Part shown: positions 1 to 64,000 of the stretch, piece after piece
How the letters are laid out: the number at the start of each line of letters is the position of its first letter
How positions within the stretch are numbered: position 1 is the stretch's first letter
NCBI GenBank assembly: GCA_014239155.1
Contig: JAAZZQ010000060.1
Span: 62,001-126,000 of the forward strand
Origin: Lachnospiraceae bacterium
GTDB lineage: Bacteria; Bacillota; Clostridia; Lachnospirales; Lachnospiraceae
Direction: 5' to 3'
Length of the DNA stretch: 64,000 nt
Translations under genes and position numbers: made by a program
The notes under the pieces: generated by a model
The model's input: only the letters and a program-made list of their open reading frames with translations
The model's database searches: none
What the model was told of the DNA's origin: nothing

Positions 1-1
1 T

Positions 2-376
2 CAGTATTTGAAGTATGATGTGGACAATAAAAAAATTTCAAGAAATAGAAATATATGTATGGCAGATATTGTGCAGACACAGGAAAATGAAGCGCATTCT
101 AGGCAGACAAAGGCGCAATATCCTTATTTGGAAAAGATTCTTATAGTATTGAATCGGGCATTTTCACAGGGGTATTATGCGCGGATGGCAGCAGCGTGGT
201 TAATGGCTGAGACTTTTGTGTGTTTTCCATACGAAGCGAATAAGATTCTTGCAGATAATTGTCAGATGGATACATGGACTTACAATAAAGCTTTACAGAA
301 AATACGAGAATCTTTAAATCCAGACAGGGAAGTGAAAGAATATGTGAAAAGTCTCAAAAGAAGAGATAAATCTTGA
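2..376 (+). CDS. DNA alkylation repair protein, C-terminal part (AlkD-like)
   Basis: The reading frame is open to the left edge of the window, so this is the 3' part of a longer gene; the TTG used by the ORF track is probably internal. The last 75 or so residues (YYARMAAAWLMAE, then TYNKALQKIRES and a basic tail) match the end of the AlkD/HEAT-repeat DNA glycosylase family. These proteins excise alkylated bases such as 3-methyladenine from DNA in the cytoplasm. The catalytic part lies outside the window and cannot be checked. The gene ends 83 bases before the sensor kinase gene and has no obvious functional link to it. Confidence 0.72.
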   Translation, partial: QYLKYDVDNKKISRNRNICMADIVQTQENEAHSRQTKAQYPYLEKILIVLNRAFSQGYYARMAAAWLMAETFVCFPYEANKILADNCQMDTWTYNKALQKIRESLNPDREVKEYVKSLKRRDKS

Positions 377-459
377 AATATCATAGGATATTTGATAGAA
401 TAACATAGGTACATAAAAATACAGAAAAAGAAATAGAAGGACAGGCAGCAATCAGAACT

Positions 460-1947
460 ATGAGGCATTTTATGAAACATTCTATCAAACAGGAAATTGC
501 CTTGATTTTTATGGCAGTCATGGTGGGAACGGTTGTTCTTTGTTGGATTGTCAACAACAGTTTTCTGGAAAATTTTTATATACAGAACAAAAAGAATGCC
601 ATCAAAGATGCGTATTCCAGAATTAATGAAGTGGTGATGATAGGGGATATTTCCTCGGAGTCGTTTGATGTTGAGCTGCGGAAAATCTGTGATATGTACA
701 ATATTAGTCTGTTGGTAATTGACGCTGGTTCTAATATTGTGAAATCTAGTACCAGAGATGTCAATAAGCTATTGCACAGGCTGTATGATAATTTTTTTAA
801 TCCCGATAAGGATTTTGTCTATTTTGATGAAAATGACAATTATTATATGGGGATGGCTATAGATAAGTCTACCAACACAGAATATTTGGAAATGTGGGGG
901 ATCCTAAATAATGGAAATCTGTTTTTGATTCGTTCTCCGCTTGAGAGCATACGTGATAGTGTAAAACTGTCCAATCGTTTTTTGGCGTATGTGGGGATTA
1001 TGGCAACTGTAATTAGCACAGTGCTAATCTGGTTTATTACAACAAGAGTGACCAGACCGATTATGGAGTTGAAAAATATCTCAGAGGAGATGACAAAGCT
1101 TAATTTTGAGTCAAAATATGAGAGTCGCGGGCAGAATGAAATTGATTTGCTTGGAGAACATATGAATGCTCTTTCTGCCACTTTGGAAAAGACAATCTCT
1201 GAACTCAAGACTGCAAATAATGAACTGCTGCGGGATATTGAGAAAAAAGAGCAGATTGATGAGATGCGCAAAGAATTTCTATCTAATGTTTCCCATGAGT
1301 TGAAGACTCCGATTGCACTCATACAAGGATATGCAGAGGGGTTGAAAGAGTGTATCAATGATGATACAGAGAGCAGAGACTTTTACTGTGATGTCATTAT
1401 GGATGAGGCTGGAAAGATGAACACAATGGTGAGAAAGCTGCTCGATTTAAATCAGCTTGAATCTGGAAATGATGTGATTGCTATGGAGCGATTTGACATC
1501 ACAGCACTTATCACTAATTTTATTGTGTCCGCAGACATTCTGATTAGTCAGAATGGGGTGCACCTGCGTATGGAGGATTCTGCGCCCATTTATGTGTGGG
1601 CAGATGAGTTTAAGACAGAGGAGATTGTAAGAAATTTTTTTAGCAATGCGATGAATCATGTCAATGGAGAAAAGATTATTGAAATCAAATATAGGCTGAT
1701 TGAGGAACAAGATAAGAGTAAGGTGAGAATCAGCATATTTAATACAGGAGAACCAATACCAGAAGAATCGTTGTCACACATTTGGGAGAAATTCTACAAG
1801 GTGGATAAAGCGAGGACACGAGAGTATGGCGGCAGTGGAGTGGGATTATCTATCGTAAAGGCGATTATGGAATCCATGAATCAACAGTACGGTGTTATCA
1901 ATTATACCAATGGTGTAGAGTTCTGGTTTGAACTTGAAACCAAGTAA
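460..1947 (+). CDS. Sensor histidine kinase, membrane-bound
   Basis: This is a two-component sensor kinase. It has a first membrane segment at about residues 12-32, an extracytoplasmic sensor region to about 170 and a second membrane segment at about 174-195. A HAMP linker and a short coiled coil follow. The HisKA box SHELKTPIALIQGYAEGLK has its phosphorylated His near residue 279. The HATPase domain shows an N box (RNFFSNAMNH) and a GGSGVGLSIVK G box. The length is normal for the OmpR-associated class. An in-frame ATG 12 bases further in is an alternative start. No response regulator lies next to it in the window; it could be upstream of the AlkD-like gene. A lipoprotein gene follows 14 bases after the stop and probably shares the transcript. 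Confidence 0.9.
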   Translation: MRHFMKHSIKQEIALIFMAVMVGTVVLCWIVNNSFLENFYIQNKKNAIKDAYSRINEVVMIGDISSESFDVELRKICDMYNISLLVIDAGSNIVKSSTRDVNKLLHRLYDNFFNPDKDFVYFDENDNYYMGMAIDKSTNTEYLEMWGILNNGNLFLIRSPLESIRDSVKLSNRFLAYVGIMATVISTVLIWFITTRVTRPIMELKNISEEMTKLNFESKYESRGQNEIDLLGEHMNALSATLEKTISELKTANNELLRDIEKKEQIDEMRKEFLSNVSHELKTPIALIQGYAEGLKECINDDTESRDFYCDVIMDEAGKMNTMVRKLLDLNQLESGNDVIAMERFDITALITNFIVSADILISQNGVHLRMEDSAPIYVWADEFKTEEIVRNFFSNAMNHVNGEKIIEIKYRLIEEQDKSKVRISIFNTGEPIPEESLSHIWEKFYKVDKARTREYGGSGVGLSIVKAIMESMNQQYGVINYTNGVEFWFELETK

Positions 1948-1961
1948 ATGGAGGTGTTTGT

Positions 1962-2720
1962 TTGAAGAAGGGGAAAGTGTTAGGGCTGATTGCCCTGTCC
2001 GCAATGTTATTGACAGGATGTGTGGATGCCATGCCAGAGCTTACAGCAGAACAGTCAGATATTATTGCGGAGTATGCGGCTGGGCTGCTGCTAAAATATT
2101 CACCCAGATATGAATATAGAATTGTGAGTGAGGAGGAGTTGGCTGCTGCAATTGCAGACAGACAGGAAGGTTCTGAATCAGAGTTAGAACCAACTACACA
2201 GACAGAGCAAGTGCAGTCCCCAGAAGAAAATGTGTCGGAGGCGTCATCAGAAGATGTGCCAGCGGGGCAGGAAGAAGAATCAGCGCAGGTTCAGCCAGCA
2301 GAAGATATTGATTTTGCTGCGGAATTGGGCATTGATGACCTGATTATTCGATATCAGTCTTTTGAGGTGTGCAGCTCCTATCCACAAGACAGTACTGGAT
2401 ATAGTGTGGACGCTGCCAGAGATAAAAAATTGTTGATATTGCACTTTGATTTAGAAGGTTTGCCGGAGGAAGATGTAGACTGCAATTTTTTTGACCGTGA
2501 TTTAAAGCTGCGGGTGAATATCAATGATTCTATATCTGCCTCGGCACTCAATGCAATGCTTTCCAATAATCTTATTACTTATATTGACGTTGTGAAAGCA
2601 GGGGAGACTGTCGACGTGGTGGCAGTGGTAGAGATTAACGATATGACTGAGGCGGATATTCAGTCTATGGTATTGCAGGCGTCGATAAATGGAAATACTT
2701 GTACAGCAAAACTGAAATGA
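1962..2720 (+). CDS. Putative lipoprotein downstream of sensor kinase
   Basis: Translation starts at TTG behind a good GGAGG site. The N-terminus is a type II signal peptide with lipobox LLTGC, so the mature protein should be lipid-anchored on the outer face of the membrane. Residues 55-115 are a Glu/Ser/Gln-rich spacer. The last 135 or so residues look like a compact beta-rich domain that I cannot assign to a named family. The tight spacing to the kinase suggests it belongs to the same signalling unit, perhaps as an accessory sensor or a target; that is inference. Confidence 0.72.
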   Translation: MKKGKVLGLIALSAMLLTGCVDAMPELTAEQSDIIAEYAAGLLLKYSPRYEYRIVSEEELAAAIADRQEGSESELEPTTQTEQVQSPEENVSEASSEDVPAGQEEESAQVQPAEDIDFAAELGIDDLIIRYQSFEVCSSYPQDSTGYSVDAARDKKLLILHFDLEGLPEEDVDCNFFDRDLKLRVNINDSISASALNAMLSNNLITYIDVVKAGETVDVVAVVEINDMTEADIQSMVLQASINGNTCTAKLK

Positions 2721-2760
2721 TTATACTGTAACCAAAATATTAAAAATTTTCTGAAAATAT

Positions 2761-2790
2761 TTGTAATTAATCCTATACATATGTTATAAT
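2761..2790 (+). promoter_or_regulatory. Putative sigma-A promoter for cheV
   Basis: TTGTAA and a perfect TATAAT are separated by 18 bases. The start codon chosen for cheV is about 70 bases downstream. No flagellar-sigma-type motif was seen here. Confidence 0.5.
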
Positions 2791-2861
2791 TGATGACAGA
2801 TAATCTGCAGGGCAGTGATAGAAAGATATTGAATCAATATCTTGTAGAATGGAGGTTTAAT

Positions 2862-3758
2862 ATGGAGACTAAGATTCTCTTAGAGAACGGAACAAATGAG
2901 TTGGAAGTATTGGAATTTGTGGTGGATGGAAATTCCTACGGCATTAATGTGGCAAAAATTAGAGAGATTATTCCTTATTCGCCCGTGACACCTGTACCAA
3001 ATGCGCATCCTAGCGTAGAGGGTATTTTTATGCCGCGTGATGCGATGATTACGGCAATCGACCTGCGCAACTGTTTACAGCGTGGTCAGTCCCAGCCGGG
3101 AGGCTTATTTATTATCACAAGTTTTAATAAACTTGATATTGCATTTCATGTTGATTCCGTAATCGGTATTCACAGGGTTTCATGGGTTGACATTATTAAG
3201 CCAGGAGCTACAGTGACAACTGCAGAGGATGGTATTTCTACAGGTATCATTAAGATAGATGGAAAATTGATCATTATTCTCGATTTTGAGAAGATTATTA
3301 CAGATATTAATCCTGAGACGGGATTGAAAGTGACTGAGATTGAAGCGTTAGGCGAACGAGAAGGCATTGAAGTGCCAATTTTAATTGCAGAGGATTCATC
3401 GCTGCTTCGGAAACTTATTATTGATTCTCTTAAAAAAGCCGGATATGACAATATTATTAAGGCTGAGAATGGTGAGGAAGCGTGGGAGTACATAGTAAAG
3501 TGCCGGGATGCGGGAACACTGGATCGAGATGTGCATCTTTTGATTACAGATATCGAGATGCCTCTTATGGATGGACACCGCTTGACAAAGCTTGTGAAAT
3601 CAGATGATGCAACGAAACATATACCGGTGATTATTTTCTCTTCCCTTGTCAATGAGGAAATGAGAAGAAAGGGTGAAGATTTGGGTGCGGATGCACAACT
3701 GTCAAAACCTGAAATCGGAAATCTTGTAAAAGTAATTGACCAACTGCTTGCAAGATAG
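2862..3758 (+). CDS. cheV: Chemotaxis coupling/response-regulator protein CheV
   Basis: CheV couples chemoreceptors to CheA through an N-terminal CheW domain (about residues 14-155). Its C-terminal receiver domain (about 172-298) tunes adaptation. The receiver shows the acidic pair in LIAEDSS, the phospho-acceptor Asp near 230 in LLITDIEMP and the conserved Lys in LSKPE. I chose the ATG behind GGAGG rather than the upstream ATG of the ORF track, because the extra 24 residues match no CheW start and overlap the -10 box. The gene stands alone with no che or flagellar neighbours in the window, which is common for cheV. It implies a motile, chemotactic cell. Confidence 0.93.
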   Translation: METKILLENGTNELEVLEFVVDGNSYGINVAKIREIIPYSPVTPVPNAHPSVEGIFMPRDAMITAIDLRNCLQRGQSQPGGLFIITSFNKLDIAFHVDSVIGIHRVSWVDIIKPGATVTTAEDGISTGIIKIDGKLIIILDFEKIITDINPETGLKVTEIEALGEREGIEVPILIAEDSSLLRKLIIDSLKKAGYDNIIKAENGEEAWEYIVKCRDAGTLDRDVHLLITDIEMPLMDGHRLTKLVKSDDATKHIPVIIFSSLVNEEMRRKGEDLGADAQLSKPEIGNLVKVIDQLLAR

Positions 3759-3762
3759 AAAG

Positions 3763-3793
3763 GATAGAGCCGGGATTTATGCCCGGCTCTATC
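3763..3793 (+). terminator. Strong hairpin after cheV
   Basis: GATAGAGCCGGG and CCCGGCTCTATC form a perfect 12-bp stem with a 7-base loop just after the cheV stop. There is no U-tract, so it may be a weak terminator or a 3' end-protecting hairpin. The next gene begins only 14 bases later. Confidence 0.6.
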
Positions 3794-3807
3794 AGTGAGG
3801 AAACGGC

Positions 3808-4617
3808 ATGGATAGAACAGAACTCATCGAAAAAAGGAAAAGATTGGAAGAGAGCATTGCAGATGCGGACATGGTGCTTGTTGGGGTTGGCGAGGAATTT
3901 AATGAGAGCTTTGGAGATATCGGTAGCTTTCCGCATTTGATGTCCGCGTTGGAAGAGGTTGATATTGACCAGACATTAGAATGGACAGTGCCTTTTTTAG
4001 AGCATCGTTTTTTGATTGAGCATAACGAGGGCAGGCTGATTAGTGCCTATAGAAAACTGTATGAATTAATTCAGCAGAAAAACTATTTTGTAATTACTAC
4101 TTGTATTGATGAAAATATAAAAAAAGCGGCGTTTGATACAGGACGATTGGTAGAGCCTTGTGGAAATTATGAGAGATTTCAATGCAGTGAAAAGTGTTGC
4201 AATGAACTGTATCCTTCCAAAGACTTTTCCGATTTGGTTTATCAGGCGATTTTGGATAATGTGGGGTTGGATTCCCTCGAGATTCCAAGATGTCCAGTTT
4301 GCGGTAAGGCGCTGGCTTACAACAATATATTGTGTGAACAAAATTATGTGGAAGAGGGATACCAGAAACAGTGGGAGAAGTATACAAAATGGCTGCAAGG
4401 GACATTGAACAAAAAATTATGTATTCTTGAATTTGGTGTGGAGCTGAATCTACCCAATATTATTAGGTGGCCGTTTGAAAAAGTGGCATTTTATAATCAA
4501 AAGGCAAGTTTTTTTAGAGTGAATGAATCGCTGTATCAGATGGCAGAGAATCTGGGCGACAAAGGCGTTAGTATCGCTAGGAATGCAGTGGACTTTTTGC
4601 TGGAATGTAAGGAATAA
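3808..4617 (+). CDS. Divergent SIR2-like (sirtuin fold) protein
   Basis: The N-terminus (ADMVLVGVGEEF) resembles the first NAD-binding strand and glycine loop of sirtuins. Cysteines near residues 126, 130/131, 162 and 165 (QCSEKCC, then CPVCGK) form a plausible structural zinc site. The C-terminal LEFGVELNLPNIIRWPFE resembles the family's second nucleotide-binding strand. Canonical sirtuins have a catalytic His just before the first zinc Cys (ELHGN). Here the matching segment reads EPCGN, so the His appears replaced. It could be an atypical deacylase or ADP-ribosyl transferase like class-M sirtuins, or an NAD-binding sensor. No macrodomain or lipoyl partner is adjacent. The start has a GAGG site. 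Confidence 0.62.
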   Translation: MDRTELIEKRKRLEESIADADMVLVGVGEEFNESFGDIGSFPHLMSALEEVDIDQTLEWTVPFLEHRFLIEHNEGRLISAYRKLYELIQQKNYFVITTCIDENIKKAAFDTGRLVEPCGNYERFQCSEKCCNELYPSKDFSDLVYQAILDNVGLDSLEIPRCPVCGKALAYNNILCEQNYVEEGYQKQWEKYTKWLQGTLNKKLCILEFGVELNLPNIIRWPFEKVAFYNQKASFFRVNESLYQMAENLGDKGVSIARNAVDFLLECKE

Positions 4618-4636
4618 AACACGGAGGGGAATTGTC

Positions 4637-7012
4637 ATGAACTCAGAGGAAAGTTATCTGGACAGTTTGCTAAGGAATATTTTAAATCCTGAGGCAGCAG
4701 AACCCGGGAAAGAGGAGTCGCAGATTGCAGAAGAACGAACAGTGCAGGAACTAGAATTAAAGGAAACAGAGGCAGAAAAAACGGAAACTGTGACAGATAC
4801 TTCAGAAGGAACACTGATATCAGAAGGAATAGCTGATATTGCGGAGGAACCATTGATTTTAGAGGAAGAGACTGAGCTTTCTAAAGAAGCATATCGTTTG
4901 GAGGAGCCTCTCCTATCAGAAGAAGTATCAGAAATTCCAGAGGAAGCACAAATTCCAGAAGAAATACAACTATCGGAAGAGATATCAGAAATTCCAGAGG
5001 AAGCACAAATTCCAGAAGAAATACAATTATCGGAAGAGATATCAGAAATTCCAGAGGAAGCACAAATTCCAGAAGAAATACAACTATCGGAAGAGATATC
5101 AGAAATTCCAGAAGAAATACAACTATCGGAAGAGATATCGGAAATTCCAGAAGAACCTTTGTTGCAACTCCCAGAAGACATATTGGACGGTTTAGAGGAG
5201 CCATCAACTTCCGAGGACCTTCTGTTATCAGAAGAGATAAGCAGTGTTTCAGATCAACCATCAATTATGGATTTGACAACAGATTTTATAGATACAGAGG
5301 TTATTGAATCGGTAGAAAGCCCAACAGTTGAGGAGGAAACTTCAGAGATAACACAGCCCATAATAGAGGATGAGAATGAACTTGAGACAGAGCTGCCTGT
5401 TGTGGACTACTTTGGAACAGAAGAGATAGTGGCAATAAATGCCGAGGAAACAAATGCAGAAGAATCTGCCCTTGCGACAGTGGGGACATCGGATTCTGGA
5501 GGAGGATTTAGTTTGGAGGATAAAGAGATGCCGGAATCAGATGATGATTTTAAATTGGAGGATATTGAGATTCCTGAATTGTCCGATCTGGGAGTTTTTC
5601 AGGATAATGAACTGAACATAGATGCATTGGAAGATGCGATTCAGTCCGAGACAGAACGTGAGATGGCAGGCGAGCTAAATATTGATGATTTGACAATACC
5701 TATGTCGGATTTTAATCTATCAGACTTTGATATGGATGATTTGGAAATGAAAGAAACAGAAGTGTTAGATAACTCTGAGAAAGATTTGGATATTAAGATT
5801 CCCGATATTTCCGAGGATTCTAATATTGTCGGTAATAGTAATGAGAGTGATACTTCTATCAATATGGATGATAATTTGGAAGATGTACTCAATATGCTTG
5901 ATGATGACGCAGAGCTTGCAGAAATCAATGATATGCTTAAGAAGTCAGACAACAATGAGCCAATACAGGATGACATGATGGATTTGTTGAATCAGATGGC
6001 TGACGACGAAGCGGCGTCTGTCAATGCAGGACTCAATCATACAGATGAGGATGATGGTGGAGTGCCGCTTCCAGTAATCCCAAAGTCTGTGTTAGAGGAG
6101 ACACGATCAACAGAAAAGGCAGATGGTGACGAGAATAAAAAGACAAAGAAAGCATCTGCGAAAAAGAAAAAAAATGCCAAGGAAACGGAAGACGCGGAGG
6201 TAGAGACCAAAAAGGAACCCGGAAGGTTGGGTAAATTTTTCAATATGCTGACTGAGGATCTTGTGCCAGAGCCAACGGAGGAAGAGCTTGCAGCCGAGAA
6301 AGAAGCTAAAAAGGCAAAGAAGCAGGAAGAGCAGACTAAGAAGGAAGAAGAAAAACTTGCCAAAGACGAGGAAAAGAAGGCAAAAGCAGAGGAAAAAGCT
6401 GCTGCGAAAAAGGCGAAACAGGAAGAGGCTGCGAAAAAGAGACAAGAAAAGAAAGCCCAAAAAGAGGCAAAGAGAGCGAAACAGGCTGCAAATGGTTTAA
6501 ACAAGCGCATTCCTCCAAAGAAAATTGCGGTGGTTGCTGCATTTGGGGTTTCTGTAGGTGGAGCGGTGCTCGTTGCCACAAATGTGCTCTCAACACAAGG
6601 ATTTCTTCAAACAGCACGAAACGCATACTACAAACAAGATTATAAAACGGTGTATCAAGCTACTTATGGCATGGAACTTAACGGGAAAGAAACCGAGAGC
6701 TTAATCAAGGAGAAGAGCGAAATTATATATAAGATGCAGAGAAAGTATGACTCCTATCAAAATAATTTAAAGATGGGACGTGAACTCGAAGCACTCGATG
6801 CATTGCTTCAAGGGCTTGTGGTTTATGATACGATAAATGCAGATGCACAAGCGTATGAAGTGACAACAGAAGTAGATGAACTTAAAGCAACGATTTGCAA
6901 TATCCTTGAGACAAAATATCACTTGGATGAGACACAGGCAAGAACCTTGCTCAGCAATGAAGATCCGCTAACTTACACAATTGCATTAAATGATGTGATA
7001 ACACAGAGCTAA
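4637..7012 (+). CDS. Acidic repeat protein with lysine-rich segment and single membrane helix
   Basis: The start is the ATG behind GGAGGGG, 19 bases after the sirtuin-like gene; the ORF track's longer start overlaps that gene. The product is about 791 residues. Residues 1-490 are very acidic and low in complexity. They include tandem SEEISEIPEE-type repeats at about 96-173 and a later series of short acidic segments such as MSDFNLSDFDMDDLEM. Residues 520-625 are Lys/Glu/Ala-rich and probably helical. A single membrane helix follows (KIAVVAAFGVSVGGAVLVA, about 635-655), then about 135 residues of helical, TPR-like sequence. With no signal peptide, the acidic part should be cytoplasmic and the tail outside. 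I do not recognise a function. Confidence 0.7.
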   Translation: MNSEESYLDSLLRNILNPEAAEPGKEESQIAEERTVQELELKETEAEKTETVTDTSEGTLISEGIADIAEEPLILEEETELSKEAYRLEEPLLSEEVSEIPEEAQIPEEIQLSEEISEIPEEAQIPEEIQLSEEISEIPEEAQIPEEIQLSEEISEIPEEIQLSEEISEIPEEPLLQLPEDILDGLEEPSTSEDLLLSEEISSVSDQPSIMDLTTDFIDTEVIESVESPTVEEETSEITQPIIEDENELETELPVVDYFGTEEIVAINAEETNAEESALATVGTSDSGGGFSLEDKEMPESDDDFKLEDIEIPELSDLGVFQDNELNIDALEDAIQSETEREMAGELNIDDLTIPMSDFNLSDFDMDDLEMKETEVLDNSEKDLDIKIPDISEDSNIVGNSNESDTSINMDDNLEDVLNMLDDDAELAEINDMLKKSDNNEPIQDDMMDLLNQMADDEAASVNAGLNHTDEDDGGVPLPVIPKSVLEETRSTEKADGDENKKTKKASAKKKKNAKETEDAEVETKKEPGRLGKFFNMLTEDLVPEPTEEELAAEKEAKKAKKQEEQTKKEEEKLAKDEEKKAKAEEKAAAKKAKQEEAAKKRQEKKAQKEAKRAKQAANGLNKRIPPKKIAVVAAFGVSVGGAVLVATNVLSTQGFLQTARNAYYKQDYKTVYQATYGMELNGKETESLIKEKSEIIYKMQRKYDSYQNNLKMGRELEALDALLQGLVVYDTINADAQAYEVTTEVDELKATICNILETKYHLDETQARTLLSNEDPLTYTIALNDVITQS
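4927..5154 (+). repeat. In-frame 57-bp tandem repeats
   Basis: Units beginning ATCAGAAATTCC recur at 57-base spacing three times, then once at 39 bases (57 minus 18). All are in frame and nearly identical in DNA sequence. They encode 19-residue SEIPEEAQIPEEIQLSEEI units. The near-identity points to recent expansion by slippage or recombination. Confidence 0.9.
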
Positions 7013-7076
7013 GCGATTGTTTAGAGAATATTTTTATTACTATTCTTTTTCGGCGTAGGAGGCAAGGAAAGTATAT

Positions 7077-7682
7077 ATGATAGCAATAATTGATTATGAT
7101 GCTGGCAATATCAAAAGTGTGGAGAAGGCGCTGGCAGCACTAGGGCAAACGGCTGTGATTACAAAAGATAAAGATACAATACTCCATGCAGAAAAAGTGA
7201 TTCTTCCGGGGGTTGGCGCGTTTGGAAAAGCGATGGAACGGATTAGAAGTTATGGTTTAGATACTCTGATTCAGGAGGTTGTTGCAAAGGATACTCCTTT
7301 TTTGGGAATCTGTCTAGGATTGCAGTTATTGTTTGATTCTAGTGAGGAGGCACCAGGAATCCCCGGACTTGGAATTTTGCGTGGAACAATTCAAAAAATT
7401 CCGGACAATGCAGGGTGGAAAGTACCACAGATTGGATGGAATGCGTTGACATTTCCAAACAGTGGAAGACTTTTTCAGGGAATTGCAAAGAATGCCTATG
7501 TGTATTTTGTGCATTCCTATTATTTGCAGGCAGAAGAACCAGAGATTGTGACTGCCACAACAGAGTATGTGGTTAATATTCACGCATCTGTTGAAAAAGG
7601 GAATATATTTGCTTGTCAGTTTCATCCAGAGAAAAGTTCAGAAGTGGGACTGCAGATACTGAGAAATTTTGTGGCACTGTAA
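7077..7682 (+). CDS. hisH: Imidazole glycerol phosphate synthase, glutamine amidotransferase subunit
   Basis: HisH hydrolyses glutamine and channels ammonia to HisF in histidine biosynthesis. The product also feeds AICAR to purine synthesis. The class I amidotransferase triad is visible: Cys near 79 in LGICLGLQ, and His and Glu near 183 and 185 in CQFHPEKSS. The oxyanion region LPGVGAFG is also present. The 201-residue length is normal and a strong AGGAGG site precedes the start. hisF follows after 33 bases. No other his genes are in the window. Confidence 0.96.
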   Translation: MIAIIDYDAGNIKSVEKALAALGQTAVITKDKDTILHAEKVILPGVGAFGKAMERIRSYGLDTLIQEVVAKDTPFLGICLGLQLLFDSSEEAPGIPGLGILRGTIQKIPDNAGWKVPQIGWNALTFPNSGRLFQGIAKNAYVYFVHSYYLQAEEPEIVTATTEYVVNIHASVEKGNIFACQFHPEKSSEVGLQILRNFVAL

Positions 7683-7715
7683 GCGAGTCTATTATTAAGA
7701 AAAATGAGGCAAACA

Positions 7716-8477
7716 ATGATTACAAAAAGGATTATTCCGTGCTTGGATGTAAATGATGGACGTGTGGTCAAAGGTGTAAATTTTGTTAATTTAATTGATG
7801 CGGGAGATCCTGTAGAGATTGCAGCGGCATATGATAAAGCGGGCGCGGATGAAATAGTGTTTTTAGATATTACAGCATCGTCGGACAATCGGGCAACAAA
7901 GATAGAGCTAGTTCGCAGGGTAGCCGAGAAGGTATTTATACCATTTACAGTTGGCGGGGGGATTAGAACCGTCGAGGATTTCAAGGCAATATTGCGGGAA
8001 GGCGCAGACAAGGTGGCAGTGAACAGTGCAGCGATTATAAATCCATCGCTGATCAGTGACGCGGCAGATAAGTTTGGCAGCCAGTGTGTTGTGGTTGCGA
8101 TTGATGCGAAGCGGCGGGCTGACAATAGCGGCTGGAATATTTATAAAAATGGTGGGCGAATTGATATGGGAATCGATGCTGTGGAGTGGGCAATCAAGGC
8201 ATGTGAACTTGGAGCGGGAGAAATTCTGCTCACAAGCATGGACTGTGATGGAACCAAAAATGGATACGATATTGAGCTTACCAGAATGGTTTCTGAAAAT
8301 GTTTCTATACCAGTGATTGCGTCAGGCGGAGCAGGAAAAATGGAACATTTTTATGATGCCTTTGCGGAGGGAAAAGCAGATGCAGTGTTGGCTGCTTCCC
8401 TTTTCCATTTTAAAGAACTTGAGATCAAAGAAGTGAAAGAATACTTAAAACATAGAGGAATTTCTGTAAGAGTGTAA
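7716..8477 (+). CDS. hisF: Imidazole glycerol phosphate synthase, cyclase subunit
   Basis: This is the (beta/alpha)8 barrel cyclase that joins PRFAR and ammonia to give IGP and AICAR. The N-terminus [20 protein letters not shown] contains the catalytic Asp11, and the second catalytic Asp is in VVAIDAKR. The phosphate-binding glycine motifs FTVGGGIR and IASGGAG are intact. I start at the internal ATG because GAGG lies 6 bases upstream of it and family proteins begin there. It pairs with hisH directly upstream. Confidence 0.96.
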
Positions 8478-8584
8478 GTCTTGATATACAAATAAAACTA
8501 TAATAAGTTTTGTGACAGCGGATTAGAATGCGATTTCTATCTGTTGTATTGCACGTAGAAAGAGATACGAAAGGAGAAACAATT

Positions 8585-9262
8585 ATGGCAATGTTGACAG
8601 GAGAGTGGTTGGATGCGATGCAGGAGGAGTTCCAAAAACCATACTATAAGGAACTGTATCAGTTTGTAAAGGAGGAGTATGACAGTACACAGATATTTCC
8701 GCCTGCGGATGATATTTTTAATGCAATGCATTTTACCCCGCTAAATAAAGTGAAGGTGCTTTTGTTAGGACAAGACCCCTATCACAATGTAAATCAAGCA
8801 CATGGATTGAGTTTTTCGGTGCTTCCAAGTCAGACAAAGTTGCCGCCTTCTCTGCAAAATATTTATAAGGAATTGCAGGAAGATCTTGGCTGTTCTATAC
8901 CAAACAATGGATATTTGAAAAAATGGGCAGATCAGGGCGTGCTGCTTCTCAATACTGTTTTGACAGTGCGTGCACACCAGCCAAATTCTCATCAAGGTAA
9001 GGGATGGGAAAAGTTTACAGATGCAATTATACAAGCAGTCAATGCACAGGACAGACCGATTGTGTATTTTTTGTGGGGAAAACCAGCACAGCGCAAGATA
9101 CCAATGCTGACCAATCCCAAACATCTAATTTTGAAGGCAGCACATCCAAGCCCACTGTCCGCACATAACGGATTTTTTGGATGCAAGCATTTCAGTCAAG
9201 CAAATGAGTTTCTAAAAGCAAATGGGGTAGAGCCAATTGACTGGCAGATAGAAAATATCTAA
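8585..9262 (+). CDS. ung: Uracil-DNA glycosylase, family 1
   Basis: The enzyme removes uracil from DNA as the first step of base-excision repair. The water-activating loop LLGQDPYHN and the minor-groove loop HPSPLSAHNGFFG are both intact. The uracil-recognition segment VLLLNTVLTVR is also clear. The start behind AAAGGAGA gives a normal 225-residue protein; the 19 residues upstream in the ORF track are not part of the family. It follows hisF by about 107 bases and may have its own promoter. Confidence 0.96.
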   Translation: MAMLTGEWLDAMQEEFQKPYYKELYQFVKEEYDSTQIFPPADDIFNAMHFTPLNKVKVLLLGQDPYHNVNQAHGLSFSVLPSQTKLPPSLQNIYKELQEDLGCSIPNNGYLKKWADQGVLLLNTVLTVRAHQPNSHQGKGWEKFTDAIIQAVNAQDRPIVYFLWGKPAQRKIPMLTNPKHLILKAAHPSPLSAHNGFFGCKHFSQANEFLKANGVEPIDWQIENI

Positions 9263-9416
9263 TTTAAAAATTTTTAGCAATATGTTACATAAAATATGTG
9301 GTTATTGTAAAAAAATTGTGTCGTAAAACGGAAAAAACGTAGGTTATGTTGCACAAAAAAGAATGAAAAAAGTGGTATTGCTGGCATTATATGTAAAATC
9401 ATTAGAATGTAGGCTA

Positions 9417-9445
9417 TTGACAAACTTTTTCAATGTAAGTATAAT
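9417..9445 (+). promoter_or_regulatory. Consensus sigma-A promoter of the opp operon
   Basis: TTGACA and TATAAT are separated by exactly 17 bases, a full consensus promoter. It lies about 320 bases before oppA, giving an unusually long leader. A second possible promoter (TTGACA at 9457) lies just downstream. Confidence 0.82.
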
Positions 9446-9517
9446 TAAATAGTCATTTGACATAAACTTACTTTAGCATATTAAAGCGAAAGCTTATGTC
9501 GGAAATAGTAAGTGAAA

Positions 9518-9630
9518 GCAACAGTTTAGTCAGGTCAGCACATTGATTGTGCTGACCATATACGAGAGCAGTGGCTGCAGGCAGGGTTTTTGGAGGTCCT
9601 GTACACAAGTGAAGGCATCGGAACTGTTAT
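9518..9630 (+). repeat. Interspersed MITE-like element, copy A (degenerate)
   Basis: The ends are GCAACAGTTTAG and GGAACTGTTAT, diverged forms of the family terminal repeat. The first hairpin is intact (GGTCAGCACA-ttgat-TGTGCTGACC, 10 bp). The linker with GGCTGCAGGC resembles copy C. The second hairpin is decayed, and no convincing flanking duplication remains. It is the oldest-looking of six copies and lies in the opp leader. Confidence 0.62.
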
Positions 9631-9636
9631 AGAGTT

Positions 9637-9674
9637 AAGTGCAGTGGACAATGGCGTTCATAGGCACTTTTTTT
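9637..9674 (+). terminator. Candidate leader terminator before oppA
   Basis: AAGTGC and GCACTT enclose a further TGGA/TTCA pairing and are followed by seven T residues. The stem is modest (6 plus 4 bp with an internal loop). If real, it would act as an attenuator about 90 bases before oppA. Confidence 0.4.
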
Positions 9675-9766
9675 ACTTTTTTGTGTCATTTGACAGATTT
9701 TGCTTGGTTTTTACCTTATTGTTAGGTTAAAACATAGTTCAATTTTTAAGGAGGTAAAAAAGTATT

Positions 9767-12031
9767 ATGAGAAACAGAAAACGAGTTCTTGCTGTTTTAC
9801 TAGCAGGAACGATGGTTGCCGGTTCTTTGGCAGGCTGTGGTTCTAACGGTGGTTCTGATAAACCAGCTACAGATACTCCTGTAGCAGAAAATAATAAAGA
9901 AACCGAACAGGCGGGCACAGAGACGGCAAATGCAGAGGAGACTACAACAGAGGAAGGAGAAGGGGGTTCTGCAAAGAGTATGGCGGAACTTGCGGAGATG
10001 GATTATGATGAGCGGTCCTCTTATCTGTACGAACAGAATCTTGGCGAGTTCTATGAGATTTATCAGGAGGCAAAAGCTGAGATCAATGACCTTTCTAAGC
10101 GGTATGCAATGATGGCGGTTGCAGAAGCAAAGCTTTTGGAAACGGGTGTCTTAAATCCGCAGACTGCGCAGGGTGGTACTTACTCCATATCAAGAAGAGT
10201 TCCAAACACAGAGACAACAGTGTTGTGGGGCAATGATGAATATAGATACCACAATGTGCTTGTGACAACAGAGCCAATAAAAGTGGCGGACAGAACAGAG
10301 ATGCGGCAGAAATGGGCAGAGTTGCGCGGCTCAGGAACTTATACTGAATGGGCAAAAACATATCTTGCAGAAAAAGGATATGAGCTGAAAGATTCCTATG
10401 CAGCGCACTGGTTTGGTTCTGACCCAACAACTTGGGATATTCTCTCCACAAGTCAGACTGTTGACAGTTATGCGACAGTAAATACATATGATGGTTTGCT
10501 AGAGTATGATTGTGAGAATGTTCAGCAGCCTGCTTTGGCGACAAGCTATGATGTGTCAGATGATGGATTGACTTATACATTCCACATTCGCGAGGGAGTT
10601 GACTGGGTTGACTCACAGGGCAGAAAAGTTGCAGATGTCAAGGCAGATGACTGGGTTGCAGGCTTTCAACATATGATTGATACAAACGGTGGGCTAGGCG
10701 ATTTGGTTGACGGCGTTGTCCTGAATGCCTCTGGATATATTTCTGGTGAGATTACAGACTTTTCACAGGTTGGTGTTAAGGCAGTTGATGATTATACATT
10801 GGAATACACATTGGAGGAAGCACTGCCATATTTCCCAACAATGCTTGGATATAATGTATTTGCGCCGCTCAGCAGAGATTACTACACATCGCAGGGTGGT
10901 AAATTTGGTGATGAATTTGACAGTTCAGCAGCAGATTATACCTATGGAAAGTCTCCGGACAATATTGCATACAATGGTCCGTTTTTGATTACAAACTTTA
11001 CTTCTAAGAATGTAATTGCGTTTAAGCAAAATGAGTCTTACTGGAATAAGGATAATATGACAATTAAGTCTATGTCATGGCCGTATGAGGATCAGTCTGA
11101 TGCGACGAAGATGTACAATGATGTAAAGAATGGCACTTTGGATCACACTGGTTTAAATACATCTGAGGTGGAATCTGCAAAGGCAGATGGATTGTTTGAT
11201 GAGTATGTATTTATCAGCGATACAAACGGTTCAACATTCCCGATGTATTATAACTTGTTCCGTACAGCATATGCAAACAGCAATGATGAGACAAAGGTGG
11301 TCTCTATCCTTACAGATGAGGAAAAAGATTTGGCAAACGCAGCTCTTGGCAATGCCAATTTCCGTCTGGCGTTGTCCTTCTCTATGGATAAGGCAGCAAG
11401 ACAGGCACAGCGTGTAGGCGAGGCTCTCAAATACGGTAGACTTAGAAACACCTATATACCAGGTAACTTTGTGACACTTGAGAATGAAGTGACCATCGAC
11501 ATCAATGGCACACCGACAAACTTTCCAGCAGGTACAGTTTATGGTGAGATTGTTCAGGCACAGATTGATGCGGATGGAATCCCTATCAAGGCATTTGATA
11601 AAACAGCAAGTGATGGCATAGGAAGCAGTGATGGTTATGATGGATGGTACAGTCCAGAAAATGCTGTTACATTTTTAAATAAAGCAATTGAGGAGTTGGC
11701 AGCACAGGGCGTTGTGATTGATGAGGAACATCCTGTTCGTTTGGAGCTTCCATACACATCTAGTATCGAGTGGGCAACAAACCAGGCAAATGCTGTAAAA
11801 CAGTCTGTTGAGGGCGCTTTTGGAGGCAAGGTGGAAATTATTCTTGCTGATGGAGCAGACAGCAATGAATGGTATTACACAGGATACTATACAGATTATG
11901 GATACGAGGCAAATTATAATATTACAGATGTATCTGGCTGGGGACCGGATTATGGTGATCCTGTTACTTACCTTGATACATTTTTACCTGATTACTCAGG
12001 CTATGTAACAAAGAGTCTTGGTATTTTCTAA
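9767..12031 (+). CDS. oppA: Oligopeptide ABC transporter substrate-binding lipoprotein
   Basis: The start lies behind AAGGAGG. The signal peptide ends in a lipobox (SLAGCG), so the protein is lipid-anchored outside the membrane, where it captures peptides for OppBCDF. After a Thr/Glu-rich linker comes a family 5 solute-binding domain with typical segments: NTYDGLLEYD, LATSYDVSDDGLTYTFHIR and SGWGPDYGDP. The protein stops about 18 residues after GPDYGDP, whereas classical OppA proteins continue for about 80-100 more residues. That may be normal for this lineage, or it may be a C-terminal truncation. It is the first gene of the opp operon. Confidence 0.88.
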   Translation: MRNRKRVLAVLLAGTMVAGSLAGCGSNGGSDKPATDTPVAENNKETEQAGTETANAEETTTEEGEGGSAKSMAELAEMDYDERSSYLYEQNLGEFYEIYQEAKAEINDLSKRYAMMAVAEAKLLETGVLNPQTAQGGTYSISRRVPNTETTVLWGNDEYRYHNVLVTTEPIKVADRTEMRQKWAELRGSGTYTEWAKTYLAEKGYELKDSYAAHWFGSDPTTWDILSTSQTVDSYATVNTYDGLLEYDCENVQQPALATSYDVSDDGLTYTFHIREGVDWVDSQGRKVADVKADDWVAGFQHMIDTNGGLGDLVDGVVLNASGYISGEITDFSQVGVKAVDDYTLEYTLEEALPYFPTMLGYNVFAPLSRDYYTSQGGKFGDEFDSSAADYTYGKSPDNIAYNGPFLITNFTSKNVIAFKQNESYWNKDNMTIKSMSWPYEDQSDATKMYNDVKNGTLDHTGLNTSEVESAKADGLFDEYVFISDTNGSTFPMYYNLFRTAYANSNDETKVVSILTDEEKDLANAALGNANFRLALSFSMDKAARQAQRVGEALKYGRLRNTYIPGNFVTLENEVTIDINGTPTNFPAGTVYGEIVQAQIDADGIPIKAFDKTASDGIGSSDGYDGWYSPENAVTFLNKAIEELAAQGVVIDEEHPVRLELPYTSSIEWATNQANAVKQSVEGAFGGKVEIILADGADSNEWYYTGYYTDYGYEANYNITDVSGWGPDYGDPVTYLDTFLPDYSGYVTKSLGIF

Positions 12032-12044
12032 TACACTCTGTTGT

Positions 12045-12070
12045 CCAGAAACGGCTTTTGCCGTTTCTGG
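12045..12070 (+). terminator. Hairpin between oppA and oppB
   Basis: CCAGAAACGGC-tttt-GCCGTTTCTGG is a perfect 11-bp stem with no U-tract. Hairpins like this after a binding-protein gene usually stabilise the upstream mRNA, so that oppA is made in excess over the permease genes. Confidence 0.65.
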
Positions 12071-12140
12071 TAGCAGATAAAAAGTGGATAGTTTGCGCTT
12101 GCGCCCAAACTCGCAGATGAAGCAAGAATGGGAGATGGAT

Positions 12141-13712
12141 ATGGCTAAGTATTTATTGAAACGTTTATTTCATGGATTGTTATCTGTGATAGCAGTCGTG
12201 ATATTGATTATGATTATGATCTATTCCCTGCTGGACCGCAATCTGATTTTTGCATCAGATCCAGTGTATACCAAGCAGCAGAATAACCAAAAGGTAACTT
12301 ATAAATATCAGAAATGGGAAGATTATGGTTATCTGGATTATGTAACCTACTCTGATTATTTGAATATCCTAACTTCGAGTGGAGAAATTGATGAGGAGAC
12401 CCGATCCGCCGCGGTTGGATTTGGAAGAACTCCTGAAAAAGATTCTGATCTTGTAAAAGAATATGTAGAAAAATTTACACAATATTATAAATCCCAAGGT
12501 TATACAGTTGAGCGATTGAACGCTGTATTAATGGGAAAAAAGAAAATTGCCAGCGGTGGGCAACAGCAACTTTTTGCTTATAAAAATATTCCATTAATAT
12601 CTCGTGTATGGAATTATTTTAGTGGAATATTGAGTATTGACAATATTAATAAAATTGAAAATGATGTGGGAGATCGTGGGATTTCCTTTACTTTATATGA
12701 TCCTGTCTATGGCGGGGAAACTTTTTCACCAGCGATTATTGGAAATGGTACTGTACATAAGTATTTGTTGTACTGTGATTCCAAATTTCCATTTATCCAT
12801 CAGAATATTATGAGTATTCAATTAGGAACTTCATATTCTGTCAATACGGGAGTTGACGTGTTTACAACAATGACAAAAACACAAGGGTCGTTTATCACAT
12901 CAACGATTACTTATCCAACAGGGTTGGTGGAGGAGAGTGCAGATGATTTGCATTCAGCTACATATCTGGCGGATTCTCTGCATTCTAGCCTTGTATATGA
13001 GACGCGATACACAGATGACTATACTATCGTGGGCACGGTAAAAGGTGGTTTGTCCAAGATGGGATACTCCTTCCTGATTGGTATTATCGCAACAGTTTTA
13101 GCATATGTGCTTGGCGTGCCGCTTGGAATTGCAATGGCAAGAAAGAAGGACAAGCTGATTGACAGAATTGGTACATTATATATTGTATTTATTATAGCAG
13201 TTCCTTCATTGGCTTATATTTTCTTGTTCAAGGCGATGGGTGGCAAGCTGGGATTCCCAACTACTTTTGATATGGATACAGCCAACAAACTTGTGTATGT
13301 GTTGCCAATTATTTCTCTTGCTTTGCCACAAGTTGCGAATCTAATGAAATGGTTGCGTCGCTATATGATTGACCAGATGAATTCCGACTATGTAAAATTT
13401 GCCAGAGCCGGAGGACTTTCAGAGAATGAAATTTTTACAAAACATATTTTGAAGAATGCGTCAATTCCAGTAATTCATGGAATACCGGGAAGCGTTTTAG
13501 GGTGTCTGACAGGTGCGATTATTACAGAGCGCGTATACGTCGTTCCAGGTGCAGGTAACTTGCTGACAGAGGCGATCAACAAATATGACAATGGTGTTAT
13601 TGTCGGTGTTTCCTTATTTTATGCAGTGCTGAGTGTTGTGGCGATTATTTTAGGTGATGTGTTGATGTCAATGGTAGATCCTAGAATTTCCTTCTCGAGC
13701 AAGGATCGATAA
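12141..13712 (+). CDS. oppB: Oligopeptide ABC transporter permease OppB
   Basis: The start is the ATG behind GGGAGATGGAT, giving MAKYLLKRLFHG, a typical OppB N-terminus. The first membrane segment spans about residues 10-30. A long external domain follows (about 30-300), far longer than in classical OppB (about 310 residues total). The other transmembrane helices lie in the C-terminal part. The EAA loop (KFARAGGLSENEIFTKHILKNASIP) that docks to the ATPases is intact. The large loop probably contacts OppA; that is inference. Confidence 0.9.
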   Translation: MAKYLLKRLFHGLLSVIAVVILIMIMIYSLLDRNLIFASDPVYTKQQNNQKVTYKYQKWEDYGYLDYVTYSDYLNILTSSGEIDEETRSAAVGFGRTPEKDSDLVKEYVEKFTQYYKSQGYTVERLNAVLMGKKKIASGGQQQLFAYKNIPLISRVWNYFSGILSIDNINKIENDVGDRGISFTLYDPVYGGETFSPAIIGNGTVHKYLLYCDSKFPFIHQNIMSIQLGTSYSVNTGVDVFTTMTKTQGSFITSTITYPTGLVEESADDLHSATYLADSLHSSLVYETRYTDDYTIVGTVKGGLSKMGYSFLIGIIATVLAYVLGVPLGIAMARKKDKLIDRIGTLYIVFIIAVPSLAYIFLFKAMGGKLGFPTTFDMDTANKLVYVLPIISLALPQVANLMKWLRRYMIDQMNSDYVKFARAGGLSENEIFTKHILKNASIPVIHGIPGSVLGCLTGAIITERVYVVPGAGNLLTEAINKYDNGVIVGVSLFYAVLSVVAIILGDVLMSMVDPRISFSSKDR

Positions 13713-13821
13713 CGCTTATTGTTTCTATTCTCACCAAAGAGAAGTAATAATAGATTAACTTGTCTAAATTATTATGAAAGACGTGAGAGTGAACAGTATT
13801 TAGAGAAAGGCAAGGGATAGA

Positions 13822-14841
13822 ATGAATGTAGATTTTAAAATGGGTAAGTATGTCAACGTAGAAGTTACAGATTTGAAGGAAACAGACCCAACAGAAGGAA
13901 TGTCAGATGCGGAGCTGTTTACTGTGGTAAATCACAGTGACCTTGAATCAGAAAAAATTACAGCGCCGCGGTATTCGTACTGGCATTCTGTTTTTCGCGT
14001 GTTTTTCCGAAAAAAGATTAACATTGTAATGTTGGGATTGCTTGCAGTGATTGTATTGATGGCATATTTGTACCCAGTATTTGTAGAGTATGATCGCTAT
14101 GGAAATTTGTTGAATGCCTCCGCAAAACATTTGACGCCTACAGCTGCATTTAAACAGTTTGGTTACAATATTCACTGGGTTTTGGGAGCTGGCGCGGCTG
14201 GTCAGTCTACCTTTGATGCGATTTGGTATGGATCTCAGATTTCCATTTCGCTGGCGCTTATTGTTGCGTTGATTAATATGTCGGTTGGTGTTGTGATTGG
14301 TGCTATCTGGGGATTTTCTAAGAAGGTGGATAATGTTATGATGATTGTCTATAACATTATTGCAAATCTGCCTTATATTTTAGTGATTTCAGTAATGGTT
14401 ATGATATTTACTGCAGGCTTTTGGACAATGGTCTTTGCAATGACCGTGACTGGATGGTTGTCAATCGCATATTTTATACGTACACAAGTTATTATTATCC
14501 GTGATAGGGAGTATAATTTGGCATCAAGGTGTCTAGGGACTTCCACAATTCGGATTGCAATGAAAAATATTTTGCCGTTTATGACTTCTGTTGTTGTGAC
14601 ACTTGCAGCGACAGAGATACCTTCTTATATTTCTTATGAGGTGTTTCTTGCCTACATTGGCATGGGACTTAAGGAAATGTCCCTTGGTAGATTAATCTAT
14701 GAGGCTGAGAGTGCAATGTTGACACCTGGATGGGGGTTTGAGTTCTGGAGTCCGGTTGCGGTTGCTTCGATTATCACAATTGTTTTGTATGTGGTAGGAC
14801 AGAATCTTGGTGATGCGTCTGACCCTAGAACCCATATGTAG
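13822..14841 (+). CDS. oppC: Oligopeptide ABC transporter permease OppC
   Basis: This is the second channel subunit. It has an N-terminal cytoplasmic segment of about 60 residues, then the OppC-type first helix (VMLGLLAVIVLMAYLYP). The BPD_transp_1 domain contains an EAA-like loop (LASRCLGTSTIRIAMKNILP). The C-terminus GQNLGDASDPRTHM is typical of OppC. The start is an ATG behind AGAAAGG. It lies between oppB and oppD with gaps of 70-110 bases, consistent with one operon. Confidence 0.93.
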   Translation: MNVDFKMGKYVNVEVTDLKETDPTEGMSDAELFTVVNHSDLESEKITAPRYSYWHSVFRVFFRKKINIVMLGLLAVIVLMAYLYPVFVEYDRYGNLLNASAKHLTPTAAFKQFGYNIHWVLGAGAAGQSTFDAIWYGSQISISLALIVALINMSVGVVIGAIWGFSKKVDNVMMIVYNIIANLPYILVISVMVMIFTAGFWTMVFAMTVTGWLSIAYFIRTQVIIIRDREYNLASRCLGTSTIRIAMKNILPFMTSVVVTLAATEIPSYISYEVFLAYIGMGLKEMSLGRLIYEAESAMLTPGWGFEFWSPVAVASIITIVLYVVGQNLGDASDPRTHM

Positions 14842-14911
14842 AAAGTGCAGAATAATGTTGCGGGTGGTATCACAACAATGGTTGTACGATTCCGAGTAAG
14901 AGGAAGGTAGC

Positions 14912-16660
14912 ATGGAAGATAAAAAAGTTTTATTATCAATCAAGGATTTGGAAGTGAAATTTCGCGTGCGCGGAAAGCGACTGACTGCGATTCGCGGTGT
15001 TTCACTTGATATTTATGAAAATGAGTCAATAGCGATTGTTGGGGAGTCTGGTTCTGGTAAATCTGTATTTACAAAAACATTTGCGGGAATGCTTGACAGT
15101 AACGGATATATTGACAATGGAAGTATTATTTTTAATGATGAAGATTTAGCGGATACAGTTGTTCGCAAGACTTCTGTTTCAAAGAAGATGATTGATTATA
15201 CATTTGCAAAGTTGAATGCATATTCGCAGCTTGAACTAGGAGCAGAAATTTATAAAGAGATAGAGGCTTTGAAGACCGAGCGTGCTAAAAGGGCAAATAT
15301 CAGTTTGGAACAGAAAGAAAAGAGCGACAAAGCGATTGCTGAACTTGGCACAAAAAAGACAGAAGTCTTTAATTTGAAACAGACATTGGACCCTAAGACA
15401 GAAAGGGCGAAGATAAGAGAACTTACGCAATCTATAAAGCAGATGGAGAAGGAGATTAAAAAACTTCTAAAAGATAGAGTTGCAATGGAAAAAGCCGCAG
15501 AGAAACAGCTTAAGAGTGACACAGCCTATATCAATCAATACAATTCGGATATGGCTGCATTAAAAGCAAAGTATGATGCGGCAATCAAGGGAACGATTTC
15601 CAAGGAGACAAGGGAACGCAATGAAATTCTTGCAAAGGAAGTGTATCTCTCAATTGGAAGATATAGTTTTCATAAGCGTGTACAGATGTTATTTAAGTTT
15701 TTGGCAGCATTTCAGTCAGCAATGAAAATAGGAGCGGACTTGTCGGATGATGTGCACAGAAATGCAGTTTTTGACAAAGTGGCGTTTCGCGTGAAATATC
15801 TTGATGAGACAGCAAATCAGCTTCATGGAATCTGTGTGTTAAATTTGGCAAATGTAAAGTATGCAAAAGACTGGTATCAGATTCGCGGAAAGAAGATTGC
15901 AACGGTCTTTCAGGACCCAATGACTTCTCTAAATCCAATTATAACAATTGGAAAACAGATTACATCAATTATTATGAAGCATCAGGAAGTGACAGAGGTC
16001 GAGGCGCGGGCAAAGGCATTGGACCTTATGAAAAAGGTGGGAATCCCCAATGCGGAGGCACGTTTTGATGACTATCCGTTTCAATATTCCGGTGGTATGA
16101 GACAGCGAATTGTTATTGCAATTGCACTTTCTTGCCAGCCGAAGATATTGATTTGTGACGAGCCAACAACAGCGCTTGATGTGACAATTCAGGCGCAGAT
16201 TTTAAAGCTTCTAAAAGATTTGCAGAAAGAGTTTAATTATACGATTGTATTTATTACGCATGATCTTGGTGTTGTTGCGAATATAGCGGACCGTGTTGCG
16301 GTTGTGTATGCAGGTCAGATAATAGAGCTTGCCTCTGTGGATGAGATTTTCTATGATCCAAGGCATCCATATACATGGGCGTTGTTGTCGTCCATGCCGC
16401 AGCTTGCAGAGAAGAATACAAAGTTGTATTCTATCACAGGCACACCGCCATCTCTTTACAATAAAGTGGTGGGAGATGCATTTGCGCCGCGTAATCCATA
16501 CTGTATGAAGATTGATACGCTGAAGGAGCCGCCAATGTTTCAGGTTAGTGACACACACTTTGCAAAAACTTGGCTGCTGGACCCTCGTTCACCTCGGGTT
16601 GAGAAACCAGAAGCAATTCAGAATATTCATGAGAAACTTTTAAAAGCTTTTAATATATAG
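14912..16660 (+). CDS. oppD: Oligopeptide ABC transporter ATPase OppD with large insertion
   Basis: Walker A (GESGSGKS) lies at about 44-51, the Q-loop (VFQDPMTSLNP) near 334, the signature YSGGMRQR near 392 and Walker B ILICDEPTTALD near 412. The OppD C-terminal region includes HPYTWALLSSMP and a shortened cysteine motif. Family members are about 330 residues long; this one is 582. The extra 240 or so residues lie between the end of the Walker A subdomain (about 81) and the Q-loop strand (about 320). They are charged and helical, partly coiled-coil in character (ELTQSIKQMEKEIKKLLKD). All catalytic motifs are intact, so it should hydrolyse ATP. Confidence 0.93.
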   Translation: MEDKKVLLSIKDLEVKFRVRGKRLTAIRGVSLDIYENESIAIVGESGSGKSVFTKTFAGMLDSNGYIDNGSIIFNDEDLADTVVRKTSVSKKMIDYTFAKLNAYSQLELGAEIYKEIEALKTERAKRANISLEQKEKSDKAIAELGTKKTEVFNLKQTLDPKTERAKIRELTQSIKQMEKEIKKLLKDRVAMEKAAEKQLKSDTAYINQYNSDMAALKAKYDAAIKGTISKETRERNEILAKEVYLSIGRYSFHKRVQMLFKFLAAFQSAMKIGADLSDDVHRNAVFDKVAFRVKYLDETANQLHGICVLNLANVKYAKDWYQIRGKKIATVFQDPMTSLNPIITIGKQITSIIMKHQEVTEVEARAKALDLMKKVGIPNAEARFDDYPFQYSGGMRQRIVIAIALSCQPKILICDEPTTALDVTIQAQILKLLKDLQKEFNYTIVFITHDLGVVANIADRVAVVYAGQIIELASVDEIFYDPRHPYTWALLSSMPQLAEKNTKLYSITGTPPSLYNKVVGDAFAPRNPYCMKIDTLKEPPMFQVSDTHFAKTWLLDPRSPRVEKPEAIQNIHEKLLKAFNI

Positions 16661-16755
16661 CCACTTTTAGGAACTGTAAAGAAATAATATGACAATTTTG
16701 CAGGTAAGAGTCTTAGGTCATTCCTTTGCAGATCTTTAGATAGGAGACTTAGAAC

Positions 16756-18078
16756 GTGTCAAATCTGAATCAGAATAAATCAGGACGTGTATTTCATTTG
16801 CCGGAGCATGGTCCAATTGATGAAAAAAACGGCAAAGAGATATTATTATCAGTAAAGAATGTGGATATTACTTTTGGCAAAGGAGAAAACGCGGTCAAAG
16901 CTGTAAAAAATGCGAACTTTGATATTTATAAAGGAGAGACCTTCTCATTGGTAGGAGAGTCAGGCTCTGGAAAGACAACTGTAGGGAGAGCTGTGATTCG
17001 TGTCAATCCGTGTGCTGGAGGAGAAATTTTATATAAGGGTGTGCGCATTTCTGGGAAAATTCCGCGCTCTTTGGACAGAGAGGTTATCCGTAATATCCAG
17101 ATGGTTTTTCAGGACCCAGCGGCATCGCTCAATGAGCGTGCCACGGTGGATTATATTGTATCAGAAGGATTGTATAATTTTCATTTATATGAAAATGAGG
17201 CAGATCGTGTTCGCAAAGTCGAGAATATGATCAATGAGGTAGGACTGCTGCCAGAGCATTTGACCCGTTATCCACATGAGTTTTCGGGTGGGCAGCGCCA
17301 GCGAATTGGACTTGCCCGCGCTATGGTTATGGAGCCAGAACTTGTTGTGGCAGACGAACCAATCTCGGCATTGGATGTCTCAATCCGAGCGCAGGTGTTA
17401 AACCTGCTCAAAAAATTCCAGATAGAAAAAAATGTTACCTATTTGTTTATTGCACATGATCTCTCTATTGTGCGGTTTATTTCTGACCGAATTGGGGTAA
17501 TCTATAAGGGAAACATTGTGGAGATAGCAGAGGCGGATGAATTGTTTGAATTTCCATTGCATCCGTATACGCACTCTTTAATTTCTGCGATTCCAATTCC
17601 AGATCCGAAATTAGAGAAAAACAAAGTGCTCTATACGTATGATCCGTCAATGCATGATTACAGTACAGATCAGCCAGAACTTGTCAATATTGGACATGAT
17701 CACTTTGTCTATGGCAATAAGAAAGAAATTGAGGAATATAAGGCAATTCGCGCAAAGGGAGTACCTTTAAAATCCATTAATATTGTCGATCCAAGTGCGC
17801 CGCAAAAGCAGCAAAATTTACAGGAAACAAAGGCAGATACAATGTCTGCTCAGGAAGATGAATTTTTGAAAGCACCTGTGCACGATACAGGGAGCGTGTG
17901 GTATAAGATTCTTTCCTTTTTGCTTCCCGTGCTTGGATTGATAGCGGCTTTTGTGTTTAAGCATTTTCATTATTACCGTAATTATACGGCATGTAAGAAG
18001 GGCGCGATAGCTGGTTTGATCGTGATAGCGGCGATTATTGTACTGTTTATTTTGTTATTGATTTTAGTGGTGGTATAA
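16756..18078 (+). CDS. oppF: Oligopeptide ABC transporter ATPase OppF with C-terminal membrane hairpin
   Basis: The GTG start has GGAG about 9 bases upstream. Walker A is GESGSGKTT, the Q-loop is [11 protein letters not shown], the signature is [15 protein letters not shown] and Walker B is [12 protein letters not shown]. The OppF C-terminal region is recognisable up to about residue 340. Beyond that come about 30 linker residues and two hydrophobic helices ([17 protein letters not shown] and [19 protein letters not shown]). Such helices are not part of standard OppF and would tether this ATPase to the membrane. The next gene starts two bases after its stop. Confidence 0.93.
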
Positions 18079-18079
18079 C

Positions 18080-19351
18080 TTGAATCGTACAGTTAGGGAT
18101 AGATCTGATAGGTATCCAAAGCCTGTAAAACGGATTTCATTGTTAGAAAAGTATCCCAAAAGCAGGCTGATTATCGTAATTTTATTGATAGGAATTGGCA
18201 TTGGTGCGTTTGGATATTCGCTGGTAGCGTATCTTACGGTAGATGCTGGCTGGACAACAATTGAAGCTTCTACGTCGGAAGCAAGCTGTGCAGATGAATT
18301 GATATTTCAGTACAATCTCGGAGCAGGAGAACTGTCTGCCACGGCAGAACAGAAAGCGATTACTGCGTTGTATACAGAGGCTGTGATAAAGGCGTATCAG
18401 CTTTTTCATACAAGAATATCCTTTGATGGGGTGCATAACTTGTACTATATCAATCAGCATCCTAATGAGGAGATTGAGGTTGATTTGGTACTTTACAAGG
18501 CTTTTTCTCTAATGAATCAGTATAAAAATAGAGCGATATATTTGGCGCCAGTGTATATTCAGTATGACAATCTGTTTGGGTGTAATGATGACTTGGAGAC
18601 GGTGAATTTTGACCCACGGCAAAATCAAGAGATAGCCACCTATTTTTCAGAGATTCTTTCTTATACGAACGATTCAGATGCGATTGAACTAAAGCTTTTG
18701 GAAGGAAATAAAATAATGTTGTCTGTTTCGGAGGCGTATTTGAATTATGCGTCAGAAAATGGATTTTTGAATTTTATTGATTTTTACTGGATGAAAAACG
18801 CATTTATTGTTGACTATATTGCAGATGTTATGGTGGCAAATGGTTTTGTGCAGGGTTCCATCTCTAGCTATGATGGATTTATACGAAATTTGGATACTGT
18901 TGGTGATACAGAGTATGCTTTCAATATTTTGGACAAGGAAGATAACGCAATCTATCCGGCTGGGGTAATGAAATATAACAATGCGATTAGTATTGTGTCT
19001 TTGCGCAGCTATCCAGTGAATCGTCTTGACTGGCAGTATTATTATGAATTTCGTGATGGAACAGTTCAGACAGCATATATTGACCCATCAGACGGATATA
19101 GCAAAAATTCTGTTGACAGCCTTGTCTGTTATGCAAGAGACAGTAGTTGTACAGAGGTTTTATTGCGGGTGATGCCTGTTTTTATTGCCAACCATTTTGA
19201 TACAAAGCAACTAAATACGCTAGCGCAAAGTAAATTTTATTCTATTTATTGTGAGAACAGAACAATTTTTTACAATGATGCTGATTTACGACTGACAGAC
19301 CTATACAATAAAGATAAAGTGCGATATAGCGCAAAGCATAGAGAGGAATAA
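18080..19351 (+). CDS. Membrane-anchored ApbE-like protein, probably non-catalytic
   Basis: Translation starts at TTG almost touching oppF. One membrane helix lies at about residues 30-52; the rest should be extracytoplasmic. The order of segments resembles the ApbE (FAD:protein FMN transferase) fold: NLYYINQHPNEEIEVDLVLY, then FIVDYIADVMVANGFVQGSI where ApbE has its KGYAVD...G segment, then YIDPSDGYSKNSVDS where ApbE has H-I-x-DP-x-TG. The usual His before IDP, the GGN/GGD motif and the metal-binding Asp/Thr pattern are missing or altered. I therefore infer an ApbE-derived domain without flavin-transfer activity, perhaps a transporter accessory. The assignment is by eye. Confidence 0.5.
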   Translation: MNRTVRDRSDRYPKPVKRISLLEKYPKSRLIIVILLIGIGIGAFGYSLVAYLTVDAGWTTIEASTSEASCADELIFQYNLGAGELSATAEQKAITALYTEAVIKAYQLFHTRISFDGVHNLYYINQHPNEEIEVDLVLYKAFSLMNQYKNRAIYLAPVYIQYDNLFGCNDDLETVNFDPRQNQEIATYFSEILSYTNDSDAIELKLLEGNKIMLSVSEAYLNYASENGFLNFIDFYWMKNAFIVDYIADVMVANGFVQGSISSYDGFIRNLDTVGDTEYAFNILDKEDNAIYPAGVMKYNNAISIVSLRSYPVNRLDWQYYYEFRDGTVQTAYIDPSDGYSKNSVDSLVCYARDSSCTEVLLRVMPVFIANHFDTKQLNTLAQSKFYSIYCENRTIFYNDADLRLTDLYNKDKVRYSAKHREE

Positions 19352-19373
19352 CATTATAATAGAAAGGCATACT

Positions 19374-19886
19374 ATGAAGAAGATTGTAAGGGGAATTTAT
19401 GAATGGTCAAAGATGCTTTTGTTCGCGCTGGCGGTTGCTTTTTGGCTAAAAAATAATGTTGTTGCAAGCGCGTTGGTGCCAACAGGCTCAATGGAAGGAG
19501 CTGTTATGACAGGGAGCAGGATTGTGATTAATCGCCTGGCATATTTATATGACAGCCCGCAAAGAGGAGATATTGTGTCCTTTTACTATCCTGATGACGG
19601 AGAGACGTTGTATCTAAAACGGATTATTGGTTTGCCGGGAGAAGTAATTGAGGGAATTGACAGTAAGATATACATTGATGGTAAAGAAATATCAGATTAT
19701 ACAGGAAACAGATTTTATGAGGATTTTGGACCTTACAGAATACCAGAAGGCTGTTATTTTATGATGGGAGACAACCGCAATAATTCTTGGGATTCAAGAT
19801 TTTGGGAGAATAAATTTGTGAATTTAGAGGAAATTGTTGGCAAAGCCACATTTGAATATTATCCAGAAATAAAAGTGTTAAAATAA
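19374..19886 (+). CDS. lepB: Signal peptidase I
   Basis: The enzyme cleaves signal peptides of exported proteins at the outer face of the membrane. It has one N-terminal helix (about 13-33). The catalytic Ser is near 39 in VPTGSMEG, the catalytic Lys near 82 in LYLKRIIGLPGE, and the box E motif is GDNRNNSWDSR. The 170-residue length fits the Gram-positive SipS type. It is the last gene of the opp transcript, 22 bases after the ApbE-like gene, and a terminator follows. The surface-protein island downstream would be natural clientele. Confidence 0.94.
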   Translation: MKKIVRGIYEWSKMLLFALAVAFWLKNNVVASALVPTGSMEGAVMTGSRIVINRLAYLYDSPQRGDIVSFYYPDDGETLYLKRIIGLPGEVIEGIDSKIYIDGKEISDYTGNRFYEDFGPYRIPEGCYFMMGDNRNNSWDSRFWENKFVNLEEIVGKATFEYYPEIKVLK

Positions 19887-19890
19887 GGGA

Positions 19891-19916
19891 ATCGGCTGCT
19901 TTTGCGGTCGATTTTT
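19891..19916 (+). terminator. Intrinsic terminator after lepB
   Basis: ATCGGCTGC-tttt-GCGGTCGAT forms a 9-bp stem with G-U pairs, followed by five T residues. It lies 4 bases after the stop codon and closes the opp operon. Confidence 0.7.
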
Positions 19917-19925
19917 GCTTTTATG

Positions 19926-20028
19926 CACAGACCTGCGCAAAGGAAATATGCCACTAAAGTGGCGCGCAGGTCGCGCGGCGAGTAGGGGAAATAACCTTCC
20001 CTACTCGATTACACAGACCTGCGCGGAG
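19926..20028 (+). promoter_or_regulatory. GC-rich leader with alternative hairpins before HAD gene
   Basis: ACAGACCTGCGC occurs twice (19927 and 20013). The complementary CGCGCAGGTC at 19963 can pair with either copy, giving two mutually exclusive stems of 9 and 10 bp. A separate hairpin CGAGTAGGG/CCCTACTCG lies between, and a small CCAC-taaa-GTGG hairpin sits inside the first. The downstream pairing ends beside GGAGG and close to the HAD gene. The stretch is much richer in GC than its surroundings. It could be a translational switch or a small palindromic repeat. Confidence 0.4.
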
Positions 20029-20044
20029 GAAAGAAGGGAAATCA

Positions 20045-20650
20045 ATGATTAAGAATATTGTGTTTGATATGGGAAATGTATTGACAGTATACAATGCTAG
20101 AGAATATATTTTGGGATATGTGGAGAATGAAGAGGATTTTCGATGGATAAAGAATCACCTCTGTGCATCGGTGGAGTGGCTTCAAATGGATAGGGGGACA
20201 ATTACAGATGAGGCGGCGATTGCCTCTATTTGCAAGAGAATCCCAGAACATTTACATAATACTGTAGAGCGTTTTATTAGAGAGTATCGTATGATACAGC
20301 CGCCTAATCCACCTATGGAAAAACTGGTGGAAGAGCTCGCACAAAATGGATTTGACCTATATTTAATGTCCAATACTTCACATCGTTTTCGGATATTTAG
20401 TCAGTATATTCAGTCAATTGCGTATATGAAAGGAATCTGGATTTCCTGTGAGCATGGACTGCTCAAGCCAGAACCAGCGGCATATCTTGATTTTTTTCAA
20501 ACGTTTTCCTTGAATCCTGAGGAGTGCTTTTTTATTGATGATATGCCAGCAAATATTGAAGCAGCTAGAAATTTGGGAATGGATGGCTGTGTATACTATG
20601 GAGATGTTGAAGAGCTTAGAATAAATTTAAAAAATAAAATAGGAATTTGA
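20045..20650 (+). CDS. HAD-superfamily phosphatase (subfamily IA)
   Basis: This is a cytoplasmic phosphohydrolase of the haloacid dehalogenase fold. Motif I is VFDMGNVL with the nucleophile Asp near residue 8, motif II is LMSNTS, motif III is the Lys in HGLLKPEPA and motif IV is FFIDDMPANIEAA. A helical cap lies between motifs I and II. The second motif I residue is Asn, as in the YihX-like group, rather than Asp. The substrate cannot be told from sequence; sugar phosphates are typical. It is preceded by AAGGG and by the structured leader described above. Confidence 0.88.
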   Translation: MIKNIVFDMGNVLTVYNAREYILGYVENEEDFRWIKNHLCASVEWLQMDRGTITDEAAIASICKRIPEHLHNTVERFIREYRMIQPPNPPMEKLVEELAQNGFDLYLMSNTSHRFRIFSQYIQSIAYMKGIWISCEHGLLKPEPAAYLDFFQTFSLNPEECFFIDDMPANIEAARNLGMDGCVYYGDVEELRINLKNKIGI

Positions 20651-20670
20651 AATAAAATAGTAGAAAAAGA

Positions 20671-20728
20671 TTGACAAACTAGGTCTATAAGTATAGACTT
20701 TACTTAACAAGTCTATACTTATAGACCT
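20671..20728 (+). promoter_or_regulatory. blaI promoter with twin symmetrical operator
   Basis: TTGACA at 20671 is followed 17 bases later by a weak -10 (TAGACT). AGGTCTATAAGTATAGACTT (20681-20700) is perfectly inverted as AAGTCTATACTTATAGACCT (20709-20728) with 8 bases between. Each arm is itself a 16-bp dyad. The first covers the spacer and -10 and the second covers the start site. This fits two BlaI dimers repressing their own operon. Confidence 0.78.
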
Positions 20729-20762
20729 AAAAATATTATAAAGATATGGGGGGATTAATACA

Positions 20763-21122
20763 ATGGAAAATTTCAAATTATGTGACAGTGATTATCGTTT
20801 TATGTTGGTAGTTTGGGAATTTGCGCCAATTAATTCTGGAGAGTTAGTGCAGTTGTGTAATCAAAAGCTTGGTTGGAAGAAGTCTACCACATACACACAG
20901 ATTAAAAAAATGTGTGATAAAGGGTATATTGAAAATGTACAGGCTACAGTTCGAGTGCTGATTTCTAAGGAAAAAGTACAAGCTAAGGAGAGTGCCTATT
21001 TTGTGGAACGTACATTTGACGGTTCGCTTCCAGAATTTCTAACGGCATTTCTTGGAGGAAAAACAATATCTGAACAGGAAGCGGAGAGGATTAAGAGAAT
21101 GATTGATGAACATATTGAGTGA
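20763..21122 (+). CDS. blaI: BlaI/MecI-type winged-helix repressor
   Basis: The protein binds paired dyads as a dimer and is inactivated when its BlaR1 partner signals. The winged-helix segment (about 7-75; STTYTQIKKMCDKGYI) and the C-terminal dimerisation helices match the Penicillinase_R family in order and length (119 residues). The start is an ATG behind GGGGGG. blaR1 follows at once, and the twin operator upstream supports autoregulation. Confidence 0.93.
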   Translation: MENFKLCDSDYRFMLVVWEFAPINSGELVQLCNQKLGWKKSTTYTQIKKMCDKGYIENVQATVRVLISKEKVQAKESAYFVERTFDGSLPEFLTAFLGGKTISEQEAERIKRMIDEHIE

Positions 21123-21136
21123 TTGGAGATGAGGTT

Positions 21137-23227
21137 ATGCAGATAATAAATGCATTGTTTTTAAAAATTGTGGAACAAAGTCTAAATGCGGGAATTGTTA
21201 TTTTCATTGTTCTTGCCGTAAGAGTTTTACTAAAAAGATTTCCAAAAAGTTTTGCATATTTCCTTTGGCTTGTGGTAGCTTTTCGGCTGATAATACCAAG
21301 CTCTATTGATTCGGGGATTAGTGTGTATAATTTGTTTAACAGTGAAAAAATGGAATTAAAAAATATTAATTTAGAAAAAGTTTCCAATACAAGCAATACT
21401 GCTGCGACAGCTCAGACAGTAGTTGAAAGACCACAGAAAATTACAGAGGAAACTACAATAGACAATACAGAAAGTATTGCTTACCAAGAATATGAAACAG
21501 ATAAAAATATCTATATGGCAGATATTTTTCATGCAGAAAAAAAGACAACAAATTTTAAGAATAATAAATGGATCAATATTTTGGCATGTTTTTGGTTGTC
21601 TGGAATGTTGGGACTGATTTGTTATACAATTGTTGCACTCCGAAAAATTAAAAGAAAGATTCAATTTGGAATAAGGCAGTATGGTTGCGTTTATGAATGT
21701 GATAGTATTCGGTCTCCATTTGTATTTGGGATTCTCTCTCCAAAAATTTATTTGCCATTTCGGTTAAGTAAAGTCGAACAGCAGTGTATTTTGGCGCATG
21801 AGGAGTATCATATTAAAAGAAAAGATTATCTAATAAAAAGAGTTGCTTGGTTATTGGTGGTAGTCTATTGGTTTCAACCGTTGGTGTGGGTGGCATACCA
21901 TTTGATGTGTCTTGATATGGAAATGAGCTGTGACGAGAAAATTATTGCAGGATTTGATATAGAGTTGCGCAAGGAGTATAGCAGATTAATGCTAGCATTC
22001 GCAGTAAATAAAAGAAAGTTTTCGGCTAGTTCTTTGGCATTTGGGGAGGGAAATACAATGAAGCGAATACAAAATATATTGGAATATCAAAAAACTGTAC
22101 GCTGGAAATTGGCAGTTGGCACAGTTGTAGTAATGTTAACGTTGGCTGCATGTGCAACAGATGCAAAATCAGTGTTATCTGATACAAATAAGACCATTCT
22201 TTCAGAGAGTGAAACCATGCAGCAGACGATACTATTGGATAATAATACTTTGAATTTTTCTGCGGAATTAGACAAAGCAAATGATTCCACACAGAATATT
22301 GCAGATTCGGAACATATTATAGCACATCAAGAAGCGCAATGGGCAGAAAATACAATGTTTGATTTGGAATTTTGTTCTCTGGATTATGTAGATTCGGATA
22401 GAATTTTATTTCATATTTCAAGTGGATTTTTTGTATATGATTTGGAAAAACAACGCATTGTACACAGCGTAGACTTAAAAGCACTGCATTGTCAAGCAGT
22501 GCAGACGGGAAAAGCTTGTGATGTCACAGTATACCAAAATGGTACTGGACAACTAAAGGCAGTGATTACACCATATCCATATTCCGTTGATACTGGTTAT
22601 GTCTATGATGTTGAGAACGACAAATTGTTTGCATATAATACAGCGTTATTGGAGGATTATGTGCCGTTTGACCGTTTTGTCTCAAAATATGATATACCAT
22701 TTGAAGACGGGGTGACAAAAACATGGAAAATGGCAACGAATGTCTTACCATTAGGAGAACATTCTTATGGAATGATTTGTTGGGATACCATAGAACTTGC
22801 CACAGTGTATTACAAAGAGGGGGAGCAGAAATATCAACTTTTTCATAAAGAACAGGCAACCTTGCCAAAGCATTTAAAACAAGATGACAGTTTCTATCAG
22901 TCAATTGCGCAAAATTCTGGAACAAGCGTAAGCCAGTGTTTGTTAGATTATATAGGGCTTTATAATATGCATGATTACGCTGGTATCTGTGCACTTTCCA
23001 CAGGAGTGGTATACTCTGACCAAAAGCAGCAGGAATTTGCAGAGAATACGAAAAAGTTATCTCTTGATAAGGAGGTGCACCATTCTGAAGATGAGAAGGA
23101 GTATGTATTTCAATTTTCTTACAGTGATGATTATGAGGAGGGAGAGATAAAAGTTTATTTGGCATTTAAAGATGTAGATGGACAGGGCTGGCGTGCAGAA
23201 GGACTTCCAAGTAAAAGTGATGAATAA
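21137..23227 (+). CDS. BlaR1-type sensor metalloprotease lacking a penicillin-binding domain
   Basis: I use the ATG behind GGAGATGAGG, just after the blaI stop; the ORF track's GTG overlaps blaI. Membrane helices lie near 17-33, 38-53 and 150-175, and a further one follows the protease site. The M56 zinc protease motif is HEEYH near residue 221, with the downstream EMSCDEKI segment. After a helix ending LTLAACA (about 325-340) comes an extracytoplasmic region of about 350 residues. It lacks STxK and KTG motifs, so it is not the usual beta-lactam sensor. Residues 420-560 look beta-rich and the last 110 or so form a separate small domain. The ligand is unknown, and no beta-lactamase gene is adjacent. 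Confidence 0.85.
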   Translation: MQIINALFLKIVEQSLNAGIVIFIVLAVRVLLKRFPKSFAYFLWLVVAFRLIIPSSIDSGISVYNLFNSEKMELKNINLEKVSNTSNTAATAQTVVERPQKITEETTIDNTESIAYQEYETDKNIYMADIFHAEKKTTNFKNNKWINILACFWLSGMLGLICYTIVALRKIKRKIQFGIRQYGCVYECDSIRSPFVFGILSPKIYLPFRLSKVEQQCILAHEEYHIKRKDYLIKRVAWLLVVVYWFQPLVWVAYHLMCLDMEMSCDEKIIAGFDIELRKEYSRLMLAFAVNKRKFSASSLAFGEGNTMKRIQNILEYQKTVRWKLAVGTVVVMLTLAACATDAKSVLSDTNKTILSESETMQQTILLDNNTLNFSAELDKANDSTQNIADSEHIIAHQEAQWAENTMFDLEFCSLDYVDSDRILFHISSGFFVYDLEKQRIVHSVDLKALHCQAVQTGKACDVTVYQNGTGQLKAVITPYPYSVDTGYVYDVENDKLFAYNTALLEDYVPFDRFVSKYDIPFEDGVTKTWKMATNVLPLGEHSYGMICWDTIELATVYYKEGEQKYQLFHKEQATLPKHLKQDDSFYQSIAQNSGTSVSQCLLDYIGLYNMHDYAGICALSTGVVYSDQKQQEFAENTKKLSLDKEVHHSEDEKEYVFQFSYSDDYEEGEIKVYLAFKDVDGQGWRAEGLPSKSDE

Positions 23228-23243
23228 TATAATTAAAACCAGA

Positions 23244-23380
23244 GTAACAGTTCAGCCTTTGGCTTCCTGTTACAAGCATCAAGCCGTGCATAATCGCTTC
23301 GCGATGGCTTGATGCATCTCAACTACTACGTTTTCCCACGGACTTTGCAGCGCAGTGCAAAGTCCTGTCTGAACTGTTAT
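23244..23380 (+). repeat. Interspersed MITE-like element, copy B
   Basis: The 137-bp element runs from GTAACAGTTCAG to CTGAACTGTTAT and is flanked on both sides, without gap, by the identical 8-mer AAACCAGA. Inside are three hairpins: GTAACAG..AGCC-ttt-GGCT..CTGTTAC, then CATCAAGCC/GGCTTGATG, then GGACTTTGCA-gcgcag-TGCAAAGTCC. It lies 16 bases after the blaR1 stop. It is in the opposite orientation to copies C, D and E. Confidence 0.88.
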
Positions 23381-23409
23381 AAACCAGAACATAATTTTTG
23401 TTATGCTTC

Positions 23410-23438
23410 TTGACATTTTTCGTGGTACATAGTATAGT
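23410..23438 (+). promoter_or_regulatory. Sigma-A promoter for the TrmB-type regulator and lysA
   Basis: TTGACA and TATAGT are 17 bases apart. The start codon is about 215 bases downstream, and the whole of element copy C lies in the leader. Confidence 0.75.
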
Positions 23439-23496
23439 GTTCCTGTTGAGAACTACTATTTGGTAAAGCCAATACAAAAAAATAGTTGTGTGGAAG

Positions 23497-23632
23497 GTAA
23501 CAGTTCAGACAGGTATTTGCACTGTGCTGCAAATACCGTAGGAAAGCGTGGTGGCTGCAAGCAAAAATTCATCGCCAAAGGCGATTTTTAATGGATTTTT
23601 GCAGTAACAGGTCAGCTTGTCTGAACTGTTAC
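23497..23632 (+). repeat. Interspersed MITE-like element, copy C
   Basis: The 136-bp element runs from GTAACAGTTCAGACA to TGTCTGAACTGTTAC, a perfect 15-bp terminal inverted repeat. Flanks are TGTGGAAG and TACGGAAG (6 of 8 match). Hairpin 1 is GGTATTTGCA/TGCAAATACC, hairpin 2 is GCAAAAATT..GATTTTTGC with inner ATCGCC/GGCGAT, and hairpin 3 is GTAACAGGTCAG/CTGAACTGTTAC. About 63 bases are identical to copy F in reverse. It ends 23 bases before a start codon. Confidence 0.88.
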
Positions 23633-23655
23633 TACGGAAGTGGGTGATGAGATGC

Positions 23656-24387
23656 ATGGATAATATTGTGTTGGGTGTTTTGACAGAAAAGTTAGTGCAG
23701 TTTGGTCTGACTAGGCAGGAGGCAACGATTTATCTATGTCTGCTGCAAAATAAAGATTTGTCAGGTTATGAAGTGTCTAAGCTCACAGGAATATCGCGCT
23801 CCAATGTGTACAGTGCGCTTGCCAGTTTGGTTGAGGAGGGTGCGGCATATTTGCTCGAAGGAGAAACGAACAAGTACACCGCGGTTTTTATAGAGGATTT
23901 TTGTGAAAATAGGATTCGACAGCTAACAAGATTAAAGCAGGAACTCACCACACAGATACCACAAATCAGGGATAATTCAGAGGGGTATATTACCATTAGC
24001 AGTCACAGACATATTATGGATAAAATCTATAATATGCTACAACATGTTGAATATCGCGTGTATTTATCTATGCCAGAAGAATATCTTCAACAATTTAGAA
24101 CACAATTGGAACAGCTTGCAGCGGAGGGAAAAAAAGTAGTGCTTCTTGTGAGTGCTATATCTGAAGTGCAGATAAAAGGTTGTATTGTCTATTTGTCAAA
24201 TAAAAAAGATAGGCAGCTAAGGCTAATTGTGGATTCTAGTTATGTTTTGACTGGAGAGATGACAGGAGATATTACAGATAGTTGTCTATATTGTGGTCAA
24301 AAAAATTTTGTAAATGTTTTTAAAGATTCTCTTAGAAATGAGATAAAACTGATAGAGCTGACCAGAACGAATAAAAAACTAGAATAG
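23656..24387 (+). CDS. TrmB-family transcriptional regulator
   Basis: The N-terminal winged helix (about 5-75; LVQFGLTRQEATIYLCLLQ, then GISRSNVYSALASLVEEGAA) is the TrmB/sugar-specific regulator type. A coiled coil follows (ENRIRQLTRLKQEL), then a PLD-like effector domain (about 110-240). I place the start at the internal ATG after GTGGGTGATGAG; the ORF track's extra residues are encoded by the end of the mobile element. lysA follows within 35 bases on the same strand. The ligand is unknown. Confidence 0.83.
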   Translation: MDNIVLGVLTEKLVQFGLTRQEATIYLCLLQNKDLSGYEVSKLTGISRSNVYSALASLVEEGAAYLLEGETNKYTAVFIEDFCENRIRQLTRLKQELTTQIPQIRDNSEGYITISSHRHIMDKIYNMLQHVEYRVYLSMPEEYLQQFRTQLEQLAAEGKKVVLLVSAISEVQIKGCIVYLSNKKDRQLRLIVDSSYVLTGEMTGDITDSCLYCGQKNFVNVFKDSLRNEIKLIELTRTNKKLE

Positions 24388-24422
24388 AAGAGTTCGTTGT
24401 GAAAGGAGAAAAAATACCAACA

Positions 24423-25694
24423 ATGAAAAAAGAAGCATTTGTTACAAAAGAGCAAATTGAAGAGATTGTAAAAACTTATCCAACACCATTTCATATTTAT
24501 GATGAAAAAGGAATCCGACAAAATGCGCGTGCGTTAAAAGAAGCATTTGCATGGAATAAAGGATTTAAAGAATTTTTTGCTGTTAAGGCAACCCCCAATC
24601 CATTTTTAATTCATATTTTGCGGGAATATGGCTTTGGTTGTGACTGTTCTTCCCTCACAGAGTTAATGCTGAGCGATGCAATTGGAGTGGAAGGAAAAGA
24701 CATTATGTTTTCTTCTAATGATACTCCAGCAGAAGAATTTGCATATGCGGCAAAGATTGGTGCCACAATTAATTTAGATGACATTACGCATATTGATTTT
24801 TTGGAAAAAACAATTGGAAAACTTCCAGAGACAATCTCATGCCGCTATAATCCGGGGGGACTTTTCCAGATTACAACAGATATTATGGATAATCCGGGAG
24901 ATGCAAAGTATGGTTTTACGACAGAACAGCTTTTTGAGGGATACCGGATTTTGCAGAAAAAAGGTGTTAAAAATTTTGGTATTCATGCATTTCTTGCAAG
25001 CAATACTGTCACCAATGAATATTATCCAACGCTTGCAAAGACCTTGTTTGAGGTGGCTGTAAAACTTAAGAAGGAAACAGGAGCAAATATTCGATTTATT
25101 AACTTATCAGGAGGAATTGGCATTCCATATAGACCTGACCAAGAACCAAACGATATTCGGGCAATTGGAGAAGGCGTGCGAAAAGTATATGAGGAGGTAC
25201 TTGTGCCAGCAGGAATGGGAGATGTGGCAATCTATACAGAATTGGGGCGTTTTATGATGGGGCCATATGGACATCTAATTGTAAAGGCAATTCATGAAAA
25301 ACATACCCATAAGGAGTATATTGGCGTAGATGCCTGCGCAGTGAATTTAATGCGGCCTGCTATGTATGGAGCATACCATCATATTACTGTGCTTGGCAAG
25401 GAAAATAAGCCTTGTGATCACAAGTATGATATTACAGGTTCTCTCTGCGAAAATAATGATAAATTTGCAGTGGACCGAATGCTTCCTAAAATTGATATAG
25501 GTGATTACTTAGCAATTCATGATACGGGTGCACATGGCTTCGCGATGGGATACAACTATAATGGAAAACTCAAATCCGCAGAGTTGTTGCTGACAGAGGA
25601 CAATCAAGTGCAGTTAATTCGACGTGCAGAGACGCCAAAGGATTATTTTGCAACATTTGACTGTTTTGATATTTACAAAAAACTTGGATTGTGA
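24423..25694 (+). CDS. lysA: Diaminopimelate decarboxylase
   Basis: This is a PLP enzyme of fold type III that makes lysine from meso-diaminopimelate. The PLP lysine is near residue 55 (FFAVKATPNP). The glycine-rich phosphate-binding segment is LSGGIGIPY, and the C-terminal dimer-site motifs GSLCENNDKFA and DTGAHGFAMGYNYNG are intact. The length of 423 residues is normal. Related ornithine/carboxynorspermidine decarboxylases share the fold, but the CENND-type motif fits LysA. AAGGAG lies 14 bases upstream of the chosen ATG, which is long, so the GTG at 24399 cannot be excluded. It is co-oriented with the TrmB-type gene. Confidence 0.88.
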   Translation: MKKEAFVTKEQIEEIVKTYPTPFHIYDEKGIRQNARALKEAFAWNKGFKEFFAVKATPNPFLIHILREYGFGCDCSSLTELMLSDAIGVEGKDIMFSSNDTPAEEFAYAAKIGATINLDDITHIDFLEKTIGKLPETISCRYNPGGLFQITTDIMDNPGDAKYGFTTEQLFEGYRILQKKGVKNFGIHAFLASNTVTNEYYPTLAKTLFEVAVKLKKETGANIRFINLSGGIGIPYRPDQEPNDIRAIGEGVRKVYEEVLVPAGMGDVAIYTELGRFMMGPYGHLIVKAIHEKHTHKEYIGVDACAVNLMRPAMYGAYHHITVLGKENKPCDHKYDITGSLCENNDKFAVDRMLPKIDIGDYLAIHDTGAHGFAMGYNYNGKLKSAELLLTEDNQVQLIRRAETPKDYFATFDCFDIYKKLGL

Positions 25695-25708
25695 CATCCT
25701 CCCACCAC

Positions 25709-26734
25709 TTAAAGAAATGGGGGCTTCTTTCGCTTTTGGGGTGTATAAAGCATCGCTGTGGAGTTGCGTATGATTAAGTGGGGCCTGAGTAATGATTTTG
25801 AGATTGGAACTTTTGCGATAAGCCAGTAAAGAGCAGCGTAAGAGTTCCGACCAAGATCAATTCGGTTCTGACAAATTGTGGTGAGCGCGGGGGTAATCTT
25901 TTCTGCTATAGGCAGATTGTCAAAGCCTACAACGCTTAATTCTTGTGGAATCTTAATGTTTAGGCGCGCGCATTCTTTAATGACACCAATCGCTAATAAA
26001 TCATTACCACATACAATAGCAGTTGCGCCACTTTTTAATAGAGAGGGCAGATGATATTTTGCGCTGTCTTCTACATAATGTCCATGCGCAATTAGATTTT
26101 CATCAATTTTTAAATCATGGCTCTGCATACTGCTAATATACGCATCATATCTGTTGACAGTGACCATCGAATTGGGAGACCCATTGAGCAGAGCAATCTT
26201 AGAGTGACCCAGCTCGGTTAAGTGGTCAATTGCCAAATCAATTCCCTCAAAACTATCTGTGCCAACATAGCCAACATTTGGATTTTTTCGGATATAGTTA
26301 TCAAAGAGAACAGTCGGTATTGTGGTGGTTTGTAATTGGCTCATCCAAGGGTCTTTTAAAGCAAAACCAACCAGAAATCCGCCGTGGAAATTATTCTTAA
26401 CCATATAGCGGTCATAGGGGTCGCGCAATTGTAACAGCGGGGTGATTGGCACAACTGTAACGTCCCAATTATTGCGGATTGCAGCCTGTTTAAAGCCTAG
26501 AATAATATCAAAACCAAAGTCGCCGGGCATTTCATATTGCATGTTTTCAACAAAGATGCAGAGGCGTTTTCTCGTCTCTTTTTTCATGCGTTTTGTGACA
26601 TATCCCATTTCAATTGCGGTGTCAAGAACCAGTTTTTTTAATTCTGGGCTAATATCTTTGGCATCATTTAATCCTTTGGAAACGGTACTGGGAGCGATAC
26701 CAAGACGGTTTGCGATGTCCTTAATTGTAACCAT
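25709..26734 (-). CDS. LacI-family transcriptional regulator
   Basis: The helix-turn-helix at residues 1-25 (TIKDIANRLGIAPSTVSKGLN) and the hinge are classical LacI. A periplasmic-binding-protein-like effector domain follows (about 60-330), with LVGFALKDP, NVGYVGTDSFEG and LSVVGFDNLPIA. The start is the ATG at MVTIKDIA behind AAGAGAG; the ORF track adds 20 residues that no family member has. It converges on lysA and is divergent from the FNT channel gene. Effector and targets are unknown, with no sugar genes adjacent. Confidence 0.9.
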   Translation of the reverse strand: MVTIKDIANRLGIAPSTVSKGLNDAKDISPELKKLVLDTAIEMGYVTKRMKKETRKRLCIFVENMQYEMPGDFGFDIILGFKQAAIRNNWDVTVVPITPLLQLRDPYDRYMVKNNFHGGFLVGFALKDPWMSQLQTTTIPTVLFDNYIRKNPNVGYVGTDSFEGIDLAIDHLTELGHSKIALLNGSPNSMVTVNRYDAYISSMQSHDLKIDENLIAHGHYVEDSAKYHLPSLLKSGATAIVCGNDLLAIGVIKECARLNIKIPQELSVVGFDNLPIAEKITPALTTICQNRIDLGRNSYAALYWLIAKVPISKSLLRPHLIIRNSTAMLYTPQKRKKPPFL

Positions 26735-26797
26735 AGTGAACACTCTCTTTCGGAAAAATTCGTTCTCTGGGCATTCCAAGAAATGCCTTTGCATATA

Positions 26798-26826
26798 AGT
26801 TTACATGATATAAACATTGTTTTCAA
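26798..26826 (-). promoter_or_regulatory. Promoter and possible self-operator of the LacI-type gene
   Basis: Read on the minus strand, TTGAAA and TAAACT are 17 bases apart. An imperfect dyad GTTTACATGATATAAAC (26799-26815, one mismatched pair) covers the -10 and spacer, a plausible autoregulatory site. Confidence 0.42.
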
Positions 26827-26857
26827 CTCCTATCACAAAATTATCAGGGAAAATTAT

Positions 26858-26885
26858 TTGCAAATTATATTTTATGCGTTATAAT
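26858..26885 (+). promoter_or_regulatory. Promoter of the FNT channel gene
   Basis: TTGCAA and a perfect TATAAT are 16 bases apart. The leader is about 120 bases with no structure that I recognise. Confidence 0.6.
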
Positions 26886-27013
26886 CTTAAATAGATAGCA
26901 AAGAAAAGTGATACATTATATGACAAAAAGCTTTATAGTCCGTCAAATAGGTATTACTAATATTGCACAAAATAGTCTTGCAGAGTCTATAAAAAGAAAA
27001 GGGAGATGAGAAA

Positions 27014-27871
27014 ATGGAGAATGCATTTAACACACCAGTGCAGGTGTTAGACGCAAATATGAATGCGGGAGAAGGGAAAGTAAAACTTCCCATATTGAAG
27101 TGTATCTTACTTGGTATAATGGCGGGGGCGTTTATTGCGTTTGGTGGAGCGTCGAGTAATGCCGCGGTACATAATATTGCAAATCAGGGACTTTCCAAAA
27201 CCCTTGCGGGGTGTATTTTCCCAGTTGGTTTAATGATGATTGTCTTTGTGGGAGGAGAACTTTTTACAGGAGATTGTCTTTTGATTGCAGGGGTGGTGGA
27301 CAAGCGATTTCGTGCGCTTGCAATGATTAAGACGCTTGTTATTGTATTTTTTAGTAATATGGTTGGTGCGGTATTGATTGCGACATTGGTATATTTTAGT
27401 GGCCTACTTGACTACACAAATGGAGCGCTTGGTGCGTTTACGATCAAAGTGGCATATGGTAAGGCGACAATTACGCCGTTTAAGGCAATATGTTCTGGGA
27501 TTCTCTGTAATATTCTTGTGTGTATGGCAGTGTTGATGGCGACTGCTGCAAAGGATATTGCAGGAAAGGTGTGGGCAATCTTTTTTCCAATTTGCGCATT
27601 TGTCGTTGGCGGTTGGGAGCACTGTGTTGCCAACATGTTTTATATTCCTGCTGGAATTATTGCAAGTATGAATGATACCTATGTGGCAAAGGCGGAAGAA
27701 CTGTATGGCATTACTGCGGACCAGATTGTATCCAACCTGACAATTGGTGGTTTTGCATCAAATTTGATTCCAGTTACAATTGGAAATATTCTTGGTGGTA
27801 TGGTGTTTATTGCACTTCCGTTGTATGCAATACATAAAAGCAAGCTTGTAAATAATATAAAGCGATTTTAA
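27014..27871 (+). CDS. Formate/nitrite transporter family channel (FNT)
   Basis: FNT proteins form pentameric membrane channels for formate, nitrite or hydrosulfide. Six membrane helices can be placed. The family motifs are clear: FIAFGGASSNAAVHN early, FVGGELFTGDCLL, the central ILCNILVCMAVLMA and the late WEHCVANMFYIPAG carrying the conserved pore His. The length of 285 residues is normal. The GDCLL variant and the absence of nitrite genes nearby fit formate export in a fermenter, but the substrate is inferred. The start is behind GGGAGATGAG. A MITE-like copy inserted just after the stop. Confidence 0.92.
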   Translation: MENAFNTPVQVLDANMNAGEGKVKLPILKCILLGIMAGAFIAFGGASSNAAVHNIANQGLSKTLAGCIFPVGLMMIVFVGGELFTGDCLLIAGVVDKRFRALAMIKTLVIVFFSNMVGAVLIATLVYFSGLLDYTNGALGAFTIKVAYGKATITPFKAICSGILCNILVCMAVLMATAAKDIAGKVWAIFFPICAFVVGGWEHCVANMFYIPAGIIASMNDTYVAKAEELYGITADQIVSNLTIGGFASNLIPVTIGNILGGMVFIALPLYAIHKSKLVNNIKRF

Positions 27872-27881
27872 TGTGTTAAAC

Positions 27882-28018
27882 GTTACAGTTCAGTCTAGGA
27901 CTTTGCATTTACTGCAAAGTCCGTAAAACGGTGTTGCGGTTGAGAAACATCAAGCCACCGCGAAGTGGTTTTGCATGGCTTGATGCACGTAACAGGAAGC
28001 CGAAGGCTGAACTGTTAC
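27882..28018 (+). repeat. Interspersed MITE-like element, copy D
   Basis: The 137-bp element has ends GTTACAGTTCAG and CTGAACTGTTAC. It is flanked directly by TGTTAAAC and TGTTAAAT (7 of 8). Hairpins are GGACTTTGCA-tttac-TGCAAAGTCC, CATCAAGCC/GGCTTGATG with inner CCAC/GTGG, and GTAACAGgaAGCC-gaa-GGCTgaaCTGTTAC. The left duplication begins three bases after the FNT stop codon, so the insertion just missed the gene. Confidence 0.9.
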
Positions 28019-28049
28019 TGTTAAATTGTTTTTACGATGGTTGTTTTTG

Positions 28050-28093
28050 TAAGAAATCGGGCAGGAAAACCTGCTCGATTTCTTATGCATTTT
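28050..28093 (+). terminator. Intrinsic terminator downstream of FNT gene and copy D
   Basis: TAAGAAATCGGGCAGG-aaaa-CCTGCTCGATTTCTTA is a 16-bp stem with one G-U pair, followed by a T-rich run. Copy D therefore lies between the FNT stop and its terminator and is probably transcribed as part of the 3' end. Confidence 0.85.
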
Positions 28094-28183
28094 TTGATAC
28101 GAAATACAAAGAGATTTTGCGGGTTCTATACATTTTTGGAGATTTAAGGAAACGGTTGTATATTTTTAAGGAGTGAATGAATT

Positions 28184-28687
28184 ATGAATGACAAATTGAC
28201 AAGAAATGATATTAAAAAGATGGAGGAGGAAATTGAGCACAGAAAACTTGTAATACGAAAAGAGGCGTTGGAGGCAGTAAAGGAAGCACGTGCGCAGGGA
28301 GACTTGAGTGAAAATTTTGAGTACTATGCTGCCAAGAAATTTAAAAATCAAAATGAAAGTCGTATACGTTATCTTGAGCGTATGATTAAGACTGCACAGA
28401 TTATTGAGGATAATACCAAGGAGGATGAGATTGGATTAAATAAAACAGTGGAGGTTGAGTTTGTGGAAGATGGCACAGTTGAGACGTATCGTCTGGTGAC
28501 AACTGTGCGCAACAATCCTTTGCAGGGGCTTATTAGTATTGAATCTCCTATTGGAAAGGCGCTTGCAGGACATAAGTGCGGTGATACAGTACATGTACAA
28601 GTAAACAGTGATTTTGGTTATGATGTGGTGGTAAAGTCCGTAGAAAATACACCAGATGATGATTCTATTGCACTGCGGAAATTTTAA
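28184..28687 (+). CDS. greA: Transcription elongation factor GreA
   Basis: GreA inserts its coiled coil into RNA polymerase and triggers cleavage of backtracked RNA. The N-terminal coiled coil with the acidic tip GDLSENFEY (Asp near 40, Glu near 43) is intact. The C-terminal FKBP-like domain (about 85-167) ends with the expected SPIGKALAGHKCGDTV motif. The start is behind AAGGAG. The ABC-F gene follows 29 bases after its stop. Confidence 0.95.
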   Translation: MNDKLTRNDIKKMEEEIEHRKLVIRKEALEAVKEARAQGDLSENFEYYAAKKFKNQNESRIRYLERMIKTAQIIEDNTKEDEIGLNKTVEVEFVEDGTVETYRLVTTVRNNPLQGLISIESPIGKALAGHKCGDTVHVQVNSDFGYDVVVKSVENTPDDDSIALRKF

Positions 28688-28716
28688 AATAATAAAGAAA
28701 GGAAAGGGTATTTTGC

Positions 28717-30552
28717 ATGAATCTAATAAATATAGAAAATATTACAAAATACTACACAGATACGCCACTTTTTGAAAATGCGTCATTTACTGTTGACGAG
28801 ATGGAGAAAATAGGGATTATTGGCATAAATGGCACAGGAAAGACCACGTTATTAAAGATGCTGATTGGTGCGGAAGTACCAGATCAGGGAAGTATAACAA
28901 GAGCGAATCATCTTGTCATTCGTTATCTACCGCAAAATCCAGATTTTCAGAAGGATAGAACAGTGCTGGAAGCAGTGATGGAAGGAAATCATACACCTGA
29001 AAATGAATGGTCGCTTGAGAGTGATGCTAAGACCATGCTACAACGGCTTGGTATTGTAGCATACGAACAGAAAGTGGACACGCTGTCGGGTGGTCAGCGC
29101 AAGCGCATTGCACTGGCAAATACATTGCTGGCAAAAGCAGATATTTTGGTACTTGACGAGCCAACAAACCATTTAGATTCGTATATGGCAGATTGGTTAG
29201 AGGAATACTTGAAAAATTATAGGGGTGCACTGGTGATGGTGACACATGACCGTTACTTTCTTGACAGTGTGTCTAATCGAATTGTGGAGATTGACAAGGG
29301 AAAAATTTATAGTTATCAAACGAATTATACCGGTTTTCTGGAGTTAAAAGCACAGCGCGAGGAGATGGAACTTGCAACAGAACGCAAAAGACAAAGTATT
29401 TTACGTGTGGAAATTGAGTGGATGAAACGCGGTGCACGCGCTAGAAGCACCAAACAGAAAGCGCATATCCAGCGTTATGAGAATCTTGCGGCACAAAAAG
29501 GACCACAACAGGATGCACAATTAGAGTTAAGCTCGGTTTCTACTCGTATGGGAAAAAGTACGATAGAGTTGCAGCATATTACAAAGGGCTATGATGGAAA
29601 GAGACTGATCAATGACTTTAGCTATATTTTTCTAAAAAATGATAGGATTGGTTTTATTGGAGAAAATGGCTGTGGTAAAACAACACTGATGAAAATTATT
29701 TGTGGTGTGGAGTCGCCTGACTCGGGCGAAGTTTTAACAGGACAGACCATTCAAATTGGATATTATGCGCAGGAGATTCAAAATGATGTACAGGCAGGTC
29801 TTGCTTATATGAAACCAGATATGCGTGTTATTGACTATATTAGGAATACAGCAGAGTATGTACAGACGGTGGATGGTTCTATTTCAGCCTCAGTGATGTT
29901 GGATAGATTTCTGTTTCCGCCAGAAAAACAGTATGGATTGCTCGGCAAACTTTCCGGTGGGGAGCGACGCAGATTAAACCTTTTGCGGGTGTTGATGGAG
30001 GCGCCAAATGTACTGATTTTAGACGAGCCCACCAATGATTTGGATATACAAACTTTGACAATTCTTGAGGATTATCTGGATCACTTTGACGGCATTGTGA
30101 TTGCAGTCTCACATGACCGCTATTTTCTGGATCGTGTTGTGCGACGAATTTTTGCCTTTCAAGAAGGGACAATCAGACAGTACGAGGGTGGATTTACTGA
30201 TTATCAAGCAAGACGGCAGCAGGAGGAAACTGTTAGATCAGAGGAGAACGAAACAAAAAGCACAGAAAAAAAAGCTGCGGTAAGCCTAAAAACAGTAAAA
30301 AATCGTCAGGAAAAATTAAAGTTTACCTATAAAGAGCAAAAAGAATATGAGACAATAGAGGAAGAAATCACATCACTAGAAGAAAAATTGCAGAAATTAG
30401 AAACAGAAATGATAGAAAATGGTTATGACTTTGTGAAGTTAAATGAGTTGACAATTGAAAAGGAGTCGATAGAACAACTTCTTGAGGAGAAGATGGAACG
30501 CTGGATGTATTTACAGGATTTGGCAGAAAAGATTGCACAGCAAAATAAATAA
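28717..30552 (+). CDS. ABC-F family ATPase (Uup-like)
   Basis: This is a soluble protein with two ABC domains and no membrane segments; ABC-F proteins act on the ribosome. Domain 1 has GINGTGKTT, LSGGQRKR and LVLDEPTNHLD. Domain 2 has GENGCGKTT, LSGGERRR and LILDEPTNDLD. The linker between them (about 240-280) carries the basic helix with RARSTKQKAHIQR. The tail (about 535-611) is a coiled coil as in Uup. This fits a housekeeping translation factor rather than an antibiotic-resistance protein, but sequence alone does not settle that. It is co-oriented with greA. Confidence 0.92.
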   Translation: MNLINIENITKYYTDTPLFENASFTVDEMEKIGIIGINGTGKTTLLKMLIGAEVPDQGSITRANHLVIRYLPQNPDFQKDRTVLEAVMEGNHTPENEWSLESDAKTMLQRLGIVAYEQKVDTLSGGQRKRIALANTLLAKADILVLDEPTNHLDSYMADWLEEYLKNYRGALVMVTHDRYFLDSVSNRIVEIDKGKIYSYQTNYTGFLELKAQREEMELATERKRQSILRVEIEWMKRGARARSTKQKAHIQRYENLAAQKGPQQDAQLELSSVSTRMGKSTIELQHITKGYDGKRLINDFSYIFLKNDRIGFIGENGCGKTTLMKIICGVESPDSGEVLTGQTIQIGYYAQEIQNDVQAGLAYMKPDMRVIDYIRNTAEYVQTVDGSISASVMLDRFLFPPEKQYGLLGKLSGGERRRLNLLRVLMEAPNVLILDEPTNDLDIQTLTILEDYLDHFDGIVIAVSHDRYFLDRVVRRIFAFQEGTIRQYEGGFTDYQARRQQEETVRSEENETKSTEKKAAVSLKTVKNRQEKLKFTYKEQKEYETIEEEITSLEEKLQKLETEMIENGYDFVKLNELTIEKESIEQLLEEKMERWMYLQDLAEKIAQQNK

Positions 30553-30611
30553 AAACCTATAGAAAATTTCGACTGTGCGGTTGCTGTTTGATAACACATG
30601 ATTGTAAAAAT

Positions 30612-30766
30612 GTTATAGTTTAGTATAGGACTTTGCATTGATTGCAAAGTCCGTGAAACCGCATAGCAGTTGAGATGCATCAAGCCACCGAACGTGGCTT
30701 TGACGTTGTGAAGCGATGGTGCATGGCTTGATGTTTGTAACAGGAAGTCAAATGCTAAATTATTAC
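30612..30766 (+). repeat. Interspersed MITE-like element, copy E
   Basis: The 155-bp element has ends GTTATAGTTTAG and CTAAATTATTAC. Flanks GTAAAAAT and AGAAAAGT match at 5 of 8 positions, so it is older. Hairpin 1 is GGACTTTGCA-ttgat-TGCAAAGTCC, and hairpin 2 is CATCAAGCC/GGCTTGATG with a loop about 18 bases longer than in copies B and D. It lies in the 3' region of the ABC-F gene. Confidence 0.8.
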
Positions 30767-30805
30767 AGAAAAGTGTGAAAAAAGTGTGAAAAGAATAATA
30801 AGGTA

Positions 30806-30834
30806 TTGACTTATTTTTTTATCTGGAATAATAT
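30806..30834 (+). promoter_or_regulatory. Promoter of the marR-ABC exporter operon
   Basis: TTGACT and TAATAT are 17 bases apart. Directly downstream the near-repeats CGAACAGTT and CGAACAATT are a possible binding site for the MarR product. Confidence 0.7.
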
Positions 30835-30910
30835 GTTAGTACACGAACAGTTTGAATGCGAACAATTAATATTTGGAGATTAAAAATAACAGGAATGAGG
30901 TGAATATCGT

Positions 30911-31378
30911 ATGGAGGAGTTTAAACATTGTTGTGATGACAAGTCTGAAAAGTACAAACTTGGAAACATTATTAGGGGGCTGCACGGTGCATTTGGAAAG
31001 AAATTTATGACGTGTGGCATGGCGGCGGGACTTGATGAGGTAACATTAATGCATGGTTGGATTATGGGCTATCTTCATTATAATCAGGAAAGAGCGATTT
31101 ATCAGAAGACAATTGAGTCTGACTTTAATATTAGACGTTCTACAGTGACAACAATATTGCAACTTATGGAAAAGAAAGGCTATATTAGACGGTCATCAGT
31201 GGAGGGAGATGCTCGGCTGAAGCAAATATCGCTCACAGAGCAGGGAATGGAGACTGCTATCAAAGCGAAGGCGACGATTGATAATATGGAAAGTAGTATT
31301 GTGGAAGGAATCGCGCCTGATAAACTGGAGATTTTTTATGAGGTAGCACAAAGGCTTATAACCAATATGGAACAATAG
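30911..31378 (+). CDS. MarR-family transcriptional regulator
   Basis: The winged helix (about 45-125) has the recognition segment DFNIRRSTVTTILQLMEKKGYI and the wing RRSSVEGDARLKQISLTEQG, both typical of MarR. The length of 155 residues is normal. It is the first gene of an operon with two ABC exporter half-transporters, a common layout in which the regulator senses the exported drug or a metabolite. The ATG follows GAGGTGAATATC. Confidence 0.92.
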   Translation: MEEFKHCCDDKSEKYKLGNIIRGLHGAFGKKFMTCGMAAGLDEVTLMHGWIMGYLHYNQERAIYQKTIESDFNIRRSTVTTILQLMEKKGYIRRSSVEGDARLKQISLTEQGMETAIKAKATIDNMESSIVEGIAPDKLEIFYEVAQRLITNMEQ

Positions 31379-31472
31379 TTTGATAAATGTAGAGTTCATT
31401 TGTTTTGACAATAGTATAAAATTGCAACATACGTTTTTCTACAATTCCTTAAAAATGAATGGAGGTTTGATT

Positions 31473-33221
31473 ATGCTAAAAGTATTAGGCGCACAAATTA
31501 AGGAGTTTAAAAAAGATTCCATACTTACGCCTGTCTTTATGATTTTAGAAGTAATCATGGAAATGGTTATTCCGCTGCTGATGGCATCCATTATTGACGA
31601 GGGTGTCAACAATGGAAATTTAAACCATATCTATAAGATTGGTGGTCTGATGATTGTGGTGGCACTCATTGGATTGTGGGCAGGACTGATGGGGGCAAAG
31701 TATGGTGCGAGAGCATCGACGGGTTTTGCGAGAAATCTTAGAAAGGCAATGTTTGAGAATATTCAGACATATTCGTTCTCCAACATTGACAAATATTCTA
31801 CATCAAGTCTAATAACACGACTCACGACAGATGTGACAAATATACAAAATGCGTTTCAAATGATATTGCGCATGGCAATGCGTGCGCCAGCATCTATGAT
31901 TATTGCAATGGTAATGGCGTTTTCTATCAATGCGCGACTTGCCAGCATTTATCTTGTCGCAGTGCTGTTTCTTGCAGTTTGTCTTGCATTTATTATGCCG
32001 CGGGCAAACAAGTATTTTCGGCAGGTCTTTGAAAAGTATGATGATTTGAATGCCAGTGTGCAGGAGAATGTGTCTGCGATTCGTGTTGTGAAAGCATATG
32101 TGCGTGAGGACTATGAAAAAGATAAGTTTGCCAAGGCAAATCAAAATATCTATAACATGTTTTTGAAGGCAGAGAAACTTGTTGTCGTCAATATGCCATT
32201 GATGCAAGTGACAGTGTATGCCTGCATTCTGCTAATTTCGTGGCTGGGTGCTAAGACGATTGTCGCAGGAAATCTCACGACAGGCGAGATGATGAGTTTG
32301 CTTGCATATTGTATGAATATTTTAATGAGTTTAATGATGGTTTCTATGATTTTTGTTATGCTTTCTATGAGTTACGCCAGTGCAAAGCGTATTGCAGAGG
32401 TTTTGACAGAGCAGACAGATTTACAAAATCCAGAGAACCCAGTAACAGATGTAAAGGATGGCAGCATTGTATTTCAAGATGTGTCTTTTGCTTACAACAA
32501 GGACAGTAAGGCAGTTTTAAATCATATTAATCTGGAAATTAAGTCAGGCGAAACTATTGGAATTATCGGTGGCACAGGAAGCGCAAAATCAAGTCTAGTC
32601 AATTTAATTAGTCGTCTTTATGATGTTACTTCTGGGGAGCTTTTGGTCGGCGGGCTTGATGTGCGAAAATATGATATGGAATCGCTTAGAAATCAAGTTG
32701 CAGTTGTATTACAGAAAAACGTATTGTTTAGTGGTACAATTTTTGAAAACTTGCGCTGGGGTGACAAGAATGCTTCGGAGGAAGAATGCATTCGAGCGTG
32801 CAAACTTGCCTGTGCAGACGAATTTATTCAGAAGATGCCTGAGAAATACAATACATTTATTGAGCAGGGTGGCACAAATGTGTCCGGCGGGCAAAAGCAG
32901 CGACTTTGTATTGCGCGGGCGCTGCTCAAAAAACCACGAATTTTAATATTAGACGATAGTACTAGTGCGGTGGACACTGCCACAGATGCCAAGATTAGAA
33001 AGGCGTTTGCGGAGGAGATTCCAGACACAACCAAACTGATTATTGCACAGAGAGTAAGTAGTGTACAGAATGCAGACCGCATTATTGTGATGGACAATGG
33101 CAATGTGACTGCATTTGATACACATGAGGAGCTGTTAAAAACCAGTCCGATTTACCGCGAGGTATTTGAATCGCAGACAGGCGGAAATGCGGACTTTGAC
33201 CAGAATGGAGGTGACAACTAA
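31473..33221 (+). CDS. ABC exporter half-transporter with degenerate ATPase site
   Basis: The start is the ATG behind GGAGG, giving a 582-residue protein; the 31 residues upstream in the track are untranslated leader. An exporter-type membrane domain with six helices (about 15-310) is followed by an ATPase domain. Walker A reads GGTGSAKS (Ala in place of the usual Gly) and the signature is VSGGQKQR. Walker B ends ILDDSTSAVD with Asp in place of catalytic Glu, and the switch reads IIAQRVS with Gln in place of His. This is the pattern of the inactive-site partner in heterodimeric exporters such as BmrCD or TM287/288. Its stop overlaps the next start by one base. Confidence 0.93.
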   Translation: MLKVLGAQIKEFKKDSILTPVFMILEVIMEMVIPLLMASIIDEGVNNGNLNHIYKIGGLMIVVALIGLWAGLMGAKYGARASTGFARNLRKAMFENIQTYSFSNIDKYSTSSLITRLTTDVTNIQNAFQMILRMAMRAPASMIIAMVMAFSINARLASIYLVAVLFLAVCLAFIMPRANKYFRQVFEKYDDLNASVQENVSAIRVVKAYVREDYEKDKFAKANQNIYNMFLKAEKLVVVNMPLMQVTVYACILLISWLGAKTIVAGNLTTGEMMSLLAYCMNILMSLMMVSMIFVMLSMSYASAKRIAEVLTEQTDLQNPENPVTDVKDGSIVFQDVSFAYNKDSKAVLNHINLEIKSGETIGIIGGTGSAKSSLVNLISRLYDVTSGELLVGGLDVRKYDMESLRNQVAVVLQKNVLFSGTIFENLRWGDKNASEEECIRACKLACADEFIQKMPEKYNTFIEQGGTNVSGGQKQRLCIARALLKKPRILILDDSTSAVDTATDAKIRKAFAEEIPDTTKLIIAQRVSSVQNADRIIVMDNGNVTAFDTHEELLKTSPIYREVFESQTGGNADFDQNGGDN

Positions 33222-35134
33222 TGCCAGGACCAGGACATCCAATGAGAGGACCAAGAGGAGCCAAACCAAAGATTGAAAATCCGGGTAAGCTTTTTCGCAG
33301 GCTTATGGGGTATGTGCTCAAAAATTATACGCCGCATGTAATTGTTGTTGTGATATGTATTTTTGTCGGTGTATTTGCAAACATTCAGGGAACATTATTT
33401 ACACAGACACTGATTGACGAGTATATTATGCCGCTTTTAGGAACGGATAATCCAGACTTTTCTGGACTTGCACAGGCAATTTTTCGGGTGGCATGTTTTT
33501 ATGCAGTTGGAGTTGTATCTTCCTATTTATATAATAGAATTATGATTAATGTCAGTCAGGGCACTATGCGCGGAATTCGTACAGATATGTTTAACAAGAT
33601 GGAATCGCTTCCTATTAAATATTTTGATACGCACCCGCATGGAGACATTATGTCAAGATACACCAATGATATTGATACTTTGAGGCAGATGATTAGCCAG
33701 AGTATGCCGCAATGTCTGAATAGTGCTATCACAATTGTCAGTGTTTTTATCAGTATGATTATTTTAAGTGTACCATTGACAGTCACAACATTAATTATGG
33801 TATCCTTAATGCTATTTGTCACAAAGAAGGCGGCAGGACTTTCCGGCAGATATTTTGTAGCACAGCAGAAGGCAATTGGCTCTGTAAATGGATTTGTCGA
33901 GGAGATGATGGAGGGGCAGAAGGTTGTGAAAGTGTTCTGCCACGAGGAAGAGAGTATGGCGCGTTTTAACAAGCTGAATGAGGAACTGTTTGAGAGCTCT
34001 TACAATGCGAATCAGTTTGCAAATATGCTTGGACCAATTAATGCACAGCTTGGAAATTTGAGCTATGTGGTGTGTGCAATTGTCGGGGGGGCGTTGGCGC
34101 TTGGAAATATTGGAGGGCTTACACTTGGCGGTCTTGCAAGCTTCCTTACATTTAACAAGAGTTTTAACATGCCAATTAACCAGGTGAGCCAACAGTTTAA
34201 CTCCATTGTGATGGCGCTTGCCGGTGCTGATCGTATTTTTAAGATGCTAGATGAGGAGCCGGAGGCGGATGACGGATATGTTATGCTAGTCAACGCTGAG
34301 GAAATCAATGGTGAGATTCGGGAGACGACAAAACATACGGGTATGTGGGCATGGAAGCATTATCACAAAGACAGTGACACAACGACTTATCAGCGACTAG
34401 AGGGGGCTGTTGTATTTGATGATGTGGACTTTGGATACACAGATGACAAGATTGTGCTGCACAATATTAAGATGTTTGCGGAGCCCGGGCAGAAGATTGC
34501 GTTTGTTGGTTCCACGGGTGCAGGCAAGACAACAATCACAAATCTTATCAATCGTTTTTATGATATTCAAGATGGAAAAATTCGATATGATGCAATTAAT
34601 GTGAACAAGATAAAGAAGGCGGATTTACGCCGTTCCCTTGGTATTGTGCTGCAGGATACACATTTGTTTACGGCTACGGTAATGGAAAATATTCGCTATG
34701 GCAAACTAGACGCCACAGACGACGAGGTTATCGCGGCGGCAAAGCTTGCCAATGCGCATGAATTTATTGAGAAACTCCCCGATGGATACAATACATTGCT
34801 GACAGGTGATGGTGCGAACCTAAGCCAAGGGCAAAGGCAGTTACTTGCGATTGCGCGCGCTGCGATTGCGGACCCGCCGGCTTTGATTCTTGATGAGGCG
34901 ACCAGCTCGATTGACACGCGCACAGAGAAGATTGTGCAGGATGGCATGGATAAGTTGATGAAGGGAAGAACAACGTTTGTGATTGCGCATAGACTTTCCA
35001 CTGTCAAAAATAGTGATTGCATTATGGTACTTGAGCAGGGCAGAATTATTGAGCGGGGTACACATGATGAGCTTATTGAGGCAAAAGGCAAGTATTATCA
35101 ACTTTACACTGGAAATGCAATTGCGGCAAGTTGA
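33221..35134 (+). CDS. ABC exporter half-transporter with canonical ATPase site
   Basis: This is the partner of the preceding gene. After a basic, Pro-rich N-terminus and six membrane helices comes an ATPase domain with Walker A GSTGAGKTT, signature LSQGQRQLLAIARA, catalytic Glu in LILDEATSSID and switch His in IAHRLSTVK. An insertion of about 45 residues (TTKHTGMWAWKHYHKD region) precedes the ATPase, as in its BmrD-like relatives. The complementary site defects of the two proteins imply an obligate heterodimer. The substrate is unknown; multidrug or peptide export is typical. Confidence 0.94.
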   Translation: MPGPGHPMRGPRGAKPKIENPGKLFRRLMGYVLKNYTPHVIVVVICIFVGVFANIQGTLFTQTLIDEYIMPLLGTDNPDFSGLAQAIFRVACFYAVGVVSSYLYNRIMINVSQGTMRGIRTDMFNKMESLPIKYFDTHPHGDIMSRYTNDIDTLRQMISQSMPQCLNSAITIVSVFISMIILSVPLTVTTLIMVSLMLFVTKKAAGLSGRYFVAQQKAIGSVNGFVEEMMEGQKVVKVFCHEEESMARFNKLNEELFESSYNANQFANMLGPINAQLGNLSYVVCAIVGGALALGNIGGLTLGGLASFLTFNKSFNMPINQVSQQFNSIVMALAGADRIFKMLDEEPEADDGYVMLVNAEEINGEIRETTKHTGMWAWKHYHKDSDTTTYQRLEGAVVFDDVDFGYTDDKIVLHNIKMFAEPGQKIAFVGSTGAGKTTITNLINRFYDIQDGKIRYDAINVNKIKKADLRRSLGIVLQDTHLFTATVMENIRYGKLDATDDEVIAAAKLANAHEFIEKLPDGYNTLLTGDGANLSQGQRQLLAIARAAIADPPALILDEATSSIDTRTEKIVQDGMDKLMKGRTTFVIAHRLSTVKNSDCIMVLEQGRIIERGTHDELIEAKGKYYQLYTGNAIAAS

Positions 35135-35182
35135 TATAAGCAATATTTGAAAGTCTTTTAAACTATTAAAAAAATTAGTCAA

Positions 35183-35218
35183 AAAAAGAGGAAATTGTCT
35201 ATACAATTTTCTCTTTTT
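35183..35218 (+). terminator. Intrinsic terminator after the ABC exporter operon
   Basis: AAAAAGAGGAAATTGT-ctat-ACAATTTTCTCTTTTT forms a 16-bp stem with one G-U pair, and the right arm is a natural U-tract. Confidence 0.85.
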
Positions 35219-35282
35219 ATGTTATATTAATTATAATTTAGGGTTACATAATAAGTGTACAATTTATATAAAGGTGTGATAA

Positions 35283-36428
35283 ATGGAGAATGACAAAAGA
35301 GATGAAAATGATTATAGCGCTGGTTATAATCCAAAAGCAGTAGAACATGACTTAAAAATTATAAGCCAATTGACGCGAGGAAAGTTATCTGGCAAGAAAA
35401 AGTTTACAGCACAACAAGCGCAGGAGCTATATTATAAAATAAAGAGAGAAAACATACAATTTCAGAGTGAAACTGGAGAGAATTTTCTGATAAATCTATA
35501 TGAGCATATGACAGATGCCCAAATACAGAAGATTAACAATGCTGTACGCCGAGAGAAGCAAAAGAAACAAAATAGAAGAAAGCTATTGCGAATCAATCGA
35601 AGAATCGCGTGTATGGTGTCAGCATTGGTTTTTATTTCTTCTATTTTATGTATTAACTGGAATTTGCTAATGGATGTTAGAACAAATTATCAAACCCAGA
35701 AGTTACAGGAAAGGATAAAAGAAAAAGATATCGCCTATGCACAAAAAGCAGCTTCTAACCTATCTAAAGAAAATCAAGAGGGGGTGAAGCTAATAGAACA
35801 ACACATGACAGACGATATGAGCGAATTTGAGAGTGGCGTATTGCCTAAGTTTACACAATTGTATGAGGAGAATCAGGATTTTGTTGGATGGTTGAGGATA
35901 CCCGGAACAAAAATTGATTATCCAGTTATGTCGAGAAAGGGGGATAATGATTATTACCTTGATAAGAATTTCAGACAACAGTACGATAAAAATGGACTGT
36001 TAATATTGGATTATCGAAATGAAATTCAAAAAGATAAGACAGTAAATCCACAGAATTTTATAATATATGGTCATAATATGAGAACGGGTGTTATGTTTGG
36101 TACACTTAAATATTATAAAGAGAAAGATTTTTGTGAAGAACACAAAACCATTCAGTTTGATACATTGTACGAAACTTGTGAGTATCAGGTTGTGGCAGCA
36201 ATGTTAAGTGGTGTGGCATATGAGGATGAAAATGTCTTTCGCTATTATGATGCGATTGATATTAGCACAGAGGAAAATTTTAATATATTTCGTGAAAATA
36301 TACTTTCCAATGCCATTTATACGACAGATGAGACGATTACATATGGGGATACCTGCCTGATTCTGTCTACCTGTGATAATTATAAGGAAGACGGGCGGTT
36401 TGTATTGATTGCAAAAAGAGTGCGCTAA
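35283..36428 (+). CDS. Class B sortase 1 with N-terminal cytoplasmic domain
   Basis: Sortases cut secreted proteins at a sorting motif and link them to the wall or to another protein. The C-terminal half (about 190-381) is class B: catalytic His near 264 (IIYGHNMRTG), Cys near 364 (LILSTCDNY) and Arg near 372 (EDGRFVLIAKR). The only membrane helix lies at about 108-127. The 105 residues before it should be cytoplasmic, which is unusual because most sortases begin at the membrane. They contain the segment ELYYKIKRENIQF..ETGENF..NLYE, also present in sortase 2. The next gene, 37 bases on, encodes a protein with a TPKTGD sorting signal, its likely substrate. Confidence 0.92.
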   Translation: MENDKRDENDYSAGYNPKAVEHDLKIISQLTRGKLSGKKKFTAQQAQELYYKIKRENIQFQSETGENFLINLYEHMTDAQIQKINNAVRREKQKKQNRRKLLRINRRIACMVSALVFISSILCINWNLLMDVRTNYQTQKLQERIKEKDIAYAQKAASNLSKENQEGVKLIEQHMTDDMSEFESGVLPKFTQLYEENQDFVGWLRIPGTKIDYPVMSRKGDNDYYLDKNFRQQYDKNGLLILDYRNEIQKDKTVNPQNFIIYGHNMRTGVMFGTLKYYKEKDFCEEHKTIQFDTLYETCEYQVVAAMLSGVAYEDENVFRYYDAIDISTEENFNIFRENILSNAIYTTDETITYGDTCLILSTCDNYKEDGRFVLIAKRVR

Positions 36429-36465
36429 AAATTTTAAGAATTTTTATAAGTAAGAGGGGATTGTT

Positions 36466-38610
36466 ATGTATCGGAGATTAAAAAATATTTTAGGGGTAAG
36501 TCTAATGATTTTGGCAGTTGTTATTTCTCAGGTTCCTATGCCAGATGCACAGGCGGAAGTGACACAGAAGATGTCAGAGACACAGACTGTAGAGGAAACG
36601 TTATTGGAAACAGCAACAGATTTGGCAGAAAATGCATCTGAGATATTGACGGGACTAGAGGAAAACGCAAAAACAATGTCAGCAGAAGCGGAAGAAAACT
36701 CAACAGCACCATCAGCAGAAGCGGAGGAAAGCCCAGCAGCACCATCAACAGAGCCAGAAGAAAGCTCAGTAGTACCGTCAACAGAACCAGAAGAAAGCTC
36801 AGTAGTACCGTCAACAGAACCAGAAGAAAGTTCAGTAGTACCATCAACAGAACCAGAGGAAAGTTCAGTAATACCATCAACAGAACCGGAGGAAAGTTCA
36901 GTAATATCATCATCAGAGATTGTAATTGATCCAGATCAGAAATATACAGTAACGTTTGTTACCGGAATTTTGGGGGTAAATGGTGAGAAAAGGGAGGTTC
37001 TTCACGGTCGAACAGTGTCTGAACTTGTGTCGGTAAATGGCAATCAGTCACAGATTTTGAGAAAAGGAATTTATCAGGTTGAGCAAGATGATGGAAAACA
37101 GGAGATTGTATATACATTTGCAGGTTGGTATCGGGATAATAACTATACTGCTGAATGGGATTTTGCCAACGATACTATCGAGCAGGATACAACAATCTAT
37201 GCAAAGTGGGATAGACAGACAAAAGCATATTTTTATGTGATCTATCGTGCAGCGGAAGGCAGTGAAAATGCTACTAATATACCAGAAAAACAAAAGTTGT
37301 ATGCAGACGATAAGTTAAAGAAGCCGACAAAGAAGCCCTCTTTAAAAAATAAAAATTTTAAAGGGTGGTATACAAACCCCTCAGATGCGAAATCGGAGTT
37401 TAAAGCATGGGGAAAGCCTCTGACAAAAGATATAACGCTTTATGCCCTTTTTGTAGAAAAGAGCAATACAGTGGTCTTCCATATGAATGGTGGTGGATTT
37501 ACAGGTAAATATAATGGAAAGTCCTACACAGATACAGCGAGCCTGACTGCAAAAATTACAACGGGAGAAAAAATTTCTTCCACAGATTATCCGGGAAGCG
37601 GTTCTACATCTAATTTTAAGTATTCTAACTTTTCAACGGATTCAAATTGGTATAAGGATAAGGAATGTCTTCAGGTATACGAACAAGATGCTAAGGTGAA
37701 GGGAGATCTTACATTATATAAGAAATGGTATTATACGTCATCTGGATTTACCATGAATGCAACAGGAGCTGTGTTGTACAAATACAGCGCATCTGTGGCA
37801 GATGTCAAAATACCAGATTCTGTTAAAATAATTGGAAATGATGCATTTACAAGCATGGGCAGCATTGCAAGTATTACATTGCCGGATAACATCTCCGAGG
37901 TTCAGGAAAATGCTTTTCGAGGAGTGAAGAATGTCTCAAAAGATATTACAATTACTGGAAAAACTGAAAGTGCCAAAAACATTGCAAAGAGATTGGCTAA
38001 TCAGTATACACGTTTTGTTTATAAGGAAAGCGATACAGATGACAGTGTCGTTGTAAGCCGGACGGCTTCTGGAAGTATTCAGCTTGGCGCGACAATTTCT
38101 GGCAGTAATCCAACTACACAGAATAACACAAAAAACAACACAACGACAGTAACATCGCCAACATCCACTATGCCATCAATATCTGCGCCGCGGTCAGAAG
38201 TAACAGTACCTTCGACGCAGATATCGCAGCCAGAAGTGACAATACCGCCAACATCTATACCACAACCGGGAGTGACAACACAACCAACATCATCAACGTC
38301 TGTACCACAGCCAATGTCTACAACACAGTCATCATCAGGACCGCAGTCTGTGAGAAGCAATATAACATCGTCCTCGCAGCAGAGTACTTCTGATTCTTTT
38401 GTATCTGCGGACCAAAGTGTGGGGACGACACAAAAAACAAAGATTGCGGCTGCAAACGCACCAAAAAGCACAGCGCATATCAAAGATTCCACGCCGAAGA
38501 CAGGAGACCCAGTACAGTATCGTATGCTTATTGTATGTGCAATGTTTTCAGTGGGAGCATTGCTTGTTCTTACCGGGAACGGAAGAAGGAAGAAATCTTC
38601 TGCATTTTAG
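36466..38610 (+). CDS. Sortase-anchored surface protein with InlB-type and LRR_5 modules
   Basis: A signal peptide spans about residues 1-30. Seven 11-residue Glu/Ser/Pro units (TEPEESSVVPS type, about 73-149) form a stalk. Two InlB B-repeat/Flg_new-like modules follow (about 155-250 and 255-330; FAGWYRDNN..DTTIYAKW and FKGWYTNP..DITLYALF). An unassigned beta-rich part comes next, then one short BspA-type LRR block (about 435-490) and a Pro/Thr/Ser-rich wall spacer. The C-terminus is a sorting signal: TPKTGD near 676, a hydrophobic helix and GRRKK. It directly follows sortase 1. A role in adhesion or polymer binding is inferred from the modules. Confidence 0.9.
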   Translation: MYRRLKNILGVSLMILAVVISQVPMPDAQAEVTQKMSETQTVEETLLETATDLAENASEILTGLEENAKTMSAEAEENSTAPSAEAEESPAAPSTEPEESSVVPSTEPEESSVVPSTEPEESSVVPSTEPEESSVIPSTEPEESSVISSSEIVIDPDQKYTVTFVTGILGVNGEKREVLHGRTVSELVSVNGNQSQILRKGIYQVEQDDGKQEIVYTFAGWYRDNNYTAEWDFANDTIEQDTTIYAKWDRQTKAYFYVIYRAAEGSENATNIPEKQKLYADDKLKKPTKKPSLKNKNFKGWYTNPSDAKSEFKAWGKPLTKDITLYALFVEKSNTVVFHMNGGGFTGKYNGKSYTDTASLTAKITTGEKISSTDYPGSGSTSNFKYSNFSTDSNWYKDKECLQVYEQDAKVKGDLTLYKKWYYTSSGFTMNATGAVLYKYSASVADVKIPDSVKIIGNDAFTSMGSIASITLPDNISEVQENAFRGVKNVSKDITITGKTESAKNIAKRLANQYTRFVYKESDTDDSVVVSRTASGSIQLGATISGSNPTTQNNTKNNTTTVTSPTSTMPSISAPRSEVTVPSTQISQPEVTIPPTSIPQPGVTTQPTSSTSVPQPMSTTQSSSGPQSVRSNITSSSQQSTSDSFVSADQSVGTTQKTKIAAANAPKSTAHIKDSTPKTGDPVQYRMLIVCAMFSVGALLVLTGNGRRKKSSAF
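36682..36912 (+). repeat. In-frame 33-bp tandem repeats in surface protein
   Basis: Seven 33-base units encode the 11-mer S-T/A-E-P/A-E-E-S-x-V-x-P. The central ones are nearly identical in DNA sequence, so copy number is probably variable between strains. Confidence 0.88.
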
Positions 38611-38869
38611 CAATATCATCAGGGGTTGAGTATTTTTTCAGGACAGAGAAAATTAGCTCAACCTCTTCTGGATGAAAGGAAATGTTGTTGTCTTTGCTTA
38701 GTTTATTTAGTGATAACAGAAATGCCATCATTTTTTTCTGTGTTTCTGCCTGATTGCCACCATTGTTAATCGTGGTGCTTTGCATAAACATTTTATTAAG
38801 AAAATCAAGTTTTGACGGGTCTATCTTTTGCAGTTCTGGATCATTCATCCACTCGTTATTTGTTTCCAT
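38570..38869 (-). CDS. Small conserved-looking protein of unknown function
   Basis: The likely start is the second ATG in GGAGGAAATGACAATGG, giving a 99-residue, soluble, mostly helical protein. Residues 30-95 have a Met- and Leu-rich pattern (FLNKMFMQ, MMAFLLSLNKLSK). It starts within the last codons of the gene upstream of it, so the two are probably translationally coupled. Its 3' end overlaps the convergent surface-protein gene by 41 bases. I do not recognise the family. Confidence 0.6.
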   Translation of the reverse strand: METNNEWMNDPELQKIDPSKLDFLNKMFMQSTTINNGGNQAETQKKMMAFLLSLNKLSKDNNISFHPEEVELIFSVLKKYSTPDDIAKMQKISSFFRSR

Positions 38870-39389
38870 TGTCATTTCCTCCAAATATTTTCATCATTTC
38901 CATCATTTCATTGATATTTAGTCCGCCTGTATTTTCATTGCCAGATGATAGACTTTCCATTATATTACCGAGATCCATGTTGAAATTTGAGTCTGGATTA
39001 AGGTTTTGTATTAGTTCCATCATCTGCTGCATTTCGCGGAAATTTTTCATCGTTTTTATGGCAGAAAGTATCTGGTTAAAGCTCTGTTCCTCGCTAGGAG
39101 CAAGGTATTTATGAACTGCCTTGTAGATTTGTTCGAGGTTTTCTGTTGGGTCTGCATTGGATGCAGATTTGATGCTACTGTCAAGGCTGCTGGCGTGGAT
39201 TCCTCCAGAGAAACTAGAAACTCCTTTGTCAAGCAACGACAGCGTGTACTGAAATTCCATATATTTGATTAGGGCAGGCAGCATCCGAAAGTTGCCATTC
39301 TCCATAAAAGGCAGAAGGGACTTTAAGATCTGGATGTGATTCGTGGTGTAAAAGTGGTCAAATGCCAGCACGTAATCATTATCCTCCAT
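38856..39389 (-). CDS. Helical protein of unknown function
   Basis: The start MEDNDYVLAFDHFYTTNHIQILK lies behind GGAGG; the 40 extra residues of the ORF track are upstream leader. It is a 177-residue soluble protein with helical, Met-rich segments (MKNFREMQQMMELIQNLNPD, INEMMEMMKIFGG) that resemble the pattern of its downstream partner. The two could be diverged relatives. No signal peptide or catalytic motif is seen. Confidence 0.65.
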   Translation of the reverse strand: MEDNDYVLAFDHFYTTNHIQILKSLLPFMENGNFRMLPALIKYMEFQYTLSLLDKGVSSFSGGIHASSLDSSIKSASNADPTENLEQIYKAVHKYLAPSEEQSFNQILSAIKTMKNFREMQQMMELIQNLNPDSNFNMDLGNIMESLSSGNENTGGLNINEMMEMMKIFGGNDNGNK

Positions 39390-39536
39390 AAATAAACCTC
39401 CAATTATTATAGTCTCTCGGAGTCTATAGCAGACCTGCCAATTGATGCGAGAGTTTTTTGCATCGTTTTTTGATATTATATATATGAAATGGGAATATCT
39501 GTTATGCACGTTCCAGAATAGAATCCATACAGATTA

Positions 39537-39563
39537 TGAGGGTCCGTATGAAACGGACCCTCA
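39537..39563 (-). terminator. Hairpin after the cysteine-rich gene
   Basis: TGAGGGTCCGT-atgaa-ACGGACCCTCA is a perfect 11-bp stem 12 bases past the stop codon of the minus-strand gene. No U-tract follows on either strand. Confidence 0.6.
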
Positions 39564-39575
39564 CAAATCAGAACA

Positions 39576-39875
39576 TTAGCAGCATCCGCATCCGCCGCCG
39601 TTGTTGTTGCCACAGCAGCAGGACAGAAGAATGAGAATCCAAATCCAACTGCCGAAACCGCCGTTATTGCCGTTTTCACAGCCACATCCACAACCGCATC
39701 CATTGGAAATGCCGAAGCCGCCAAATCCATTGTTGTTGCCGCCGCAGCAGCAAGACAGAAGGATAAGAATCCAGATCCAGCTACCGAAACCGCTGTTGTT
39801 GTTGCATCCACAGCCACACTCCGAAACCGTATTTGTCTGATTGCAGCCGCAATGGCTTGCTGATAATTCACTCAT
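39576..39875 (-). CDS. Cysteine/glycine-rich small protein with duplicated hydrophobic segment
   Basis: The start has a GGAGG site. The 99-residue product holds two copies of GFGSWIWILILLSCCCG, each followed by Asn/Gly-rich sequence and CGCGC clusters. Similar high-cysteine proteins in Lachnospiraceae are annotated only by loose likeness to insect chorion proteins. The hydrophobic segments are long enough to enter a membrane, and the cysteines could bind metal or cross-link. A role in the spore coat is possible: the upstream region has CATATAGTA, like a sigma-K/E -10 box. That is speculative. Confidence 0.7.
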   Translation of the reverse strand: MSELSASHCGCNQTNTVSECGCGCNNNSGFGSWIWILILLSCCCGGNNNGFGGFGISNGCGCGCGCENGNNGGFGSWIWILILLSCCCGNNNGGGCGCC

Positions 39876-39900
39876 GTTGAGTACCTCCGAAGAAGCTTTT

Positions 39901-39927
39901 TTCTATACTATATGACAGAGTATAGAA
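39901..39927 (-). promoter_or_regulatory. Inverted repeat upstream of cysteine-rich gene
   Basis: TTCTATACT and AGTATAGAA (9-bp arms, 9-base spacer) lie about 26 bases before the start codon. They include the CATATAGTA element on the minus strand. The site could be an operator or part of a promoter. The remaining 180 or so bases up to the next promoter show nothing I can name. Confidence 0.3.
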
Positions 39928-40108
39928 AGTGTTCCTGAAAAATGAATTTATATGGCAGTTTGGTTTTTCGTTCTCTAATATAAATAGCTGGTAGTTTGGC
40001 TTCAAGAGTAATAAAAAACTTTGAGGTCTGAAAGATTATATATCGCACCGAATCATTGCTGTGAGTGGCTTTCTAGAGCGTGAATAGTAACAGATTATAG
40101 ACAAGATA

Positions 40109-40137
40109 TTGACACTAAGTTGCAAAATCGATACAAT
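40109..40137 (+). promoter_or_regulatory. Consensus promoter before the decayed Rpn gene
   Basis: TTGACA and TACAAT are 17 bases apart, about 55 bases before the former start codon. Confidence 0.65.
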
Positions 40138-40194
40138 AAAAATATACAATAACTTGGTAAATATTGTGCTAGACGTTTAGAGGAGAAAAGAAGT

Positions 40195-40530
40195 ATAGAT
40201 TACAGTAAACTGACATTTACAAATAATTTTGTGGTTTGTAAGGCTATGGAAAATAATTTGGATCTATGTCGGCAGCTATTAGAGTTGATACTTCGTGTTA
40301 AGATAAAGAAGGTAGAGCTTGCAGATAAGGAAAAAATATTGGATATCACGCCTGATGGCAAGAGTGTACGACTAGATATTTATGTGCAGGATAGTAAAGG
40401 TACAGTATACAACATCGAGATGCAGGTTGCGGTAAAACGGAATCTTCCTAAGTGTTTGAGATATTATCAGGGGATGATCGATCTAAATTCAATAGAGAAA
40501 GGTGCAAGATATTTAAATGAATATTGCTAA
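40195..40530 (+). pseudogene. Rpn/PD-(D/E)XK nuclease family remnant
   Basis: The translated frame reads DYSKLTFTNNFVVCKAMENN..LELILRVKI..VRLDIYVQDSKGTVYNIEMQ..YYQGMIDLN. This is the N-terminal third of the Rpn/YhgA-like recombination-promoting nuclease family, including the D..(20)..ExQ catalytic pattern. The codon where family members start is ATA, not ATG, 11 bases after GAGGAG. The frame stops after about 110 residues, where intact relatives have 280-300. Either defect would abolish the full product. The ORF track's GTG start at 40231 would give only a fragment. Confidence 0.78.
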
Positions 40531-40540
40531 AGACCAGAAT

Positions 40541-40582
40541 AAAACCACCAATTAAGCATTTATGCAGATTTGATGGTTTTTT
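40541..40582 (+). terminator. Putative terminator after the Rpn remnant
   Basis: AAAACCACCAA pairs with TTTGATGGTTTT, with one internal mismatch, and a run of six T residues ends the right arm. Confidence 0.6.
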
Positions 40583-40645
40583 CTGTCTAACGAAAATTAC
40601 ACATTTTTGACAAAATACGAATTGAAGATTTATCAGATAATTCAT

Positions 40646-40674
40646 TGAATATTTAGAAAAAATATATTATAATA
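40646..40674 (+). promoter_or_regulatory. Promoter of the 2028-residue secreted protein
   Basis: TTGAAT and TATAAT are 17 bases apart, about 97 bases before the chosen start codon. Confidence 0.65.
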
Positions 40675-40770
40675 GTAAATAATGTACTTCTATTATAAAT
40701 AAGTGTAAGGGTGTTTGGCATAAAGTGGAGTATTTGTGCAAAGCACCAAAGGATAAGGGGGATTTCAAAT

Positions 40771-43700
40771 ATGAGGTCAACTAAGATTGGACGAAAGATA
40801 TTGGCAGGTGTATTGTGTGCTGTTATGGTATTTCAGTGTGTGCCTGCAGAGGCAGTGGCAAGTGAAGTCGCAGAGACAGTACAATCCTATGAGCATGAGC
40901 AGTCGGACACAATAGAATCTCAGAAAGAAAATCAGGAAACAAACAGTTTAGATTCATTAGAATCAGAAGACGCACAGGTGATATCAGAGACAGATATAGA
41001 GGAAACATCAGAAGTGACCGAAAAGTCAGATGTGCTAGAATCATCAGAATTATTTGAGGATATAAATGCTGCTGATACATCACCGACACAGAAGGAAGAG
41101 AGCACGACTGAAGAAACGTTGTTTACAACTGAGGAGATGAGCACAACAGAAGTATCGTCGGCTGCCGAGGAGTCCAGCGTGATAGAAACTTTGCCGACAG
41201 CGGAAGAATCAGAAGTGGCAGAGACATCAGAACTGTCGGAAATGCCAGACACAGAAGAGACTGTTGAGCTAGAGACAGACATGACAGAAACAGGAACGAC
41301 TGATATAGAGGAGGAGACGGCGGAACAGGCGGTGACAGCGCTTGCAGATGAATTGCCGGATTATAAAAAATTACTTTCTGTTGTCTCAGAAAAAAAATAC
41401 TATTATTATGAAAAAGCAAAAGATATTTTTGTAAAATTAGAAGGGTGTGAAATACCAGATACAATAAATATTGAGTTTTATATTGACGAAGAGGATAACA
41501 ATAAAGGACAAAAAGTCAATGGTGAAAAAGATGGAGATTATTATAGAATTTCCTTACAAGGAATGGATGTTTTGACAGGGACACATACATTGACGGTTAA
41601 ATTAATAGATCCGACGGCACCAGACGCTATTTCTGAATTGGTAAGCAGAAAACTTGAGTTTACAATAGAAGAAGCAAATGTATTTACGGAAGCAGAAAAA
41701 TATTTTATTTCTGCAACGGATGACACAATTGAAGTAGCACTTTTTAATCCAGATGATAATATTACATCCGTTCAGATTACTGCACCAAATGGTGATATTG
41801 TTGCACGCTCCAACCAGAAAAGCCCAGCTGTACCTCAAAGAGAAGATCCTCGTTATACAGGCATTGGAAATGGGTATGAGTATAAAGAAGATATTTTATA
41901 TAAAACAACGTGGATTCTTCCTACAGAGAAAAATGCGCTTGAAGTTGGCAACTATGATGTTCGATTGACACTTGATAGCGGTTCGGATATGCTTCTTGGC
42001 AATGTTGTGGAGGTCTCTTCAAAGGCAGTTGTTACAAAGTGTACACTGGGTATGGATTACGATAATACAAGTAATTTTGTGTATTTGTATATTCAGGGAA
42101 CAGGTTTTAATCCTTCCCAGGTACGTTTTGATTTTGAGGACGAGGCGACATCAGCCATTTTATCTACCACAAGAATTGATTATAAAACTGTGCAGTCTGG
42201 ATTTATTGTGAAGTTCCGAAAGGAAGGAAATTGGGAGAAGGCAGGAAATAAAATTAAGGTAACGATCTCTAAAAAGTCTGGAAATATTAATTTTACGCAA
42301 ACTGAGTTTGAGGCGTTGCTAGAGAGTGGTATCTACTATGCAGAGTATAGTAATGTATTGAATGCTGTGGAAGTTGGTGTTACAACAGACTTAAATGGAA
42401 AAGCGGTAAAGTTTAGTATTGTTAATGAAAAAGGTGATAATCCTTCATTTGAATCAGATGTTACAACAAGATCGTTGACAGAAAGCTTGGTCTATCTTAC
42501 ACCTAATAAGGCTTTAGACAGGGGGCGTTATTATGTGAAGTTAAAGGAAACAGGAGGAAATACATATTATAAAGAATTTACTGTGAGTCAGGCAACAGCA
42601 GTCAAAAGCCATTGGGATGCGCCTGCGGTAATCTCAAAGAATGCAGAAAGACATGATTTTTATTACTTTGATACAGAAGCTGGAATCAGCAATGATACAT
42701 TGAAGGCATCAATAGATGGATATAGTGGAGAAGTAGCAGTCTACGCAAGTGAGTGGCAGCGAGAGGATGATGTAAAGGGTACACGTATTCAGCTATGGAT
42801 TCCTACACAAAAGTTGGAATTTGGTTCTCATACAGTAAGAATTACTAGAGATGGCAACGCGTATACATCTCACACATTTGAGGTGATTGCATCTGATTAT
42901 AAAAAATTTGTTCTTGACACCTATGCGCTTTCTTGGATTGATGATAAGACCATACAGGTTTATATAAAGACACCAAACTGCGCAGAGACAGATGATTTTA
43001 ATGTTAAATTGACAGAAGTTGACGGTGGAGAAGTGACAGGCATCAGTGCAGTAGTAACAGAGAGATACACGGATAGCGTTTTTATGAATATTACTGGATT
43101 GGACAGAAGTAAGGCGTTTAAAGATTACAATGTGCTGATAACACATAAAGAATTAGATCAACCATATAAAATGTCCAATTTAAACGAAAAGTATTATACG
43201 GATGAGGTCAATGGTGATAAGACATCTATTTCTTCTAATAAAGGTTTGCCTGTATTGGCAAACAATCGGGTAATTGGTATTAATATTCAGAATCTGGCAC
43301 TGCCTGCAACCTTGACAATCTATGCGACAGAAAATACAGAGGTAATTGATAGGATTACCATTCCCTCTACAACAGAGGGTAATTATTATTATTTTACCAA
43401 AGAATTTTATGACAGTCTGGAAAAGAAAGATCGATTGTATGATATGACTGTCACAGATTTTGGTGAGAATTGGGGAAGATCTTATGCAAGAATCAATCTT
43501 GGTTACAAAGAAGAAGAAACAATAAATGACTTTGATTTACAGATTATTAGTGATACATTGTATGTTGATGGCGCAGAGAGCGGAAAATCAACTGTTATTA
43601 TTGTATCAGGCAATCAGCAGAAACCAGTGTTTGAAGTTTCGGATGATGAGGTCGTGGAGTTGGAGGAATATATAGAGACTTCCGAGGAAACTGGAACACA

Positions 43701-46700
43701 GACAACAGATCCGAACAAGAGACGAGTGATTGCCAAAAATACAGGAACAACATTTATTACAGTTATTGCGGATGGCGTGAAAAAGAGTGTATTTGTCACA
43801 GTTACAAGAAATACATCTGGCATTACGATCAATACTTCAGATCGACATATGAGGGTTGGGGATTCTTTTGAGGCAGAGGCATTTATTCAACCATCAAGCG
43901 CAGAGGACCCGACACAAATTGTAAACTTTATATCATCAGATAACAATGTGTTGTATGTGAAGAAATTAACAAATAGGACGGCAAGAGTTACGGCATTGAA
44001 GTCTGGAACAGCAGTGCTGCGAGCTACATTGGAAGGAACTCCCTATACTGTAGCAGTGACAATCTCTATTACAAATTCTTTTCCTTTATATGATAAAAAA
44101 GAAATTAAGATTAAAGAAGTAGGGACTGTCAGCTACATTGAGAATGTTGATCGAGCATTGTCTTACTGCAAGTTACCCAAAGGATGGGAGTGGAACAATG
44201 ATGATCTTATCTTAACGGCAAGTGACGAGCTGCAATATTGCTGGGCAACCTATACAGAAGAGGGGTATCAGCCATTTTCTGCAAGACTGCCAGTGGCAGC
44301 TACGCGTATTGTCGGTATTGATGTAACGGGCAAAAAGCTGATTAATCAAGGACAGAAGGAAACCTATCAGATTACCTATCAGTATATAGGAGCAGATATT
44401 AATACTCCTAAGTTCCGGGAACGGCTCACTACGAATTGTGTCAGAACATCAGAGGGAAATATTGCAGCAGTAGAATCTTTAGAGTGGAATGAGCTTGTGA
44501 TTGCTGCAATGGAAAAAACTAGCGGTGGAACGGCAGATTTCTCACTGACATTAGCAATTGATCAAGGAACAAGTCAGGAACTTGATTTGTTTGTAAAAGA
44601 TTTTAGTGTTGATGTTCCTCTGACAGATTGCGTAAACAATGTAAAAGTGAAGCCTATAAAGATAGGCAACCAGAACTTTACATATACAGAAGCAGAAGAT
44701 CGAATGGAAGTTGATCAAAAAGATGTTCGAGATGCAAAGAATAAATATGCGATTAAGCTTCAGGCAGAGGCAACGATTAATGGAAAGCCAGCACCAAATA
44801 TGAAATTTGACTGGGAATCAAACGATACGACTGTGGCAACTGTTGCAATAAATGAGAGTAATGAAGTGATTCTCACTGTGAAAAAGGAGGGCAGTGTAGA
44901 AATTACGGCGAAGGCGAAGGATCAGGGAGAGTGCACAGGCACATTGACAGTGAATATTATGGATTATGCACCAATCCTTGAAGTATCAAGTATAACTATT
45001 AACAAGTATTATACTCAAGGAACAGAATTTGCTTTACAGCAACAGAATGGAAATAAAATTACTTCTGTAAATGTGTTGGAAAAGGATGGAGAGGAAGACA
45101 GAAACTCATCAAACTTTTCTGTAAGTGCACCGACAGAAGGGATTTCTACTTTAAATATAAAGCCAAATGCACCAGTATTATCCGCTTCAAGAAAAACTGT
45201 TTCAAAGTGCAAGCTAGAAGTTATTACAGAAAAAGGAAAATATCCATATTCGTTGAATGTGACCACCGATGTTACCAAGCCTTCTGTAACATTAAAATTA
45301 AAAACAAAGGCCAATCTGTTTTATAAGGATGCAGAAGCTGTTTATACAATTTCTAGCAAATATAATATTCAGTCTATAGAAATTCCAGAAGCAAATGGTA
45401 TTGGCTTTGATGGAAGTTATCATCGCAGTAATAACACGATAACTTTTCGAGCAAAAGGGCTTGATAGTAATACATTAGGTCAATTTTCTCCAAAGTCACC
45501 AAATGTGAAGGTACAGTTAAATATTGCCTTTGCAGGCTATACCTATAAGCAGCCGATAGAACTTAATATTGCAACCGAGAATAAAAAACCATCATTAAGT
45601 TTGACGGGAATGGTGATTTGCCCGGGGATTTCATCAGGTGTGGTTAATGTAATTAATTCAAAGACAAAGGAGCAGGTTCTGTTAGATAATGCAATGACAT
45701 TTGCAGTTACAAAACCACTTAATAGTGGTATTAGTACAACGATTAACAGGAATGGCAGCATTGCTGTAAAGTATCTTGGTACTAAAAATGTATCTTATAC
45801 TACAGAACTAAAAAGTTCTAATTGGACACAGCCAGTTAATGCAAAGGGAAAAATTACCTATGTAACATCTCCCGATAAGTTGTCATTGTCGCTTGGGAGT
45901 AAACAATTGACATTGAATATGGCTACAAACATCAAGGCAAATGGTACAAATACAATTCCCATTTCTGTAAACGGAAGTGATATTGGAATAACAAAGCTAA
46001 CTTATGGAGGCTCAGCGGCAAAACTGATTGATATAGATGAATATCTTGTGTGTGATTATCGGCCTACAAGCCAGGGAATTAAGAGTATTAGTCTGGGATT
46101 GAAGGAGGGGAAGCGCGGAACGGTCAAGGCGGGAACTTACAAGCTGGATTTGTATGCAACTGTAAATCTATTAAATCAGGAGATTACAATTAAGAAAGCA
46201 ACATTGACAATCAAGCTTACAGAGGCAGATAAAGCAAAGGTAACACTTGCATCACCCAAGGGAAAGATCAACCTAATAGACAGGGAAAATACATCTGTGG
46301 TGTATACACCAAAGGTTTCTGGAATTGATTCTGCTATAAGAAGTGTGAGCGTAGTAGGAGATAATGCGGAGTATTTTTCCGCTTCTCTAAATGCTGACAA
46401 GAAAGTGGAAGTGAAGATTAAGACTGGAAAGGGCATGTCCTCTAAGCAATCATATTCTGTTCAAATTCAGTCTGTGTTACAGAATGACTACAAGATTTTG
46501 TCCTCAGTGAAAATCAAACCTGTCAACACACTGCCAAAGATTGTATTTACTCCTGCAAAATGTAATTTGTATCGAAGTAATTCGAACAAGTATACAACTT
46601 CTATATCACTGAAAAACAACAGTATCGATATAGATAATATTACAGGGATTAAGATTGACCCAAGCAATAAAAATAATGCGAACAACTTTTTGTTGGTCAA

Positions 46701-46857
46701 TAATATTGGTAAGAATGGCACGGTAAGTTTTAGTTTGGCAGGTGACAGAACTAAGATTAAGAAAGGTCAATATAAAGTAAAATGTTTGGTTTCGTTCCGC
46801 GATGCAGATCCTGAGGCAAAGCCAGCTACGGTGACAATGACAATCACTGTAAAATAA
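40771..46857 (+). CDS. Giant secreted Ig-like (Big_2) protein without wall anchor
   Basis: The ATG behind AAGGGGG begins a signal peptide (MRSTKIGRKILAG..CVPAEAVA). Residues 30-195 are a Ser/Glu/Thr-rich spacer. The rest is a long series of beta-sandwich-like stretches. Two are convincing bacterial Ig-like group 2 domains, near 1015-1105 (MRVGDSFEAEA..NNVLYVKK..VTALKSGTAVLRA) and 1325-1400 (FDWESNDTTVATV..VKKEGSVEITAKAKD). The remainder probably contains further diverged copies. The protein ends TVTMTITVK with no sorting signal, membrane helix or SLH domain. It may be released, or held by another protein; it lies between the two sortase genes. Confidence 0.85.
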   Translation: MRSTKIGRKILAGVLCAVMVFQCVPAEAVASEVAETVQSYEHEQSDTIESQKENQETNSLDSLESEDAQVISETDIEETSEVTEKSDVLESSELFEDINAADTSPTQKEESTTEETLFTTEEMSTTEVSSAAEESSVIETLPTAEESEVAETSELSEMPDTEETVELETDMTETGTTDIEEETAEQAVTALADELPDYKKLLSVVSEKKYYYYEKAKDIFVKLEGCEIPDTINIEFYIDEEDNNKGQKVNGEKDGDYYRISLQGMDVLTGTHTLTVKLIDPTAPDAISELVSRKLEFTIEEANVFTEAEKYFISATDDTIEVALFNPDDNITSVQITAPNGDIVARSNQKSPAVPQREDPRYTGIGNGYEYKEDILYKTTWILPTEKNALEVGNYDVRLTLDSGSDMLLGNVVEVSSKAVVTKCTLGMDYDNTSNFVYLYIQGTGFNPSQVRFDFEDEATSAILSTTRIDYKTVQSGFIVKFRKEGNWEKAGNKIKVTISKKSGNINFTQTEFEALLESGIYYAEYSNVLNAVEVGVTTDLNGKAVKFSIVNEKGDNPSFESDVTTRSLTESLVYLTPNKALDRGRYYVKLKETGGNTYYKEFTVSQATAVKSHWDAPAVISKNAERHDFYYFDTEAGISNDTLKASIDGYSGEVAVYASEWQREDDVKGTRIQLWIPTQKLEFGSHTVRITRDGNAYTSHTFEVIASDYKKFVLDTYALSWIDDKTIQVYIKTPNCAETDDFNVKLTEVDGGEVTGISAVVTERYTDSVFMNITGLDRSKAFKDYNVLITHKELDQPYKMSNLNEKYYTDEVNGDKTSISSNKGLPVLANNRVIGINIQNLALPATLTIYATENTEVIDRITIPSTTEGNYYYFTKEFYDSLEKKDRLYDMTVTDFGENWGRSYARINLGYKEEETINDFDLQIISDTLYVDGAESGKSTVIIVSGNQQKPVFEVSDDEVVELEEYIETSEETGTQTTDPNKRRVIAKNTGTTFITVIADGVKKSVFVTVTRNTSGITINTSDRHMRVGDSFEAEAFIQPSSAEDPTQIVNFISSDNNVLYVKKLTNRTARVTALKSGTAVLRATLEGTPYTVAVTISITNSFPLYDKKEIKIKEVGTVSYIENVDRALSYCKLPKGWEWNNDDLILTASDELQYCWATYTEEGYQPFSARLPVAATRIVGIDVTGKKLINQGQKETYQITYQYIGADINTPKFRERLTTNCVRTSEGNIAAVESLEWNELVIAAMEKTSGGTADFSLTLAIDQGTSQELDLFVKDFSVDVPLTDCVNNVKVKPIKIGNQNFTYTEAEDRMEVDQKDVRDAKNKYAIKLQAEATINGKPAPNMKFDWESNDTTVATVAINESNEVILTVKKEGSVEITAKAKDQGECTGTLTVNIMDYAPILEVSSITINKYYTQGTEFALQQQNGNKITSVNVLEKDGEEDRNSSNFSVSAPTEGISTLNIKPNAPVLSASRKTVSKCKLEVITEKGKYPYSLNVTTDVTKPSVTLKLKTKANLFYKDAEAVYTISSKYNIQSIEIPEANGIGFDGSYHRSNNTITFRAKGLDSNTLGQFSPKSPNVKVQLNIAFAGYTYKQPIELNIATENKKPSLSLTGMVICPGISSGVVNVINSKTKEQVLLDNAMTFAVTKPLNSGISTTINRNGSIAVKYLGTKNVSYTTELKSSNWTQPVNAKGKITYVTSPDKLSLSLGSKQLTLNMATNIKANGTNTIPISVNGSDIGITKLTYGGSAAKLIDIDEYLVCDYRPTSQGIKSISLGLKEGKRGTVKAGTYKLDLYATVNLLNQEITIKKATLTIKLTEADKAKVTLASPKGKINLIDRENTSVVYTPKVSGIDSAIRSVSVVGDNAEYFSASLNADKKVEVKIKTGKGMSSKQSYSVQIQSVLQNDYKILSSVKIKPVNTLPKIVFTPAKCNLYRSNSNKYTTSISLKNNSIDIDNITGIKIDPSNKNNANNFLLVNNIGKNGTVSFSLAGDRTKIKKGQYKVKCLVSFRDADPEAKPATVTMTITVK

Positions 46858-46889
46858 AATTGGTTAAAATTACATAAAGTGTACAAACA

Positions 46890-46930
46890 TTAGAAACAGC
46901 ATATTAAATTTGTGCTGTTTCTAATATTTT
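46890..46930 (+). terminator. Intrinsic terminator after the giant secreted protein
   Basis: TTAGAAACAGCA and TGCTGTTTCTAA form a perfect 12-bp stem with an 11-base loop, followed by TATTTTG. Confidence 0.78.
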
Positions 46931-46952
46931 GTCATAAAAATCGGAAAAAGAC

Positions 46953-46980
46953 TTGAAATTAACTGAAAATATAGTAAAAT
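46953..46980 (+). promoter_or_regulatory. Promoter of sortase 2
   Basis: TTGAAA and TAAAAT are 16 bases apart, about 75 bases before the start codon. Confidence 0.58.
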
Positions 46981-47055
46981 AATAGTATATATGTAAACCG
47001 TTTAAATAGAATGTTTATGTAAATGAATGATTTGTTAGATAGAAAGGAAGGTAGA

Positions 47056-48258
47056 ATGGCGGAAATAAAATGGACTGTTGAGGGCAGGCGGTTTCGGAAC
47101 GCAGAGGAATATCAGGCGGCGCTTAGGGACAAAGAACTCATCGATTCCATTACCGGCAGTCTGAAACTGGATAATCCAAAAGATGTTGAGATATTGTATT
47201 ATAAATTGAAAGAAGGGCATTATACATTTGAATCTATTGTGGGTAGACAGTTTGATGATAATGTTTATGAGTTATATCAGCGAATCAAACAGCAAGAAGA
47301 ACAAGCAGAAGAAAAAAAAGCCGCACGAAAAGAGAAGAGAAAACAACAGATTCAAAAGCTTGAGAAAATGGTAACATCACCGCGAAAGCAGCGGAAATTG
47401 GAAAATAGAACAAAACTTGAGGATTTTGACAAAGATATGCAGCAACAGATTATAGAAGTGCTCAAGAAAAAAGAAAGAAAACGAAAAGTTTTAGTGGCAG
47501 TCTGTATGTTTTTGTGTATTGTTAGTTTTGGATATTTAGGGGCATATTACCAAGTATCTGCCAAAAGCGCACGCGAATTTGAAGAGTTGTCGGCATTGAA
47601 GGAAGCAGGAGCACGCGGTGCAAATTCTGGTAACAAAAAAGTTGAAATACACCTTACTGACAAAGATGCTTCGCTGCCAGATATTCTTCCAGAATATGAA
47701 AAAATACATCAGAAGAATCAAAAGCTAATTGGATGGGTTAAAATTGACGATACTATAATTGACTACCCTGTAATGCAGACAGTGAACAATGAATATTATC
47801 TGGATCATAATTTCAATCAGGAGGAAGACAGAAACGGTTGTATCTTTTTGGATTATCAGTGTGATGTGGTTAAGGGATGCGATAACATGATCTTGTATGG
47901 GCATCACATGAAGTCTGGAAAGATGTTTGGGACTTTAAATAAGTACAGTGAAGAGGCTTATTATGAAGAACACCCTGTCATACAGTTTGATACAATTTAT
48001 GAAAAAGGAAAATATCAGGTGATGTATGTATTTCGTTCAAAAGTTTATTCGGAGGAGGATGTAACGTTTAAATATTATCAATTTATTAATGCCGCCTCGG
48101 AGATGGAATTTAATTCATACTTAAACGAGATGGCGGAACTGTCTTTATATGATACGGGAGTTACCGCCAGTTATGGGGATAAGCTTTTAACACTTTCAAC
48201 CTGCGATTATCAGGAGAAAAAAGGAAGGTTTGTTGTAGTAGCTAAAAAGATTCGCTAG
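47056..48258 (+). CDS. Class B sortase 2 with long N-terminal cytoplasmic domain
   Basis: I start at MAEIKWTVEG behind GGAAGG, giving 400 residues. The catalytic part (about 215-400) is class B: His near 283 (ILYGHHMKSG), Cys near 383 (LTLSTCDY) and Arg near 391 (KKGRFVVVAKK). The membrane helix lies at about 145-163. The 144 residues before it are cytoplasmic: a small domain (1-76) with ILYYKLKEGHYTF..IVGRQFDDNVYELY, parallel to sortase 1, and a highly charged coiled coil (77-143). The order of domains is the same as in sortase 1, but sequence identity is moderate, so they are old duplicates. A TPSTGD-bearing protein two genes downstream is the probable substrate. Confidence 0.92.
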   Translation: MAEIKWTVEGRRFRNAEEYQAALRDKELIDSITGSLKLDNPKDVEILYYKLKEGHYTFESIVGRQFDDNVYELYQRIKQQEEQAEEKKAARKEKRKQQIQKLEKMVTSPRKQRKLENRTKLEDFDKDMQQQIIEVLKKKERKRKVLVAVCMFLCIVSFGYLGAYYQVSAKSAREFEELSALKEAGARGANSGNKKVEIHLTDKDASLPDILPEYEKIHQKNQKLIGWVKIDDTIIDYPVMQTVNNEYYLDHNFNQEEDRNGCIFLDYQCDVVKGCDNMILYGHHMKSGKMFGTLNKYSEEAYYEEHPVIQFDTIYEKGKYQVMYVFRSKVYSEEDVTFKYYQFINAASEMEFNSYLNEMAELSLYDTGVTASYGDKLLTLSTCDYQEKKGRFVVVAKKIR

Positions 48259-48269
48259 GGGTTTAAAGG

Positions 48270-49328
48270 ATGGATGCATCAGAAAAAATAATGACGCAAG
48301 AACAAAATACAGACAATCCACATGATAAAGGATATAAAAGAGTTTTTTCTATTAAAAAGAATTTTCTTGATTTTATAAAGAAGTATATTGGTTTAGACTG
48401 GATGCTGCCTTTGAGGGAGAGTGACATTGAGTTAATTGACAAGGAATTTATTACAGACCAGTTTGATACTTATGAGTCAGACTTAGTGTATCGAGTAAAT
48501 ACAAAAGCAGGAAGTGTATATTTATTTTTCTTGTTTGAACTACAAAGTTATAATGATTTTACAATGCCATTTCGATTGTTGGTCTATATGACGGCAATTT
48601 GGCTAGATTACTTTAAAAATAGTGATAAGAATAAAAGAAAACAAAAAGGTTTTAAACTTCCAGCAGTGATACCAATTGTTTTGTATAATGGTGAACGGAA
48701 TTGGACAGCCGCACATCGGTTTAAGGAAATAATAGATCAATCAGACCTATTTGGAAAATATGTTATAGATTTTGAATATGTTTTTGTATCAATTAATAAC
48801 CTTGCAGTCTCAAAGATTGAGCGCTCAAATACTTTAATTGATAATATTCTGCTTGCTGATAAGAAAAGAACTCGGGAAGCATGGACGAGTGAGGAGACAC
48901 TAAAGTTGATTCGTCGTGTGCGAGCAATGGAGCAAAATGATTTAAATGAATGGATAATATGGTTTTCAAATGTGATAAGGAAATTAAATGAAGAAGAGCG
49001 CAAAACCTTCATTGAAGAATTAAAAGAAGGGGATGAGAGAGTGATGTGTAGTTCATTTGAAAGACTTTTGAATAAAGAAAAAGAGCAAGGAAGGGCAGAA
49101 GGAAAAACAGAAGGAAGAGTAGAAGGAAAAGCAGAAGGAAAGGCAGAAGGAAAAGCAGAGGCCGTTATAGAACTTCTTGAAGAAATCGGAAAACTTTCTA
49201 AGGAACTCCAAAAATACATTATGGATCAAACTGATTTGGAAGTGCTGCGACGCTGGCATAAAACAGCAGCGAAAGTGGAAAATATACAGGAATTTGAGCG
49301 AATAATTGGGTTTGTTTCAAGCCAATGA
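48270..49328 (+). CDS. Rpn family recombination-promoting nuclease / putative transposase
   Basis: The family (YhgA-like, PD-(D/E)XK fold) promotes RecA-independent recombination by cutting DNA. The nuclease core (about 15-130) shows DKGYKRVFS at the start, the Asp in ESDLVYRV and the E-L-Q pattern in LFFLFELQSY. The region ILLADKKR to about residue 270 is helical. Near the C-terminus are tandem EGKAEGKAEG units (about 272-290), a common and variable feature of this family. The gene begins 11 bases after sortase 2 and splits it from its likely substrate. It appears complete, unlike the remnant at 40 kb. Confidence 0.85.
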   Translation: MDASEKIMTQEQNTDNPHDKGYKRVFSIKKNFLDFIKKYIGLDWMLPLRESDIELIDKEFITDQFDTYESDLVYRVNTKAGSVYLFFLFELQSYNDFTMPFRLLVYMTAIWLDYFKNSDKNKRKQKGFKLPAVIPIVLYNGERNWTAAHRFKEIIDQSDLFGKYVIDFEYVFVSINNLAVSKIERSNTLIDNILLADKKRTREAWTSEETLKLIRRVRAMEQNDLNEWIIWFSNVIRKLNEEERKTFIEELKEGDERVMCSSFERLLNKEKEQGRAEGKTEGRVEGKAEGKAEGKAEAVIELLEEIGKLSKELQKYIMDQTDLEVLRRWHKTAAKVENIQEFERIIGFVSSQ

Positions 49329-49397
49329 AAATGGCTTATAAGAAATGCCTGTGAAATATATTAAGACTTGCAGGAATTAATAAAAACATGAGATGTA

Positions 49398-49425
49398 TTG
49401 AAACGTTTACTGTAAAATATATAGT
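49398..49425 (+). promoter_or_regulatory. Promoter of the 1878-residue LRR surface protein
   Basis: TTGAAA and TATAGT are 16 bases apart. AAACGTTTAC within the spacer resembles a LacI/CcpA-type half-site pair, but it is too short to rely on. Confidence 0.5.
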
Positions 49426-49509
49426 AAGATTGGAGGCATAAATTGTATGTATAGATAGATGATATTGTCAATAAAAGGGAGTATAAATAACAAAGTGGGG
49501 AGAAACAAT

Positions 49510-52500
49510 ATGGCAAAGAGTAAAAAGAAAAAGAACTTTAAGCTAAGAAGGAGAGTAAAACGAACAATCGCAGCACTCACAATGGTTATGGCGATTGTTG
49601 TGGCTGCAATACCAGTTGAGAACTATGGTACAATGCAGGCATCAGGAGTGGAGGATGGTGTTGATTTAAAAAGTGAGGCAGATAATTATTTCAATGATCC
49701 GAATAAACCAACTTATAAAACGGATGATAAGGAAAGCGTCTACCAAGGTGATATAGAAATTGCTCAGCATATTGAGGGGGATGTTTTTATTGACGCATAT
49801 AGAATTCAGTTAAAAACGAATAACTCTGAAGATGCGATGATTAAGGAAAGTGTATTTAAGAAAGACTTGGATAAGTTTGATATATACGATGTGGAGTATT
49901 ATGGTTATATTCAGATGGATGCTGATTATATAAAAGCAGTAGAAAATACATTTGATGGTGAAACTTATTCTATCACATATGATAAAGATTCTAAAAGTTA
50001 TAGTGCAATAAATACCACGATAACAGATGCATCTGGACAGAACATCACTTTAAATTTAAGTGCTGTTAATTTTGATTTGATAAAAACAGATTCACCGAAA
50101 GAGACAATTACAAATTCGCCAACAGGTACTTTGCGGGGGACATTAAATGGGAATCCGTATGATACAATAAAGTCTTCTGCTAGCAATTCAAAAATCTTTG
50201 AAAATTATGCCCCAGAGGTACTAAAGTCTCATACAGACAAAATTGATGATTACAATAAAGAGATGCAAAAATACATAGAGGTGCTAGAAGAAATAAAAGC
50301 AAAATCCACAACAGATCTTACGCAGGATGACGAAAGAAGGTGGAATGATTCTGTAACAGCAATTTCTGCTTTGCAAAGTACAGGACAGGGATTGTTGAAT
50401 TTAACAAAAACTTTTGCAGAAATTCGGGCAGAGGCGAAGGATACAGATGAGGATGAAAATGATCTTCCAGATATTGTAGATTATGCAATTTGTCAAAGGC
50501 TTGAATCAAGTAATAACACAGGAGACCTTGTTAAATATGGATTAATTAAATTAATAAATCAGAAGGATGCTGTTGTATATGTTCCTAAAAATAATAGTCC
50601 AAATGGTCCTGATTCTAATCAAGTGAATGATGAGGATGGTTATCTTGCCAAAGGAAAGGCAAATATAAAGGGGATTGCTTCCAATGCGTTTGATATAGAA
50701 AATAAGCCTCCAGAAACAAACAGAGAAGTAGGAACTATCACAATTCCAGATACAGTAGAATTTATTGGTGTGAGGGCGTTTGCTAATTCTAAATTTTTGA
50801 AGGATGTAACTTTGGATGATACAAATTGTACTATTTTAGCTGATGAAGCATTTATGCAATGTCCTAATCTTGCATCTATCAAGTTTACAAGTGCCAATTC
50901 TCGTTTGGAGACGATTGGATGTAAGGCCTTTTATAATACAAAGTTAGACAATATAATATTTCCGCCTTACGTCAAGATAATTGGCGCAGGTTGTCTATAT
51001 CTTTCTGATATACGGGAAATGACAATGGGAGGTCTTAGGAATGATGAGCTTGTAATTGAGCCATATGCATTTTTTGGCTGCGAAAAATTGGCTAAGGTAA
51101 ATTTTGCAGGAGAAAGTACAAACTTTAAGATGGGAGATGGCATCTTTGCTTTGGCAGCAGACCAAGGTGGTGGAGCACTTGAAACATTTACATTCCCATC
51201 CTATATGAACCAGATAAATTATGGCGAAGATTATTCAAATTATATTTTGGCTGGCAGGGAAAATCTTAAGACAGTAGTTCTCCCTGGAAGACTTGGCAAC
51301 AGTGTTCCAAATGAAGAGGAAAGGAATGTGCCTGATACAACATTTGCAGGCTGTAAGAATCTGGAGTGTGTGGAATTTCCGGATGGGGCTTACGATGCAG
51401 TGTATACGCCAGAGAAACTTTTTGCAGGGGTATTGAACGATAAGTTCTATGTGAGAGGTCCCGAGTCAGGCGCTAGTAGCGGTTCTATTGCTTCTCCTAG
51501 AAGATGTACATGGAATGCAGTGCCCGGGTATTTTATGGAAGATGGCAAGCCAGGCGTTGTACCATATGTATATATGGGGGCTGATGGTAAAGAGCATATG
51601 GAAATTGGTGTTGGTGAAGAAAGCCGCGATGATTATATTGCAACCATTGATATTATTGATGCAAATGCAAAGACAGCTAGTTTGTCAGGTTATACAGAAA
51701 ATCATCCAACAGGATTTCCGCTTGCCGTGGTAGTTCCAGCAACAGTTGGCGGCTATACAATTATAGAGATTGCGGATGGGTGTTTTAAAGACGTAAAGGA
51801 TATTATATATAAAGTAGTAATTGCAGATGGAACCGTGCAGAGAATCAACGCGAATGCATTTCGGGACTGTGCGAAACTGCAGTGGGTGGAACTTGGGGAT
51901 TCTGTAAGTTTTATTGGTGCAAATGCATTTGAGGGATGCAAGAGTCTTGAGAATGTGCTTTTTAGCCAAACACAGACAGCACTTTTTGGAGATGAGGATA
52001 CTTATTGGAAAGATGCGCTTACAATTGAGACAAATGCATTTAAAACGGGTTCAGACTTCCTTACCTTTCATGGTGCTGTGCACCCAGAGTATGCGCCGTT
52101 TAAACTAGCAATGAGTGAGGATAGCAAGTCTATGACAGGTTCTAGTCTTCAGATTTGTTATAAGACAGATGCGCCGACAAATCTTACAATACTGCGAGAC
52201 AATGATACTGGCGAAAGCACATTGATTGACTATCCACATTATGAGGAAATTGACACCATCAATAAAGATCTGATTCAAATGTGGGCAAATGGTGATAGTG
52301 GATACAGTATTACAGATAAGTTCGAGGAGTGGAGTGAACTAAGAAATGCTGCGGACCCCAACTATGCAGACAGACCCTATAATCAATATAAAAATTTTAG
52401 TGAGGAAGATATTCCGCTCTACACTCTTTTTATGACAATACCAAAAGGTATTGACAGCATTGATGCAAACGCATACTATAATAATTCTAAAAATGCAAGC

Positions 52501-55146
52501 GATCTGGCATATTTAACAAGAAAATATGTATCCCAGACCAAAATGAGCAATGGCAAAGAGATTGAGATTGGCATTCAGGGCGAGACTGGTGCTTTAGAGA
52601 GAAATATTAACCAAAAACAAAGTTATAGCAGATATAATGATGTGAAGAGTGTATATTCTGATGATAAGTATATTTCAGAGAGTGATTTGGATGAATTTGG
52701 TCAGAAAGCAGGTCTGTTTAGTGGATTTTTGGCAGAGTCTGAGCTTAGCACCAATATTACTAGAATTACCGATGATATACCGGGTATTATTTGGCGCACT
52801 TACGATGGACATGAATATGTTGAAAACTCAATTGTTGGAAATGACTATTTGACAACAATTGACTTAAAAACAATAAAGGAACTTCCAGACTATGCATTTA
52901 TGAGCTGTGAGAATCTTCTAAAAACTTCTTATGGCACAGAAATGCAGAAGATTGGTGCATTGCCATACAGGAATTGTAAGAGTTTGACACAGATTGATAT
53001 TCCTGCCGGAAATCAATATGTACAGTTTGGCAATATGATTCTTTTCCGCAAAAATCAAGGCTCAGGGAATGGACTTGGGATTATTCAATGCCTAGAAGGG
53101 CGAGGAAGCGGAAGTGGCGCGAGTGGTTCCTTTAAAGTAGGAGAGGAATCAGGAGATACGCTGTTAGCAAATGTTGTCAGCATTGACAATGAGGCATTCT
53201 CTTACTGTGATCAAATCACAGAGGTTGATCTGAGTACCTCTGCGATCACACAAATACCGGAGAGATGTTTCTACAAAGCAGAGAAACTAGGAACTGTGAA
53301 ACTTCCTGAAAGCATTGAGACCATTGGCGCGGAAGCATTCTTGGATACCAGTGATAATATGGAAATTACTATACCAAATCCAAGTTGTGCGATTGGAGAG
53401 ACAGCGTTTAACTTTGATGGAAACCGTAAGGTTACGATTAGAGGACCACAGTTTGATGCCTCTGGAACAAGAAATAGTGCAATCTATAATTTTTATCTAA
53501 AGATGAAGGATAAGCTGAAAGCACAAGGCAAAGAAGAGAATATAATCTTTGCATCAGAGGATAAACATAAAGTAACCTTTATTGATTATGATACCTCTTT
53601 GATTGTTGATCCAAATGTTCAAAATCCGCAGTATGTTGATCATGAGGGAAATGCAATCTGTGTGGCAAAGCCAGAGCGCTCAGGATATGAATTTTCTGCA
53701 TGGAAATGTATTCTGTCAGATGGTACACAGTTTACAGGCTCAGGCGATCCTTGGTTAAATGTCACAGAAGACAGAATTATTCAGGCAGTGTATAAGCCAA
53801 ACGCAAATATTGTTGTGCCAGATGGCAATGACTATACATTGACAATTAAAGGCGGTACTGCAAATGGCAAAACAGAATCTATTACAGCAAAGGGTGGAGA
53901 TAAGATACTTGTGGTTGCAGACACCAAGACAGATGGAAGTAAGTTCCAGTACTGGACTGTTGAGCCGTCAGCACATACAAATTTGCTTGTTGATGGAGTA
54001 ACTACAGCAAATACGACCTTTATTATGCCAAACGAAAATGTGACACTGACAGCAAATTTCAGTGGTGGTAATGGTGGAAATAACCCGGGCGGTGATAAAC
54101 CGGGTGGAAATACTCCAGGTGGTGATACTCCGGGTGGAAATAAACCAGGTGAAGATGGTAAAAAATACAAAGTAACCGTAAATTATGGCTCAGGAAGTGG
54201 TGAGTATGCAGCAGGTGCTACTGTTAATATTTCTGCATATGCACCAGATTCACCCAATAGAGTATTTTCAAAGTGGACGACAAGCAACTCTGGATTGAGC
54301 TTTGTAAATGCAAACTCTGCAACAACGAGTTTTGTAATGCCATCTGCAGATGTGACTGTGACGGCAAATTACAAGGTGCGGTCCGATGATGATGACGATG
54401 ATGACGATGGGCCATCAAGGAGACCAGGAACCAATACAAGTACAACCACTGTACCAAATAGACCAGGCAGCAGTTCGACAGGTACTACAGGAACGACAGG
54501 CACTGTGACAAACCCTACTTCTGGAAGCAGTAATACAGGAAACACAGGCAGCACTGCCAACAATAATGGAAATAAGATTTATATTACAAAGAATGGTGTA
54601 TCCAATAAAGATGTGGCATCCATTTCTGTAGATGGTTCTACGGATAACTTTATTGTGAGAATTACAGAGTCAGCGGAGGCTACTGCAGCGGTTGAGGAAG
54701 CACTGATCAATAAATATGGTTCGCTTGACGGATTGGTGTATTTCCCAATGGATATTTCATTGTATGATTCTACAGGACAGAATAAGATTACAGATACTTA
54801 TGGATTAAATATTACAGTGACAATGCCAATACCAGATGTATTGATTCAGTATGGCGGAAATTCACGGGTGGCGGCAGCCGACAATGGAAACTTACAACAG
54901 TTGACACCAAGATTTACAACAATTGACGGAATCGCATGTATTTCGTTTGTACCACCACACTTTTCACCGTATGTGATTTATGTGGACACAAGCAATCTAA
55001 CCGCAGGACAGACACTGGATTCGACACCTTCTACAGGCGATCCAATTCATCCTAAGTGGTTTGCGGCGATTGGAATGGCATGTATTTCAATCTTATTGTT
55101 TGTTACAAGCGATGGGCGCAAGCGTAAGAACTACAAGGCAGCATAG
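49510..55146 (+). CDS. Giant sortase-anchored BspA-type LRR surface protein
   Basis: The ATG behind GGGGAGA begins a long basic signal peptide (about 1-45). An unassigned N-terminal region runs to about 375. BspA-type LRR_5 repeats occur in three blocks, near 377-647, 727-860 and 1090-1305 (for example IADGCFKDVKDI..NANAFRDCAKL and GANAFEGCKSL). Three InlB-like/bacterial-repeat domains follow (about 1350-1625), with a GGNxPGGDxPGG linker before the last. A poly-Asp/Pro-Thr-rich spacer and an unassigned domain (about 1690-1830) come next. The C-terminus is a sorting signal: TPSTGDP, a hydrophobic helix and GRKRKNYKAA. The motif matches that of the other anchored protein. Adhesion is inferred. 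Confidence 0.9.
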   Translation: MAKSKKKKNFKLRRRVKRTIAALTMVMAIVVAAIPVENYGTMQASGVEDGVDLKSEADNYFNDPNKPTYKTDDKESVYQGDIEIAQHIEGDVFIDAYRIQLKTNNSEDAMIKESVFKKDLDKFDIYDVEYYGYIQMDADYIKAVENTFDGETYSITYDKDSKSYSAINTTITDASGQNITLNLSAVNFDLIKTDSPKETITNSPTGTLRGTLNGNPYDTIKSSASNSKIFENYAPEVLKSHTDKIDDYNKEMQKYIEVLEEIKAKSTTDLTQDDERRWNDSVTAISALQSTGQGLLNLTKTFAEIRAEAKDTDEDENDLPDIVDYAICQRLESSNNTGDLVKYGLIKLINQKDAVVYVPKNNSPNGPDSNQVNDEDGYLAKGKANIKGIASNAFDIENKPPETNREVGTITIPDTVEFIGVRAFANSKFLKDVTLDDTNCTILADEAFMQCPNLASIKFTSANSRLETIGCKAFYNTKLDNIIFPPYVKIIGAGCLYLSDIREMTMGGLRNDELVIEPYAFFGCEKLAKVNFAGESTNFKMGDGIFALAADQGGGALETFTFPSYMNQINYGEDYSNYILAGRENLKTVVLPGRLGNSVPNEEERNVPDTTFAGCKNLECVEFPDGAYDAVYTPEKLFAGVLNDKFYVRGPESGASSGSIASPRRCTWNAVPGYFMEDGKPGVVPYVYMGADGKEHMEIGVGEESRDDYIATIDIIDANAKTASLSGYTENHPTGFPLAVVVPATVGGYTIIEIADGCFKDVKDIIYKVVIADGTVQRINANAFRDCAKLQWVELGDSVSFIGANAFEGCKSLENVLFSQTQTALFGDEDTYWKDALTIETNAFKTGSDFLTFHGAVHPEYAPFKLAMSEDSKSMTGSSLQICYKTDAPTNLTILRDNDTGESTLIDYPHYEEIDTINKDLIQMWANGDSGYSITDKFEEWSELRNAADPNYADRPYNQYKNFSEEDIPLYTLFMTIPKGIDSIDANAYYNNSKNASDLAYLTRKYVSQTKMSNGKEIEIGIQGETGALERNINQKQSYSRYNDVKSVYSDDKYISESDLDEFGQKAGLFSGFLAESELSTNITRITDDIPGIIWRTYDGHEYVENSIVGNDYLTTIDLKTIKELPDYAFMSCENLLKTSYGTEMQKIGALPYRNCKSLTQIDIPAGNQYVQFGNMILFRKNQGSGNGLGIIQCLEGRGSGSGASGSFKVGEESGDTLLANVVSIDNEAFSYCDQITEVDLSTSAITQIPERCFYKAEKLGTVKLPESIETIGAEAFLDTSDNMEITIPNPSCAIGETAFNFDGNRKVTIRGPQFDASGTRNSAIYNFYLKMKDKLKAQGKEENIIFASEDKHKVTFIDYDTSLIVDPNVQNPQYVDHEGNAICVAKPERSGYEFSAWKCILSDGTQFTGSGDPWLNVTEDRIIQAVYKPNANIVVPDGNDYTLTIKGGTANGKTESITAKGGDKILVVADTKTDGSKFQYWTVEPSAHTNLLVDGVTTANTTFIMPNENVTLTANFSGGNGGNNPGGDKPGGNTPGGDTPGGNKPGEDGKKYKVTVNYGSGSGEYAAGATVNISAYAPDSPNRVFSKWTTSNSGLSFVNANSATTSFVMPSADVTVTANYKVRSDDDDDDDDGPSRRPGTNTSTTTVPNRPGSSSTGTTGTTGTVTNPTSGSSNTGNTGSTANNNGNKIYITKNGVSNKDVASISVDGSTDNFIVRITESAEATAAVEEALINKYGSLDGLVYFPMDISLYDSTGQNKITDTYGLNITVTMPIPDVLIQYGGNSRVAAADNGNLQQLTPRFTTIDGIACISFVPPHFSPYVIYVDTSNLTAGQTLDSTPSTGDPIHPKWFAAIGMACISILLFVTSDGRKRKNYKAA

Positions 55147-55184
55147 TTTGGCGCAGAAAATCAAAGCAATAAAAGGAGACCACT

Positions 55185-57080
55185 ATGAAAAAAATATATA
55201 CTGCAATTGCAAGTGTGGCAATATTGGGAATCCTTGCGCTTGTGACGGTTGCGAAAGGAATTGGCGGTGTGACAGCCGCAGAGGATGAACGATTTCGGAT
55301 TAATGGAACAACGTTGACAAAGTATCTGGGAACTGACACTTATGTCAGTATCCCAGATACAGTCACCGTGATTGGTGACGAGGCTTTTTCTGGAAATGAG
55401 ACGTTGACAAGTATTTCAGTTCCAGATTCGGTTACGCAGGTATCATACAACGCATTCAAAAACTGTACAGCGCTGACGGGGATTATTATTCCTGATTCTG
55501 TAACCAAAGTTGGTCCTGGCGCTTTCGAGGGCTGCAAGGCACTCACTTCTGTCCAGGTTGGAAAAAATGTAAGTGCATGGGGATCTGGTGTCTTTGCAAA
55601 CTGCGAAAAACTTGCAAAGATTTCAGTGGATGCGAACAATGAATATCTTACCTACTACAATGGCGCGCTGTACAATGGAAATATGACAATGTTATATCAA
55701 GTGCTTCCAGCGCGTGAAGGTGAAAATTACGTAATGCCCGACACTGTGGAAGCTATTGACACATATGCGTTTTGGAATCTTCAAAATACAAAGAATGTAA
55801 TGGTTTCAGAAAATGTATCTACAATCCCAAAACAGGCAATGTCCAGTATGGGAAGTGTTGAGAATGTGGTATTAAAGGACTCAGTTACAGGTATTGAAGA
55901 GCGGGCGATTGCAAACAATGCCGCATTAAAGCAAGTTGCAGTTCCAGATTCTGTTGTAAATATTGATAAAAAAGCGTTTGCAGGTAGTCCAAATTTAAAG
56001 ATTTTTACCACGCAATCTAGCACAGCAGATACTTTTGGAAAAAATAATAATATTCCAGTAATTTATAAGACAGAGTATCCAACAGATTTTATGGACAGTA
56101 ATGCAGGGCTTGAAGAAAAGCCAAATGTGGGATATGATTCCAGTGTTGACTCTGATACGGATACAACGCCAACAACAGATAATGCAACAACAGACAATTC
56201 AGTAACAGATTCAGATAAAGACAAAGAAGACAATAGCAGTACAAATGTTCAGAAAAATCCTTCCCGATTTGAGAGCACGGAGGGTTATATTCACCCATTG
56301 GATGTGCCAGAACCTGCTGATGTGATTGGTAAGACTGTGATTGTGGCTGGAAAAGCAGTTGTGTTGATGGATAATCATAAAGGAAGAGTGTATGGAATTC
56401 CAGATGGAGTAACAGCAGAGATTGTTCAGGGCAATCAGTCAAACACACAAAATACAGCAGATTCAGACACGTCGGATAAAAATTCCATCAATATAACGTA
56501 TCAGCGGCCAGAGAACGAGAGCATTCCACAGAGAAAATTTTATAAACAAAAAGATTTGACAACGTATAAAATTGATGACACTGTTAAAATTATTGATCGT
56601 CTGGCATTTGCGGAGAGCGGGTTAAAGACAATTGAAATTCCAGAAAATGTCACAGAGATTGCATATGGCGCATTTTTATCCTGTGCAGGATTGACAAATA
56701 TTACAATACCAGATTCCGTTTCTGTAATTGGCACAAAAGCATTTGAGGGAACTGCATGGTTAAATCAATGGCGCGATGGCAGTACAGACAACGGAGAGGG
56801 AGATTTTCTAATTGTAGGTGATGGTATTTTAATTGCGTACAGAGGAAATGCGGAACATGTGGAGATTCCAGAGGGTGTGAAACAGATTGGCCCAGAGGTA
56901 TTTAAAGGACATCAAGAAATACTAGATGCAGCGCTGCCAGATTCCGTGACAAAAATCTGTGCAGAGGCATTTCGCAATTGTAGTTCCTTGACTGGACTGA
57001 CAGGATGCAAGGGATTAAAAACAGTAGTCCGCGGAGCATTTTATGGAACACAGATTTCTGAAGGGGAATTTAAAAAATGA
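55185..57080 (+). CDS. Secreted BspA-type LRR protein, unanchored
   Basis: The start is behind AAAAGGAGACC. A signal peptide covers about 1-31 (IYTAIASVAILGILALVTVAKG). Two blocks of LRR_5 repeats (about 45-290 and 455-625) carry IPDSVTxIxxxAFxxCxxLT units. Between them is a Thr/Asp/Ser-rich linker and a short non-LRR segment (about 365-425). There is no sorting signal. It starts 38 bases after the giant LRR gene and is followed at once by another LRR gene, so all three are probably cotranscribed. Confidence 0.88.
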   Translation: MKKIYTAIASVAILGILALVTVAKGIGGVTAAEDERFRINGTTLTKYLGTDTYVSIPDTVTVIGDEAFSGNETLTSISVPDSVTQVSYNAFKNCTALTGIIIPDSVTKVGPGAFEGCKALTSVQVGKNVSAWGSGVFANCEKLAKISVDANNEYLTYYNGALYNGNMTMLYQVLPAREGENYVMPDTVEAIDTYAFWNLQNTKNVMVSENVSTIPKQAMSSMGSVENVVLKDSVTGIEERAIANNAALKQVAVPDSVVNIDKKAFAGSPNLKIFTTQSSTADTFGKNNNIPVIYKTEYPTDFMDSNAGLEEKPNVGYDSSVDSDTDTTPTTDNATTDNSVTDSDKDKEDNSSTNVQKNPSRFESTEGYIHPLDVPEPADVIGKTVIVAGKAVVLMDNHKGRVYGIPDGVTAEIVQGNQSNTQNTADSDTSDKNSINITYQRPENESIPQRKFYKQKDLTTYKIDDTVKIIDRLAFAESGLKTIEIPENVTEIAYGAFLSCAGLTNITIPDSVSVIGTKAFEGTAWLNQWRDGSTDNGEGDFLIVGDGILIAYRGNAEHVEIPEGVKQIGPEVFKGHQEILDAALPDSVTKICAEAFRNCSSLTGLTGCKGLKTVVRGAFYGTQISEGEFKK

Positions 57081-57104
57081 AAATGATTGACCGGAGATGA
57101 CGGA

Positions 57105-58511
57105 ATGGAAAAACTTTTTTGGGGAATGGTAGGAGGATGCACGGCTGCGTTTGTAATTTTGCTGTGTATGTATTTAAATAAAGCCGGAATAATCGGTGCA
57201 GAACCAGAAACTGCGACAACAGAAGTGGTTTCGGAGACAGAGACAGACACAGAGGAAGGACTATTGGCTGACAATGGCGAGTTTCCTTCTGAGATACAAT
57301 CTATGATTGAGGATGCTCAAAATAACTACGCAGAGGCGATGAAAGTGTTTGAGGAAGAATCCGCGGAAGCAGCTTCAAGAGAGGCGGCGGAAAATGCGGG
57401 GAAAAAGCCTGTAACGGGGTCTACAACTACGCCAAGTACATTTGGGAATGGTCAAAAAACCAATGGATCGGTAGACGGAAACAGAAATGATGACCATGAG
57501 TTTTTCTTGGAAAATCCTTCTGAGGAGGTGCCGGAAGAGACTTCAGAAGTAGAAGAATCAAGTACCACGGAGGCAAAACCAGAGGAAAAGAAAAACAGTG
57601 AGTATGAGTATACTTTATATCCAGATCATGTGACAATCAAGAAATATGTTGGCACATCGTCAACACTTGATATTCCAGATATGATAGACGATCAGCCAGT
57701 GACAGAGATACGGGATTCTGCATTTGCAAGTTCCAAGACACTTGTTAGAGTATATATACCAGAATCTGTGACAAAACTTGGAAAGAATGTATTTAAAAGC
57801 AGCGAACTTTTAGTAGATGTCAGTTTGCCAGACAGTCTGACAGAAATGGGAGAAGGTATTTTTGACGGCTGTTCCAAACTTGCACGGATTACCGTGCCAG
57901 ATGGTGTTACAAGCATTGGAAAGAAAGCGTTTAATGAGTGTGAGAATTTGCGTGCCGTCACGCTTAGCAGTGACATTGAGACGATTGAGGAGCAGGCCTT
58001 TAACAATTGTGCGCGAATGGAGCTGAAAAAACTTCCATCATCATTAAAGAGAGTGGGGAAAGAGGCGTTTACTGGATGTGCTGCAATGGCATTGACAAAG
58101 TGGCCAAGTGAACTGGAAGTGATTGGCGAAAGTGCTTTTGAGGGGTGTACTGCCATCACAGATGTAAAACTTCCTAGCACAATGCGAACAATGGGTGAGA
58201 GTGCTTTTATGGGTTGTACAGGTATTCAGACATTGGAAATTAAATCAGGGATTGAGGCAATTCCTGAGGCGGCGTTTGCAGGCTGTGCAGGCATTACAGA
58301 AGTGATATTTCCAAAGTCGATTATCAGTATTGGAGATGGTGCATTTACAGGTTGTAAAGCCCTTGCCAGTGTATCCATACCCAAAAATACGCTTAGCATT
58401 GGCGCATCTGCCTTTGCGGATTGTACTTTTACTGAGGTGACAATCAACTCAAAATGCTCTTATCAGACAAATTCGTTTCCTTTTGCGATTACAGATGAGA
58501 ACTATTATTAG
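57105..58511 (+). CDS. Membrane-anchored BspA-type LRR protein
   Basis: I use the ATG behind GGAGATGACGG. An N-terminal hydrophobic helix (about 4-25; LFWGMVGGCTAAFVILLCMYL) has no clear cleavage site and may be a signal anchor. An acidic and Ser/Thr-rich stalk runs to about 165. About twelve consecutive LRR_5 repeats (about 185-450) fill the rest, each with an AFxxCxxL-like core. The repeats are more regular than in the two preceding proteins. It should display a solenoid on the outer membrane face. Confidence 0.87.
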   Translation: MEKLFWGMVGGCTAAFVILLCMYLNKAGIIGAEPETATTEVVSETETDTEEGLLADNGEFPSEIQSMIEDAQNNYAEAMKVFEEESAEAASREAAENAGKKPVTGSTTTPSTFGNGQKTNGSVDGNRNDDHEFFLENPSEEVPEETSEVEESSTTEAKPEEKKNSEYEYTLYPDHVTIKKYVGTSSTLDIPDMIDDQPVTEIRDSAFASSKTLVRVYIPESVTKLGKNVFKSSELLVDVSLPDSLTEMGEGIFDGCSKLARITVPDGVTSIGKKAFNECENLRAVTLSSDIETIEEQAFNNCARMELKKLPSSLKRVGKEAFTGCAAMALTKWPSELEVIGESAFEGCTAITDVKLPSTMRTMGESAFMGCTGIQTLEIKSGIEAIPEAAFAGCAGITEVIFPKSIISIGDGAFTGCKALASVSIPKNTLSIGASAFADCTFTEVTINSKCSYQTNSFPFAITDENYY

Positions 58512-58533
58512 TCGTTCCTAAGGGGGTGAGTCA

Positions 58534-59475
58534 ATGCGAAAAAGTTTGAAGAAAAAAGCTGCGGCAGTGTTATTGGCAGTTGTTGTATTGCTGACAGCCG
58601 TAAATGTGGATATGATTTCGTATGCAAAAGGACCAACCTACACAGCAGTGCAAGATGTCTATTACACAAAAGAGAACTGTGTGGTGTATGCAGAGCCTAC
58701 TTATACTTCTACAGTTCTGACAACGTTGGGTGCGAATTTGCCCGTTCAAGTAATTGGTGAGTACTCAAATGGATGGTATCGAATCAATATTGGTGTGATT
58801 TGCTATGTGAAAATGGATTCAGTCACTTCTGCCGGAGCGATTGGCATTAGTGATCCAGAAGATAAACAGATAGCAGATGCACAGAAGACAGCGGCTGAGT
58901 TGGGATATGAGTTTGTCTATCTCAAATTAAACAAAGAAAAAGTAATTAAGAAAGATATATACAATAGTTATCTAGGACGCAAAGTAATACTTTACACAAA
59001 GATTGATGATGAGATTGGTGTTTCTTTTAAGATGCTCTATGAAGATAAGATAAAAAAAGACATTAATCTAAAAATGACAAAGACAGCTACCATCAATAAT
59101 TTTGGAGAGCGGATTGTGGAGTTTAAGTTTGACGATCTTGTAGAGTTGAAAGGACAGATTGCCATCTTTCAGTTTAAGGAAGGGTATGACAAAGCAGTCA
59201 CTATTTTTCCAGCCGATGTTGAGACTGGAGATTATGTAGAGATGAATACATACTATACTGAGTTTAGCGAGTTTGCATATGCGCCAGTCACACAGGTAGC
59301 CGATATGAAAATTGTGGAAACGGAGATCCCAAATTCCCTGACAGATAATCAGAGGAATATTATGTCAGACCACAGAAAGGGGATTAAATATATGAGCGAT
59401 GACACCAAGGAATACAGAAATATCGTTCATGGAAAACTCCGCAAAGACACAGAATACGTGGATTATAATTATTAA
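58534..59475 (+). CDS. Secreted protein with SH3-like domain
   Basis: The start is behind AAGGGGGTGAG, 22 bases after the LRR gene. A signal peptide spans about 1-32. A bacterial SH3-like domain follows (about 38-95; NCVVYAEPTYTSTVLTTLGANLPVQVIGEYSNGWYRINI), of the type that binds peptidoglycan. The rest (about 105-313) is unassigned, beta-rich sequence with a charged C-terminus. It could attach to the wall non-covalently. It is the last gene of the LRR operon; a terminator follows. Confidence 0.82.
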   Translation: MRKSLKKKAAAVLLAVVVLLTAVNVDMISYAKGPTYTAVQDVYYTKENCVVYAEPTYTSTVLTTLGANLPVQVIGEYSNGWYRINIGVICYVKMDSVTSAGAIGISDPEDKQIADAQKTAAELGYEFVYLKLNKEKVIKKDIYNSYLGRKVILYTKIDDEIGVSFKMLYEDKIKKDINLKMTKTATINNFGERIVEFKFDDLVELKGQIAIFQFKEGYDKAVTIFPADVETGDYVEMNTYYTEFSEFAYAPVTQVADMKIVETEIPNSLTDNQRNIMSDHRKGIKYMSDDTKEYRNIVHGKLRKDTEYVDYNY

Positions 59476-59486
59476 AAATCCTTAAA

Positions 59487-59526
59487 AAGAAGGTATAAGT
59501 TTAAGCAATCTTATATCTTCTTTTTT
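59487..59526 (+). terminator. Intrinsic terminator closing the LRR operon
   Basis: AAGAAGGTATAAG and CTTATATCTTCTT form a 13-bp stem with one G-U pair and run into six T residues. Confidence 0.85.
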
Positions 59527-59536
59527 CATGTATTGG

Positions 59537-59565
59537 TTGAAATTTTGCATTATGTGTGCTATGAT
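59537..59565 (+). promoter_or_regulatory. Promoter of the MacB-type ABC operon
   Basis: TTGAAA and TATGAT are 17 bases apart. The leader to the first gene is about 240 bases and contains element copy F. Confidence 0.62.
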
Positions 59566-59610
59566 TTCAAGTGAAAAGCGTATGAACTGTATTAATTCAA
59601 ACAATACAGC

Positions 59611-59746
59611 GTAACAGTTCAGACAAGCTGACCTGTTACTGCAAAAATCCATTAAAAATCGCCTTTGGCGATGGGATTTTTGCTCTCAAGCTTTATGTTT
59701 TCGCACGGTCAGCGCAGTAAATGCGCAGACCTGTCCGAACTGCTAT
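59611..59746 (+). repeat. Interspersed MITE-like element, copy F
   Basis: The 136-bp element runs from GTAACAGTTCAGACA to CCGAACTGCTAT. It is flanked without gap by AATACAGC and AATACAGA (7 of 8). Its first 63 bases are identical to the reverse complement of copy C. Hairpins are GTAACAG/CTGTTAC, GCAAAAATC/GATTTTTGC with inner ATCGCC/GGCGAT, and GGTCAGCGCA/TGCGCAGACC with one mismatch. It lies in the leader of the downstream ABC operon. Confidence 0.9.
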
Positions 59747-59814
59747 AATACAGAAAGCAATGTTTTTCAGGCACAGGGATTTCGGAAGCCTACATGTATG
59801 TTAAGGAGGGGAAA

Positions 59815-60546
59815 ATGGCAGGAACAGAGGGGAAGATGACCAAACCGGTCATTACAGTCAAGGATTTATATAAAGTGTATCGGATTGGCGAGAACCGAGT
59901 ACGCGCACTCAACGGGGTGAGTTTTAGTATTAACCGCGGCGAGTTCTGTGCGATTGTAGGAACATCTGGATCAGGAAAATCAACGCTACTCAATATGTTG
60001 GCAGGTTTGGAAAAACCCACCAAGGGTGAGATTGTCATTATTGGCGAGCATATGGAGAAGAAAAATGAAAATCAGTTGGTGCGATTTCGGCGGGAACATA
60101 TTGGTTTTATTTTTCAGTCATTTAATTTGATGGGGACAATGAATGCAGTGGAGAATGTGGCATTGCCATTAACGTTTCAAGGTGTGTCCAAAAGAGAGCG
60201 TATAAAGCGTGCAAAAAAGATGGTGCATTTGGTAGGACTTGACAAATATTGGGATCACAGACCAAATCAGATGTCAGGTGGACAACAACAGCGTGTCGGT
60301 GTTGCGAGAGCACTTGTGGTGAATCCAGAAATTATCTTTGCAGATGAACCCACTGGAAATCTTGATTCTAACACTTCAAGAGATATTATGAATTTAATGC
60401 AGCGTGTAGTGAGAGAGCAGAAACGTACTTTGATTATGGTTACACATGACAATACGCTTGCAAGTTTTGCTGATAAGATTATTCGGATTGTCGATGGTAA
60501 AATTGTCGATATGGTGGATAATACAAAAAAGGAGGAGGAAGAATGA
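59815..60546 (+). CDS. MacB/LolD-type ABC transporter ATPase
   Basis: The start is chosen behind AAGGAGGGG; a second ATG seven codons in is possible. Walker A is GTSGSGKST, the Q-loop is FIFQSFNLMGTMNAVENV, the signature is MSGGQQQRVGVARAL and Walker B is IIFADEPTGNLDS, all typical of the MacB/LolD subfamily. Such ATPases drive mechanotransmission through FtsX-type permeases rather than classical transport. Its last four bases overlap the start of the next gene, so expression is coupled. Confidence 0.94.
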   Translation: MAGTEGKMTKPVITVKDLYKVYRIGENRVRALNGVSFSINRGEFCAIVGTSGSGKSTLLNMLAGLEKPTKGEIVIIGEHMEKKNENQLVRFRREHIGFIFQSFNLMGTMNAVENVALPLTFQGVSKRERIKRAKKMVHLVGLDKYWDHRPNQMSGGQQQRVGVARALVVNPEIIFADEPTGNLDSNTSRDIMNLMQRVVREQKRTLIMVTHDNTLASFADKIIRIVDGKIVDMVDNTKKEEEE

Positions 60547-62240
60547 AAAAGGTAAAACGGATATTAGTTTTGATACTTATGGCGGTTTTGCTGTGTGGTA
60601 ATACAATGACTGCATTGGCAGACGAGTCAGATAATAAACCTACACAGAATAGCCCAAGTGATGAGTACGCATCAAAAGAATGGAAGGACCAGATTCGAGG
60701 GGAGCTAAATCGGTTCTATACGGATTTAAAGATGCGTTATAAGTTGACAGAGGATAAGCGTAAGCGCATGGATAAGATTTATAACAGCGCTATGACTTAT
60801 ATGGAAAATGCGCCGCTTACCATGTCAGAGCTGACAAGTTATGAGGCTGAAGTTGAAGGATATCTGAAAGAAATCTTAGAGGAGAACGCTTCGGGAAGTG
60901 AGAAGTTTTTGATGCTTTCTAATGAGGTCCCTATTACAAGTGCGCAGTATGGTGAACTTACGTTTGTAGTACTGTCACTCGTTAATTTAGGAAAATCTGA
61001 TATTACAGATGTTGTGATTACACCGACAGTATCTAATGATAGGACAAAATGGCCATTTGATATTAATCAAGCCTACGATGCGCAAATGCTTCCGATTATA
61101 CAGGCTTCAAAAGATACCACAGATGCATTTAATAAGCGAATGGATATTGGGTGGTATTTTAATGTCAGACAGGATGTACTCACAGGCTGCTATCCACTGA
61201 GTTTCCATGCTACGTACTATCAAAATGGCGCATTGGTGGAAACAGATATTACGACTTACATTAATGTCAAGGGTGCCGATCCTGAGAAAACTTTAATAAA
61301 AGACGAAGATGAACCAGAAAAAAAAGCAACAAATCCACGTATTATTGTAACAGGCTACCGCACGGAACCAGAAGTAGTCTATGCAGGTTCAACTTTTAAG
61401 CTGACAGTAAGTGTTAAAAATACATCAAAAGAGACTGCTGTTGAGAATGTGCTTTTTAACCTAGAGGCAACAGTGGAAGGAAAGGATGCAGACGCTACAT
61501 ACTCGGCATTTTTGCCAACATCAGGTTCCAGCTCTGTCTATACAGAGCGTATTTCGCCAGGTCAAACTTATGATATGAGTATTGAGATGGAGGCGAAATC
61601 AGATCTCTCGCAGAAACCCTATGTGTTGACGGTTAATATGAAATATGATACAGAGGACCAGATTAATATATCTGATGCTGCAAATGTATCTGTGCCAATC
61701 AAGCAGGAGGCAAAGATTGACACTGGTTCTGCGGAGATTATGCCTGAATCCATTCCAGTGGGCGAACAGTCTAATGTTATGTTTAGTGTGTTTAATACAG
61801 GTAAGACAACGCTTTACAATGTAAAGGTTACATATGAAAGTGCGACGGTGGAGAGCGGTATTACCTATCTGGGAAATATTGCGCCAGGCGCGACTCAAAA
61901 CGTTGACTCTATGTTGACTGGTATTGCGCCCGATACAGGAGATGGTATTGTTAAGGCAGTGATTACTTACGAAGATGAAGCTGGAAATGAGACACGATTT
62001 GAGAAAGACTTAAATCTTTTTGTATACGAGATGGTGATGGATGAGGGAATGATAGAAGATATGCCAATGGAGCCAATAGAGGAGGAGAATTCAAAGAAGA
62101 AAATTCCTCTTGTTGGGATTCTTGGCATTGCGGCAGCAGCGATTGCAGTGATTGTGGTTGTCATCACCATTATTTCTAAAAAGAGAAAGGCAAAGAAGCA
62201 TAAGGAAGATATGGATTTGCTAGATGAGGATGATGTATAA
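60543..62240 (+). CDS. Extracytoplasmic CARDB/NEW3-like protein of the ABC operon
   Basis: A signal peptide (about 1-26) is followed by a helical region (about 40-120). Three beta-sandwich-like domains follow (about 120-240, 260-380 and 395-500), with CARDB/NEW3 features such as LTVSVKNTSKETAVENVLFNL and VMFSVFNTGKTTLYNVKV. A membrane helix (about 525-547) and a basic cytoplasmic tail end the protein. It sits between the ATPase and permease genes and overlaps both by 1-4 bases, so it probably joins the complex in the place of MacA. That role is inferred. Confidence 0.8.
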   Translation: MKKVKRILVLILMAVLLCGNTMTALADESDNKPTQNSPSDEYASKEWKDQIRGELNRFYTDLKMRYKLTEDKRKRMDKIYNSAMTYMENAPLTMSELTSYEAEVEGYLKEILEENASGSEKFLMLSNEVPITSAQYGELTFVVLSLVNLGKSDITDVVITPTVSNDRTKWPFDINQAYDAQMLPIIQASKDTTDAFNKRMDIGWYFNVRQDVLTGCYPLSFHATYYQNGALVETDITTYINVKGADPEKTLIKDEDEPEKKATNPRIIVTGYRTEPEVVYAGSTFKLTVSVKNTSKETAVENVLFNLEATVEGKDADATYSAFLPTSGSSSVYTERISPGQTYDMSIEMEAKSDLSQKPYVLTVNMKYDTEDQINISDAANVSVPIKQEAKIDTGSAEIMPESIPVGEQSNVMFSVFNTGKTTLYNVKVTYESATVESGITYLGNIAPGATQNVDSMLTGIAPDTGDGIVKAVITYEDEAGNETRFEKDLNLFVYEMVMDEGMIEDMPMEPIEEENSKKKIPLVGILGIAAAAIAVIVVVITIISKKRKAKKHKEDMDLLDEDDV

Positions 62241-63616
62241 TGAAATTCTTTGATTTATTGCGCATGAGCATTTCCAATCTATGGAAACGAAAACTTCGTA
62301 CTGTGTTGACTGTTTTAGGAGTGGTGATTGGTATTACTTCGATAGTCGTTATGGTTGCGCTTGGAAATGGACTCAAGCAGTCAATGTTGGATAACTATGC
62401 TAATTACAGTTCTATGACACAGATACAGGTTTCTGGCGGAGGATATTATTTTTCTAGTAGTGGGAGTAATCAGGATGAAGAAAAACGGCTTGACGATGCG
62501 TTTGTCCAAGAGCTTCTGGGTATGGAGCATGTTAAGGAAGTCTATCCTAGACTAAATATTTCTGCAATAGCAAAGGTTGGAAAATATGCAGGGCATCTTG
62601 ATATTTATGGAATTACCAAGGAAGAATTTGCAACCATGAATGTTTCAATCGGGAAAGGAAAGCTTCCAGATTCAGATACAGAATTGCAGTTTTTCTACGG
62701 AAATAATGTGCTTACAAATTTTTATGTGGAGAAAACAAATGTCTATTCTTTTTGGGATACAGGAGAGGCCCCAGATATTGACTTGATGGAAGATGCAATC
62801 TTTGTAATCTTTGATACAGACGCGTATTGGCGTTCACAGGGCGGTACAAACGAAGATGGCACACCTGTCAAACAACCCAAGAAATATTTGATAGAAGCAT
62901 GTGGTATTATGGAGGGTGAGCTTGGAGAGTGGAATAACAACAATAGCCAAAGTGTTCTCTGTAATATGGAAGCACTAAAGGCGGAATTAAAGCGTATTTT
63001 TAAGAAAAATCCGATTCCAGGACAACCAACTAGAAAAAATGGAAAACCATACAATGAACTTTTTTATTCTGAAATTATTGTTCAGGTTGATGATATGGCA
63101 AATGTGACAGAACTGACAACGTGGCTGAAAGATAGCGGTTACAATGCATATAGTTCCGCAGAGTGGATACAACAGGAGCTTGACACAATGAATATGATAC
63201 AGGCAGTGCTTGGTGCAATTGGAGCAGTTGCCATGCTGGTAGCGGCAATTAGTATCACAAATACCATGATGATGTCTATCTATGAGCGCACGAAAGAGAT
63301 TGGTGTTATGAAAGTGCTTGGCTGTGATATTCGCAATATACAAGGACTATTTTTGATGGAGGCAGGATTTATTGGATTTATTGGAGGTGTGATTGGCGTT
63401 GGTTTTAGTTATGGGTTAAGTGTTATAATTAACAGCCTTGTAGCTGGAAGTGATGCGACAGCCAGTATGGGCATCTCCGGTGCGATCTGCCGGATTCCGC
63501 TGTGGCTGAGTCCGCTCGCAATTGTGTTTGCAATTGTAATTGGTATGGTTGCAGGTTTTATCCCGTCTCTTCGGGCAATGCGGCTAAGTCCGCTTGCGGC
63601 AATCCGCAACGAATAG
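62240..63616 (+). CDS. MacB/FtsX-type ABC permease
   Basis: The first membrane helix (about 19-41) follows the motif SISNLWKRKLRTVLTVLGVVIGI, typical of MacB. A large external MacB_PCD-like domain (about 50-320) and three C-terminal helices form the FtsX domain. It carries ISITNTMMMSIYERTKEIGVMKVLG and the closing MRLSPLAAIRNE. With the ATPase and the CARDB-like protein it should form one complex acting on lipoproteins, peptides or cell-wall enzymes. A terminator follows. Confidence 0.92.
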   Translation: MKFFDLLRMSISNLWKRKLRTVLTVLGVVIGITSIVVMVALGNGLKQSMLDNYANYSSMTQIQVSGGGYYFSSSGSNQDEEKRLDDAFVQELLGMEHVKEVYPRLNISAIAKVGKYAGHLDIYGITKEEFATMNVSIGKGKLPDSDTELQFFYGNNVLTNFYVEKTNVYSFWDTGEAPDIDLMEDAIFVIFDTDAYWRSQGGTNEDGTPVKQPKKYLIEACGIMEGELGEWNNNNSQSVLCNMEALKAELKRIFKKNPIPGQPTRKNGKPYNELFYSEIIVQVDDMANVTELTTWLKDSGYNAYSSAEWIQQELDTMNMIQAVLGAIGAVAMLVAAISITNTMMMSIYERTKEIGVMKVLGCDIRNIQGLFLMEAGFIGFIGGVIGVGFSYGLSVIINSLVAGSDATASMGISGAICRIPLWLSPLAIVFAIVIGMVAGFIPSLRAMRLSPLAAIRNE

Positions 63617-63629
63617 TGTAATATAGGAT

Positions 63630-63658
63630 AAGGGCTTCTCAAAAAGAGAAGCCCTTTT
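63630..63658 (+). terminator. Intrinsic terminator after the MacB-type operon
   Basis: AAGGGCTTCTC-aaaaa-GAGAAGCCCTT is an 11-bp perfect stem ending in a TTTT run. Confidence 0.88.
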
Positions 63659-63744
63659 GTGTACTTTAAAGCATTCCCAACATATATTAATGTGAAGATA
63701 CAACGTAATGGTCTGCTTGGCAGATCCTTACAGAGGGAATAAAA

Positions 63745-64000
63745 ATGGATAGAGTACGCAGAGTGATTGGCTGTGAACACAGAGAAGTAAAACATTATAC
63801 AGGAAGAGGAATTTATGTAGCCATATTGGACAGTGGTGTGGCAGCGCATCCTGATTTGCGAGGGCGGATTGCTGCTTTTAAGGATTTTGTATCAAACAAG
63901 AATATTGCCTATGATGACAATGGGCATGGAACACATGTGTCTGGAATTTTGGCTGGAAATGGTGCAGTGTCCAAGGGGAAATATCGAGGGATTGCACCGG
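63745..64000 (+). CDS. Subtilisin-family (S8) serine protease, N-terminal part
   Basis: The gene is cut by the right edge after 85 codons and is missing from the ORF track. The catalytic Asp (VAILDSGVAAHPDL) and His (DDNGHGTHVSGILAG) motifs of family S8 are intact; the Ser lies beyond the window. There is no signal peptide, and the catalytic domain starts at about residue 22, so it may be an intracellular serine protease. The start is an ATG behind AGAGGGA. Confidence 0.9.
   Translation, partial: MDRVRRVIGCEHREVKHYTGRGIYVAILDSGVAAHPDLRGRIAAFKDFVSNKNIAYDDNGHGTHVSGILAGNGAVSKGKYRGIAP

Follow-up and report, generated by a model that had tools for sequence, protein, structure and literature searches.

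A probable ApbE-derived pseudo-enzyme encoded in an Ami-type oligopeptide importer operon of Lachnospiraceae

The flavin transferases ApbE, Ftp, and FmnB (PF02424; PDB entries 4IFW, 7F2U, and 1VRM) have an active site whose residues carry assigned roles. In FmnB, Asp184 contacts the adenosine ribose, Lys190 and Asn216 contact the phosphates and the metal, Ser257, Arg262, and His273 act in catalysis, and Asp301, Ser304, and Thr305 belong to the metal site (PMC8906456); in the V. cholerae enzyme, His257 is the proposed general base (PMC12052999). A second set of described systems, the Ami-type peptide importers, combines a binding protein such as AmiA or AliB with AmiCDEF. Our literature search, which left most subscription journals outside its reach, returned no paper on a connection between ApbE and Opp operons or on an inactive branch of ApbE, and the main text of a survey of flavinylation (PMC8238504) mentions neither “ABC transporter” nor “inactive.”

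The locus described here lies in a 64-kb stretch of DNA, referred to below as the window. Its protein of interest resembles ApbE, Ftp, and FmnB in having what appears to be the whole ApbE fold in the order of its segments, in being predicted to be extracytoplasmic, and in keeping the ribose-contact Asp and an acid at the main metal position. Unlike those enzymes, it lacks the catalytic His, the Lys of the AKG motif, the GGN loop, and the metal-site Ser and Thr, it falls below Pfam detection, and it is encoded in a peptide importer operon. That operon follows the Ami plan, with the gene order A-B-C-D-F, an OppA nearest AmiA/AliB, and extra N-terminal residues on OppB, but adds a sixth gene, the ApbE-like one. 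It also resembles the Mycoplasma-type Opp system, in that the best NCBIfam matches for its OppB, OppC, OppF, and OppA are MMSYN1_0165, 0166, 0168, and 0169, all under the curated cutoffs.

The importer operon and its sixth gene

All operon features given here are on the + strand. The first gene (9767 to 12031) encodes OppA, an Ami-type oligopeptide-binding protein of 754 amino acids with an SBP_bac_5 domain, whose best solved relatives are AmiA (E = 2.6e-68), AliC, AliB, and AliD; about 200 residues precede the part that matches AmiA/AliB. The two permeases follow. OppB (12084 to 13712; 542 amino acids) carries about 280 extra residues N-terminal to its conserved BPD_transp_1 domain (residues 344 to 536) and has full-length matches among other OppBs of the same type, and OppC (13822 to 14841; 339 amino acids) has BPD_transp_1 and OppC_N domains. 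Of the two ATPases, both with ABC_tran and oligo_HPY domains, OppD (14912 to 16660; 582 amino acids) has its ABC_tran domain in two stretches, interrupted by a long, charged, probably helical insertion, and OppF (16756 to 18078; 440 amino acids) bears a C-terminal extension of about 110 residues that ends in two hydrophobic helices, which is unusual for an ABC ATPase. The OppF extension is missing from two other loci (L064 and L072) and from a distant operon (L101, genome G990), which also lacks the OppD insertion. With A, B, C, D, and F in order and an AmiA-like binding protein, the window operon has the makeup of an Ami-type importer.

The ApbE-like gene (18080 to 19351; 423 amino acids) starts one base past the oppF stop codon, with TTG at the position where the family alignment has ATG in most other species. 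Directly 3' of it lies a gene for a type I signal peptidase (19374 to 19886; Peptidase_S26), the last before a terminator-like hairpin (19887 to 19916) recognized by pattern match only. As a promoter-like site of the sigma-70 type (TTGACA-17-TATAAT; 9417 to 9445), defined only by its 12 of 12 consensus matches, precedes oppA and the hairpin follows the signal peptidase gene, a single transcript of these seven genes is plausible from the sequence. Elsewhere in the window, at 20763 to 23227, a gene whose product was judged by eye to be a BlaI-like regulator overlaps the 5' end of one for a BlaR1-type M56 peptidase with an extra C-terminal region, and this pair is found in several near relatives. 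Large surface-type proteins are encoded at 36466 to 38610, 40711 to 46857, and 49459 to 55146; they include BspA-type leucine-rich repeats with Listeria-Bacteroides or InlB B-type repeats and a 2,048-amino-acid protein with a Big_2 domain.

The earlier note had placed the gene within an opp operon, and a survey of gene neighborhoods agrees: in all 25 loci read, the ApbE-like gene lies directly after oppF on the same strand. These loci span at least ten genera and include one record from outside Lachnospiraceae, and no second copy away from the operon came up in the genome searches. Among 348 sampled genomes of the bacterial family, 14 have an OppB that matches across the extra region, and the ApbE-like gene is present in 11 of the 14; the other three have a complete oppABCDF, and a second species of one gene-lacking genus is likewise without it. 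Within the genus, the gene was found in 17 of 38 genomes, many of the latter being incomplete. Since three of 14 operons of this transporter type lack the gene, the importer can do without the protein, which would therefore be accessory. Two closer associations were considered and rejected. Strict coevolution with the OppF hairpin fails in both directions, as the hairpin occurs in three operons that lack the ApbE-like gene and is missing from two that carry a divergent form of it, and the signal peptidase is no core partner, its gene being linked in near relatives only.

ApbE fold and loss of active-site residues

Neither Pfam nor NCBIfam gave a credible match for the window protein, PF02424 included, and the protein is hence probably annotated as hypothetical. 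In the two most divergent orthologues PF02424 is the best Pfam match, at 12.8 to 14.3 bits, below the gathering cutoff of 25.6 bits. Taken alone, searches of the PDB were too weak both with the single sequence, which matched only the Thermotoga ApbE (1vrm; E = 0.028), and with a profile (E = 0.089). The AlphaFold2 model of the window protein has a mean pLDDT of 89.5, and when Foldseek was run with it against the PDB, all 33 matches at an E value of ≤0.001 were ApbE/Ftp/FmnB flavin transferases (best, 1.9e-12; TM-scores by target length, 0.61 to 0.77), after which the E value leaps to 0.46; the predicted fold is thus that of ApbE (double T-fold). The model of one of the most divergent orthologues, built on the family alignment and so not fully independent of the first, likewise matches ApbEs only. 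At the profile level, hhalign aligned 18 relatives with 17 canonical ApbEs over nearly the whole domain (probability, 94; E = 1.5e-7), and a search of the class with the family profile returned canonical ApbEs as its weaker matches outside the family, 17 of the 18 loci there having been read as proteins.

These comparisons of profiles and predicted structures point to common descent with the canonical ApbEs, and thus to membership in the ApbE superfamily; chance resemblance is ruled out by the fold search and the profile comparisons, and a spurious open reading frame is ruled out by conservation in many genera. The earlier note had judged that the order of segments fits an ApbE fold, and that judgment is borne out: the model is an ApbE fold rather than an unrelated one, hhalign and Foldseek lead to the same enzymes, and the profile retrieves canonical ApbEs.

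We compared active-site residues between 24 opp-linked family proteins and 28 canonical ApbEs, matching FmnB numbering to the ApbE of the same genome by motif. All 28 canonical proteins share the Lys, GG, His, Asp, Ser, and Thr, and a single one has Asp in place of the GGN Asn. In the window protein (codons all on the + strand), D234 (18779 to 18781), the Asp of the IDLG motif and counterpart of FmnB Asp184, is kept, as in 23 of the 24 family members. N240 (18797 to 18799) takes the place of the lysine in AKG (FmnB Lys190), where 23 members have Asn and none has Lys. D265-G266-F267 (18872 to 18880) replaces the GGN loop (FmnB Asn216), which reads mostly DG(F/Y) in the family. The catalytic His, the second of HHIIDP (FmnB His273 and V. 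cholerae His257), aligns with A332 (19073 to 19075); Ala, Pro, or Ser occupies this position in most members, and His occurs in none of the 24, versus all 28 canonical ApbEs. At the main metal position (FmnB Asp301) there is E359 (19154 to 19156), with Glu in 16 members and Asp in five, while L362-R363 (19163 to 19168) aligns with the metal-site Ser304-Thr305; the D-x-x-S-T pattern is found in no member, most members having Leu or Met for the Ser and mostly Gln or Arg being found for the Thr. The region of Ser257 and Arg262 aligns poorly and was left out of this evidence of residue loss. The replacement residues are themselves conserved (Y78, 24/24; N240, 23/24; A241, 24/24; D265, 20/24).

Given this systematic loss of catalytic residues, flavin-transferase activity of the window protein is very unlikely, and a loss of the transferase chemistry in the family is strongly supported at the level of sequence. 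The dead ApbE-like enzyme of the earlier note is in keeping with this pattern, which confirms that the His before IDP and the GGN/GGD loop are missing; the Lys can be added to these. Its statement that the metal ligands are missing holds for the Ser and Thr, lost in all 24 members, but not for the main metal Asp, which is conservatively replaced (21 of 24 members have Glu or Asp). With this acid retained, the protein may still bind a metal, a nucleotide, or some other ligand. The genome itself encodes a canonical ApbE on another contig, which carries a lipobox-like sequence, whereas the window protein has a membrane helix. Weak ApbE-profile matches in C61 of the same genome lie in a PTS permease-like protein, as judged by eye. 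The flavinylation motif D-x-x-[ST]-G-A-[ST] was found in none of the six frames of the window.

Selection and alternative explanations

The 24 family proteins form one clade (support, 100/99) in a tree with long branches, in which the finer branching order is unsure; the opp-linked ApbE branch arose once. Against relatives where it was computable, the dN/dS of the ApbE-like gene is 0.13 to 0.22, versus 0.02 to 0.08 for oppB, oppC, oppD, and oppF, values that are rough because dS is near saturation; the family evolves under purifying selection. The gene is thus the fastest or joint fastest evolving of the operon, a rate compatible with weak constraint and with adaptation alike. This elevated rate, with the absence of the gene from some operons, is what might be expected of a decaying apbE copy on its way to loss, but the frame is intact in nearly all copies, dN/dS is well below 1, and the new residues are strongly conserved in a deep single clade; such long-term conservation of lineage-specific residues already disfavors decay, which we regard as highly improbable. 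Columns of the former pocket are also conserved above the domain average (3.21 versus 2.70 bits; permutation P = 0.007), although the contrast is far stronger in canonical ApbEs (3.99 versus 2.36 bits), and this conservation fits either a remodeled pocket or a retained structural core. The conserved replacements, the pocket columns, and the dN/dS range together favor a new function over decay. The same rapid evolution and patchy presence, along with the signal peptidase gene that also rides along in near relatives, could instead mark a surface protein that travels in the operon as a passenger and plays no part in peptide transport. We consider this unlikely, given the invariant position after oppF across so many genera and the lack of an unlinked copy.

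Two other explanations would leave the pocket in use. A flavin transferase or hydrolase that stays active with a rearranged active site could be imagined from the ApbE fold and the one retained metal-site acid, yet the catalytic His, the Lys, and the metal-site Ser and Thr are absent, the window holds no flavinylation motif, and the canonical ApbE of the genome is at hand; the sequence makes such an enzyme hardly credible. Alternatively, a nucleotide or flavin might still be bound without transfer, with the protein sensing flavins or nucleotides outside the cell and thereby gating the importer. The conserved ribose-contact D234, the acid at E359, and the above-average conservation of the pocket columns speak for such a sensor. 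Against it, the equivalents of Lys190, Asn216, His273, Ser304, and Thr305, which include the phosphate and metal contacts of FmnB (PMC8906456), are lost, and the change from GGN to DGF introduces an acid and an aromatic ring close to the expected phosphate site, so that judging from these residues the sensor seems improbable, if less so than an active enzyme.

Topology and a possible role in peptide import

The N terminus of the window protein is predicted to be a cytoplasmic tail (18080 to 18154) with the conserved motif PKPVxxIxLSEK and a net positive charge (eight K/R versus three D/E). It is followed by a single membrane helix without a lipobox (18155 to 18235; residues 26 to 52 by the model and by hydrophobicity) and by the ApbE-fold domain (18236 to 19348), predicted to be extracytoplasmic from the AlphaFold2 model and Foldseek; all three lie on the + strand. 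From the positively charged tail and the one membrane helix, we infer by the positive-inside rule that the domain faces outward. Further, the conservation of KPVxxIxLSEK suggests that the tail makes a contact at the membrane or beneath it. The nearest records are from Lachnospiraceae; the more distant ones include a single record of an Acutalibacter isolate. Lachnospiraceae have no outer membrane. Hence, the “outer membrane face” of the earlier note must be taken as the outward side of the cytoplasmic membrane.

We favor, as the reasonably probable explanation, an ApbE-derived pseudo-enzyme that is anchored in the membrane, lies outside it, and serves as an accessory subunit of an Ami-type importer. 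Its ancestor would have been an extracytoplasmic FAD:protein FMN transferase of the ApbE/Ftp/FmnB type that lost FMN transfer. One uncleaved N-terminal helix would hold the protein in the cytoplasmic membrane, with the short tail inside and the ApbE-fold domain outside, and the protein would be made together with the oppABCDF importer. It would most likely dock on the permease or on the peptide-binding protein and tune peptide delivery; alternatively, it might report on a ligand held in the remodeled former FAD pocket. Topology, cotranscription, contact with the importer, and lack of activity are inferred, the last of these strongly, from the sequence; an accessory or ligand-sensing role is deduced from gene context and linkage, and what the pseudo-enzyme would sense or stabilize is a guess. 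The structural or sensing role proposed in the earlier note is compatible with the same gene context. A more speculative version, which we put forward tentatively and with some doubt, is that in this dedicated subunit the former FAD pocket now accommodates another ligand, such as a metal ion or the end of a peptide, and sends a signal by way of the helix and tail to the ATPases, making the protein an allosteric sensor of a kind not known in other Opp systems.

Thus, an old enzyme was apparently put to new use as an accessory component of a peptide importer. Its family would be a branch of the ApbE superfamily in which inactivation is consistent, and Ami-type importers of gut Lachnospiraceae would have gained a component. 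If the protein is a real subunit, the way in which a major family of gut bacteria regulates peptide uptake would become testable, and an ApbE fold by itself would be no proof of extracytoplasmic flavinylation.
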